43,572 nt of DNA from Planctomyces sp. SH-PL62 (GTDB lineage: Bacteria; Planctomycetota; Planctomycetia; Planctomycetales; Planctomycetaceae). The notes under the pieces were generated by a model. The model was given only the letters and a program-made list of their open reading frames with translations. It was not told the DNA's origin and did not search any database. Location: contig CAMDPX010000036.1 of NCBI GenBank assembly GCA_945905295.1, positions 1-43,572 of the forward strand. The letters are read 5' to 3'. Every line of letters begins with the position of its first letter. Position 1 is the stretch's first letter. Positions 1 through 43,572 of the stretch are shown here, one piece after another. A program made the translations under genes and the position numbers.

Positions 1-59
1 GTCAGCCCCCCGGTGAGTTCGCCTCTGGACCGGGGGGCTGACGCCGCCCCGCTCGCCTG
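1..59. repeat. Dispersed palindrome family P1, left arm cut by window edge
   Basis: The right arm (29-59) ends in GCCGCCCCGCTCGCCTG and pairs with the partial left arm at 1-14. The same arms occur in full at 13600-13679. It lies just beyond the 3' end of the transpeptidase gene, so it could act as a transcript-end hairpin. That role is inferred. Confidence 0.8.
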
Positions 60-124
60 TTTCATGCTCGGCCGCGCGAGGCATCGTTGGAGCGATGCTA
101 AAACGAGTCGCGCAGCGCAGACGC

Positions 125-1219
125 TTACGGGCGGATCACGACCTCGTTGGCGAGATCCAGCATGTCGTACACTTCCGCGACGTCGGCATTGAGCAATCGG
201 ACGCAGCCGCGCGATTCGGCTTTGCCAATCGAGTCCGGCTCAATGGTTCCGTGAATGCCGTAGCTCTCTCCCAGGTCGAGCCAATACGCCCCCAGCGGGT
301 TCTTCGGATCGCCGCTGGCAAAAACTTTGCCGTCGGGATCGGTGTATTGCGGATTCGTGACTTTGTTGAGCACCTTGAACTTCCCGACCGGCGTCGCGTT
401 GTTCTTGCCGATGCAGCAGGGATAACTCCGCACATATTGCCCGCCGTGATGCAGCGTCAGTTCGAAATTGCTGAGCGTCACGACCGCCCCGAATGGGCCG
501 TCGATGACTTTCAATTTCTGTCCTTCGCGCAGACGCTTGGGGTCAACGCGATTGAGCCGCGACAAGTATTGCCACGGCACGTGATGCTTCGTGGCGATCT
601 TGCGAAGCTGATCACCGGCCTGCACGACGTAGGGGTCTTGCACGTGCGGTTGCGGTGAGAAATAGATCGCCTTGGCCGTGAGGTCGATGCGTTCTTGCAC
701 GCTGGAGCGCAGGTCGGGCTGTTGCCAGAACAGCTTCGACAAGGCTTTGTGAGCTTCGACAACTTGCCCCGCTTTGATCTGACGGTCGATCTCGCTGAAG
801 TCGAACGTCGGTTCCTGGTCTTTGGTCCGTTTCGCAATGCGAATGGCAGGTTCCGTGTTTGGCTCATTGCTGGTTTCGTCTTCGGAGGCGGGAACTTCCA
901 CCTTCTTTGCGACGGCCGGTTCCTCCAAAGCGACTAACTGGATTGGTCCGCCGAGGCGAATGGCATCGGGTTCCTCCAACGGATCGGGTTGGTCATCCAG
1001 AGTTTGGAAAGCCGTGCTACCAACCTCCAGTAGCGATGAGTCGTTGGCGGCGAACTCCGGCGGTGAATCGATGACGGCCTGCGGCGCATCCACCTCCAGA
1101 AGCGAACCCGTGGCGGCACCACCAAGCTCAAGGGGAACCCAGCCGCTGCGGTACACGGTGAATCCGGCGAAGCTGAGCACGACGGCCAGAAACAAAGTCG
1201 AGTTCGAGATCCGAGGCAT
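125..1219 (-). CDS. LysM-containing L,D-transpeptidase (YkuD/ErfK family)
   Basis: The 364-aa protein has an N-terminal membrane anchor or uncleaved signal (about residues 8-24), a long acidic Pro/Glu-rich linker, a short helical segment (about 140-185), a LysM peptidoglycan-binding domain (about 196-239, beginning YVVQAGDQL) and a C-terminal YkuD catalytic domain (about 243-364). The catalytic signature is present: His323 in IHGT and Cys339 in ESRGCVRL. By family knowledge it forms 3-3 peptidoglycan cross-links or attaches proteins to peptidoglycan in the periplasm. It stands alone on the minus strand and is divergent from the next gene. The ATG at 1219 is preceded by a weak AGGA. Family assignment is firm; the exact substrate is unknown. 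Confidence 0.93.
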   Translation of the reverse strand: MPRISNSTLFLAVVLSFAGFTVYRSGWVPLELGGAATGSLLEVDAPQAVIDSPPEFAANDSSLLEVGSTAFQTLDDQPDPLEEPDAIRLGGPIQLVALEEPAVAKKVEVPASEDETSNEPNTEPAIRIAKRTKDQEPTFDFSEIDRQIKAGQVVEAHKALSKLFWQQPDLRSSVQERIDLTAKAIYFSPQPHVQDPYVVQAGDQLRKIATKHHVPWQYLSRLNRVDPKRLREGQKLKVIDGPFGAVVTLSNFELTLHHGGQYVRSYPCCIGKNNATPVGKFKVLNKVTNPQYTDPDGKVFASGDPKNPLGAYWLDLGESYGIHGTIEPDSIGKAESRGCVRLLNADVAEVYDMLDLANEVVIRP

Positions 1220-1274
1220 GAGTGGTCCTGAAATGTTTCAGCCGCGAAGGATGTTCCCTGAACGCAAATCGCAG

Positions 1275-1346
1275 ATCAGCCGGAATGCACTCGCGTCGTG
1301 ATCGCGAGCCACCCGATTAATCGGACGCTCGCGCGTTCCGGCTGAT
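1275..1346. repeat. Inverted repeat in the 1220-1563 intergenic stretch
   Basis: ATCAGCCGGAA (1275-1285) is the reverse complement of TTCCGGCTGAT (1336-1346), and the interior is rich in TCGCG-type sequence. It overlaps the most upstream possible ATG (1345) of the next gene, which argues that the real start is downstream. Apart from this repeat I see nothing definite in 1220-1563. Confidence 0.65.
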
Positions 1347-1563
1347 GGAATCAGGTCGGGACCATAGCAGTGTGCCTGAAAAACGGCCAAGAGGATTCTC
1401 GATCCAGCACATCAATCGGGGCACGGCGCAAAGTGCTTCGTCCACCCTGGTGGATCGTCCTTCAGGAAGCGGGATTGACACGTTTTTCGGGGAGCTAGAC
1501 CATCCGCGCCCTTCTCCCGTCCGCGTGATTCCGGGGACAGGCTTAGCGGCCTGCCAGATGGCG

Positions 1564-2664
1564 ATGCCTCGTTTCTTGATTGTGCAATGCGATGCGAATT
1601 GCGGGCGAGGAGCACGTGGCGCGAACCTGTCGCGGTTCCTCAGGATCTTTCACGGTCGTGGTGCGGTAGAACTGGTCCAGGCGAGCGATCTCGAACGCGG
1701 CCCGGTGCGTGAGACCGACGTGTTGTGCATTGGAATGCCGACGGCCTTAGATCCTCGACAGTTGGCTCGGATTCGATTTCGCCAAGCCGTGTTGTTCGAT
1801 TACTCCGATACGGGGGGCCCGGTCTGGTCGCCGGAATCAGAGCCTTGGCTGCGCTCGCTGACGGACGTGTATCTCAAGCCGTGGGTGGAAGAGTCTTGGG
1901 ACTTTGGTCTGCGTTGGGGCGTGCTGCCGATCCGCCGTTATCCCGCGCTCACTTGGCACGTCAAACTCCTGCGCGGATTGTTTCGAGGACGTTATCCCAA
2001 ACTCTTCCGGCGCGATCACGAGGTTTCGTTTCTCGGCAACTGCACCGCCTATCACGGAGTCGGTTCGTCCCAACGCTATCACCAGCGAATCGAGTGGCTC
2101 CGCGAATTGCGTCAATCCGAGAATCAGTTTTCGTTCTGGGGCGGATTGCAGGCGTCGGCGGCCAATCGTGCGCGGCTCGAACCCACGCTCGGCGATCTAA
2201 CGGATCTCATCGCTCCTGAAGGACGTCTGCTCTTCAGTCAGTTTTTTTACCACTTACTCCGATCGCAAGTCGTGCTGACTCCGGCCGGGAACGCTCGCTG
2301 GAGCTACCGGCACTACGAAGCGATTTATGCGGGAGCGTTGCTGGTCTCGACCGATTTCCGCGCGGTGCGCACGCTGATTCCGTTGCCTCTGGACAACATG
2401 CAGCATGTCGCCGATCACGCTCCGGTCGTGCCCGTCATCGCGGCGGCTTTGGAGCGGCTGGCACGCGAGCCAAGTCTGCCGCTCCAGAACATCGACTTTC
2501 TGGATACGTACCTGCAAGATGGGGATTACCACCGTCGCAAGCCTCAACTCATGGATGAGTTCCTGTCGCAAATCGACGGTCAATCTGGCGGCACTGCGGT
2601 TTCGTCAAACTCGATCTCGAAATCGTCTGCCGACGGATTCCCCGACTCGCGTCGTGCCGCTTGA
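1564..2664 (+). CDS. Glycosyltransferase-like protein (exostosin/GT-B-like)
   Basis: The protein is 366 aa from the chosen ATG. The frame is open back to 1345, but residues encoded before 1564 look like non-coding sequence and overlap a palindrome. The sequence beginning MPRFLIVQCDANCGRGARG reads like a true beta-strand start. An ATG two codons upstream (1558) is equally possible. The C-terminal third contains RWSYRHYEAIYAGALLVS, resembling the donor-binding end of exostosin-like and other GT-B glycosyltransferases, where an Arg/Tyr-Glu pair precedes a GALPV-like strand. There is no signal peptide or membrane segment, so a cytoplasmic role in glycan or surface-polymer synthesis is likely. Donor and acceptor cannot be read from the sequence. 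No other glycan genes lie beside it. Family assignment is moderate. Confidence 0.55.
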   Translation: MPRFLIVQCDANCGRGARGANLSRFLRIFHGRGAVELVQASDLERGPVRETDVLCIGMPTALDPRQLARIRFRQAVLFDYSDTGGPVWSPESEPWLRSLTDVYLKPWVEESWDFGLRWGVLPIRRYPALTWHVKLLRGLFRGRYPKLFRRDHEVSFLGNCTAYHGVGSSQRYHQRIEWLRELRQSENQFSFWGGLQASAANRARLEPTLGDLTDLIAPEGRLLFSQFFYHLLRSQVVLTPAGNARWSYRHYEAIYAGALLVSTDFRAVRTLIPLPLDNMQHVADHAPVVPVIAAALERLAREPSLPLQNIDFLDTYLQDGDYHRRKPQLMDEFLSQIDGQSGGTAVSSNSISKSSADGFPDSRRAA

Positions 2665-2682
2665 GTGGTCACCTCGACGTCG

Positions 2683-2803
2683 CCTGACTCTCCGAGGCTG
2701 TGAATAAATGACGTGGGGCACGTTTTCAACGTGCCCAATCGGCCTGTATTCGAGCACGTTGAAAACGTGCTCCACGAAAACTTCACAGCCTCTCCGAGTC
2801 AGG
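2683..2803. repeat. Nested inverted repeat (family P4 outer arms)
   Basis: The outer arms 2683-2704 and 2782-2803 (CCTGACTCTCCGAGGCTGTG type) are near-perfect reverse complements. An independent inner pair, 2712-2734 and 2754-2776 (GGCACGTTTTCAACGTGC type), is nested inside. This looks like one palindromic element inserted in another. It sits between the glycosyltransferase-like gene and the CPBP protease. Confidence 0.85.
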
Positions 2804-2836
2804 AGTCTGTCGCGATCTGTCCCGACTCAGAGAGTA
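2791..2836. repeat. Imperfect P4-type hairpin
   Basis: CTCCGAGTCAGGA near 2793 pairs imperfectly with TCCCGACTCAGAGAG near 2821-2835. This is a decayed relative of the hairpin at 4438-4492 and ends just before the CPBP gene start. Confidence 0.6.
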
Positions 2837-2843
2837 AGGCTCC

Positions 2844-3482
2844 ATGTTCGACCCGCAGGAACGCAGTCAGTTTTTGAACTTCGCCGGCCTGATCGAAGGG
2901 GGCTTGGTGTTGGCGGCGTTGAGCATCGGCTGGTGCGTGTCGATCAATCCGGTCGAGCATCTGTCATGGGATTGGCACGCGCTGGGTTGGGGAGTGCTGG
3001 CGACGGTGCCGACCTTCGCCATCTTTTGGCTGACGTATCGCTATCCGATTGGCTCGCTGCGAAAGATTCGCGAGTTCCTGTCCCGCGAATTGGCTCCGTC
3101 GTTATCGAACCTGTATTGGTACGACCTGATCCTGTTGTCGATCCTTGCGGGTGTTTCCGAAGAGTTGCTGTTTCGAGGCTTGTTGCAGCCCTGGATCGGG
3201 CGTGCCTGCCACAGCGACGGGGCCGGCCAGTTCTTGAGCAATCTCGTGTTCGGCGTCGTTCACTGGGTCACGCCGCTGTATGCGCTGCTGGCCTGCGTCA
3301 TCGGCAATTACTTGAGCTGGCTGATGACAACGACCGAGCCCAACAATTTGCTGACGCCGATGGTCACGCACACCATTCACGACTATCTGGCGTTTCTGGT
3401 GATCGTTGCGGAGTATCGCCGCCGGAGGTCAATGACGAATGACGAAACACCCAATGACGAAGGAATGACGAAGCCCGAATGA
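2844..3482 (+). CDS. CPBP-family intramembrane glutamic protease (CAAX/Abi type)
   Basis: The 212-aa protein has several hydrophobic segments and the CPBP signature. Motif 1 is SEELLFRGLL (about residues 108-117), motif 2 is FGVVHW (about 136-141), and a later THTIHDY stretch matches motif 3. Relatives are membrane-embedded proteases such as Rce1-type CAAX proteases and bacteriocin-immunity Abi proteins; the substrate here is unknown. The last ~16 residues (MTNDETPNDEGMTKPE) come from a repetitive ATGACGAA-rich DNA tract and are probably a neutral extension created by a repeat, since the family normally ends near the last helix. The gene stands between two repeat elements with no obvious operon partner. 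Confidence 0.85.
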   Translation: MFDPQERSQFLNFAGLIEGGLVLAALSIGWCVSINPVEHLSWDWHALGWGVLATVPTFAIFWLTYRYPIGSLRKIREFLSRELAPSLSNLYWYDLILLSILAGVSEELLFRGLLQPWIGRACHSDGAGQFLSNLVFGVVHWVTPLYALLACVIGNYLSWLMTTTEPNNLLTPMVTHTIHDYLAFLVIVAEYRRRRSMTNDETPNDEGMTKPE

Positions 3483-3494
3483 CGATCCAGTCAG

Positions 3495-3619
3495 GGGTCA
3501 GGTCTTCAAATTTCATTTTTGACCACGCAAATGAGGCGCGATCTGACTTGGAATTGCGACGTGGAATTTGCGTCCGGGGTGGATGACCGGGTCAAAAATG
3601 AAATTTGAAGACCTGACCC
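3495..3619. repeat. Perfect 30-bp inverted repeat (REP-like, family P5)
   Basis: Arms 3495-3524 and 3590-3619 are exact reverse complements beginning GGGTCAGGTCTTCAAATTTC. The sequence resembles the GGTCAGGTCTT-type REP sequences that often flank RAYT (IS200-like) transposases, but no transposase is present, so it would be a non-autonomous copy. It lies in the CPBP-clpP intergenic region. Confidence 0.85.
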
Positions 3620-3749
3620 AGGCTCGCACGCAATGCACGCCGTGCGATTCGTCATTTCATTTGTCTCTCTTGACGGTCGTTGTCAGCATCCGATATCCCA
3701 CCCGCCCCGGTCCCGGCCGAGTTGGCGGATCGAGCAATCAGGAGGCAAC

Positions 3750-4409
3750 ATGTTGGATCAGTGGATGAGCCGCGGTGAAAATGTTCGTGGCGAAAATGTT
3801 CGCAGTGGTGATTGGCAAAACTCGCGGCGCGAATACGCGCGGCAGAGGCAGATGGGGATTGGCGACCTGCTGCTGGAAAATCGCATCGTCTTTTTGGAAG
3901 GGGTCATCAACGACGGCGTCGCCAACTTGATCGTGATGAAACTCCTCTTCTTGCAGTCCGAGAGCCGCAATCAAGACATCCATCTGTACGTGAACTCGCC
4001 GGGCGGTTCGGTGACCGCGACGATGGCGATCTATGACACGATGCAGTTCATCGACAGCAACGTGGCGACCTACTGCGTGGGGATGGCAGCCAGCGGCGGC
4101 GCGATCGTGGTGGCAGGCGGCACGAAGGGCAAACGGTACATCCTGCCGCACGCCAAAATGATGATCCATCAGCCCTACGGCGAAGTCGGCGGGCAAGTCT
4201 CGGACATCGAGATTCAGGCCAAGGACATCCTCGACACACGAGAGGTTCTCAACCAAATCCTCGCCAGCCATACCGGCCAGCCGATTGACGTGATCGCCCG
4301 CGACACTGCCCGCGATCGCTACTTGACGGCCGTGGAATCGAAAGCCTACGGACTGGTCGATGAAGTGCTCAGCAAGGCTCCGGCCGAGATAAAGCCGGTC
4401 CTGACGTAA
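3750..4409 (+). CDS. clpP1: ATP-dependent Clp protease proteolytic subunit, first copy
   Basis: The protein is 219 aa when started at 3750, where a strong AGGAGG (3740-3745) fixes the start. The frame is open further upstream to 3633, but that part is not ClpP-like. The catalytic triad is complete: Ser115 in AASGGA, His140 in MMIHQP and Asp189 in TARDRY, at the canonical spacings of 25 and 49 residues. The ClpP handle and NSPGGSV strand are present. It has a ~35-residue N-terminal extension containing a small internal duplication ([13 protein letters not shown]). The Met normally found after the active Ser (ASMG) is Gly here. It should form, alone or with ClpP2 encoded 140 bp downstream, the 14-mer degradation chamber fed by ClpX or ClpA/C; those ATPase genes are not in this window. 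Confidence 0.95.
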
Positions 4410-4437
4410 TTCACGCGGATGCGATTTCCGGTCGTAG

Positions 4438-4492
4438 CCTGACTCTCCGAGTCGGGAGTATTTCTGAAGAAGTCCCGACTCGGAGAGTCAGG
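4438..4492. repeat. Perfect 20-bp-stem hairpin between the clpP genes (family P4)
   Basis: CCTGACTCTCCGAGTCGGGA (4438-4457) is exactly complementary to 4473-4492 with a 15-nt loop. It starts 28 bp after the clpP1 stop. It may act as an attenuator or processing site between the two clpP cistrons, or simply be a mobile palindrome. No U-tract follows, so a classical terminator is unlikely. Confidence 0.85.
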
Positions 4493-4549
4493 CGACGGCG
4501 TCCTGACGCAGCCGCTACCAAGAACCACAACTGCGAAAGCGAGTTTTTC

Positions 4550-5155
4550 ATGTCGGTCGTGCCCTGGGTCGTCGAAAAGAGTGGCCGCGAAGAGCGGGTC
4601 ATGGATATCTACAGCCGGTTGCTCAAGGACCGGATCATCATCATGGGCAGCCAGGTCAACGATGATGTCGCCAACGCCATCGTCGCCCAACTGCTGTATC
4701 TGCAATTCGAGGACAGCAAGGCGGACATTCACTTCTACATCAACTCGCCGGGCGGTTCGATCACGGCGGGCATGGCGATCTACGACACCATGCAATACAT
4801 CAACTGCGAAGTCGCCACTTACTGCATCGGCCAGGCCAGCAGCATGGGAGCCGTGCTGCTCACCGCCGGAACGGCTGGCAAACGTTACGCGCTGCCGAAC
4901 GCGCGGATCATGATCCATCAACCGCTGGCCGGAATGCAGGGGACAGCCACCGAACTCGAAATTCATGCCAAGGAAGTGATCAAGGTCAAACGCCGCATGA
5001 ACGAGATTCTGATGAAGCACACCGGCAAGACGCTCGACGAATTGCAAAACGACACCGACCGAGACAACTTCATGACCGCCGAAGAGGCCAAGGACTACGG
5101 CCTGATCGATCATGTCCTCAGCAAACTGCCGGTCCGCACCGGCGAGACTACGTAG
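4550..5155 (+). CDS. clpP2: ATP-dependent Clp protease proteolytic subunit, second copy
   Basis: The 201-aa protein is close to the usual ClpP length. The triad is Ser98 (ASSMGA), His123 (IMIHQP) and Asp172 (DTDRDNF), exactly as in canonical ClpP. The NSPGGSI strand and the C-terminal YGLIDHVL are also canonical. The short N-terminus has no obvious propeptide. It is downstream of clpP1 in the same direction, with a strong hairpin between them. Paired ClpP paralogues form hetero- or homo-tetradecamers in other bacteria; whether these two mix is an inference. ClpP2 is closer to the consensus than ClpP1. Confidence 0.96.
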
Positions 5156-5162
5156 CCATCAT

Positions 5163-5251
5163 CGCTCCGCGTGATGAGCCGAACATTCTCGACGGCCGGA
5201 GTCGTCTCCCTGTTCCAATCGTTTGAAACGCGCGGCTCGTCACGCGGAGCG
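5163..5251. repeat. Inverted repeat downstream of clpP2
   Basis: CGCTCCGCGTGATGAGCCG (5163-5181) pairs with CGGCTCGTCACGCGGAGCG (5233-5251) with one mismatch. It sits between clpP2 and the lipoprotein gene. Confidence 0.8.
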
Positions 5252-5278
5252 GTGACGGCTACGTGGGAGCCATCACGG

Positions 5279-5935
5279 ATGAGGCTCACTTCTCTGTTGC
5301 TACTGCTGGGACTTCTAGTCACAGGTTGCGCCAGTCGGCGCGACGTCGATCTGCTGGAAGCGAAGCTGCGCGAACAGGAAGACCAAGTCCGCTCGCTGCA
5401 CGCGCAAGTTCAACAGTCAAAGTCCGAGCTCACGGCGGCTCGCCGTCTCAACGAAACGCTGAAGCAGCAATTCGTGCGGCCGGCCAGTCACGACGAAACC
5501 TTCGAACTCGACGAACTGCACTTTCGCGTCACCGGCTTGAAGATCAACACGCTGCTGACCGGCGGATTCGATCGCGATGGAAAGTCGGGCGACGATCAAA
5601 TCACGCTCTTCTTCACGGCAGTCGATGATCGAGACCGGACAATCCAAGTTCCGGGCCGCGTTGAGTGCGAACTGCTCGACCTCGCGCAACCGGCGGATCA
5701 GCAGCGGCTGGGTGTGTGGTCGTTCGACGCCCAGAAGACCCGCGCCGCGTGGGTGAAAACGCTGGGCAGTTTTGGATATCGCTTCGAGCTTCCGTGGCAA
5801 ACGCCCCCTCAGTCACGCGACCTGGAACTTCGAGTGCGGATGCACTCAGCCAACGGAAACCAGTTCGAGTCGTCCACTCCGATCCGGATCGTGCTGCCGA
5901 AGTCCGCCCTCGGCGCGGACCAGCCGATGCCGTAA
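5279..5935 (+). CDS. Coiled-coil lipoprotein of unknown function
   Basis: The protein is 218 aa from the ATG at 5279. The frame is open to 5171, but the lipoprotein signal (MRLTSLLLLLGLLVTGC) starts at 5279. The lipobox LVTGC puts the lipidated Cys at residue 17. Residues ~20-65 form a charged heptad-like coiled coil (DLLEAKLREQEDQVRSLHAQ). The remaining ~150 residues look like a compact beta-rich domain with a DGKSGDDQI loop that could bind a metal or form a turn. By the signal it is anchored in a membrane, with the coil as spacer or oligomerisation device. I do not recognise a named family for the C-terminal domain. Confidence 0.75.
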   Translation: MRLTSLLLLLGLLVTGCASRRDVDLLEAKLREQEDQVRSLHAQVQQSKSELTAARRLNETLKQQFVRPASHDETFELDELHFRVTGLKINTLLTGGFDRDGKSGDDQITLFFTAVDDRDRTIQVPGRVECELLDLAQPADQQRLGVWSFDAQKTRAAWVKTLGSFGYRFELPWQTPPQSRDLELRVRMHSANGNQFESSTPIRIVLPKSALGADQPMP

Positions 5936-6008
5936 TCTGGCGTCGAGAATGTGTCTCGTCCGCCATTGGTCTTGGCACAACTCGAAATCGACCGCGTTCT
6001 GGATTTCG

Positions 6009-6078
6009 CTGCGGTCTTCCAATCTCTGCGGTAAAAATGCCTGAAGACTTTTTTACCGCAGAGGTTGGAAGACCGCAG
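6009..6078. repeat. Inverted repeat with 29-bp arms
   Basis: Arms 6009-6037 and 6050-6078 (CTGCGGTCTTCCAA...GGTAAAAA) match as reverse complements at 28 of 29 positions. Located downstream of the lipoprotein gene, the A/T-rich inner end could make it a terminator-like hairpin. The rest of 5936-6198 shows nothing else recognisable. Confidence 0.85.
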
Positions 6079-6198
6079 AGGTCGCTAAGTGAGACGAATG
6101 GAACAGTGTCGTCGTCGCAATCGAGGTGAGTAGATACCAATGCCCCAACCCCGTTGGCGGAATCGACGAGGGACAAGCCGGTCACGTCGGGAAGCTCC

Positions 6199-7260
6199 AT
6201 GCGATCCATCTTTTTCTTCTGGTTGTTGAGCTCGGCCATCCTGCCGATTGCAGCCGCCCACGGCGACGAACCGCCGGCTGCAGCCAAGATCGTGGCACCC
6301 CCAAAGCCCTCGGCCGATGACATCGAACGCTGGGTTCAAGACCTCAATGCTCCGGAGTTCGCCAAACGGGAAGAGGCGACTCGGCGGTTGATCGCGGCCG
6401 GTGCTGTCGCTGCCGCCCCGCTCGTCAAAGCGGCTCATTCAGGTAGTCTCGAAGTCACCTGCCGCATCAACACGATCCTCCGCACCTGGTACACGTCCGG
6501 CAAAGATGAACTGATCGAGCCGGCCGAAGGTGCGTTCGAGCAACTCAGAGAATCGAAGAACCGCCACATCGCCAGCCGAGCCGATGCGACGCTCGAACAA
6601 TTTGCGACCACGATCCGGCAAGACCGAGCTTTGGCCGAGATCAATAAGCTCGGCGGGTCGGTGAAGGAATTGACCGGTAACGGACTGCGAGCCATCGGTC
6701 CGGGAGAATCCAAATCGCTCATGGTTATCCTGGGCCGAGATTGGCGCGGCGGTGATGACGGACTGAAATTTGTCCGTCGGCTCTCCAGCAACACGGTGCT
6801 CTATTTGTTGCACAATCGTGTTACCGAAAAACTTCTCACTCCCGGCGTCACGCCAGAGGCTGTGGCACAACTCCGCCGGGACATGCCTCGATTGAATGTG
6901 GCCTATCGCGGTCCCGCGTTCTTGGGAATCAGTCCTCTGAACCGCATCCCCGGTTGCTATGTGGGGGACGTGTCTCCGGACAGTCCCGCCGCTAAAGCGA
7001 AAATTCGGTCCGGAGATGTCGTGACCAATTTCGACGGCAAAGCGGTCGCGGACTTTGAAGAATTGGTCTTGCTCATTCAGGACAAGCAACCGGGCGATAA
7101 AACCAAAATCGAAGTCCTCCGTGGCGACGAAGAAGAAATTCTGTTCTGGCAACGCTTGCAAGCGGTGAAGGAACCGGCCGCCAAAGAGCAACTCGAAAAA
7201 CTCCACAAACGACTGGCCGTGGAAGTCGAAGTCACATTAGCCGAGTGGGGCAGCAAGTGA
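6199..7260 (+). CDS. Secreted PDZ-domain protein
   Basis: The protein is 353 aa from 6199, chosen because a signal peptide (about residues 1-20, MRSIFFFWLLSSAILPIAAA) starts there and a GGAAG lies upstream. The frame is open to 6154. After an Ala/Pro linker comes a helical, HEAT-like stretch (about 40-150). A PDZ domain follows at about residues 245-330, with the carboxylate-binding FLGISPL strand, the SPAAKAKIRSGDVV helix-strand and the VADFEELVLLIQDKQPGD segment. No protease active site is visible, so it is probably an adaptor or scaffold in the periplasm rather than an HtrA-type enzyme. The same HEAT-plus-PDZ arrangement is common in planctomycete proteins of unknown function. Confidence 0.8.
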   Translation: MRSIFFFWLLSSAILPIAAAHGDEPPAAAKIVAPPKPSADDIERWVQDLNAPEFAKREEATRRLIAAGAVAAAPLVKAAHSGSLEVTCRINTILRTWYTSGKDELIEPAEGAFEQLRESKNRHIASRADATLEQFATTIRQDRALAEINKLGGSVKELTGNGLRAIGPGESKSLMVILGRDWRGGDDGLKFVRRLSSNTVLYLLHNRVTEKLLTPGVTPEAVAQLRRDMPRLNVAYRGPAFLGISPLNRIPGCYVGDVSPDSPAAKAKIRSGDVVTNFDGKAVADFEELVLLIQDKQPGDKTKIEVLRGDEEEILFWQRLQAVKEPAAKEQLEKLHKRLAVEVEVTLAEWGSK

Positions 7261-7277
7261 TTCGCTGGCAAGCTGGA

Positions 7278-7340
7278 GATTCCTCTGGCCCCATTCCTCT
7301 GCAAAAAGGTTTTCGGCAGAGGAATGGGGCCAGAGGAATC
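7278..7340. terminator. Perfect 25-bp-stem hairpin between convergent genes
   Basis: 7278-7302 and 7316-7340 (GATTCCTCTGGCCCCATTCC type) are exact reverse complements with a 13-nt loop containing A- and T-runs. It lies between the convergent PDZ gene and thiE fusion gene, and the TGA of the latter uses its last two bases. Bidirectional termination is a reasonable inference, though the element may be a dispersed palindrome. Confidence 0.7.
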
Positions 7341-8958
7341 AAAGCGTTGGCACGGATGTTTGTCGGAGTTGCTCGATCAAATCTGCCGCGGCCGTTCCTG
7401 GTGTTGGTGAAGAACAGATCGCGCCGCTGACCGCGACTCGGCTGGCACCGGTCGCACGCACGGCAGCAATGTTCGCAAGCGAAATGCCGCCGATGGCGAA
7501 CCACGGCAGAGTGATTTCGGCGGCGACTTGGCGGACGAAGTCGAGGCCGGCGAGTTGGTCGAACGACTTGGTGCTGGTGGCGAAGCAGGGGCCGACGCCG
7601 AGGTAATCGGCTCCGTCGAGCACCGCTTGCCGAGCTTGTTCGATGGTGTGCGTCGAGACGCCGACCAATCGGTGCGGGCCGACAATGCGACGAGCTTCAC
7701 GCACCGAAAGTTCGTCTTGGCCGACATGCACACCGTCGGCCTCTGTGAGCACGGCGAGGTCAGGGCGGTCATTCATGATGAAGAGCGCGTCGGCCTCACG
7801 AGTCCAATTGCGCACGCGGCGAGCCGCTTCGATGAGTTGGCGGTCGGTCATACTCTTCTCGCGGAGTTGCACGATTCGCACTTCCGCCGCGAGCGCTTGT
7901 CGAATGGCCGGGCCGGCGCCGTGATGACATAGCGACTCGGTGACGAGCAAGTACAAGTCGCAGCCAGCGAGCCGTTGACGCGAAGCGAGCGTCGTCGTCA
8001 ACGCCTTTTCGACCGTGTAGAGCCGATAGCGGAGTTGTTCGAGGTGCGCCGGCAAATGTGGATCGGCGAGTCGTGGATGCGGTTGTGGCGAGTTCGTGGA
8101 CTCTTCGCCGGCGGAGCCATCCGCCGTGTGGCCGAGCAGCAGTTTGGAAAACTCTTCGAGCGTGCGCAGTGCCTCTTCAACTCGGCGGCAATTGGCGACG
8201 ACGACGTCGATGGGGCGCAGACGAGTTTGCTCACGCGATGTCTTGATGCGCGTGCCGACATCGCCGAGCGTGTCGCGCGCGGCGGTCAGCCCAAACCGAT
8301 CGAGGTCCAAGAGCCGCTCGGTCAGTTCGTGCCGCAGTTCCTTGAGCAACCGCGAGAGGTGCGCATCGTCGAGCGAGAAGCGCACGAAATCCTCGACCAC
8401 TCGCAGTCCCTCGCGAGCACGATTCGCTGCTGCGTCGAGCGTGCGCAGCGTGTCGAATAAGTCTGTATCGGTGGGCGGTTGCCAGTGGATTTCAAATTCG
8501 GGAACGATTGGTTGCGTGGCGAGGATGAGTGGTTGTTGCAGTCGCTCGCGCAAGCCCGGGGCGTTCAATCCGAACGGGCGGAAAAACTCGGCGATGGTCA
8601 CGTCCACGATCGCCAGTGCGGAGAGCAAATGCTCGGTCCCGGCAACTTCGTCGAGGCACAGATCCCTGGCCAACTCGCGAGCCTCACGGACGACATCGGA
8701 CAAGAGCGGACTGAGCGGAATCGGCACCGGCGGCGGTTCGAGCGAGTCGTCCACATTCGGCGAGCGCGGAAATCGTGAGCCAATGACTGCGATGTCGATC
8801 CCGCACTGTGCGAGCAATTCGCTGGCTCGCGTTTCATCCAGCGACAATGCCCACAAGAGATGCGCTGGCTCGGCCGCCACCGCGCCAGCCGCCCAAGCGA
8901 AGCGGCCGGCACCGTCGAGTGCTCGCATTGCTCCAGGTGTCAGGCCGGCGTCAGACAT
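7339..8958 (-). CDS. thiE: ClpN - ThiD2 - ThiE triple fusion (thiamine phosphate synthase)
   Basis: The 539-aa protein has three parts. Residues ~1-140 form a Clp N-terminal (ClpR) repeat domain: two copies of the AHLLWAL / TEHLLSAL helix motif. Residues ~165-275 match ThiD2, the monofunctional HMP-phosphate kinase family (LRTLDAAANRAREGLRVVED, LLKELRHEL). Residues ~310-539 are ThiE thiamine phosphate synthase, with VQLREK, NDRPDLA, DGVHVGQ, GVSTH, ADYLGVGPCF and FAIGGI. ThiD2 phosphorylates HMP-P, and ThiE joins HMP-PP to the thiazole phosphate, so the fusion could channel HMP-PP. The ClpN part has no thiamine role known to me; in Clp ATPases it binds substrates or adaptors. The gene follows rpsA on the same strand but is separated by a terminator. 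No strong Shine-Dalgarno is seen. Confidence 0.9.
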   Translation of the reverse strand: MSDAGLTPGAMRALDGAGRFAWAAGAVAAEPAHLLWALSLDETRASELLAQCGIDIAVIGSRFPRSPNVDDSLEPPPVPIPLSPLLSDVVREARELARDLCLDEVAGTEHLLSALAIVDVTIAEFFRPFGLNAPGLRERLQQPLILATQPIVPEFEIHWQPPTDTDLFDTLRTLDAAANRAREGLRVVEDFVRFSLDDAHLSRLLKELRHELTERLLDLDRFGLTAARDTLGDVGTRIKTSREQTRLRPIDVVVANCRRVEEALRTLEEFSKLLLGHTADGSAGEESTNSPQPHPRLADPHLPAHLEQLRYRLYTVEKALTTTLASRQRLAGCDLYLLVTESLCHHGAGPAIRQALAAEVRIVQLREKSMTDRQLIEAARRVRNWTREADALFIMNDRPDLAVLTEADGVHVGQDELSVREARRIVGPHRLVGVSTHTIEQARQAVLDGADYLGVGPCFATSTKSFDQLAGLDFVRQVAAEITLPWFAIGGISLANIAAVRATGASRVAVSGAICSSPTPGTAAADLIEQLRQTSVPTL

Positions 8959-9023
8959 GTTGCTTGTTTGAAAAGTTTGGGATAACGGCTTTCGGCCATC
9001 GGCTCACGGCATTCGGCCGGGCG

Positions 9024-9066
9024 CAAGAAAAGGCCCCAGCGTGTTGGTCGGGCCAGCACGCTGGGG
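9024..9066 (-). terminator. Rho-independent terminator of rpsA
   Basis: On the minus strand, 19 bp after the rpsA stop, a 14-bp stem (9053-9066 with 9034-9047, CCCCAGCGTG type, one mismatch) is followed by CCTTTTCTTG. The GC stem plus U-run is a classic intrinsic terminator that separates rpsA from the ClpN-ThiD2-ThiE gene. Confidence 0.85.
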
Positions 9067-9084
9067 CGAATCGTCACAACACTT

Positions 9085-10854
9085 CTATTGTTTGTCGCCT
9101 CCACCCAGCGTGAACAGCGGGCCGGCACCAGCTTCGCCCATGCCCCCCTTGAGTTGCTCACGCGGGACCGGAGTGGCGGCCGGGTCGTCGAGCTTGATCT
9201 CGCCGGTCAGCTTGCGGCTGAGGCCGATCTTGCGGTCGTCGGTGTCCACGCGCAGGACGCGGACCTCCAACTCGTCGCCGACTTTGACCAGCTCTTCCGG
9301 GTTCTCGACCTTGGTGTCTCCCAGTTCGGAGATGTGCAGCAGGCCTTCGAGTTCGGGGGCCAGTTCGACGAAGACTCCGAAGTTGGTGATTTTCGTGACC
9401 TTGCCTTTGACCACTTCGCCCGGTTGGAACTTCGACGGGATGTCGGTCGCCCACGGATCGCTGGCGAGCTGCTTCAGGCCGAGTGCAATTCGCTTGCGCT
9501 CTTGATCGACCGTCAGGACTTGGCATTCCAGTTCTTGCCCCTTCTTGAGCATTTCACTGGCGTGCGAAATCTTCCGAGTCCAGCTCATGTCGCTGACGTG
9601 CAGCAACGCATCGACCCCTTCTTCGAGTTCGATGAACGCGCCGTAGTTCGTGAGATTGCGAACCACACCTTTGACGTTGGCACCCGGCGGGTACTTGGCG
9701 GCGACGTCGTCCCAAGGATTGGGGAGCGTCTGCTTCATACCCAGCGAGATTTCCTGCTTCTCTTTGTTGATGCCGAGCACGACCACATCGACCTTGTCGC
9801 CGATCTGGACGATCTCGGTCGGATGGTTGATGCGCTTGGTCCAGGACATCTCGCTGATGTGAACCAGTCCTTCGATGCCGTCTTCGAGCTTCACGAACGC
9901 GCCGTAGCTCATCACGTTGACGACTTCTCCGTTGATCTTGGCACCGACCGGGTATTTGTCCCCGACGGCGTCCCACGGGCTGGGGACCAGTTGCTTGAGG
10001 CCGAGCGCGATCTTCTCTTTCTCGCGATCGACGTGCAGCACTTTGACCTCGATCTCCTGGTCGATCTTGACCATCTCGGTCGGGTGTCCGATGCGGCCCC
10101 AGCTCATATCGGTGATGTGCAGCAGGCCGTCGATACCTCCCAGGTCCACGAACGCGCCGAAGTCGGCGATGTTCTTGACGATGCCTTTGCGAACCGCACC
10201 GTCCACGAGTTCTGCCAGCAGCTTCTGCTTGAGTTCCGTGCGGCGGTCTTCGATCAGCTTGCGGCGTGAGACGACGATGTTGCGGCGGGCTTCGTCGATC
10301 TTCAGGATCACACATTCGATCTCGCGGCCGATGTACGTGCCGATGTCTTGCGGCCGGCGAATGTCCACTTGGCTGGCGGGCAGGAAGACGTTGACGCCAA
10401 TGTTGACCAGCAATCCGCCCTTGATCTTGCGGAGCACCGCCCCTTTGACGACGTCTCCTTCGGCGTGATTCTTGATGACCCGTTCCCACTCGCGAACGCG
10501 GTCGGCCTTGCGCTTGGAGAGCATGATCAGGCCGAAGTCATCTTCGACCTCTTCCAGGAGCACGCTGATTTTCTCACCGGGAACCGGCGGCGGATCGTCT
10601 CGATCCCATTCGTCGAGCGTGACCACCCCTTCGCTCTTGTAGCCGATATCGACCAGCACTTCGTCGCCTTCGACGCGGATGACAATTCCTTCAATGATCT
10701 GATTGACTTCAAAGGCGTGTCCGACGGAACCGTAGATTCGCTCCAGTTCATCCGACGGGGTGAGGCCCGTGTCGTCGAGGCTAGAAATGTCAAACGCCGA
10801 GTCGAGCTCGGCGTCATCCACATTGAATTCACGAAGGAGAAAACGATCGACCAT
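9085..10854 (-). CDS. rpsA: 30S ribosomal protein S1
   Basis: The protein is 589 aa if started at 10854 (MVDRFLLREFNVDD). The frame extends upstream to 11031, but that sequence is not S1-like. Six S1/OB-fold RNA-binding repeats are readable in order: VNQIIEGIVIRV, VVKGAVLRKIKGG, VRKGIVKNIADFGAFVDLGG, INGEVVNVMSYGAFVKLEDG, VKGVVRNLTNYGAFIELEEG and VVKGKVTKITNFGVFVELAP. Each of the last four ends in a GLLHI-type strand. S1 binds mRNA and docks it on the 30S subunit. Length and domain number match the long bacterial form. The last ~40 residues (DDPAATPVPREQLKGG...) form a low-complexity tail. It is monocistronic, with its own terminator. Confidence 0.96.
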   Translation of the reverse strand: MVDRFLLREFNVDDAELDSAFDISSLDDTGLTPSDELERIYGSVGHAFEVNQIIEGIVIRVEGDEVLVDIGYKSEGVVTLDEWDRDDPPPVPGEKISVLLEEVEDDFGLIMLSKRKADRVREWERVIKNHAEGDVVKGAVLRKIKGGLLVNIGVNVFLPASQVDIRRPQDIGTYIGREIECVILKIDEARRNIVVSRRKLIEDRRTELKQKLLAELVDGAVRKGIVKNIADFGAFVDLGGIDGLLHITDMSWGRIGHPTEMVKIDQEIEVKVLHVDREKEKIALGLKQLVPSPWDAVGDKYPVGAKINGEVVNVMSYGAFVKLEDGIEGLVHISEMSWTKRINHPTEIVQIGDKVDVVVLGINKEKQEISLGMKQTLPNPWDDVAAKYPPGANVKGVVRNLTNYGAFIELEEGVDALLHVSDMSWTRKISHASEMLKKGQELECQVLTVDQERKRIALGLKQLASDPWATDIPSKFQPGEVVKGKVTKITNFGVFVELAPELEGLLHISELGDTKVENPEELVKVGDELEVRVLRVDTDDRKIGLSRKLTGEIKLDDPAATPVPREQLKGGMGEAGAGPLFTLGGGDKQ

Positions 10855-11059
10855 CTCTGTCACTACCAATCCCGCGTCCGAAGAGCCCAGCGGCTGAGTT
10901 CCGCACAGGTCGTTCAAACGACGGTCAAAAAGAGGATTCCGCCAACCGGCCAAATCGCGCATCGCGACTGGAACCACCGGAACGTGGAAGGGGCGGACTA
11001 TAGCAAGCCACGCTCGCGAACGAACAGGCATTTCGCGTCTGTTTGAGCGAAGTTTTCCC

Positions 11060-11152
11060 GTAGGTTGGGACTCCGTCCCGACCGAGTTGGAACCCGGTCG
11101 GGACTGTCACTCAACTGCGTCGCGATGCGGTCGGGACGGAGTCCCAACCTAC
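11060..11152. repeat. Dispersed inverted repeat family P2 (intergenic copy)
   Basis: Arms 11060-11083 and 11129-11152 (GTAGGTTGGGACTCCGTCCC type) are exact 24-bp reverse complements, with a further partial copy inside. The same arms recur inside the coding sequences at 28365-28431 and 32860-32926. The right arm overlaps the 3' end of the VIT/VWA gene and provides its TAG stop. Confidence 0.95.
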
Positions 11153-13446
11153 GACTTGCCAGGGTCGGACTCTTCGGGATCGATTTGGTAAGTCGTTTCA
11201 CCGAGGTTGACCAGCACCGGTTCGTCGAAGGCGATGTACTTCGCGAGCGCCGTGTGTTTGGCGGCAAGATCAAAATACTCGCGGCTGAACTGGCGAATGC
11301 GGGTCGCCTTCTTGGCTTGCTCGTCGGTGACGGTTGAGTCTTGCCATTGGTTGTTCTTGCGGAAGAACGATTTCTGGCCGACTTGCCGGAGATTGGATTC
11401 GGCTTGGAATTTCTCTCGCAAAGCACGGCCGTCAATCGGAAGTCTGGACAACCCAGCCTTTTTGGAGGGCGCACCGCTAGAAGCACCAAGTCCGCCGGAG
11501 CCGGCACCTCCGGAGGCACCGGCCGGCGCGTTTTGCGCAGTTTGCAGTTGCCCCTTGAACGCACGCTGCTCGAAGCCACTGGCTCCGTCGGCTTTGCTAA
11601 GTTCACGCCGCGCGACCTCACTCGCGCGGCCGAAGTTGCTGGTGTCGGCCAACCGGACATTTTCATCGGCGAGGAAGCTCGTGTACGGCGTCATGATGCC
11701 GTGCTGAACCGAGAGGCGGACGAGTTCATCGACCAGTTCCTGGTTTTGCCCGCGCAGGTCGAGTTCGTCGATGATCTCGCCGATTCGGCGAGTCGCCCAC
11801 AATTTCTCGACGAAGCCAAACGTCTCGTCGTTCGACTTGGCGACGAAGTTGGCGGGGAAGATGAAGGTCTTCTTGTCGCCTGCGACGCCGGTCATGGTGA
11901 CTTTCGCGGCTCCCGGTTGACGATAACGGCCAACCCACACGAGTTGCTCGCCTTGGAAGAGGTCGGTCAATTGTCGCGGATAGGTGCGGCTGATGAGCGG
12001 AGTCGTCGATGCCGGCACGACGGTATCGAACTCGACGTTGAGCGCGATATCGGTCAGCACGGGGGAGCCGATCTTGCGATACAGCGTAGAGACCGATGCT
12101 TCGATGTTTTCGTTCGGACGAACGTAGACCGACTGGCCGCGATGATCGCGTGAGAGACGGTCGAGCAACCGGCTGTTGACGTCGAAGCCGACGCCGAGGT
12201 TGAAGATGCGAGCGTTGACCTTGTTCGCTTCTTTGGCCTTCGCGGCGATGCGTTGCTCGTTGACTTCACCGACCGTCGGGATGCCGTCGGTCAGGAACAG
12301 GACGTAGTTGGGTCGTTTCGGATCGGCCAGTTGATTGAGCGCCGCCTGCAAAGCCCCGTCGATATTCGTCCCGCCGCCAACGTACAGGCCGTCAGCGAAT
12401 CCGAGAGCGGCTTTGATGGTCGCTTCGTCGGCGCGTTGCAGTTCGGGACGGAAGCTCTCGACGGTCGAGTCATAAATCACGACGTTGAAGATGTCTTCCG
12501 GCCGGAGTTGTTGCAGCAGGAACTTCAGCGCACCGCGAGCTTGATCAAACTTCGGTCCGGTCATGCTGCCGCTGCGGTCGATGACGAACACGCAGGTCTT
12601 CGGCAATGGCTTCGCATCCGGTCGCACGTCGGGGCTGGCGAGCATCAGGAAGAAACCGTCTTCGGAATCCTTCGGCCGATAGCTCAGGACATTCATGCCG
12701 ACGGCTCCGCGCTCTGTACCGAACAGTAATCGGAAGTCATCGGGGTTGGAGACGTTGTGCAGCGTCATCTTGCAGACGGCGTGTCGATCATCCGGCCGCT
12801 GGACCTCGACAGCGTGCGTCGGGCTGTAGAGGTTCTTCAGCGGGTCGGAGGTTTCGACTCGGACGGTGACGTTCAATGTTTCGACCGGATGATGTGCGTG
12901 CTTGTGAGTGCCAATCGGCAACAACAGATCGACGACACCGCTCTCGCTGCGGAGCAATTGCTGATAACGAATCTCGACTTTCCGTTCGGCGTTCGGCGGT
13001 ACGGGGAAGACGCTCGTTTGGAACAACCCTTGGCCGAGATATTCGAGCAGCGCCGGATCTTTTCGCTGACGAACGATCGACTCGTAGATCGCGCGGGCTT
13101 CCTCTTTCTTCATCAGCTTGCCGGCGAGTTCCTTTCCATCGACCAGCAACGTGAGCTGACTGACCGCGGCGTTCTCCGGCATGGGGAAGAGCAATTGTGC
13201 TTCGAGCACTTGGCTGCTGACGTTCTGGAAGACCTGCGAGAGTTGCACGGTCGCGATCTGGTCCTTGATCGAGACGTTCATGTCCACCGACCGCACCTTG
13301 TAGAACGACGGCGGCGGAGCGGGACGAGTTGGAACCGGCCGAATGATCCGTGTCCCGTGGTCGATGATCACCACTTGAGCTTGAGCTAGGTTGGCAAACA
13401 GAGCCGCAAAGGCGGCGACGATGAGAGTCCAAAATCCTCGCTTCAT
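11149..13446 (-). CDS. Secreted VIT / von Willebrand factor A domain protein
   Basis: The 765-aa protein has a signal peptide (residues 1-23, cleavage after LAQAQ). A VIT domain (about 47-165, with AQLLFPMPENAAVSQL and EARAIYESIVRQRKDPALLE) is followed by a linking beta region. A VWA domain lies at about 283-450 with a complete metal site: D290xS292xS294, T360 and D387 (FLTDGIP). A long C-terminal part follows, with a Gly/Ala/Ser-rich low-complexity stretch near 650. Inter-alpha-trypsin-inhibitor-like VIT-VWA proteins are exported binding or adhesion proteins; some are sortase targets, but no LPxTG is seen here. The ATG is fixed by AAGGAG 9 bp upstream. Its stop codon comes from a palindromic element. 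Ligand unknown. Confidence 0.9.
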   Translation of the reverse strand: MKRGFWTLIVAAFAALFANLAQAQVVIIDHGTRIIRPVPTRPAPPPSFYKVRSVDMNVSIKDQIATVQLSQVFQNVSSQVLEAQLLFPMPENAAVSQLTLLVDGKELAGKLMKKEEARAIYESIVRQRKDPALLEYLGQGLFQTSVFPVPPNAERKVEIRYQQLLRSESGVVDLLLPIGTHKHAHHPVETLNVTVRVETSDPLKNLYSPTHAVEVQRPDDRHAVCKMTLHNVSNPDDFRLLFGTERGAVGMNVLSYRPKDSEDGFFLMLASPDVRPDAKPLPKTCVFVIDRSGSMTGPKFDQARGALKFLLQQLRPEDIFNVVIYDSTVESFRPELQRADEATIKAALGFADGLYVGGGTNIDGALQAALNQLADPKRPNYVLFLTDGIPTVGEVNEQRIAAKAKEANKVNARIFNLGVGFDVNSRLLDRLSRDHRGQSVYVRPNENIEASVSTLYRKIGSPVLTDIALNVEFDTVVPASTTPLISRTYPRQLTDLFQGEQLVWVGRYRQPGAAKVTMTGVAGDKKTFIFPANFVAKSNDETFGFVEKLWATRRIGEIIDELDLRGQNQELVDELVRLSVQHGIMTPYTSFLADENVRLADTSNFGRASEVARRELSKADGASGFEQRAFKGQLQTAQNAPAGASGGAGSGGLGASSGAPSKKAGLSRLPIDGRALREKFQAESNLRQVGQKSFFRKNNQWQDSTVTDEQAKKATRIRQFSREYFDLAAKHTALAKYIAFDEPVLVNLGETTYQIDPEESDPGKS

Positions 13447-13599
13447 GACGATTGCTCCTTACTGGAATTCACGAGCCGAAAGGGAATTGGGCGGTTCGAC
13501 GACGGACGGTTGACCGAAGTTCCCACAAAAAATGGGCTGCTTGCTGGGTTCGGAAGGCAGTTCTAAACTCGCGCGGCGAAATGTAACAAACAAACGCGA

Positions 13600-13679
13600 A
13601 GGCGAGCGGGGCGGCGTCAGCCCCCCGGTGGTCACATTGGGCATCAAAGACCGGGGGGCTGACGCCGCCCCGCTCGCCT
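13600..13679. repeat. Full copy of palindrome family P1
   Basis: Perfect 30-bp arms 13600-13629 and 13650-13679 (AGGCGAGCGGGGCGGCGTCA start) with a 20-bp loop. It is located between the divergent VIT/VWA and thiS genes, immediately before the thiS ribosome binding site, so the transcript of thiS may carry the hairpin in its leader. Confidence 0.95.
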
Positions 13680-13705
13680 GAGAATCTCATGAGGAGCGAC
13701 GCGAC

Positions 13706-13906
13706 GTGGAGATATCGGTCAACGGAGAGCCTCGACAGGTCGAGGCGGGCAGCTCGGTGGCGACGCTGTTGGAGGAGTTGAAGCTGCAACCGCGGTACCT
13801 GGCGGTCGAGCGGAATCAGCAGCTCGTGCCGCGTGCGACTCACGCCGCATGCACGCTTCAGTCGGGGGATCGGATCGAGATCGTGACGCTGGTCGGCGGC
13901 GGGTGA
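13706..13906 (+). CDS. thiS: Sulfur carrier protein ThiS
   Basis: The 66-aa beta-grasp protein starts with GTG. GAGGAG at 13691-13696, 9 bp upstream, decides the start. [21 protein letters not shown] and [13 protein letters not shown] match ThiS. The C-terminal Gly-Gly (here three Gly) is the site adenylated by ThiF and converted to thiocarboxylate, which donates sulfur to thiazole synthesis by ThiG. No thiG, thiF or thiO is adjacent; the next gene is a thioesterase after a palindrome. It is functionally related to the ClpN-ThiD2-ThiE gene at 7.3-9.0 kb, which uses the thiazole product. Confidence 0.92.
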
Positions 13907-13916
13907 GTCCCAGCTT

Positions 13917-13970
13917 GTAGTGACCCGATTCATCGGGTCTTGCCGCTGACCGCATAAATGCGGTCACTAC
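13917..13970. repeat. Dispersed double-hairpin repeat family P3 (intergenic copy)
   Basis: The outer ends GTAGTGACC/GGTCACTAC enclose two small palindromes, CCCGATTCATCGGG and CCGCATAAATGCGG. The element is 54 bp and followed by GAGCG. The same element with the two inner hairpins exchanged occurs inside the coding sequence of kinase 1 at 15911-15964. Confidence 0.92.
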
Positions 13971-14024
13971 GAGCGCTGCGGCTCGACGCTCCCTTCGATC
14001 CACCACTCCTGTCGGAATTGAGTT

Positions 14025-14465
14025 ATGCCTGCGATCTTTGAATTCCGTCACACTGTCCAGTCGAGCGAAATCGACGGCCAAGGGCACGTCAACAACATCG
14101 AGTATTTGCGCTGGATGCAGGACGCGGCGGTTGAGCACTCGGCCGTGCAAGGCTGGACGACGCAACGCTATCTCGAATTCGGTGCGGTCTTCGTCGTGCG
14201 GTCGCATCAGATCGAATACCTGCAACCGGCGTTTGCCGGCGATGAGATCAAAGTCGTGACGTGGGTCAACAACTTCGACAGGTTTACCTCGCTGCGAAAG
14301 TACCAGGTAGTCCGCGAACGAGACAATTTGTTGCTGGCCAGTGCCGCGACGAATTGGGCTTTCATCAGTTGGCCGAGACGATTGCCCAAACGCTTCCCGC
14401 CGGAGTTGGTCGAGGCGTTCGTGGTCGTCCCCGAAGATCAAGAACCGGGTCTGTTGCGAGACTGA
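14025..14465 (+). CDS. Acyl-CoA thioesterase, hotdog fold (YbgC/4HBT-like)
   Basis: The 146-aa protein is a single hotdog domain. The N-terminal motif (EIDGQGHVNNIEYLRWMQDA) is the 4-hydroxybenzoyl-CoA thioesterase/YbgC signature, with the catalytic Asp, the GHVNN loop and the central helix. The later VVRSHQIEYLQPAFAGDEI strand-loop is also typical. It hydrolyses acyl-CoA or acyl-ACP thioesters in the cytoplasm; the substrate is not predictable. It follows thiS in the same direction but across a palindrome of ~120 bp, so co-transcription is possible but not shown. The 3' end runs into a tandem/inverted repeat. Confidence 0.88.
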   Translation: MPAIFEFRHTVQSSEIDGQGHVNNIEYLRWMQDAAVEHSAVQGWTTQRYLEFGAVFVVRSHQIEYLQPAFAGDEIKVVTWVNNFDRFTSLRKYQVVRERDNLLLASAATNWAFISWPRRLPKRFPPELVEAFVVVPEDQEPGLLRD

Positions 14466-14476
14466 GCAAAGCGCTT

Positions 14477-14579
14477 CGCACACGGATGCGAAGGGCGCAC
14501 ACGGATGCGAAGGGCGCACACGGATGGAGACAGAGCGAACGCTTTGTTGATCCGTGTGCGCCTCTCGCATCCGTGTGCG
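14477..14579. repeat. Tandem 19-bp direct repeats plus inverted copies
   Basis: CGCACACGGATGCGAAGGG occurs at 14477-14495 and 14496-14514, with a partial third copy at 14515-14527. The reverse-complement forms follow at ~14549-14579. The block can fold into a long hairpin immediately downstream of the thioesterase gene. It lacks spacers and is not a CRISPR array. Confidence 0.85.
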
Positions 14580-14633
14580 TCGTTCCGTTGCAACGCCTGC
14601 CGATTCCAGGCTACGCCCCCCCAATGTTTGCGG

Positions 14634-15050
14634 CTAACTGAAGATGCTGTCGTCATCCTCGGCGGCGGTGTCTGAAAGCTCGATGTTCCAGTCATGGCTC
14701 AGAGCGACGCGGCGCAGACCATTGAGGCTCAACGTCTCCCCGTGGGGCGCAGAGCCAGAGTCTCCATCGCGCACGATTAACGTCTCGGCCGTGCGTGCAT
14801 CCAAGACCGGCGACCGTTTCAGAATCGTCGTCTCCGCATGGCCGGTTGACTCGAGAGTGGCTCGGCGCAGGCGTTCGTGCTCGAAGCATTCGGCCGCCTC
14901 GTGTGCTGTGAACTCGAAGCTGTGCTCATGTCCGACCCAGACGATCAAGTCCCAGCCCGCACCGGCTTTCACGTCTCTCTCCAGTCGGCTTCTCAGCTCT
15001 GGAGTCTTCGCGATGTGCTGACAGAACTGGACGACGGCGACTCGCGACAT
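14634..15050 (-). CDS. Small Nif11-like domain protein
   Basis: The protein is 138 aa from the ATG at 15050, supported by GGAAGGGG about 9 bp upstream; the frame stays open to 15326 but without coding character. Residues ~3-58 resemble the Nif11 domain: a VVQFCQHIAKTPELRSRLERD helix pair, then WDLIVWVGHEHSFEFTAHEA. That is the layout of Nif11-type leader peptides and related stand-alone proteins. The last 80 residues contain DARTAETLIVRDGDSG and LNGLRRVALSHDWNIEL, and end in an acidic tail. No Cys-rich core follows, so a ribosomally made natural product is doubtful. It is divergent from giant kinase 1, sharing a ~245-bp upstream region. Function unknown; the domain call is moderate. Confidence 0.6.
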   Translation of the reverse strand: MSRVAVVQFCQHIAKTPELRSRLERDVKAGAGWDLIVWVGHEHSFEFTAHEAAECFEHERLRRATLESTGHAETTILKRSPVLDARTAETLIVRDGDSGSAPHGETLSLNGLRRVALSHDWNIELSDTAAEDDDSIFS

Positions 15051-15295
15051 GGTGGACCCCTTCCGGAACCTGATGGAAATGAGTGCTTGAATCAACGTTG
15101 CTGAGGTAAGTGGCTCCGGCGGAACAAGGGGCGAACTCGGAGAGCCGCAGGAATCTGCGAAAGTCATGCTAAGAGGCTTGGAATCACTGTTCAACTCGGT
15201 CAGTCTTTGCCTCTCACACGATGTGCCAGTGGCTGCTCCGATCTTGGTTGTCTCGCAATCTTCCGAGTAGCATGACGCCTGGAGAATGAAGCACG

Positions 15296-18200
15296 ATGGC
15301 TTTGTCGCTGGATGACTTTTTAACACGCCTCAATGAGTCCGGCCTGCTCACATCGGCCGAGGTGCGTGGCATTCTCGACCAATGGCCGGCCGATCGTCCG
15401 CGGCCGGAGACTCAGACGTTCGCTCAAGAGTTGGTTCGTCAGAAACGGCTGACCAAGTTTCAGGCCGAGCAGATTCACGCTGGCAAAGGGAAGTCGCTGA
15501 CGCTGGGGAACTACGTCATCCTCGACAAGCTGGGCGAGGGGGGCATGGGGATGGTGCTCAAGGCGTGGCATCGCCGCATGGAACGAATCGTCGCGCTGAA
15601 GGTGATTGCTCCGAAGGTGGTGAAGGAGCCAAGTGCGCTCAAGCGGTTTCAGCGCGAGGTCATCGCGGCGGCCAAGCTGACGCATCCCAACATCGTTGCG
15701 GCCTACGATGCGGACGAGGCCAAAGGGACGCACTTCCTGGTCATGGAATATGTCGAAGGCTCGGACCTGTCGTCGTGGGTCAAAGAACATGGCCCGCTGC
15801 CGGTTGAACAAGCGGTGAACTGCATCATTCAGGCAGCGCGCGGGTTGGCGTTCGCTCACGACAAGGGGGTCGTGCATCGGGATATCAAGCCGCACAACTT
15901 GCTGCTCGCTCGTAGTGACCGCATTCATGCGGTCGGACCCGATGAATCAGGTCACTACGAGCGTGACGTCGTCAAGATTCTGGACATGGGGTTGGCTCGG
16001 ATCGACGGTGGCTTCGGCGGCAGCGCAGAGCACGCGGACCTGACGAAGTCCGGTGCCATGATGGGGACCGTCGATTACATGTCCCCCGAACAGGCGATGG
16101 ACAGCAAGCACGCGGATGCTCGCAGCGATATCTATTCGCTGGGCTGCACGCTGTTCTATCTGGTGACCGGCCATGTCGCGTTCGAGGCGGACACGGTGAT
16201 GAAGCGACTGACCGCTCATCAGAACGCACCGCCTCCGTCCCTGGTGGAACAATTGAGGTCCGTGAGCCGTGATTCGCAAGGCTCACAGAGTGCTGTTGCA
16301 CTGGACTCTGGACTCTCGACTCTGGACACGGTCTTCCGCCGCATGGTCGCGAAGAAGCCGGAGGATCGGCCGCAGTCGATGCTCCAAGTGATCGCCGAAT
16401 TGGAGCGATGTCTCACGAGCGGTTCGGCAACGATCTCGGTCGATTCACGTCCGAATCCGGGCAGCGTGTCGAGCGCGACAGGATTGGGAGCGAGTCCCAG
16501 CAACTCATCAAGAACGCAGGCGAGTCTTTCCGAGCGAGACGCCGAAACGATCGTCGCTTCCTCCAGCGACTCGAGGACCAGTCTGCCGAATGAAGCGACT
16601 GTCGTGTTGGATTCATCGGTGGTGAAGAGTCCTGCGACAGGCATGCCGGCAGCGTCGAACAAGTCGCGAAAGGCGATGCTGATTTCAGCAGCGACGGTCG
16701 TGGTGGTTCTGTTAGCGATCGTTGTGGCGATGAGCGGCAAATCCCCAAAGCCGTCCGACGAGAAGCTGGTGGCAAACAGTCCGAATCTCAATGCCCAGTC
16801 GTCCGAGTCGCCGGCGACGAACACAGAAGTCCGCGAGTCAGCCGAGCCGAACCGCTCGCCGATGGATACGGCATTGATGTTCGACGGCGACGACCGCGTC
16901 GAGATTCCATCATTGACGTTCGATCCGCAGGGCTCCTACACGTTGGAGGGATTCATCGCGTCGCCCGTCAAGGCGGACAAAGGAGCCGGGCTGGCCTTCG
17001 GCATGCCCGACCAGTCCTATCTGTCCTTCACTCGCTTGAACGATTGGCGGTGGGTGTATCAGCCTCAGAAACGAAGTGGGGGGGTTGAAATCGCGATTGC
17101 CGGCGCGGCGGCTCGGCCGGAACGGACGCATTTGGCCTGTGTGCGCGACGGGCACACGCATCGTTTGTTTGTGGGTGGCAAACTCTTTCACAAAGTCGGC
17201 GAGAAGCCATCGCCCGCCGCGGGCACGTCGCCATTTCTGATTGGCAGCGAATTTCGCGGCGAGATCGACGAGCTGCGCGTGTCGCGAGTCGCCCGCTACA
17301 AGGCGGACTTCGCGCCGCCGGCCCGGTTCGAGTCCGATGCCGACACGCTGGCTCTGTATCACTTCGACGAAGGCCAAGGGGACCAGCTCTTGGATTCCTC
17401 CGGCAACAATCATCACGGCAAGATCTCCGGAGCCAAGTGGGTACGGGCCGACGGCTCGACGATCGCTCCCGCACTCGCCAAAGCTCCGTTCGATGCCAAG
17501 CAAGCTCGCGCGCATCAAGAGGCGTGGGCCAAGCATCTGGGCACGACGGTCGAGACGACCAACTCGGTCGGCGCGAAGATGATCCTCCTCCCGCCCGGCG
17601 AGTTCTTGATGGGGACGGGAGACGATCAGCTCGTGGCCGCTCTGAAGGATGCCGACGACAAGCAGCGCGGCCCAGATGTCGCCAACCAGATTCGGAATGC
17701 CGAGCGGCCGCGACATCGAGTGCTGCTGACGAAGCCGTTCTGGTTGGGTGCCACGGAAGTCACGCTCGGCCAGTTTCGGAAGTTCGTCGAAGCGACGAAG
17801 TACCAAACGGGTGCCGAGAAACAACCTGTCGGTGACAAGCCCAAGACCTATCTGAAGCCCGGATACGAAGTCACCGACGAATCGCCGGTGTCCGAAGTCA
17901 ACTACGAGGATGTCGTCGCCTACTGCCGTTGGCTCTCAGAGAAGGAACAGACCACCTATCGCCTGCCGACCGAAGCCGAATGGGAATACGCCTGCCGAGC
18001 CGGCACGACCACGGCCTATTCCTGCGGCGACACGCTGCTCGATTCCCATGAGTGGTCGATCCTCAATTCCCAGGTGAAGGCTCAGGCGGTCGCGACGAAG
18101 AAGCCCAATCCGTTCGGACTGTTCGACATGCACGGCAACCTCTCCGAATGGTGCCAGGATCGGTTCGACGAACGCTGGTACGAGGCGAGTCCCTCGAACG

Positions 18201-20782
18201 ATCCTTTGAATAACGATCCCGGAAAGCACTTCCTCGTCATTCGCGGCGGCAACTGGGACTACAACGTGATCCTGCGCAGCGCGTATCGCTGGGCGATCAC
18301 ACCGGACAACCATGCCTACACGATCGGCTTCCGCGTCGTGCGCGAGATCGGTACAGCAGCGGTTGCTCCGGCGAAGAACGTCGCGAACCAGGACCAGACG
18401 CCGATTGGCGGCCGTTTCTCACTGCAACTCGATCCCAACGGGCGGATCGACATCCCGCTCAGGCTGCCCGCCAACTCGTCCGTCACTTACGAATTCGAGC
18501 TGACGAGAAAACCGCCCGATCCAACCAACCTCCACCACCAACTGGCGACGTTGATTCGCGGGAGTGATCTGAAGCAGTTTCAGGACAAATTGACGTTGTC
18601 CTATTATTCATCTCCGAGATTCTCGATCAACGCTCTCCCCGGCCGAGAGCGATTCTTCCTGGCCGCGACCGTGACCGAGACGAAGCTGAGACTGTTCATC
18701 AACGGCCTCCAAGTGACCGAAGATTCGCCGCCGGTGCCTGTCTCGATGAGCGATCTGAATTCCGTTTATCTCGGAATGTCACCAGGAGCGCCCTCGAATT
18801 TTCGAGCTTACGACGCGCCGCTGCATCGCTTCCGTCTCTCACGCGGTGAACGCTACTCGGCCGATTACGATCCTGCGGGGGAATGGCTGCCCGATGAGCA
18901 AACGCTCGTGCTTTACGACTTCCGCCGTGGCGGAACCGCCGACCAGGTGCTCGACCTCTCCGCCAACAAGAAGCACGGCAAGCTCGTCGGTGCGAAGTGG
19001 ATTCAGCCGGGCATGGCGGCCGTTCCGTCAACAGACGTTGATCGCGCCGCCGCGACCTGGGTGATCGCTCAGGGAGGAGACGTGATGGTGAGCGGCAAAC
19101 AGGGCTGGGTTGCCACGGTGAATGATCTGCCGGATGGCGATCTCGAAGTGCGGCTCATCAGGCTCAAGCAGCGGTTGTCTGGCGAAGAAGCTGATCTCGT
19201 CCCGTTGCGCGAATTGAAGCATTTGGAATTCGTGGGAATCGACAACACCCATCCGACGGCGGCGGGCATCACCGCGCTGGCTCGGCTGCCAAAGCTGGAA
19301 CGGGTGAGTTGCGGCGGCCAGCCACTGAGCGACGAACAAATGACCGCCCTGGCTCGGCTGAACAACACGACGAAGCTGTACCTGGCCGGGGCGCAATTGA
19401 AGTCCGCGCAATGTGCCTTCCTCGCCAAGTCGATGCCGCAAGTCGGAACGCTCAACCTGATGAATAACCCCTTGCTCGACGATGCGGCTCTGGCACCACT
19501 CGGCGAGTTGCGCAATCTCAAAACTCTGCAACTCCAGGGAACAAAGGTCACGGCCGCCGGCATCGCCAAGTTGCAACAGGCTCTGCCCAACTGCTCGATC
19601 GAATGGGACGGTGCCGCAACCTCTGCCACCGCGCCGATGACCACACCCGACGGCCGGATTGATTTGCTCGCACTCTTCGATGTGAAACGGGATGTTCTCG
19701 CAGGGGAATGGACTCGCGAGGCCAAGGGTCTCAAAGTGAAGCAGTCTGAAACGACCGTCTATGTGCCGCGGCTTCAGTGGCCGTATCAACCGCCCGAAGA
19801 ATACGACTACGAGATCGAGTTCACTCAGGGGAACGGCAACGGGACCGTCGAGCAACTTCTATCCGCTCAGTCTCGCTCGTTCGCCTGGGTGCTCAACTCG
19901 GCTCTGAAGGACGGTGTCAAAGCTGGGTTCGAAACGCTCGATGGAATGAATCTGGACAATCGCAAGGACGCCAGCATCATGCGTCCCAAACTGCTGGAGC
20001 CTGGCCGACGTTATCGCTCGCGCGTGGAGGTTCGCAAAAGACAGCTCCGCGCGTTCCTGGACGATGAACTGCTCGTTGAGTGGAGCGGCGACTTCCAACG
20101 TCTCGACATCATTCCACGCAACGCCCTGCGCGATAAGCTCCACTTGGGTCTCGCCGCCAACGACCGCGGTGCCCTGTTCCACAAAGTCACGGTTCGCGAA
20201 GTCAGCGGCGTGGGGAAGCTCACCTCTGGCGTGGCCGGCAGTGAAGCCAGCTCAGCGTGGACTGATTGGCTGGGGCCGAGGCTGAAACACGCGGACTTCT
20301 TCTCGCAATTCGATGGAAGGGTAGGTTGGCAGCGCGAAGGGGATGCCATCACGACGACTCAGGCCATTAGCGGCCAAGCGGTGTTGCCCGACAAGACCCG
20401 CAACGGATCCATCCGGCTCACCTACCTGTTGCGTGACTCCAAGGGCATTCAGATCAACGCCCGTGATCGCGTCACCAACGGCGAGCGCGACCTGTATGTG
20501 GCCCAAGACCACGGCACACAGATCAGCATCACCATGATTCGAGCCGGCATGTACAAGGTTCTCGTCAAAGAGCCAATCCCGGCGAGCATTCCGAAAGACG
20601 CCCAGCGGACGCTCGAATTTCGCATCGTCGGCGACACGCTGACGGCAACGTTCAACGGCTCGGTGGTGGCCACCGTGAAAGAGGCCACGCTGACCGAGGG
20701 GAACTTCGCGCTGGTCGCGCTCAAAGGAGTCCTGGTACAGAAGGTCGAGTACCAACTGCTCGATGAACCGATTGCAAAATAA
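15296..20782 (+). CDS. Giant receptor Ser/Thr kinase 1 with LamG, FGE-like and LRR ectodomains
   Basis: The protein is 1828 aa. A planctomycete-type N-terminal segment (1-70) precedes a PknB-like kinase (about 72-370): GEGGMGMV loop, Lys102, HRD 194-196, DMG 230-232 in place of DFG, and SPEQ. One membrane helix (about 461-481) follows a Ser/Thr-rich linker. The outside part has LamG-like domain 1 (about 526-722), an FGE-sulfatase-type domain (about 752-1012), LamG-like domain 2 (about 1037-1238), an LRR block (about 1245-1435) and two C-terminal beta-sandwich domains (about 1450-1640 and 1650-1828). The FGE-like domain lacks the catalytic Cys pair (RGGNWDYNVILRSAYRW), so it is probably a binding fold. 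A dispersed palindrome encodes residues 206-223 in the kinase. It probably senses carbohydrate or protein ligands and phosphorylates unknown targets. Confidence 0.9.
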   Translation: MALSLDDFLTRLNESGLLTSAEVRGILDQWPADRPRPETQTFAQELVRQKRLTKFQAEQIHAGKGKSLTLGNYVILDKLGEGGMGMVLKAWHRRMERIVALKVIAPKVVKEPSALKRFQREVIAAAKLTHPNIVAAYDADEAKGTHFLVMEYVEGSDLSSWVKEHGPLPVEQAVNCIIQAARGLAFAHDKGVVHRDIKPHNLLLARSDRIHAVGPDESGHYERDVVKILDMGLARIDGGFGGSAEHADLTKSGAMMGTVDYMSPEQAMDSKHADARSDIYSLGCTLFYLVTGHVAFEADTVMKRLTAHQNAPPPSLVEQLRSVSRDSQGSQSAVALDSGLSTLDTVFRRMVAKKPEDRPQSMLQVIAELERCLTSGSATISVDSRPNPGSVSSATGLGASPSNSSRTQASLSERDAETIVASSSDSRTSLPNEATVVLDSSVVKSPATGMPAASNKSRKAMLISAATVVVVLLAIVVAMSGKSPKPSDEKLVANSPNLNAQSSESPATNTEVRESAEPNRSPMDTALMFDGDDRVEIPSLTFDPQGSYTLEGFIASPVKADKGAGLAFGMPDQSYLSFTRLNDWRWVYQPQKRSGGVEIAIAGAAARPERTHLACVRDGHTHRLFVGGKLFHKVGEKPSPAAGTSPFLIGSEFRGEIDELRVSRVARYKADFAPPARFESDADTLALYHFDEGQGDQLLDSSGNNHHGKISGAKWVRADGSTIAPALAKAPFDAKQARAHQEAWAKHLGTTVETTNSVGAKMILLPPGEFLMGTGDDQLVAALKDADDKQRGPDVANQIRNAERPRHRVLLTKPFWLGATEVTLGQFRKFVEATKYQTGAEKQPVGDKPKTYLKPGYEVTDESPVSEVNYEDVVAYCRWLSEKEQTTYRLPTEAEWEYACRAGTTTAYSCGDTLLDSHEWSILNSQVKAQAVATKKPNPFGLFDMHGNLSEWCQDRFDERWYEASPSNDPLNNDPGKHFLVIRGGNWDYNVILRSAYRWAITPDNHAYTIGFRVVREIGTAAVAPAKNVANQDQTPIGGRFSLQLDPNGRIDIPLRLPANSSVTYEFELTRKPPDPTNLHHQLATLIRGSDLKQFQDKLTLSYYSSPRFSINALPGRERFFLAATVTETKLRLFINGLQVTEDSPPVPVSMSDLNSVYLGMSPGAPSNFRAYDAPLHRFRLSRGERYSADYDPAGEWLPDEQTLVLYDFRRGGTADQVLDLSANKKHGKLVGAKWIQPGMAAVPSTDVDRAAATWVIAQGGDVMVSGKQGWVATVNDLPDGDLEVRLIRLKQRLSGEEADLVPLRELKHLEFVGIDNTHPTAAGITALARLPKLERVSCGGQPLSDEQMTALARLNNTTKLYLAGAQLKSAQCAFLAKSMPQVGTLNLMNNPLLDDAALAPLGELRNLKTLQLQGTKVTAAGIAKLQQALPNCSIEWDGAATSATAPMTTPDGRIDLLALFDVKRDVLAGEWTREAKGLKVKQSETTVYVPRLQWPYQPPEEYDYEIEFTQGNGNGTVEQLLSAQSRSFAWVLNSALKDGVKAGFETLDGMNLDNRKDASIMRPKLLEPGRRYRSRVEVRKRQLRAFLDDELLVEWSGDFQRLDIIPRNALRDKLHLGLAANDRGALFHKVTVREVSGVGKLTSGVAGSEASSAWTDWLGPRLKHADFFSQFDGRVGWQREGDAITTTQAISGQAVLPDKTRNGSIRLTYLLRDSKGIQINARDRVTNGERDLYVAQDHGTQISITMIRAGMYKVLVKEPIPASIPKDAQRTLEFRIVGDTLTATFNGSVVATVKEATLTEGNFALVALKGVLVQKVEYQLLDEPIAK
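15911..15964 (+). repeat. P3 repeat inserted in frame inside kinase 1
   Basis: The 54-bp element CGTAGTGACC...GGTCACTACGAGCG is the same type as 13917-13970, with inner hairpins GACCGCATTCATGCGGTC and CCCGATGAATCAGG. Compared with kinases 2 and 3 it replaces a 5-residue turn (DAKGT) by 21 residues between NLLL and VKILDMG, without disturbing the frame. Confidence 0.93.
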
Positions 20783-20795
20783 ACCTCGAACAACC

Positions 20796-21015
20796 CCGTT
20801 GTCACACCGCCGAATGGGTCATCGCTCATGGAGGAGAATTGACTTTCAGTGGCAGACAGAACTTGGTTGCCAACGTGGGTGATCTGCCCGAGGGGACTTC
20901 GAAGTGCGGCTCATCAAATTCAAGCGACCGCTGCCCGGCGAGGATTCCGATCTCGTCCCGCTGCGCGACTTGAAGCACTTGGAATTCATAGGGATCGACT
21001 ACACCGCGCGGATCT
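20796..21015 (+). pseudogene. LRR-domain fragment, frameshifted remnant of a kinase-1 paralogue
   Basis: TAEWVIAHGGELTFSGRQN and then, after a one-base frame change near 20893, DFEVRLIKFKRPLPGEDSD and LVPLRDLKHLEFIGID closely match the start of the LRR block of kinase 1 (about residues 1247-1310). No kinase or other domain accompanies it, and it ends at an inverted repeat. It is best read as a leftover of a tandem duplication of the 3' end of kinase 1. Confidence 0.8.
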
Positions 21016-21028
21016 TCACGAACGGACG

Positions 21029-21112
21029 AAAGAGCCCGACGAATAAAAGGAGACGACGAATCACAGCGTCATCTCAGCCATTCGTCGTCTCCTTCCATTC
21101 GTCGGGCGCTTT
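21029..21112. repeat. Inverted repeat with ~33-bp arms
   Basis: GCCCGACGAATAAAAGGAGA (from 21034) pairs with the arm ending at 21107; arms 21029-21061 and 21080-21112 differ at only a few positions. It abuts the end of the LRR remnant and may mark the duplication or deletion endpoint. The following 250 bp up to 21362 show no recognisable feature beyond serving as the upstream region of the next gene. Confidence 0.85.
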
Positions 21113-21362
21113 CCTCGAACACGGCTTCCGGTCTCGTCGTGCAGAACCCCTTGATGTTCATTCGGTGTGTCTCCACGATTCGCGCGTCTGAGCCCGAATT
21201 GAGCATCGTCTCACACCAACCCTCCGTGTCCGCAGGGAGTCCGCCGATCACTTCCCTCGTTAGCATTGGACGCGGAAAAGAACGTACGATCAAATTCGCA
21301 GTAGAGCGGTCGTCGATATGCACGACGGCAGACGATTCAGCCACTCTTGAGCAAACGACAAC

Positions 21363-24300
21363 ATGACGGATCCCCTGCCGACGACCAACTTCACCGGGAC
21401 GGAGCGCTTTGAAGTCGTCCGCCAGCTTGGCGCAGGAGGGATGGGTGTTGTTTATGAAGTGTTTGACAAGCAGCGCGATGCGCGGGTCGCGCTCAAGTTT
21501 CTGCCGCAGGTGGCTCCCGAAGCGTTGTTCGCGTTCAAGCAGGAGTTTCGCACGCTGGCGGATGTGTCGCATCCGAATCTTGTCGGGCTGTATGAACTGT
21601 TCTCGGAAGGGGAGCAGTGGTTCTTCACGATGGAACTGATCGACGGAGTCGACCTGCGGACGTTTATCCTCGGTGATGCGGCCGTCGATGCGCGGGTCTC
21701 GAATCCGAATGAGGTCACAGCGCTGGTGAGTCGCGTGTCGCACGACACCGACTGGGATGGCGATCAAACCGGACCGGCTCATCTTCTGCGGACAGGACAG
21801 GCTCCGGCCCCGTGGACCGGTCCAAGTCCGGTACTCGATGAGGGAGTTTTGATTCGTTTGCGTTCAACGCTGCGGCAGCTTGCGATTGGTCTGCGGGAGA
21901 TTCACTCGCATGGCTTGCTGCACCGGGACATCAAGCCGCCCAATGTGCTGGTACGGAAAGATGGGCGGGTCGTGGTGCTCGATTTCGGGTTGGCCTCCGA
22001 TCAGCACTTTGGGGAATCGAAGTCAAAGCAGATCGTCGGCACGGTGGCCTACATGTCCCCCGAGCAGGCCGAAGGGAAACCGCTGACGCCCGCCAGCGAT
22101 TGGTACAGCGTTGGTTCGATGCTGTATCAGGTACTGACCGGACAATGTCCGTTTGGCGGCGGCTCGAAAACGGTGATGAGCGCGAAGCGAACTCGCGACC
22201 CCGACGCTCCGCAAAAATTGAATCCCGTCGTGCCTGAGGATCTCAACAATCTTGCGATGGCGTTGTTGTCGCGCGATCCCTCGGCTCGGCCGAATGCGTC
22301 GGACATTCTGCGTTGGCTCGGAGTGAATGACGCTCCCTCCGCCGATGCGACCCAGCAGGATGCGTCCGATTCGGCCACGCATTTCGTGGGACGCAAAGAA
22401 CAGCTCGATCAGATGAATCGAGATTTTGAAGCAGTGCGTGCCGGCGGGACCGCTGTGGTTCTCGTTCGCGGCGAGTCTGGCGCGGGCAAGACCGCGCTGG
22501 TGCAACGCTTTCTCGAAGGACTTCCCAAAGATTTGGAGACAGTCGTTCTGGCCGGCCGTTGTTACGAACAGGAGTCGGTCCCCTTCAAAGCGTTCGACAG
22601 TCTCATCGACATGCTGACTCGGCATCTGGAGCGACTGCCACAGCCGGAACTCGCCTCACTGCTGCCGCGCGATGTCGCGTCGTTGTCGCGGATCTTTCCG
22701 GTTGTGCAACGCATTCCGGCGATCGCGCAGGCCCCTTCACGCATGGCGACCGTGCCCGATCACGTCGAACTGCGACGCCGAGCCTTCGCCGCGTTGCGGG
22801 AGATGTTCGCTCGGCTGGGGGACCGGCATCCGTTGATTCTGTTGATCGACGACCTGCAATGGGGGGACGTCGATAGCGCGAACCTGTTCAACGAGCTGCT
22901 GCAAGCTCCCGATCCGCCGGTGATGCTGGTGCTGGGAACCTATCGCGCCGAGGACGAACAACGGAGCGAATGCCTGCGACTGCTGGCGGCTTCGGCGACG
23001 ACTCCGTCTCCCGTCTCGCGCCGTGTGATCTCGCTGTCGCCGCTGACTCACGACGAGTCGTTGGAGTTGGCGATCGACTTGCTGCACCGCCGCGACCCGG
23101 CTGCTCTGGCCGAGGCCGAGCAGATCGTCCGCGAATCGAACGGCAGCCCGTATTTCCTCAGCGAGTTGGCGCATGATGTCCGCGACGGGTTTCACGAGTC
23201 GTCTTCGCCGGTAGCCGAACTCGCCAGAGTTCGGACGGATGACGATGTTCGGACGGATGGCGATCCGGCCCGAATTCTGGCGAATTCGGCTACGACCGCG
23301 CCGGAGAGTTTGAAGATTCGGCTCGATGACGCGCTGTGGCGACGCATCGAGCGTTTGCCGGAGAACGCTCGCACGGTTCTCGAAGTCTTGTCGGTGGCGA
23401 GTCGTCCGTTGCGGCTGGTCGATGCGCTCAAGGTCGCGCATGTCAGTGACTCGCACGCCGCGCTGACTCGCTTGCGGCACGATCGCTTTCTGCGCGCGAC
23501 CGGTGCTGGAGCCGACGAATTGCTGGCTCCCTATCACGACCGCATCCGCGAGACGTTCGTGAAACGACTACCCGCCGAGGCGCTGCGGAACCGGCATCTG
23601 ACGCTGGCCACGACGCTCGCGGCGGGCGGAGTCGCGGACGCGCAGACGTTGGCGATTCACTACGAAGGCGCGGGTGATCGCGAGTCGGCCGGCCGTCACT
23701 ACGCAGCGGCAGCGGATGAAGCGGGACGCGCGTTGGCCTTCGAGCAGGCGGCCAACCTGTATCGCAAGTCGCTCGAACAACGCCCCTCCAGCGGCACCGA
23801 ACGCTGCGCGTTGCTCGTCCGGTTGGCCGATGCGCTGGCGAGTTCCGGTCGAGGGATCGAGGCGGCGGAGCAATATCTCGCCGCGTCGGGATTGGCGGGG
23901 TCGGACGAAACGCTGATGTTGCAGAGCAAAGCGGGCTTCAACTTCTGCGCGGCGGGAGACATCGACTCCGGCCGTGAGGCGCTCGCGGGTGTGCTCACGC
24001 GATTGGGGATGTCCCTGCCCAAGACACGCACGCGAGCTCTCCTGTCATTGGTGCTCAATCGAGTCCGCCTCATCATGCGCGGTATCAAGTTTCGCGAACG
24101 ACCTGACTCGCAACTGACGAACGACGAACGGATGCGGCTGGATGTAACGTGGCAGGTGGCGACCGGATTGTTCGTCATCGACACGATTCGCGGCACCGAC
24201 TTCGCGACTCGCAATACGCTGCTGGCGCTGAAGACCGGCGAGCCGTATCGCATCGCCCGCTCGCTGGCTTGGGAGGCGACGCAAACTTCGATGGAAGGAG

Positions 24301-25322
24301 TCAAAACCAAGAAGACGACCTGCAAATTGCTGGCGACCGCCGATGAACTGGCTCAGCGATTGAATCATCCACATGCGCTGGCGATGGCTCTGATGGGCCG
24401 CGGCATCTCCGAGTTTTATTTCGGGAACTGGCGAGCCTCGACGGAGACCTGTGACCGCGCGACCGCCGCTCTCACGGAACACTGCACTGGAGTCGCCTGG
24501 GAACTCGACATGTCCAACGCCTTCGCCTACTGGGCGCTGTTTTGGCGGGGCGAGTTCGCGGAGATTCAACGCCGGTATCCGCGATTGATGGCGGACGCTC
24601 AACAACGAGGCGATCGACTGGCGGTCGCGAACTACACGACGTTCGCCGGCCCGTTCGCGTTTCTCCCGCAAGACGATGCCGCCGGTTTAGAGGTCGCACT
24701 GGCCGGAGCGATGGGAGATTGGTCGAAGCAGGACTTCCATGTGCAGCACTTCACCGCGCTGTCGGCTCAGACCTATCTGGAACTATCTCGCGGCCGATCC
24801 ATCGCGGCTTGGGAGCACATGCTGACTCAATGGCCGTCGCTCCGAGGTTCGTTCGTGCTGATGGTCGAAATCGTGCGGATCTACATGCACCACCTGCGAG
24901 CCGCCTCTGCGATCGCCGCCGCGTGTGAACTGCGAGCCTCTGGAAACCCAACCGCGAAGATCCCCGGCGGCGGACGCTCCTGGTCGATCGCCGACTTGGA
25001 AGCCGAAGCCGCTCGCTGGGCCAAGAAACTCGAACGCGAACGAGCGGCCTACGCGCGACCAATGGCCGCGCTGATCCGTGCCGCACTGGCTTTCAGTGCG
25101 GGCCAAACGAGCGCGGCGTGCGACCATTTGAAATTCGCTGCCACTCAGTTTCGACAAATCGAAGCCAACATGTTCTCCGCCGCCGCGCAGTTTCAACTCG
25201 GCCGCCTGATGGGTGGCGACGTCGGCCAACAACAACTGGCCGAAGCGGAACAACGCATGCGAGCCCAAAACGTTCTGAACCCCAATCGCATCGCCAACCT
25301 GTTCGCACCGGGATTTGGGTAG
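21363..25322 (+). CDS. Ser/Thr kinase - AAA ATPase - TPR signalling protein (PknK-like layout)
   Basis: The 1319-aa protein has no membrane helix. Kinase domain ~15-325: GAGGMGVVYE loop, Lys45, HRDIKPPN at 187-194, DFG 207-209, YMSPEQAEG. An AAA_16-type NTPase domain follows (about 340-700), with FVGRKEQLDQM at the start, Walker A GESGAGKT at 370-377 and Walker B LILLIDDLQWGD around 491-502. The C-terminal ~600 residues are helical TPR-like repeats (for example HYAAAADEAGRALAFEQAAN). This is the layout of multidomain kinase/ATPase regulators that integrate signals through oligomerising TPRs. A palindromic insertion encodes about residues 617-644. The kinase domain differs from the three receptor kinases and keeps DFG. 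No output partner is adjacent. Start ATG has a weak Shine-Dalgarno. Confidence 0.9.
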   Translation: MTDPLPTTNFTGTERFEVVRQLGAGGMGVVYEVFDKQRDARVALKFLPQVAPEALFAFKQEFRTLADVSHPNLVGLYELFSEGEQWFFTMELIDGVDLRTFILGDAAVDARVSNPNEVTALVSRVSHDTDWDGDQTGPAHLLRTGQAPAPWTGPSPVLDEGVLIRLRSTLRQLAIGLREIHSHGLLHRDIKPPNVLVRKDGRVVVLDFGLASDQHFGESKSKQIVGTVAYMSPEQAEGKPLTPASDWYSVGSMLYQVLTGQCPFGGGSKTVMSAKRTRDPDAPQKLNPVVPEDLNNLAMALLSRDPSARPNASDILRWLGVNDAPSADATQQDASDSATHFVGRKEQLDQMNRDFEAVRAGGTAVVLVRGESGAGKTALVQRFLEGLPKDLETVVLAGRCYEQESVPFKAFDSLIDMLTRHLERLPQPELASLLPRDVASLSRIFPVVQRIPAIAQAPSRMATVPDHVELRRRAFAALREMFARLGDRHPLILLIDDLQWGDVDSANLFNELLQAPDPPVMLVLGTYRAEDEQRSECLRLLAASATTPSPVSRRVISLSPLTHDESLELAIDLLHRRDPAALAEAEQIVRESNGSPYFLSELAHDVRDGFHESSSPVAELARVRTDDDVRTDGDPARILANSATTAPESLKIRLDDALWRRIERLPENARTVLEVLSVASRPLRLVDALKVAHVSDSHAALTRLRHDRFLRATGAGADELLAPYHDRIRETFVKRLPAEALRNRHLTLATTLAAGGVADAQTLAIHYEGAGDRESAGRHYAAAADEAGRALAFEQAANLYRKSLEQRPSSGTERCALLVRLADALASSGRGIEAAEQYLAASGLAGSDETLMLQSKAGFNFCAAGDIDSGREALAGVLTRLGMSLPKTRTRALLSLVLNRVRLIMRGIKFRERPDSQLTNDERMRLDVTWQVATGLFVIDTIRGTDFATRNTLLALKTGEPYRIARSLAWEATQTSMEGVKTKKTTCKLLATADELAQRLNHPHALAMALMGRGISEFYFGNWRASTETCDRATAALTEHCTGVAWELDMSNAFAYWALFWRGEFAEIQRRYPRLMADAQQRGDRLAVANYTTFAGPFAFLPQDDAAGLEVALAGAMGDWSKQDFHVQHFTALSAQTYLELSRGRSIAAWEHMLTQWPSLRGSFVLMVEIVRIYMHHLRAASAIAAACELRASGNPTAKIPGGGRSWSIADLEAEAARWAKKLERERAAYARPMAALIRAALAFSAGQTSAACDHLKFAATQFRQIEANMFSAAAQFQLGRLMGGDVGQQQLAEAEQRMRAQNVLNPNRIANLFAPGFG
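23211..23293 (+). repeat. Inverted repeat inside the kinase-AAA gene
   Basis: GTAGCCGAACTCGCCAGAGT (arm 23211-23234) and its partner 23270-23293 match at 22 of 24 positions. Between them GTTCGGACGGATG occurs twice. The translation VAELARVRTDDD...RILANSA is in frame and looks like an unstructured insertion in the ATPase region. Confidence 0.85.
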
Positions 25323-25394
25323 ACACACTTGATCTCAAACCCGGTTGTGATTGAGTCGAGTTTGCAGTTTGTCTGAAGGTCAAGTTCAAGGCTG

Positions 25395-25512
25395 ATTCCC
25401 CACGGATGGCATGGCAATACCACGGATGAAGACAGGAAAGTGGGGAAACGAAAGCGGTCGCGGTTCTTATGCCTCCCTTAATCCGTGGTATCGCCATGCC
25501 ATCCGTGGGAAT
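25395..25512. repeat. Inverted repeat upstream of the oxidoreductase gene
   Basis: ATTCCCCACGGATGGCATGG (arm 25395-25427) pairs with arm 25481-25512 ending CCATCCGTGGGAAT. It occupies much of the 297-bp gap between the kinase-AAA gene and the FAD oxidoreductase gene; nothing else is seen there. Confidence 0.85.
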
Positions 25513-25619
25513 TCTGCTTTGGGTCTGGGCTGGTTGGCGTCACCCCCCGGACGAATCACATGGCATTGCCCGGGGGCGAACGCCGCCGGATTCACCTGTT
25601 TGAGCAAGAAAGGTTGCTG

Positions 25620-27263
25620 ATGTCCAAAGTCATTGTCCTCGGTGGTGGAGTTGCCGGCCTGAGCGCCGCGCATGAGTTGATCGAGCGCGGGTTTGAGGTC
25701 GAGGTCTATGAACAGCGGCCGGATCATTGGGGTGGGAAAGCTCGCAGCATGGGGGCTCCGGGGACCGGCACCGGCGGGCGAGCGGATCTGCCTGGCGAGC
25801 ATGGCTTCCGATTCTTTCCCGGCTTTTACAAACATCTGCCCGACACGATGACTCGCATCCCGCTGGGGGGAGATTGGAGCGTCGCCGACAACCTCGTGGG
25901 GACCACTCAGATTGAGATGACTCAGGAGAACGCCGATCCGATCATCACGCCGGCTCAGTTCCCCACAACACTTCAAGACTTCATTCAGACGATTTGGGAG
26001 CTGGCCCACAGCCATACCGGTATTCCAAAGGACGAATCGCTGTTCTTCGCCGAGCGGCTGTATCAAATCCTGACCTCTTGCCAGGAACGCCGGCTGGGCG
26101 AATACGAAAAGATCGCGTGGTGGGATTTCATCGACGCTGACAACAAGTCGGCGGAGTACCAAAAGATTCTGGGTGAAGGGCTGACCCGCTCGCTCGTGGC
26201 GATGCAGGCGAAGATCGCCAGCACACGCACCGTCGGAGACATTCTGCTGCAATTGATCCTCAACAACGTGACTCCCGGAGTGCAGACCGATCGCGTGTTG
26301 AATGGCCCGACGAACGATGTCTGGCTGACTCCGTGGATCAATTACCTGACGCAGCGCGGTGTCACGCTGACTCAAAACGCCGCCGTGCAGAGCTTGCAGT
26401 TGAGCGGTCGGCAAATCACCGGCGCGGTGGTGCAGGTCGGCGAGCAATCGGTCACGGTGCAAGGGGACTATTACATCGCCGCCATGCCGGTCGAAGTCAT
26501 GACGAAGTTGGTGACGTCCGCCATTGCCGCCGTCTCGCCGTCATTGGCTCAGATCGGCAATCTCATGACGCGGTGGATGAACGGCATTCAGTTTTATCTG
26601 CGGGGGGACGTACCGCTGGATCACGGTCACTGCATCTACCTCGATTCGGTCTGGGCGTTGACCTCAATCTCGCAGCATCAGTTCTGGCCGAACACCAATC
26701 TGGCGAACTACGGCAACGGCGAAGTGACCGGCATCCTCTCGGTCGATATTTCCGACTGGACGACTCCCGGCAACAAGGTCGTCTTGAAGCCCGCCGAACA
26801 ATGCACGGCCGACGAAGTGCAGACCGAAGTCTGGGCACAACTCAAGGCCCACTTGAATCGCAACGGTCAGACGGTGCTGGCGGATGAGAATCTTGTCGGC
26901 TGGAATCTGGACCCGGACATCACGTTCCCGCGCAGCTCGCCAATGAACGACGGCAACGACGAGCCGTTGCTGATCAACATCACCGACTCGTGGCAGTACC
27001 GCCCCGAAGCGACGATCGAGATTCCGAATCTGTTTCTCGCTTCAGACTATGTGCGGACCTACACGGACCTGGCGACGATGGAAGGTGCCAACGAAGCCGC
27101 CCGCCGCGCCGTCAACGGCATCCTGGCCGCATCGAACTCCAACGCGAAACTCTGCCAACTCTGGCCGTTTCACGAGCCTGATATTTTCCTTCCTCTGCGA
27201 GCCTTAGATCTCATTCGCTACAAGCTCGGTCGCCCGTGGGGCCAGGCGTCGCCATTCGCATAA
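25620..27263 (+). CDS. FAD-dependent amine oxidase / desaturase-like oxidoreductase
   Basis: The protein is 547 aa from the ATG at 25620, preceded by AAAGG. The open frame upstream to 25485 is repeat sequence. The N-terminal Rossmann motif VIVLGGGVAGLSAAHEL binds the FAD ADP moiety, and EVEVYEQRPDHWGGKA is the usual second strand and GGK motif of the phytoene-desaturase/amine-oxidase superfamily. The C-terminal FAD motif is LFLASDYVRTYTDLATMEGA. The closest general type is the carotenoid/squalene desaturase or hydroxysqualene-dehydroxylase-like group. No terpenoid genes are nearby, so the substrate is open. No signal peptide is present. Confidence 0.85.
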   Translation: MSKVIVLGGGVAGLSAAHELIERGFEVEVYEQRPDHWGGKARSMGAPGTGTGGRADLPGEHGFRFFPGFYKHLPDTMTRIPLGGDWSVADNLVGTTQIEMTQENADPIITPAQFPTTLQDFIQTIWELAHSHTGIPKDESLFFAERLYQILTSCQERRLGEYEKIAWWDFIDADNKSAEYQKILGEGLTRSLVAMQAKIASTRTVGDILLQLILNNVTPGVQTDRVLNGPTNDVWLTPWINYLTQRGVTLTQNAAVQSLQLSGRQITGAVVQVGEQSVTVQGDYYIAAMPVEVMTKLVTSAIAAVSPSLAQIGNLMTRWMNGIQFYLRGDVPLDHGHCIYLDSVWALTSISQHQFWPNTNLANYGNGEVTGILSVDISDWTTPGNKVVLKPAEQCTADEVQTEVWAQLKAHLNRNGQTVLADENLVGWNLDPDITFPRSSPMNDGNDEPLLINITDSWQYRPEATIEIPNLFLASDYVRTYTDLATMEGANEAARRAVNGILAASNSNAKLCQLWPFHEPDIFLPLRALDLIRYKLGRPWGQASPFA

Positions 27264-27293
27264 GGCGAGCAGCCGGTGAGAACTTCCCGTCGA

Positions 27294-27401
27294 CGAAATC
27301 GTCAGATTTCGGACGAACCGTAGCCGAAATCGTCAGATTTCGGACGAACTCGCGAGCGACGTCCAACCCGCGTTCAGCGCACCGAAATCTGACGATTTCG
27401 G
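27294..27401. repeat. Three copies of a 20-bp palindrome
   Basis: CCGAAATCGTCAGATTTCGG, itself an imperfect palindrome, occurs at 27294-27312 (first base missing), at 27324-27343, and in the opposite orientation at 27382-27401. All three lie between the oxidoreductase gene and the start of kinase 2, the last one 48 bp before the ATG. They may be REP-type repeats or protein-binding sites. Confidence 0.88.
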
Positions 27402-27449
27402 CGACGGACAGTTATCATCCGCCGCACATCTTCAGGCGGGAGTCCTCTT

Positions 27450-30400
27450 ATGCCGTTGACGGTCGAGCAATTTACTCAGCGATTGGCGTCGTCCGGCGTG
27501 ATGTCGGAGGACTCGTTGCTCGACGTGCTGTCGCCGTTGAACGGGAACGTGGCGGAATGCGCCGATGGCGAACAGCTTGCTCGCGAGTTGGTCAAGCAGA
27601 AGAAGCTGACCAAGTGTCAGGCCGAGCAAATCTACGCCGGCAAAGAGAAGTCGCTGACGTTGGGCAATTACATCCTGCTCGACAAGCTCGGCCAAGGCGG
27701 CATGGGGATGGTGCTGAAGGCGCAGCACAAGCGGATGAAGCGGCTGGTGGCTCTGAAGGTGATGTCTCCGGCAGCGGTGAAGACGCCGGACTCGTTGAAG
27801 CGGTTTCATCGTGAGGTCGAGGCGGCGGCCAAGCTGCGGCATCCGAACATTGTCGCCGCCGACGACGCGGACGAAGCGAAAGGGACGCACTTCCTCGTGA
27901 TGGAGTACGTCGATGGCAGCGATCTGTCGGTGCTCGTCAAGAAGCACGGGCCGCTGCCGGTCGAGCAGGCGGTGCAGTGCATCATTCAAGCGGCGCGCGG
28001 ATTGGAGTTCGCTCACGAGCAGGGAGTCATTCATCGCGACATCAAGCCGGCGAACTTGCTGATCGACGCCAAGGGGACGGTCAAAATTCTCGACATGGGG
28101 CTGGCTCGGATCGAGGGAGCGGTCGGCGGCAGTTCGGAAGGGGCGGGGCTGACGAGCACCGGCACGATCATGGGGACGGTCGATTACATGTCCCCCGAAC
28201 AAGCGATGGACACCAAGCACGCGGATGCGCGGAGCGACATCTATTCGCTGGGTTGCACGCTGTACTACTTGCTGACCGGCCGAGTCGCGTACGACGGCGA
28301 CACGATCATGAAGAAGCTGATGGCGCACCAGAACGCGCCGATTCCGTCGCTCGTTGATGCACATCGTAGGTTGGGATTCCGTCCCGACCCCGATGGCGCG
28401 GCGGCAGGTCGGGACGGAGTCCCAACCTACGATGCACTCAACGCTGTCTTCCGGCGGATGGTCGCGAAGCGGCCGGAGGATCGGCCGCAGACGATGACGC
28501 AGGTGATGGCCGAGTTGGAGCGTTGTCTCTCCGGCGGTTCGCCGACGATTGCGATTCAGCCGAACTCCAGCACGACGACGAGCGGCGTCGGCAGCGGGAA
28601 TGAACTGCAAGATTTCTTGAGACAGATCAGCGGCGGAGAGAGTTCGACGGCGACGAGTGCGGCTCCGGCTGGCTCGAAGGGAACGGCGGTGGCTTCTTCA
28701 TCGGGCGAGGCCGAGACGATGATTTCGTCGGCGGGTGAAGGAGGGACCGATCCGCGTACCGATCAGTCGCTGACCATTGAGCGGTCTGGCGAGCCGATGG
28801 GCGTTAGCCCTCGGACAGTCCGGGGGCTGACGCCCTCCGGCTCACCAAGTCACAAGATGAAACTCTGGTTCGGTTCGATCGCGGCGGTCGTCGTTGTCCT
28901 GCTCGCGATCGTGTTCGCCGTGCGCGGCAAGTCGGGCACGCTGCATCTGGAGATCACCGACGATCACACGGAAGTGACCATTGGCGAGACAGGCCGCGTC
29001 GTGAAGGGAGTGGCCGACGAAGAGGTCCGGTTGCCGCTGGGCGAGCATGTGTTGCACGTTGAACGGGGCGAACTGAAGTTCGATACGCCGGCAATCACGG
29101 TGGCGAAGGGTGATCCAATCGCGATCAAGGTCGAACGAGTCGGCAATCGCATTCGCGTGATGCGCGGCAACGAGTTTCTCACCGCAAAGGAATTGCCGAG
29201 ATCGAAATCGAGTGGCACGAAGGCGGGGAGTTCTTCGGCTCCAAACTATGCTCTGAAGTTCGACGGGCAGAGCCACGTCGAAATTCCGTCGCTGAAGTGG
29301 GACGGAAAGGAACCGGTCACTTTGGAGTTTGTGGTGTCGGTCGATGCTGAGGAAGCCGCCGTCGCCGGATCACTGGTCGTCGCCTCGTGGCCCTCTCCGA
29401 AGTCTGAAAAAGAATTGTTGGCCTATCGAATCAGCAACATCTGGGCGTTTGACGCGAGGCACTTGAACAAGCGCTGGATCAGTTCGGTGAATACTCTTCG
29501 TCCCAATGAGCGTGTGCTGGTGACCTGCATCTGGGACGGCAAGCAAACATTGATTCAGGCCAATGCGGATCAAGGAAACGTTTTTGAGGACATCTCAAGT
29601 CCGTTCGTGGTCGGACCGGGCTTGTGGATCGGCGGCTCGGAAAGCCACGCCAATGGTGCCATGCGTTTCCGAGGCACCATCGAGCAGGTCCGCGTTTCCA
29701 AAGGAGTCCGCACCGCGTTGTCGGCACCGCCGGCGGGCAAGCTCCCGAAAGACAGTTCGACGCTCGCGCTGTACCACTTCGCCGAGGGACGCGGTTCCGT
29801 CCTGAAGGACTCGTCCGGCAACAACCATCACGGCAAGATCGTCGGCGCGAAGTGGGTGAAGGCGGACGGGGCGGCGATCAATCCGACGGCAAGTCCTCCC
29901 GATGGACCACCGGCCTTTGTCCTGACCCGCGACAAGCAGCGAGTAGGCGCGTTTCAGACGCTGGCCGAGGCGTTCGCTCAACTCGGCCAGGACAACGTCA
30001 TCGAGATTCACGGCAACGGGCCGTTCGCGGTGGGCAACTTGAAGTCGGAAGGCAAGAACTCGCTGACGCTGAAGTCCGCTCCAGGCTACCGAGCGAGAAT
30101 CACTCCCACCGACCCTTCTTTTGATCCGAGGCGAGTCATTTTTCAGATGACTGTCGTTGAATCACTGCGCGTCGAAGGAATTGACATCATCAGCGATTTT
30201 TCGGCACTTTTATTCAATGGTTTTGGCAAATCGTGGCACATTCAAAACTGTCGGCTCGTCGTTCTGAATCAACAAGGGAGGGGCGCGATTCGGTTTGAGG
30301 GTTCAAAGTTGCGACTGGAAGACAGCCTGTTGCTTCTCGTTGAAATCGGAGGAGCAGTCGCACTCCCGCGTCGCGACGCTCAGCAAGTGGAAGTGGTCAA

Positions 30401-31715
30401 CAACGTCATCTTCCAGGGTGCTGACCGTCCGTTTTGTCAAAGCGTGTATCAAGACGAATTTGACTATGCCCTGAAGCTCGAACGCAACACGATGTTTGCG
30501 ACGTTGTCCGTGGGATTCAACAAAGTTCCGAAACGCAAAGCCCTATCCGTCGAGGCTGTAGGTAATCTCTTCGGCCAAACCGCCGTATTGGCCGGCGAGG
30601 GACTCGACACGAACGCATTTCTCTGGCAGGGACGCGACAACGTCTATTTCGATTCCATCGGCGTCGCCGCAGATGTGACCGCTCCAACGAGGCCACGCAT
30701 CTCATTGAAGTCGTGGATCAGCGACCACAAGCGGGACGAGCAGAATTCGCGCGAGATCAACGCGGTCGTCCCGCAGTGGAACGACTTGGCCACCACCGAC
30801 CCCGATCAGTTCGCCGGACGGGTGCTCGATCTGGCCAAGACTCTCCACACCACGCACAAGGCCGGAGCCGATGTGTCGAAGTGGCCGGCGGCCGTTGAGG
30901 CAGCCGCTCAGACGAGCGATCCTGATCGCCGCGCGGCGACTTACATTCTTTCCGTCGGCGGGAGCGTACGGATCAATGAGATTCCGCAGGACTACACCGA
31001 CGTTCGCGAGTTGCCGAAGTCACGCTTTCGGCTGACGTCGATCACGGTGAGTGACTCTCCGAAAATCAGCGATGCGGGACTGGCCGCGTGTCGGGGCTGC
31101 CAGCATCTGACGCAGCTTACGATGGTCGCCCCCGTCGGCGATGCGGGGTTGGAGCCATTTCGCGAATGTAAAAAGCTGAAGGAACTGGTTCTCTATCACA
31201 CGAAGGTGACGGACGCCGGACTGGCTTACTTCAGCGGCTGTCGTGATCTCACGACGCTGACAATCCTGGAAGGGAGACAGGTCACGGACCTCGGCCTGTC
31301 GCACTTCAAGGACTGCACGAAATTGGAATCCCTCGGACTGTCTCGTCTACAGATGACCGAGAAGGGGATCGGCCATTTCCGAGATTGCCAGAACTTGCGG
31401 TCACTCAGCATTCGGAATTCCCCGTTGGATGATGCAGCGTTTGCGCATCTGAAGAACTTCCCGAAGCTGACTCGGCTCGATTTCGCCAGCGACCAGATGA
31501 CGAATGCCGGTCTCGTCAGTCTTCCGAGTCTCAAAGATTTGACGTTGCTGGTCCTCGCCGGAACGCAGGTCGATGACGCCGGTGTCGAACATCTCAAAAA
31601 GCTGACCAAGCTCACAAGACTGAATTTGGTCCTAAACAAGCTGACATCGGCCGGCCTCGCCGAACTGAAGAAGGCGCTGCCGGACTGCACGATCGACACG
31701 GACATTATGCCGTAA
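27450..31715 (+). CDS. Giant receptor Ser/Thr kinase 2 with LamG, beta-helix and LRR ectodomains
   Basis: The 1421-aa protein starts at an ATG with GGGAG 7 bp upstream. The N-terminal segment 1-70 (ELVKQKKLTKCQAEQIYAGK) is shared by the three receptor kinases. The kinase lies at ~73-365: GQGGMGMV loop, Lys103, HRD 195-197, DMG at 215. A Ser/Thr/Gly-rich juxtamembrane linker and one membrane helix (about 471-489) follow. Outside are a short PEGA-like beta domain (about 493-575), LamG-like (about 600-805), a right-handed beta-helix/pectate-lyase-like region (about 820-1085), and an LRR block (about 1158-1421) with TKVTDAGLAYF-type repeats. Two dispersed palindromes are translated inside it. Ligand and targets unknown. 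The front half is almost the same as kinase 3. Confidence 0.9.
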   Translation: MPLTVEQFTQRLASSGVMSEDSLLDVLSPLNGNVAECADGEQLARELVKQKKLTKCQAEQIYAGKEKSLTLGNYILLDKLGQGGMGMVLKAQHKRMKRLVALKVMSPAAVKTPDSLKRFHREVEAAAKLRHPNIVAADDADEAKGTHFLVMEYVDGSDLSVLVKKHGPLPVEQAVQCIIQAARGLEFAHEQGVIHRDIKPANLLIDAKGTVKILDMGLARIEGAVGGSSEGAGLTSTGTIMGTVDYMSPEQAMDTKHADARSDIYSLGCTLYYLLTGRVAYDGDTIMKKLMAHQNAPIPSLVDAHRRLGFRPDPDGAAAGRDGVPTYDALNAVFRRMVAKRPEDRPQTMTQVMAELERCLSGGSPTIAIQPNSSTTTSGVGSGNELQDFLRQISGGESSTATSAAPAGSKGTAVASSSGEAETMISSAGEGGTDPRTDQSLTIERSGEPMGVSPRTVRGLTPSGSPSHKMKLWFGSIAAVVVVLLAIVFAVRGKSGTLHLEITDDHTEVTIGETGRVVKGVADEEVRLPLGEHVLHVERGELKFDTPAITVAKGDPIAIKVERVGNRIRVMRGNEFLTAKELPRSKSSGTKAGSSSAPNYALKFDGQSHVEIPSLKWDGKEPVTLEFVVSVDAEEAAVAGSLVVASWPSPKSEKELLAYRISNIWAFDARHLNKRWISSVNTLRPNERVLVTCIWDGKQTLIQANADQGNVFEDISSPFVVGPGLWIGGSESHANGAMRFRGTIEQVRVSKGVRTALSAPPAGKLPKDSSTLALYHFAEGRGSVLKDSSGNNHHGKIVGAKWVKADGAAINPTASPPDGPPAFVLTRDKQRVGAFQTLAEAFAQLGQDNVIEIHGNGPFAVGNLKSEGKNSLTLKSAPGYRARITPTDPSFDPRRVIFQMTVVESLRVEGIDIISDFSALLFNGFGKSWHIQNCRLVVLNQQGRGAIRFEGSKLRLEDSLLLLVEIGGAVALPRRDAQQVEVVNNVIFQGADRPFCQSVYQDEFDYALKLERNTMFATLSVGFNKVPKRKALSVEAVGNLFGQTAVLAGEGLDTNAFLWQGRDNVYFDSIGVAADVTAPTRPRISLKSWISDHKRDEQNSREINAVVPQWNDLATTDPDQFAGRVLDLAKTLHTTHKAGADVSKWPAAVEAAAQTSDPDRRAATYILSVGGSVRINEIPQDYTDVRELPKSRFRLTSITVSDSPKISDAGLAACRGCQHLTQLTMVAPVGDAGLEPFRECKKLKELVLYHTKVTDAGLAYFSGCRDLTTLTILEGRQVTDLGLSHFKDCTKLESLGLSRLQMTEKGIGHFRDCQNLRSLSIRNSPLDDAAFAHLKNFPKLTRLDFASDQMTNAGLVSLPSLKDLTLLVLAGTQVDDAGVEHLKKLTKLTRLNLVLNKLTSAGLAELKKALPDCTIDTDIMP
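28365..28431 (+). repeat. P2 repeat inserted in frame inside kinase 2
   Basis: Arms 28365-28389 and 28407-28431 (CGTAGGTTGGGATTCCGTCC / GGTCGGGACGGAGTCCCAAC) match the intergenic element at 11060-11152. It encodes RRLGFRPDPDGAAAGRDGVP in the C-lobe of the kinase, between the KKLMAHQ helix and NAVFRRMVAKRPEDRP. Confidence 0.95.
28791..28843 (+). repeat. P1-related repeat in the juxtamembrane linker of kinase 2
   Basis: GAGCCGATGGGCGTTAGCCC (arm 28791-28814) and arm 28820-28843 pair at 20 of 24 positions; the core GGGCGT(T/C)AGCCC resembles family P1. It is translated as GEPMGVSPRTVRGLTPSGSP just before the membrane helix. Confidence 0.8.
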
Positions 31716-31728
31716 GGAAAGGAATCTC

Positions 31729-31782
31729 AGTCGCGGGAGTCCGCCGCGGCGGAAGCTACGTAGGCGAGTCGCTCCCGCGACT
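31729..31782. repeat. Inverted repeat after kinase 2
   Basis: AGTCGCGGGAG (31729-31739) pairs with CTCCCGCGACT (31772-31782), with the palindrome CCGCCGCGGCGG inside. It follows the kinase 2 stop by ~14 bp and may end that transcript. The rest of 31783-31947 contains nothing recognisable. Confidence 0.75.
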
Positions 31783-31947
31783 CGCATTCGCGAACGTCGA
31801 TCAGGGTTCATTCTGTGTGACGCTTGCACAACCACTCGCTGGCGCGTCGTGCTGGAACCCGTGAGGCTCTGACTGCGATGACGTGACTTTGATAAGCTCG
31901 GCAAAACTTGCACATCACCCAATCTGAGACGTCCCTCAATTCACATC

Positions 31948-34900
31948 ATGCCTCTCTCACGCGATGAATTTACTCAGCAACTGACGGCCAGCGGACTGAT
32001 GGACGCTGCCGCCGTCACGGAAAGTCTTTCGAGTCTGCCGCCTGACAAGCAGCCGCAAGACGGCGAACAGCTTGCTCGCGAGTTGGTGAAGCAGAAGCGG
32101 CTGACCAAGTTTCAGGCCGAGCAACTTTATGCCGGCAAGGGAAACTCGCTGACGCTGGGGAACTATGTCATCCTCGACAAGCTTGGCCAGGGGGGCATGG
32201 GGATCGTGCTGAAGGCTCAGCACAAACGGATGAGGCGCTTGGTGGCGCTGAAGGTGATGTCTCCGGCGGCAGTGAAGACTCCGGATGCGTTGAAGCGGTT
32301 TCATCGCGAGGTCGAGGCGGCGGCGAAGTTGCGGCATCCAAACATTGTCGCGACCGACGATGCGGACGAAGCCAAAGGGACGCACTTCCTGGTGATGGAG
32401 TACGTCGATGGGGACGACCTCTCGGCGCTGGTGAAGAAGCACGGACCGCTACCGGTCGAGCAGGCGGTGCGGTGCATCATTCAAGCAGCGCGCGGCTTGG
32501 AGTTCGCTCACGAGCAAGGAGTCATTCATCGCGACATCAAGCCGGCGAATCTGCTGATCGACGCGAAGGGGACGGTGAAGATTCTCGACATGGGGCTGGC
32601 TCGGATCGAGGGAGCGGTCGGCGGCAGCTCGGAAGGGGCGGGGCTGACGAGCACCGGCACGATCATGGGGACGGTCGATTACATGTCCCCCGAACAGGCG
32701 ATGGATACGAAGCACGCGGATGCGAGGAGCGACATCTATTCGCTGGGTTGCTCGCTGTACTACTTGCTGACGGGCAAGGTCGTGTACGACGGCGACACGA
32801 TCATGAAAAAGCTGATGGCGCATCAGCACGGGGCGATTCCAGAGTTGGGCGATGCGCTTCGTAGGTTGGGACTCCGTCCCGACCCCGATGGCGCGGCGGC
32901 AGGTCGGGACGGAGTCCCAACCTACGATGCACTCGACACCGTCTTCCGCCGCATGGTCGCGAAGCGGCCGGAGGATCGGCCGCAGACGATGACGCAGGTG
33001 ATGGCCGAGTTGGAACGCTGTCTCTCCGGCGGCTCGCCGACGATTGCGATTCAACCGAACTCGAACACGACGACGAGCGGCGTCGGCAGCGGGAATGAAC
33101 TGCAAGATTTCTTGAGACAGATCAGCGGAGAAGAGAGTTCGTCCGCGACGAGCGCGGCTCCGGCTGGCTCGAAGGGGACTGCGGTGGCTCCGTCATCGGG
33201 AGAAGCCGAGACGATGATTTCGTCGCCGGGTGAAGGAGGGGCCGATCCGCGTACCGATCAGTCGCTGACCATTGAGCGGTCTGGCGAACCGATGGGCGTT
33301 AGCCCTCGGACAGTCCGGGGGCTGACGCCCTCCGGCTCACCAAGTCACAGGATGAAACTCTGGTTCGGTTCGATCGCGGCGGTCGTCGTTGTCCTGCTCG
33401 CGATCGTGTTCGTCATGCGCGGCAAATCGGGCACGCAGCCTCTGGAGATCACGGACGAACTCATCGAAGTGACCATCGGCGACACCGGCCGCGTGGTGCA
33501 GGGAGTCACCGCACAAGACCTCCGGCTGCCGCTGGGCGAGCATGTGCTGCACGTCAAACGGGACGACCTCGCGTTCGACACAGAGGCGTTCGAGGTGACG
33601 CCGGGAGAGAACGTCCCAATCAAAGTCGAACGAGTAGGCCGCCGTGTGCGAGCCATGCAGGGCAGCACGCTGCTCGGCCACAAGGAGAGTCGGAGGCCGA
33701 AGGACAAAGCACCGGCCAGCCCCGCGTTACCGGACTTCGCTTTGGAGTTCGATGGCAGCAGGAATTCGAAGGTCGATGTTCCGTTCTTGCGACTCCGGCG
33801 TGGCGGGCCGCTGACCCTGGAGGCCTATTTCACGCCGACCGTGGATCGAATCACGAACGTCAATCAGTTGCTCGGCTTCCAATTCAATTCGCTTTACATC
33901 AGCACGGAAACACAGAACTGGCAGTTGGTGTGGCAACACGGTGGTCAGAACGTGGTCTCGTCCCAGTCTGGTCCGTTTGTCAAAGGGCGACGAGTTCATG
34001 TTGCCGGTGTCATCGAAGATGGGGAAGCGCGACTCTTCGTGGATGGAAAACTGTCGTTCAGCTCACCGGTCAAGTTCGATCCGCAATCGGCACAACTTGA
34101 ACTGACCGATTTGCAGATCGGGGCTGGGTTCGAAGGCTTGATCGACACGGTGAGAATCTCCAAGGCCGCTCGTTACCGGAGCGACTTCTTTCCCGCGAAC
34201 AGTTTCCAACCGGATCAAGCCACGGTGGCTCTCTACGACTTCACGGAGGGGAACGGCAATGAGCTCAAGGATTCATCGGGTAACAACCATCACGGCAAGA
34301 TCGTTGGGGCGAAGTGGGTGAAGGCGGATGGCTCGGCGCTCTTCGCGTCGAACGATCCCAAGTTTCAGAAATGGGCGAAGGAAGTCGCAGCGATGCCCGC
34401 CGAGAAACAGGTGGCTGCCGTTTCCCAAAAGTTGATTGAGCTCAATCCTGGTTTTGATGGCAAGCTCGATCACTCCACGATTGAGAATGGCAACGTGATC
34501 GAGTTGTCGTTTAGGACTCACGCCGTCACCAACATCTCTCCCGTCCGAGCGCTGCCAAAGTTGAAGTCGCTCGCATGCGACGGCATTGGCGGTTCAGGAT
34601 TGCTCCGCGATTTGACTCCACTGGCTGGGCTGAAGTTGACGAGCTTGGGAGTTCAAGGAACGCAGGTCACGGATTTGTCACCGCTCCGAGGAATGCCACT
34701 GGAGATTCTGACCGTCTACGACACACCTCTGTTTGACGTTTCGCCGTTGGTTGATTGCAAGAACCTGATTTCTTTGGGACTCAATGTCACGAAAGTCACC
34801 GCCGCCGGGCTGGAGCATCTGCGGTCTCTGGCCAACCTCACTTCCTTGGATGTGCGGAACACGAAAGTCACCGCCGCCAGCGTGGCCAAGCTGCAACAGA

Positions 34901-36969
34901 CGCTTCCTAAGTGCAAGATCGAATGGGACGGCGCGAAGGCGGCAACTGGCAGCAATCCCGCGACCGGTGCGGTGGCGAGCGGGACGCCGTTCGTGACGCT
35001 CCGCAGCGGGGCCGAGGCCGCTCGGCACGCGACGCTCGAAGAGGCCCTCGCAGCCAGCCAACCGCAGGACGTGATCGAAGTCCGCGGCAACGGCCCCTTC
35101 CCGATCGGTGGTCCGAAGTCCGTGGTGTTCCAACAAAAGGAGTTCACGCTCAAGGCGGCTGCCGGGTTCCGTCCTCTGTTCGTCCCGGCCCCCAATGCAG
35201 CCGACAAAGAATTGTCGCTGTTTCACTTCAACAACGGCACGTCGCGGTTTGAGGACATCGACTTCGTGTCGGCTGGGCCGACGTTGCTCCAGTTCAATAA
35301 CGTTCGCGACGCGGCGTTTCTGCGATGCCGGTGTGTGAACACCTCGAATGGCCAATCCAGACTGTTCGGATTCAGTCAGGCGACCGAGCAGCGATTGAGT
35401 TTCAGCGACTGCTGCTTGCTAACCCCGCTCACAACGAACCCACCGCTGAGTTTTGTCGCCGGCTCCGTGAAGATTGAGTTGAACAACACTCTCTTGTTGT
35501 CGCGGTATCCGGCGCTGAGTTTCGACGTGAGCGGACACCAAGTCCGAATGAATCGTTGCACCATTGTTGGTCAAGCCGCGACTTTGTGGACCGTGCATAA
35601 AGATCAGTTTGAACGGCGTGTTCGCGGGACCGTCGAGCCATCCCGCTGCCTCATTCTCGCACGCGCCATCAACCTGCACGACAAACGGCTGAGTCTCAGC
35701 GAGGACGTTCTCTGGCAGGGGAAGGAGAACGTATATGGCCTCTCGCACCTCGGAGACTCAGGCGTGATGTTGTCCGATAACGTGGTGCTGCCGTTTGACG
35801 AGTGGGTGAATTCCCCCGCCAAGCCGGAAACCGGATCGAAGCTGGTGCCGACGAAGGCCAAACCGTTGGCCGAGTTCCTGGACCCGGACCCGGCGGTGAT
35901 GTTCCGCAAGCTGAAGACGTACCTCGAAGAACTCCGCACCTTGCACCCCGATGTCGGTGCCGACCCCGCCGTGGCCGACGGTCTCAGCCCAAGCCCGCCT
36001 CCCGCCAAAGCCCCGTTCGACGCCCAGCAAGCTCGCGCGCATCAAGAGGCGTGGGCCAAGCATCTCGGCACGACGGTCGAGACGACCAACTCGGTCGGCG
36101 CGAAGATGATCCTCATCCCGCCCGGCGAGTTCCTGATGGGCAGCAGCGATGAGCAAGTCGCGGCGGCAGTGAAAGTGGCCGAGGAACTCCAGGTCGATCG
36201 CGGAGTCATCGACCGCATTCAGAAGTCCGAACGCCCGCAACATCAAGTCAGCATCACCAAGCCGTTCCTGATGAGTGCGACCGAAGTCACGATCGGGCAG
36301 TTCAAGAAGTTTTCCGCCACCGGTTATCAGACACGCTCTGAGAAAGGGAACAAGGACGGCCAGGCTCGAACCTACCTCAATGTCGTGGAGATGGCGACGG
36401 ATGATTTGCCGGCGGCGTTCGTCACCTGGGACGATGCCGCAGCGTTCTGCCATTGGCTTTCCATCGAGGCAAAACTCGATCCGTGCTACCGCTGGGGCGG
36501 GAATTACTGGATCGAGATTCCGGGCAAGAACGGCTATCGCCTGCCCACCGAAGCCGAGTGGGAATATGCCTGTCGCGCCGGGACGACGACTCTGTATTGC
36601 TTGGGCGATGACAGTGCCGAACTGAAGAAGTACGGCTGGTACTCCAAGAATGTGGGTGATCGGCTGCGTCCGGCAGGCATGAAGCGTCCCAACGCATACG
36701 GTCTCTTCGACATGCACGGTAGCCTCTGGGAATGGTGCGAAGACATCTTCGACGACGAATGGTACGAGGAGTCTCCTACCAATGATCCGCGCGGCCCGGT
36801 GACCGGCATGTCTCGCGTCCAACGTGGCGGCAGTTTGCAACTGAGTGCATCCGAATGCCGCTCCGGATACCGTGGCCACAGTGCTCATTTCGCCGCACAT
36901 GATACCGTTGGCTTTCGCTTCGTTCGGATGCTCGACGCCCCAGTAGCTTCTCAAGGAAAAAGTCCTTGA
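31948..36969 (+). CDS. Giant receptor Ser/Thr kinase 3 with LamG, LRR, beta-helix and FGE-like ectodomains
   Basis: The protein is 1673 aa. The front part (1-~590) is very similar to kinase 2: N-segment, kinase with Lys102, HRD 194-196, DMG 214, palindromic insertions, membrane helix near 471-489 and PEGA-like domain. Next come LamG-like (about 594-795), LRR (about 800-998), beta-helix (about 1011-1264) and a C-terminal FGE-sulfatase-type domain (about 1377-1664). The linker APFDAQQARAHQEAWAKHL before the FGE-like domain is nearly identical to that of kinase 1. The FGE-like domain has a single Cys in SASECRSGYR, not the Cys pair of active FGE, so enzymatic formylglycine formation is unlikely. 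No clear Shine-Dalgarno precedes the ATG. It may form an operon with the NIPSNAP gene 40 bp downstream. Confidence 0.9.
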   Translation: MPLSRDEFTQQLTASGLMDAAAVTESLSSLPPDKQPQDGEQLARELVKQKRLTKFQAEQLYAGKGNSLTLGNYVILDKLGQGGMGIVLKAQHKRMRRLVALKVMSPAAVKTPDALKRFHREVEAAAKLRHPNIVATDDADEAKGTHFLVMEYVDGDDLSALVKKHGPLPVEQAVRCIIQAARGLEFAHEQGVIHRDIKPANLLIDAKGTVKILDMGLARIEGAVGGSSEGAGLTSTGTIMGTVDYMSPEQAMDTKHADARSDIYSLGCSLYYLLTGKVVYDGDTIMKKLMAHQHGAIPELGDALRRLGLRPDPDGAAAGRDGVPTYDALDTVFRRMVAKRPEDRPQTMTQVMAELERCLSGGSPTIAIQPNSNTTTSGVGSGNELQDFLRQISGEESSSATSAAPAGSKGTAVAPSSGEAETMISSPGEGGADPRTDQSLTIERSGEPMGVSPRTVRGLTPSGSPSHRMKLWFGSIAAVVVVLLAIVFVMRGKSGTQPLEITDELIEVTIGDTGRVVQGVTAQDLRLPLGEHVLHVKRDDLAFDTEAFEVTPGENVPIKVERVGRRVRAMQGSTLLGHKESRRPKDKAPASPALPDFALEFDGSRNSKVDVPFLRLRRGGPLTLEAYFTPTVDRITNVNQLLGFQFNSLYISTETQNWQLVWQHGGQNVVSSQSGPFVKGRRVHVAGVIEDGEARLFVDGKLSFSSPVKFDPQSAQLELTDLQIGAGFEGLIDTVRISKAARYRSDFFPANSFQPDQATVALYDFTEGNGNELKDSSGNNHHGKIVGAKWVKADGSALFASNDPKFQKWAKEVAAMPAEKQVAAVSQKLIELNPGFDGKLDHSTIENGNVIELSFRTHAVTNISPVRALPKLKSLACDGIGGSGLLRDLTPLAGLKLTSLGVQGTQVTDLSPLRGMPLEILTVYDTPLFDVSPLVDCKNLISLGLNVTKVTAAGLEHLRSLANLTSLDVRNTKVTAASVAKLQQTLPKCKIEWDGAKAATGSNPATGAVASGTPFVTLRSGAEAARHATLEEALAASQPQDVIEVRGNGPFPIGGPKSVVFQQKEFTLKAAAGFRPLFVPAPNAADKELSLFHFNNGTSRFEDIDFVSAGPTLLQFNNVRDAAFLRCRCVNTSNGQSRLFGFSQATEQRLSFSDCCLLTPLTTNPPLSFVAGSVKIELNNTLLLSRYPALSFDVSGHQVRMNRCTIVGQAATLWTVHKDQFERRVRGTVEPSRCLILARAINLHDKRLSLSEDVLWQGKENVYGLSHLGDSGVMLSDNVVLPFDEWVNSPAKPETGSKLVPTKAKPLAEFLDPDPAVMFRKLKTYLEELRTLHPDVGADPAVADGLSPSPPPAKAPFDAQQARAHQEAWAKHLGTTVETTNSVGAKMILIPPGEFLMGSSDEQVAAAVKVAEELQVDRGVIDRIQKSERPQHQVSITKPFLMSATEVTIGQFKKFSATGYQTRSEKGNKDGQARTYLNVVEMATDDLPAAFVTWDDAAAFCHWLSIEAKLDPCYRWGGNYWIEIPGKNGYRLPTEAEWEYACRAGTTTLYCLGDDSAELKKYGWYSKNVGDRLRPAGMKRPNAYGLFDMHGSLWEWCEDIFDDEWYEESPTNDPRGPVTGMSRVQRGGSLQLSASECRSGYRGHSAHFAAHDTVGFRFVRMLDAPVASQGKSP
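32860..32926 (+). repeat. P2 repeat inserted in frame inside kinase 3
   Basis: Perfect arms 32860-32884 and 32902-32926, identical in type and position to the copy in kinase 2, encode RRLGLRPDPDGAAAGRDGVP. The arms (CGTAGGTTGGGACTCCGTCC) match the intergenic copy at 11060 exactly. Confidence 0.95.
33286..33338 (+). repeat. P1-related repeat in the juxtamembrane linker of kinase 3
   Basis: Arms 33286-33309 and 33315-33338 give the same translated stretch (GEPMGVSPRTVRGLTPSGSP) as in kinase 2, so this copy was inherited with the duplicated gene. Confidence 0.8.
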
Positions 36970-37009
36970 TGTTTTCATTCGTCTCACAACTTTTCTTGGA
37001 GACCAAACC

Positions 37010-37792
37010 ATGAAGCGACGCACGTTTTTGAGTTCGACAATTGTTGGAGCCAGCTTGGCTTCGTTGCCCGTCATGACCTCGGCGGCTGACGATGTGAAGG
37101 GGCGGCAAGTGATCGAACTGCGAACCTACACTCTCAAGCCGGACAAGCAGAAGCTGTTCGACGCGTGGGCGGAGAAGGCGCTGATTCCCACGCTCAATCG
37201 GTTGGGAGCGAAATCGGTCGGCGTGTACTCCGAGAACCTGCCAGCGGGCCGGCCGGCTATCTATTACGTCCTGGTTACCTACGACAATTCCGAGCAATGG
37301 GCTGCTGTGTCCGCGAAGCTGTCTTCGGATGCCGAGTATCAGAAGGCTGCGGCCGAGTATCTCGCGGCTCAAGCGGCCGATCCGATTTACGACCGCGTCG
37401 AGAGTTCACTGTTCCGTGCGTTCGAGACGATGCCCAAGGTCGAGAAGCCCGCTGGCAAGCCGCAGATGTACAACCTCCGCATCTACGAAAGTCACAATGA
37501 AGCCGCCGGCCAGAAAAAGATCGAGATGTTCAACCAAGGCGAGATCGCCATCTTCCGGAAAGTCGGCCTCAATCCAGTCTTCTTCGGCGAAGCCATCGCC
37601 GGCTCACGCATGCCGAACCTCACTTATCTGCTGGCCTTCAACGACGACAAAGCTCGCACGGACGCTTGGGGCAAATTTGGCGGCGATCCCGACTGGAAGA
37701 AGCTACGCGCGATCCCCGAATACGAAGACAAGAAAATTGTCTCGCGCATCACGAACAAGCTGCTGTCGCCGACGAGCTATTCGCAAATTTGA
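37010..37792 (+). CDS. Tat-exported NIPSNAP-domain protein
   Basis: The 260-aa protein has a twin-arginine-type signal (MKRRTFLSSTIVGASLASLP, cleavage near TSA). Two NIPSNAP / dimeric alpha-beta barrel repeats follow: VIELRTYTLKPDKQKLFDAW (from about residue 38) and MYNLRIYESHNEAAGQKKIE (from about residue 157). The second ends with NLTYLLAFNDDKARTDAW. NIPSNAP proteins form ferredoxin-like barrels whose function is poorly known; in planctomycetes exported versions are common. GGAG lies 8 bp before the ATG. It is 40 bp after kinase 3 and in the same direction, so co-transcription is possible. Confidence 0.88.
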   Translation: MKRRTFLSSTIVGASLASLPVMTSAADDVKGRQVIELRTYTLKPDKQKLFDAWAEKALIPTLNRLGAKSVGVYSENLPAGRPAIYYVLVTYDNSEQWAAVSAKLSSDAEYQKAAAEYLAAQAADPIYDRVESSLFRAFETMPKVEKPAGKPQMYNLRIYESHNEAAGQKKIEMFNQGEIAIFRKVGLNPVFFGEAIAGSRMPNLTYLLAFNDDKARTDAWGKFGGDPDWKKLRAIPEYEDKKIVSRITNKLLSPTSYSQI

Positions 37793-37900
37793 AGTGGCGT
37801 TCCAATGGGGCCGTGGTTGCTGAAAGTGTTGAGCCGTTGAGCGAACTTCGTCTGCGTCTGACGATTTCACATCCACTCAACCGAAAGGCCGGGACGCCAC

Positions 37901-38729
37901 ATGTCCGTTGCGATCACTCTGGGGATTTTCTTCGTTGTCGCGATTCTGTACGCAGTCCTTTGCACCAAGTACCGCGAACGATGGTGTGCTCGCGAAGGGT
38001 TTGAGGATCAGGGTGGCATGGGCGTGGTGCTCAAGGCTTGGCATCGGCGGATGGAACGAACCGTCGCGCTGAAGGTGCCATCGCTGAGTGGGCGCGGACT
38101 TTGGGCAGCGTTGTCGGAATTGAGTCTTCACCCGAGGCGGCTGGGATCGCGATCGCGGTTGATGCGGAATTACCGGCCGCTCCGTTTCGTCTCGATTCGT
38201 TTCGAAGGAGCAAAGTCGGAACGACTGGGCGATCAACTGGTCGAGCGCCTGGAAGGCGCACGGTTGATAAAGACTGCAATTCCTCGAGATCCCGCTCACG
38301 AACGCGGGCGTCGAGCGGTTGTCTTCGATCGCCAGTCTTTCGGAGTTGGCCGACTTGTCGATGCGCAGTGCTCGGGTCGACGACGACTGTTTGAAACATT
38401 TCGCCAAGTTCAAGGAGTTGGACTGGGTGAGCCTCGAAGCCGCTCCCATCACGGATGTGTGCTTTCCCCAGTTCAAGAATCTGACGTTGCTCAACCTGGC
38501 ACGGACACGCATCACTGACGATGGCTTGCGGCACCTCAAGGATTATCCGCGCTTGGCCGTGCTGAACCTGTCGCAGACTTCGATCTCGGATGCGGGCTTG
38601 AAGCATCTGTGGGGACTGACGCGGCTTCAGGAAGTCGTCGTCGATCGCACCAAGGTCACGATCGAAGGGGTTCGAGAACTGCGTATCGCTCTGCAGAATT
38701 GCAACGTCGGGACCGATCTCGGCCGGTAG
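37901..38729 (+). pseudogene. Degraded receptor-kinase/LRR gene
   Basis: A short hydrophobic start (MSVAITLGIFFVVAILYAVL) runs in frame into a fragment of the kinase glycine loop and VALKV strand (GGMGVVLKAWHRRMERTVAL, about 38012-38075). The rest of the kinase is missing. The sequence then resembles the beginning of an LRR block (EWARTLGSVVGIES, AVDAELPAAPFRL) in a second frame. It moves to a third frame (VSIRFEGAK, LGDQLVERLEG) and finally to a clean LRR run from ~38282 to 38729 (LLNLARTRITDDGLRHL). So there was a large internal deletion plus at least two frameshifts. The last piece could still be read from an ATG at 38319 (136 aa), but without signal or partner domain. A remnant of a fourth receptor kinase is the simplest reading. 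Confidence 0.8.
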
Positions 38730-38873
38730 ACTGCTCACCATCGAACAGGCCGCGTTGGCTAAGTTGCCCGTCAGCGAACTCTGGGCAGGCGCAGTCAACA
38801 CTCGCTCGACGCGCCGCCGAGGGAGTGAGTCGGACGTTTTTTGCGTCGCGGTTCCTGATGAGATTGAGCTGGG

Positions 38874-39113
38874 CTACCAAGTGACCGGCGCATCCGGCGG
38901 TCCAATGTCGATCGACAATTCGGCCGAGACATCCGCGACCCCGGGCATCCCCCGCAGCTTCTTCGCGACGTCGTCGCTGGCGGACCCGGTGATGCATCCG
39001 ATCTCGCCCAGGACTTGGTCGATGGCGAATCCAGACTTGCTCAAGCTCTTTTGAATGTCATCGAGTGACTGGTCGCCAGACGTTGTGACAATCCATCTTT
39101 TTCCGCTGGCCAT
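38874..39113 (-). CDS. Small I9-propeptide-like protein beside subtilases
   Basis: The protein is 79 aa from the ATG at 39113, with GGGAGG 7-8 bp upstream. The layout RWIVTTSG, DDIQKSLSKSGFAID, VLGEIGCITGSA, DDVAKKLRGMPGVADVSAEL fits the ferredoxin-like fold of the inhibitor-I9/subtilisin propeptide domain, ending in a conserved-looking IGPPDAPVTW tail. Stand-alone I9 proteins act as inhibitors or folding chaperones of subtilases. Its location right after two subtilase genes on the same strand supports such a role. A hairpin terminator lies between it and the preceding subtilase, so its expression may be reduced or separate. No signal peptide, hence cytoplasmic like the proteases. Confidence 0.75.
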   Translation of the reverse strand: MASGKRWIVTTSGDQSLDDIQKSLSKSGFAIDQVLGEIGCITGSASDDVAKKLRGMPGVADVSAELSIDIGPPDAPVTW

Positions 39114-39127
39114 GATGAGCCTCCCTA

Positions 39128-39168
39128 AAGAAAATGTGCCCGTCGGGAGGAATCTCCCGACGGGCACC
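39128..39168 (-). terminator. Hairpin with U-run after subtilase B
   Basis: Stem 39155-39168 / 39137-39150 (GTGCCCGTCGGGAG) is followed on the minus strand by ATTTTCTTT. It starts 20 bp after the subtilase B stop and ends ~15 bp before the I9-like gene's start. Confidence 0.85.
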
Positions 39169-39187
39169 AGCTTACCATATTCGGACC

Positions 39188-40507
39188 TCAGGGTGCTTGG
39201 ACAAGGCCCTTGCCGACCCGCGTTGCCGGGAACGGCAGAGGCTTGGCGGTCGCCAGGAGTTTGTTCCGGAGGCTCAATCCTCGGAGCGAAGTGGAAGTCT
39301 CCGCCCACAAGGCCGCGCATCCGGCGACATGCGCAGCGGCCGTGCTGGTGCCACTCCTGACAGCGTAACGAACTGGCATGGAAACGGAGGAAAAGACGTC
39401 GCGCCCCGGCCCGGCAATCTCGATCTTGCCGAAACTGGAAAACGAGGACGGACTCAAGTTCGTATCGAGCGAGGCCACCGACATGATGGTCGGTGAGTTG
39501 GCCGGTGCCCCCACACTGGCCCCGGCACTACCCGCCGGGGCGATCATTAACAGGCCGTTGTTCAACGCGGCCTGTCCCGCCGCCGTGTAGGCAGGCTGCA
39601 CCCCGGACTGTGAACCGAGAAACATCGCGATGACCTGGCAGCGGTTGGCGATCGCCCAGTTCATGCCATTCAAGACGCTACCCCCAACGCTCGACCCCGA
39701 ATTGCTCAGCACCTTCCCGGCGAAAATCGATGCTCGATGGGCGATGCCATACCGCGGCGTGCTGCCTGCCGGTGCCTTGGGGCCACACGCAGTTCCAATA
39801 CAGTGCATGCTGTGACCATGCAAATCTTGAACTGGCTGACCCACGAAAGTCTGGGTCTGCGCGGGAATCAGGCGACCGACAAAGTCCGGATGCCCCATGT
39901 CCGCACCGGTGTCGAGCACTGCGACCTTGATGCCCGCGCCGCTGCGGAGGCTCGGCGGAACTTTGCAAGCCGTGATCCCCCATGTATCGCCCAGGACCAG
40001 CGTCTCTTCTTCCAAGTCCACGTCCGCCTGTCCGGCCCCTCGCAGATCTCTGGCGATGGTTTCCGTGGCCCGCAGAAAACCGCGCAGATACTCGCTGACG
40101 GAGCCCTCGGACGCCCCGTACGCGAACACAAAATACTCGGGATCAATGGACTCGATAGGGCTGTCGGACGCGATATCCGATTGCGCGCTCATACTTCGTT
40201 GTTGCGCCGCATCGCCGCCGACGAGCGCCACCCCAATTTCCGGGAAGTGGACCGCATCGGCGTCGCCGATATCGTCCAGCGTCATCGCCTGGTTCTCAAA
40301 CTCGCGCGCGTCGGCGACGCGCATTCCCTGCGCACTCAGCGACTGCATTCCCGCCTCACCCGCCCCTTCCTTGAAGGTAATGAGATACCGACCGGTCTCA
40401 AGGCTGTCGCCGCCGCGTTCAAGTGCCGCGAGCATCAACTCTTCAACTTGCGACGAAGCTCGACTCGTGTTGGTGTTGCTCGATGGTTTCTGATCAATTC
40501 GTGCCAT
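39188..40507 (-). CDS. Subtilase (S8) copy B with degenerate active-site motifs
   Basis: The protein is 439 aa from the ATG at 40507 (GGAG 9 bp upstream); the frame is open to 40660. It aligns without gaps to copy A: an N-terminal I9-like segment (about 38-100, RYLITFKEGAGEAGMQSL) and an S8 domain (about 190-430). Triad residues are kept: Asp199 (VAVLDTG), His232, Ser388. However HGTH is HSMH, GTSMATPH is GTSTAAAH, and the oxyanion Asn327 of AAGN is Ser (PAGS). Ser at the oxyanion position usually weakens subtilase activity strongly, so this may be a pseudoprotease, binding decoy or altered-specificity enzyme. No signal peptide. The copy shares its upstream leader with copy A, so it arose by tandem duplication. 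Confidence 0.9.
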   Translation of the reverse strand: MARIDQKPSSNTNTSRASSQVEELMLAALERGGDSLETGRYLITFKEGAGEAGMQSLSAQGMRVADAREFENQAMTLDDIGDADAVHFPEIGVALVGGDAAQQRSMSAQSDIASDSPIESIDPEYFVFAYGASEGSVSEYLRGFLRATETIARDLRGAGQADVDLEEETLVLGDTWGITACKVPPSLRSGAGIKVAVLDTGADMGHPDFVGRLIPAQTQTFVGQPVQDLHGHSMHCIGTACGPKAPAGSTPRYGIAHRASIFAGKVLSNSGSSVGGSVLNGMNWAIANRCQVIAMFLGSQSGVQPAYTAAGQAALNNGLLMIAPAGSAGASVGAPANSPTIMSVASLDTNLSPSSFSSFGKIEIAGPGRDVFSSVSMPVRYAVRSGTSTAAAHVAGCAALWAETSTSLRGLSLRNKLLATAKPLPFPATRVGKGLVQAP

Positions 40508-40595
40508 GGTGATTTCTCCAATTGTTAGGTGAATTTCGTAAGGACAAGGACTCTTCACCTGACGTTGTGACAACGAATCTCTTTCCACTGGCCAC
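40494..40595 (-). pseudogene. Truncated stub of the I9-like gene between the two subtilases
   Basis: A GTG-started 33-codon frame begins VASGKRFVVTTSGE, matching the first 14 residues of the intact I9-like protein (MASGKRWIVTTSGD), with the same upstream GGAGG and terminator. After that the homology stops and the sequence becomes the leader of subtilase B; the stub's TGA overlaps the subtilase B start. It marks the junction of the tandem duplication. Confidence 0.85.
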
Positions 40596-40607
40596 GATGA
40601 GCCTCCG

Positions 40608-40649
40608 TTAAGAAAGTGTTCCCGTCGGGAGGGATCTCCCGACGGGAAC
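40608..40649 (-). terminator. Hairpin with U-rich tail after subtilase A
   Basis: Stem 40636-40649 / 40618-40631 (GTTCCCGTCGGGAG) is followed by ACTTTCTT on the minus strand, 20 bp after the subtilase A stop. It is the duplicate of the terminator at 39128-39168. Confidence 0.82.
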
Positions 40650-40669
40650 TCGCTGATCACATTCGGACC

Positions 40670-41989
40670 TTAAGGTGCTTGGACAAGGCCCTTGCCAACC
40701 CGCGTTGCCGGGAACGGCAGTGGCTTGGCGGTCGCTAGGAGCTTGTTCCGCAGGTTCAGTCCTCGGAGCGACGTGGAAGTCTCCGCCCACAAGGCCGCGC
40801 ATCCGGCCACATGCGGAGTGGCCATGCTGGTGCCACTCAGGACACCGTAACGAACCGGCATGGGAACTGAGGAAAAGACGTCGCGGCCCGGGCCGGCAAT
40901 CTCGATCTTGCCGAAGTTGGAGAACGACGACGGACTCAAGTTCGTATCGAGCGAAGCCACCGACATGATCGTCGGTGAGTTGGCAGGGGCACCCGTGTTA
41001 GATGCGGCGTTACCTGCTGCGGCGATGATCAACAGACCGTTGTTCAACGCGGCCTGTCCCGCCGCCGTGTAGGCCGGCTGGACCGGAGACTGCGAGCCGA
41101 GAGACATCGAGATCACCTGGCAGCGGCTGGCAATCGCCCAGTTCATGCCATTCAAGACGGAACCCGATGTGCCGGACCCCGAGTTCGTCAGCACTTTGCC
41201 GGCGAAAATCGAAGCTCGGAAGCCGATGCCATAGCGTGGCGTGGTTCCCGCTGGTGCTTTGGGGCCGCACGACGTGCCGATGCAGTGGGTGCCGTGTTTG
41301 TTGAGATCCTGAACGGGCTGGCCCACGAAGGTCTGGGTCTGGCCGGCGAACAGGCGACCGGCAAAGTCCGGATGCCCCATGTCCATACCGGTGTCGAGCA
41401 CCGCCACCTTGATGCCCAGGCCGCTGCGCGCGCTCTGCGGAACTTTGCACGCAATCATCCCCCACGTCGCACCGAGAACCAGTATCTCTTCCTCCAAATC
41501 CACCTGCGCCTGTCCGGCCCCTCGCAGATCACTGGCGATGGTTTCCGTCGCCCGGAGAAAGCCGCGCAGGTATTCGCTGACAGCACCCTCGGGCGACCCA
41601 TCCGAGAACACAAAGTACTCGGGGTCAATGGACTCGACGGGACTGTCAGAGGCGATCTCCGACTGCACGCTCATGCTGCGCGCCTGCGCCGCATCGCCAC
41701 CGACCAACGCCACCCCGATTTCCGGGAAGAGGACGGCATCGGCGTCGCCAATATCGTCCAGCGTCACCGCCTGGTTCTCAAACTCTCGCGCGTCGGCAAC
41801 GCGCATCCCCTGCGCACCCAGCGACTGCAATCCCGCCTCAGCCGCCCCTTCCTTGAACGTGACGAGATACCGACCCGTCTCAAGGCTTTCGCCACCGCGC
41901 TCGAGTGCCGCGAGCAGCAATTCTTCAACCGGGGACGAGGCCCGACTGGCGGTGGTGCCGCTCGGTGGTTTTTTGTCAATTCTTGCCAT
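40670..41989 (-). CDS. Subtilase (S8) copy A, canonical active site
   Basis: The 439-aa protein has GGAG 9 bp before its ATG. Residues ~38-100 form an I9-like propeptide segment (GRYLVTFKEGAAEAGLQSLG). A helical/acidic linker (about 105-180) follows, then a peptidase S8 domain (about 190-430) with Asp199 in VAVLDTGMD, His232 in KHGTHCIGT, oxyanion Asn327 in IIAAAGN and Ser388 in SGTSMATPHVAG. All catalytic elements are intact. No signal peptide or membrane segment is visible, which is unusual for subtilases and suggests intracellular action. It is followed by a terminator, an I9 stub and copy B. It lies downstream of a CYTH-like gene and a truncated nuclease gene on the same strand. Confidence 0.92.
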   Translation of the reverse strand: MARIDKKPPSGTTASRASSPVEELLLAALERGGESLETGRYLVTFKEGAAEAGLQSLGAQGMRVADAREFENQAVTLDDIGDADAVLFPEIGVALVGGDAAQARSMSVQSEIASDSPVESIDPEYFVFSDGSPEGAVSEYLRGFLRATETIASDLRGAGQAQVDLEEEILVLGATWGMIACKVPQSARSGLGIKVAVLDTGMDMGHPDFAGRLFAGQTQTFVGQPVQDLNKHGTHCIGTSCGPKAPAGTTPRYGIGFRASIFAGKVLTNSGSGTSGSVLNGMNWAIASRCQVISMSLGSQSPVQPAYTAAGQAALNNGLLIIAAAGNAASNTGAPANSPTIMSVASLDTNLSPSSFSNFGKIEIAGPGRDVFSSVPMPVRYGVLSGTSMATPHVAGCAALWAETSTSLRGLNLRNKLLATAKPLPFPATRVGKGLVQAP

Positions 41990-42274
41990 GATGTTTGCTC
42001 CAATTGCTAGAGGAGTCTCCCAAGGACAGTGACTCTCAATCTGACGTTAGGAGACGAGTGATGCCCACTACGTTGTGGGCCTTGAAAAGAAGCTCAAATC
42101 AATGAACCAACCAATCGCGCCTGTCGATTGCTTGTCTTCGTTCTTTGTTTTGATTCCGATTCCGACAGAAAAGTGTCCTGGCTCTCCCCGGCCGCCATGA
42201 TGTCAGAACCATTGAGACGAGTGGCATCCGGCGAGCATGCCTGGCGCAAAGGGCGAAGGCATTATTCCCTGCGC

Positions 42275-43099
42275 TCAATCCCGCGCAGCATCGCGGTAGA
42301 TGTACTCTGTCTTTGTCATGCCTTCCGGCCTCGAACAGTCAAGTCGCAGCAACAGCGCGTACAGCGACCGGGCTGCTACGGCCAGATTGCGGCTGTAGTG
42401 CTCTTCGCTGTCCTTGATGCGGAACGATAGCTCTGCCACCGCCGGCCGCCCCGCTTTGCCTCGCGCCCAAAGGATCAGCGCCACCGTGGCCTTTTCGGAC
42501 TTTGCTTCACCGTCCGTGTCAAAAACGATCTTGCCGCCCTTCCAGACGCTTTCATCGACTGAGATGCTGTTGACCACCTCCAGGACGGTTTCTGGAGCGC
42601 ACGTCCGACCGTCCGTGCGAAGTGTGCCCAGCACCGGAAAAAGCGACGTGGCTTCGCGAAGCGTTTTCGGCGTCTTCTGCGGCGCGCTTTTGCGATCCTC
42701 CGCCAAAGTGATCGACGCCGAGTGTGAGAACCGGCAACAAAAAGGCCGAGCAATGTCCTCTTCCAATTTGAGCTCACCTTCCAGTCCGGCGGCGGCTCCC
42801 ACGTCTGTCCCGGCCGCGAAGTAGCGATCCTCCGACCGGCACTTGAGGGTGTACTCCAACGATTCATCAACGGCTCGCTGCCGTAGCACCAGCCCATTTC
42901 GGCGGAGAGTGTGGTCCGGAGTGTCGAGGAAGACGATGCGGCGCGTCTCCTGTTCGTCAAGTTTGCCCTTGGTTTGGACCATTGGCAGTGTCTTGGCGGC
43001 CTCTTCAATCTCGTCCCAAACCGCTTTGACGGCCGCGGCCGGGTCGGCGAACGGTTCGTGATTGACCAGCAACTTATACTCGCGGGATTCGACTTTCAT
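42275..43099 (-). CDS. CYTH-like (triphosphate-tunnel) domain protein
   Basis: The protein is 274 aa from the ATG at 43099. A second ATG three bases upstream and the open frame to 43159 are alternatives; the GAGGA near 43104-43108 fits the ATG at 43099 better. Visible CYTH features are an N-terminal VESREYKLLV strand, IVFLDTPDHTLRRNGLVLRQ, the basic strand YTLKCRSEDRY and acidic GLEGELKLEED. This order of alternating acidic and basic strands is that of CYTH enzymes, which bind triphosphates or nucleotides in a tunnel. The first Glu of the ExExK signature is Ser here, so catalysis may be altered. It is between the truncated nuclease gene (56 bp) and the subtilase pair (285 bp). Activity and ligand unknown. 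Confidence 0.65.
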   Translation of the reverse strand: MKVESREYKLLVNHEPFADPAAAVKAVWDEIEEAAKTLPMVQTKGKLDEQETRRIVFLDTPDHTLRRNGLVLRQRAVDESLEYTLKCRSEDRYFAAGTDVGAAAGLEGELKLEEDIARPFCCRFSHSASITLAEDRKSAPQKTPKTLREATSLFPVLGTLRTDGRTCAPETVLEVVNSISVDESVWKGGKIVFDTDGEAKSEKATVALILWARGKAGRPAVAELSFRIKDSEEHYSRNLAVAARSLYALLLRLDCSRPEGMTKTEYIYRDAARD

Positions 43100-43155
43100 C
43101 ATGTCCTCTAGTTCGTCTATTGGCTTGTCACACCCTTTGCGAACAACGCATCGAA

Positions 43156-43446
43156 TCAAAGTACGACATTCGCGAGTGACTCAAGAACGACGGCGGCAGC
43201 ATCGCCGGTAAAACTCTCGGTGGCTTCGTCCGTCTCCATCACGTCCCATTTTCGGAACGGGCCGAAATCGAGGTGAGTCTTGGTTTCCAAGTCCTTCACG
43301 CGAACTTGAACTGCCTTGTACTCACCGACTTCAAATTCCTCGGCCAAATCCGCGATGAGATCGGCTTGGGTCAGAACGAAAGCGGCCGCTCCAAGTTTTC
43401 CCGAGTCTTTCACAAATACAACGACTTGAGGTGCTCGGTGTTTCAC
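43156..43446 (-). pseudogene. C-terminal fragment of a DNA/RNA non-specific endonuclease (NUC1 family)
   Basis: A 96-aa frame (GTG at 43446) carries VVVFVKDSGKLGAAAFVLTQ, ADLIADLAEEFEVGEYKAVQ and THLDFGPFRKWD. These match the last third of Endonuclease_NS/NUC1 proteins, where KVVV..., AFLLSQ and TGLDFGP are conserved. The catalytic DRGH region and everything before it is absent. The upstream side is the end of an IS3-type element that begins around 43452, so the gene was most likely cut by that insertion. The remaining piece cannot be a nuclease. If intact it would be the first gene of the minus-strand cluster with the CYTH-like and subtilase genes. Confidence 0.75.
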
Positions 43447-43451
43447 GGACA

Positions 43452-43572
43452 GTGTGAGTCACTATTTTCGGCAGCCAAAAGGAGGCTGTCCGATGTCTGT
43501 GAAGAAGAAGTTGAAGTCACGTCGAATTCGTCGTCGGTTTACGGAGGAGTTCAAGCAAGAGGCGGTGCAGAT
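43452..43572 (+). mobile_element. IS3-family insertion sequence, left end (continues past window)
   Basis: The probable left end is TGTGAGTCACTATTTTCGGC from about 43452, with GGACAG/CTGTCC inverted sequences (43447 and 43486) near the boundary. It contains the start of a transposase OrfA. The exact terminus cannot be fixed without the other end. Confidence 0.7.
43493..43572 (+). CDS. IS3/IS911-type transposase OrfA (partial)
   Basis: The 5' part only (26 codons in the window) starts at an ATG with GGAGG 8 bp upstream. RRIRRRFTEEFKQEAVQ is the first helix of the HTH_Tnp_1 domain typical of OrfA (InsE/InsC-like), which binds the terminal repeats; OrfB with the DDE domain would follow by frameshift outside the window. 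It is read away from the truncated endonuclease gene. Confidence 0.82.
   Translation, partial: MSVKKKLKSRRIRRRFTEEFKQEAVQ

Follow-up and report, generated by a model that had tools for sequence, protein, structure and literature searches.

In-Frame Palindromic Repeats at Shared Loop Positions of Ser/Thr Kinases in a Planctomycete Genus

Introduction

How a dispersed palindromic repeat comes to be read as protein within the catalytic core of a Ser/Thr kinase is the question raised by one contig (C36) in the 8.6 Mb draft genome, in 476 contigs, of Planctomyces sp. SH-PL62. This contig, a stretch of 43,572 nucleotides, is called the window throughout. GTAG-tagged REPs, their dimers (BIME/REPIN) and copies lying inside genes are known, also from Planctomycetes including R. 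baltica (Di Nocera et al. 2013, PMC3733652); the same study describes different REPs at about the same recB site in two Xanthomonas species, and its main text reports intragenic REPs in DNA-repair and RNA genes. The Rickettsia palindromic elements (RPEs), as described in PMC10969869 and PMC3733652, are repeats of about 150 bp that lie in frame within protein genes, these being unrelated metabolic genes (Ogata et al. 2000, 2002). A first-pass annotation of the window, made from its letters alone, had proposed that a mobile palindrome which tolerates coding insertion sits in one of its kinases and may change the activity of the enzyme. In this paper, we follow that element through the genome, through related kinases and through other positions of the same kinase family, and we weigh the explanations for what is found there.

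A Dispersed Palindrome Translated in Kinase 1

Kinase 1 (15296–20782, plus strand) is a Ser/Thr kinase with Laminin_G_3 and FGE-sulfatase domains, whose kinase domain matches PF00069 at 8.1e-46 (Pfam) with the insert present, and in which HRDIKPHN, DMG and SPE are all readable. Between the catalytic loop and the DMG motif it reads, with no stop, HRDIKPHNL-LLARSDRIHAVGPDESGHYERDV-VKILDMG, and kinases 2 and 3 of the window read HRDIKPANL-LIDAKGT-VKILDMG at the same site. The beta7-beta8 turn of kinase 1 (15902–15970, plus strand) thus has 23 residues, as against the usual 7 of kinases 2 and 3, a net gain of 16. The sequence and the frame are as the first-pass annotation had described them, and so are the gain and the absence of a stop; it gave five residues for the turn of kinases 2 and 3, which is read here as seven, and its length of 54 bp holds for the intergenic copy of the element at 13917–13970, whereas the core in kinase 1 is 47 bp (15912–15958).

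The kinase 1 palindrome, here called element A, reads GTAGTGACC...GGTCACTAC and consists of two head-to-head units of 23 bases, each starting with GTAG and carrying an 8-bp hairpin. Unit 1 (15912–15934, plus strand) has the hairpin GACCGCAT/ATGCGGTC, unit 2 (15936–15958, minus strand) has one mismatch in its stem, and a single base at 15935 separates them. The inner hairpins had been taken as swapped relative to the intergenic copy, but they merely appear so because that copy is the same element in the opposite orientation, with an 83% match between 13913–13975, on the minus strand, and the kinase 1 copy. When the codons of kinase 1 (1–375) were shuffled, the stem score of the element was reached in 0 of 2000 trials.

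A search of the genome for further copies, which had been proposed as a check, recovered the pattern GTAGTGACC-N20-50-GGTCACTAC with exact arms at 81 places in 8.6 Mb, and the reversed control pattern at none. Flanks were taken for the 62 distinct copies among these, and genes around them were called by a codon-usage caller trained on the window. Sixty copies lie outside called genes, with convergent neighbours in 31 cases, same-strand neighbours in 23 and divergent ones in 5, the last copy standing at the edge of a locus; the two inside called genes are that of kinase 1 and one in L272, which lies close to the start of a gene. In none of the other 61 is the coding signal of both flanks nearly as strong as around the kinase 1 copy, whose 47-bp core is the shortest of the 62. 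The copies have 8-bp stems with two-base loops, in keeping with GTAG-tagged REPs, whose stems have 6–13 bp and a short loop. Two GTAG-tagged REPs joined head to head make up element A, which is a miniature element of the BIME/REPIN type. It resembles the GTAG REPs of PMC3733652 in its tag, its short stem-loop and its dimeric arrangement, as well as in being mostly intergenic, with convergent or same-strand neighbours (54/60) and few copies in genes.

One Turn Filled by Five Palindrome Families

Kinase loci for comparison were picked by similarity to kinase 1 and not by the presence of an insert. Of 101 rows, 8 that repeated both the motif peptide and the turn DNA of another row were removed, including those of kinases 2 and 3 and one locus taken twice, which left 93 distinct turns, 77 of them 7 residues long. 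Seven of the 93 have 23 residues or more, and all seven belong to the genus and are palindromic. They carry five families, named by eye: A in the window, L040 and L118, B in L073, C in L068, D in L111 and E in L099. On a tree of 85 kinases built without the turn (85 of the 93 rows, short-flank rows including L118 being left out), the six long-turn rows require six changes. When the best candidates, at most 40 per genome with both strands listed, were scored for families B to E in six genus genomes, matches to B and D were found in 6/6 and to E in 5/6; those to C, in 4/6, extend mostly across half its length, and hence the dispersed status of C is weaker. Replacement of the DxxG turn was dropped as a signature of mechanism, as L073 keeps bases resembling the old turn after its insert. 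The sister kinases L099 (G005, with a hairpin pair) and L076 (G000, shorter, with a single decayed hairpin) have an E-like turn in common, perhaps an insertion that has been kept across species and is shrinking.

Outside the genus, turn length also varies among the kinases of other planctomycetes (the motif was found in 73 of 80 loci), and long turns do occur there without a palindrome. At two such loci, L147 (3415) and L159 (3394), the turns are rich in Ser, 42 and 25 residues long respectively, and have no stem above threshold. The records L136 and L138, titled Candidatus Kuenenia stuttgartiensis, encode close relatives of these planctomycete kinases, and their titles look mislabelled.

Orthologues and a Related Insert in a Second Kinase

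Alignment with orthologues demonstrates that the insert is not common to the group to which kinase 1 belongs. In a second species (G010), the orthologue L067 has an empty, ordinary turn, LMDGSGT, with flanks identical to those of kinase 1 at 139/150 and 136/150 positions; in a third (G005), L068 has a different palindrome, C, in the same turn. The three kinases form a group with support of 96/94 in a tree of 30 kinases. Between the kinase domains of the window and L067, dN/dS is 0.15, which suggests that the kinase 1 gene is still under constraint.

A kinase of G001, L040, has a near-identical insert at the same turn. Its 69 bases agree with those of the window at 66 positions, whereas the flanks agree at 110/150 and 97/140. 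A sister relationship of the two kinases is rejected by the AU test (p 2e-7), and so is descent of element A in both from a gene ancestral to them alone. GTAG stands at both outer ends of the kinase 1 copy, and the left tag in L040 is GTCG. The two inserts probably derive from one source, since they share the one-base spacer, and, as they are far more alike than their flanks and lie in kinases that are not sisters, recombination may have carried the insert from one kinase to another. With a 45-residue query spanning the filled turn, matches at E 1e-9 were obtained in 2 of 397 genomes of the class, G000 and G001; G008, which may or may not be among the 397, has a kinase with a related A-like insert at the same turn. 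Only 6 matches to element A are present in G001.

The proposal that the insertion is likely to alter kinase activity finds no support in the sequence comparisons, because turn length varies elsewhere, solved structures of PknB-type kinases align on both sides of the insert, and the dN/dS of 0.15 points to retained constraint. The filled kinase would be expected to remain active.

Other Filled Slots and the Excess in Kinases

The turn is one of several positions at which palindromes are translated. In 73 kinases of the genus (111.8 kb), 38 stems with a score of at least 13 were counted, in 27 kinases, as against 0.8 in the codon-shuffled null; as related kinases share some of them, 38 stems do not amount to 38 independent insertions. 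Thirty-five of the 38 fall in four slots, which are named from their position relative to HRD and from what we take to be kinase anatomy. The alphaG-alphaH loop holds 19 stems of six families, the linker after the kinase domain 10, the beta7-beta8 turn 4 (the filled turns of L040, L118 and L068, three of the seven, score under the threshold used for counting) and the activation segment 2; two more precede the kinase domain, and one in the N-lobe (L101) looks like chance yet was counted. The PknB alignment is gapped at both the beta7-beta8 turn and the alphaG-alphaH region. In-frame palindromes are seen inside the activation segment of the sister kinases L125 and L078.

In the window itself, a GTAGGTTGGGACTCC palindrome is translated in the alphaG-alphaH loop of kinase 2 (28362–28434; HRRLGFRPDPDGAAAGRDGVPTYD) and one of the same family in that of kinase 3 (32859–32927), and an intergenic GTAGGTTGGGACTCC palindrome with arms resembling theirs lies at 11059–11153. 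Family B, which is dispersed in all six genomes, is translated in the linkers of kinase 2 (28788–28846; GEPMGVSPRTVRGLTPSGSP) and kinase 3 (33283–33341), and a palindrome assigned by eye as B-like lies between genes at 13600–13679 (GGCGTCAGCCCCC). A further GTAG-tagged palindrome (23211–23293) is translated in frame within a kinase/AAA gene (21363–25322). At 39188–41989 there are two adjacent, similar minus-strand genes, presumably encoding subtilisin-type protease-like proteins, as judged by eye from their motifs; each has a short palindrome near one end (39136–39167 and 40618–40649).

Control DNA comprised 400 kb from six genus genomes, in long contigs picked regardless of content. It yielded 15 stems in 323.8 kb of non-kinase coding DNA, 91 in 55.5 kb of intergenic DNA and 7 in 20.7 kb of six kinase-motif genes, 4 stems at gene edges being left uncounted. 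The rate in kinases is thus about seven times that in other coding DNA (38 in 111.8 kb versus 15 in 323.8 kb). An earlier count, on the 66 kinases left once the repeated rows had been removed, gave 31 stems in 100.9 kb (p 4.5e-10 against the same control); in a separate pass over 66 rows, both anchors were found in 35. The kinase/AAA gene at 21363 was excluded from both counts. In G000 DNA around the element A copies, the copies themselves excluded, 5 stems were found in 147.6 kb of coding and 37 in 28.3 kb of intergenic DNA. Genes other than kinases that contain translated palindromes encode an epimerase, DUF1553, radical SAM and DUF1501 proteins. No stems were found in 95 distinct kinases from outside the genus (156 kb), a contrast that is partly expected because palindromes are rarer there overall, with 9 in 178.7 kb of whole loci from other planctomycetes versus 117 in 400 kb from the genus.

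Candidate Transposases

The genome has 13 matches to Y1_Tnp, and at these 13 loci, in a draft of 476 contigs, element A was not found beside a Y1_Tnp gene. One of them, in L018, is a REP-associated tyrosine transposase by NCBIfam NF047646, scoring 176 bits where the cut-off is 80, and GTAGGGTGGGAC repeats stand on both sides of it. The Y1 transposase of L019, at 58 bits, lies under that cut-off and matched no solved structure at E 0.001; it is bracketed by GTAGGTTGGGACTCC palindromes, of the GTAGGTTGGG family that kinases 2 and 3 contain; this family has at least 82 matches in the genome with both strands counted (best 40 of 169 candidates scored). Neither gene is flanked by element A. Long palindromes also bracket L015 and L017, and in L016 they occur at each end and once inside.

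Several features of these loci were observed in passing. The Y1 transposase genes of L016 (721–1863) and L017 (1423–2403) have a C-terminal stretch that matches DnaA, and palindromes of about 99 bp starting with GGGGTCGGGT stand at their ends; a palindrome that by eye is similar to the latter lies within a kinase-motif gene in L289. In the N-terminal region of the L019 transposase (1417–2223), the stretch VGTESQPT resembles half a repeat of its own REP family in translation.

How the Loops May Have Been Filled

The explanation that we favour, and consider likely, is that REP elements moved by tyrosine transposases persist in genes only when they are in frame and in permissive loops. Palindromes of numerous families abound in the genomes of the genus, and those of some families lie on either side of REP-associated tyrosine transposases, their presumed movers; the palindromes would land widely across the genome. 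Against such a role of the transposases stand the 13 Y1_Tnp loci with no element A beside the gene and the score of the L019 transposase below the cut-off. Those falling within genes would survive if they were in frame, free of stops and in a loop tolerating extra residues, as the beta7-beta8 turn seems to do with 16–27 of them. Besides this turn, a large kinase family would supply suitable slots in the alphaG-alphaH loop, in the activation segment and in the linker that follows the domain, and different families would therefore have filled the same slots repeatedly, through tolerance rather than benefit. The filled slots would presumably be translated along with the kinase, so that apparently selfish DNA repeatedly becomes protein within one enzyme family. 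Of the mobile palindrome first proposed for this locus, the dispersal and the in-frame insertion are borne out by the searches, and its movement would be ascribed to transposases.

Loop swapping by gene conversion, in which a palindrome entered once and the filled turn was then copied among paralogous or foreign kinases with HRDIKP and KILDMG coding DNA as homology arms, is a real possibility to which we give a little less than an even chance, and it can be combined with the favoured transposition. It would suit the window and L040, whose inserts are 96% identical between flanks of 73% and 69% in kinases that are not sisters, as well as the core, the shortest of the 62, whose spacing L040 shares and the occurrence of the insert in G001 with its few matches to element A, but it leaves several unrelated families in one turn unexplained. 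Repeated filling of the same positions could also arise if the DNA target preference of a transposase coincided with conserved kinase DNA, the slots being hotspots at the DNA level. Such a preference, here inseparable from structural tolerance, is in our judgement unlikely, as the slots differ in DNA and one slot is shared by unrelated families, which presumably have different transposases.

We think it similarly improbable that the inserts were retained for an advantage which their added peptides or mRNA hairpins give to the kinase, through regulation or partner binding. The kinase excess, in the earlier and the fuller count alike, and the E-like turns in sister kinases of two species are in line with a benefit; yet an insert-free orthologue, L067, exists, unrelated peptides occupy one slot, and the excess may reflect tolerance alone. 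An ordinary kinase insert that is palindromic by chance, or an artefact of assembly, might be suspected from the fragmented draft assemblies (476 contigs) and from the long non-palindromic turns of L147 and L159. Both are barely credible, and a chance palindrome or conserved insert was rejected, given the 81 copies of element A, the absence of a comparable stem among 2000 shuffles, the filling of the same site in separate assemblies and the orthologues that do not have the insert in common.

Relation to Known Systems and Significance

Like the Rickettsia RPEs, the palindrome of kinase 1 is a repeat lying in frame within a conserved gene. Compared by description, the palindromes of the genus differ from RPEs in being 47 to about 110 bp long, partly GTAG-tagged, enriched in kinases and planctomycete. 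They differ also from what is reported in the main text of PMC3733652, where kinases are named once, in the title of a reference, in that many families here fill shared slots of one kinase family. Among openly licensed papers, we found none that reports REPs in the loops of kinases, nor any in which many palindrome families repeatedly fill the same slots of a single kinase family.

Coding palindromes, which are best known from Rickettsia, are extended here to one planctomycete signalling family. With several unrelated palindromes in one kinase turn and an empty orthologue alongside, the genus offers a natural, replicated experiment on enzymes absorbing foreign peptide, and makes the question of whether protein-coding palindromes are tolerated or useful directly testable. 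A more far-reaching view, tentative and in our estimate rather doubtful, is that REP transposition in the genus constitutes a standing source of new kinase sequence, with loops being filled, exchanged and eroded and some inserts becoming regulatory; if this were true, an expanded signalling family would have been diversified by mobile palindromes.
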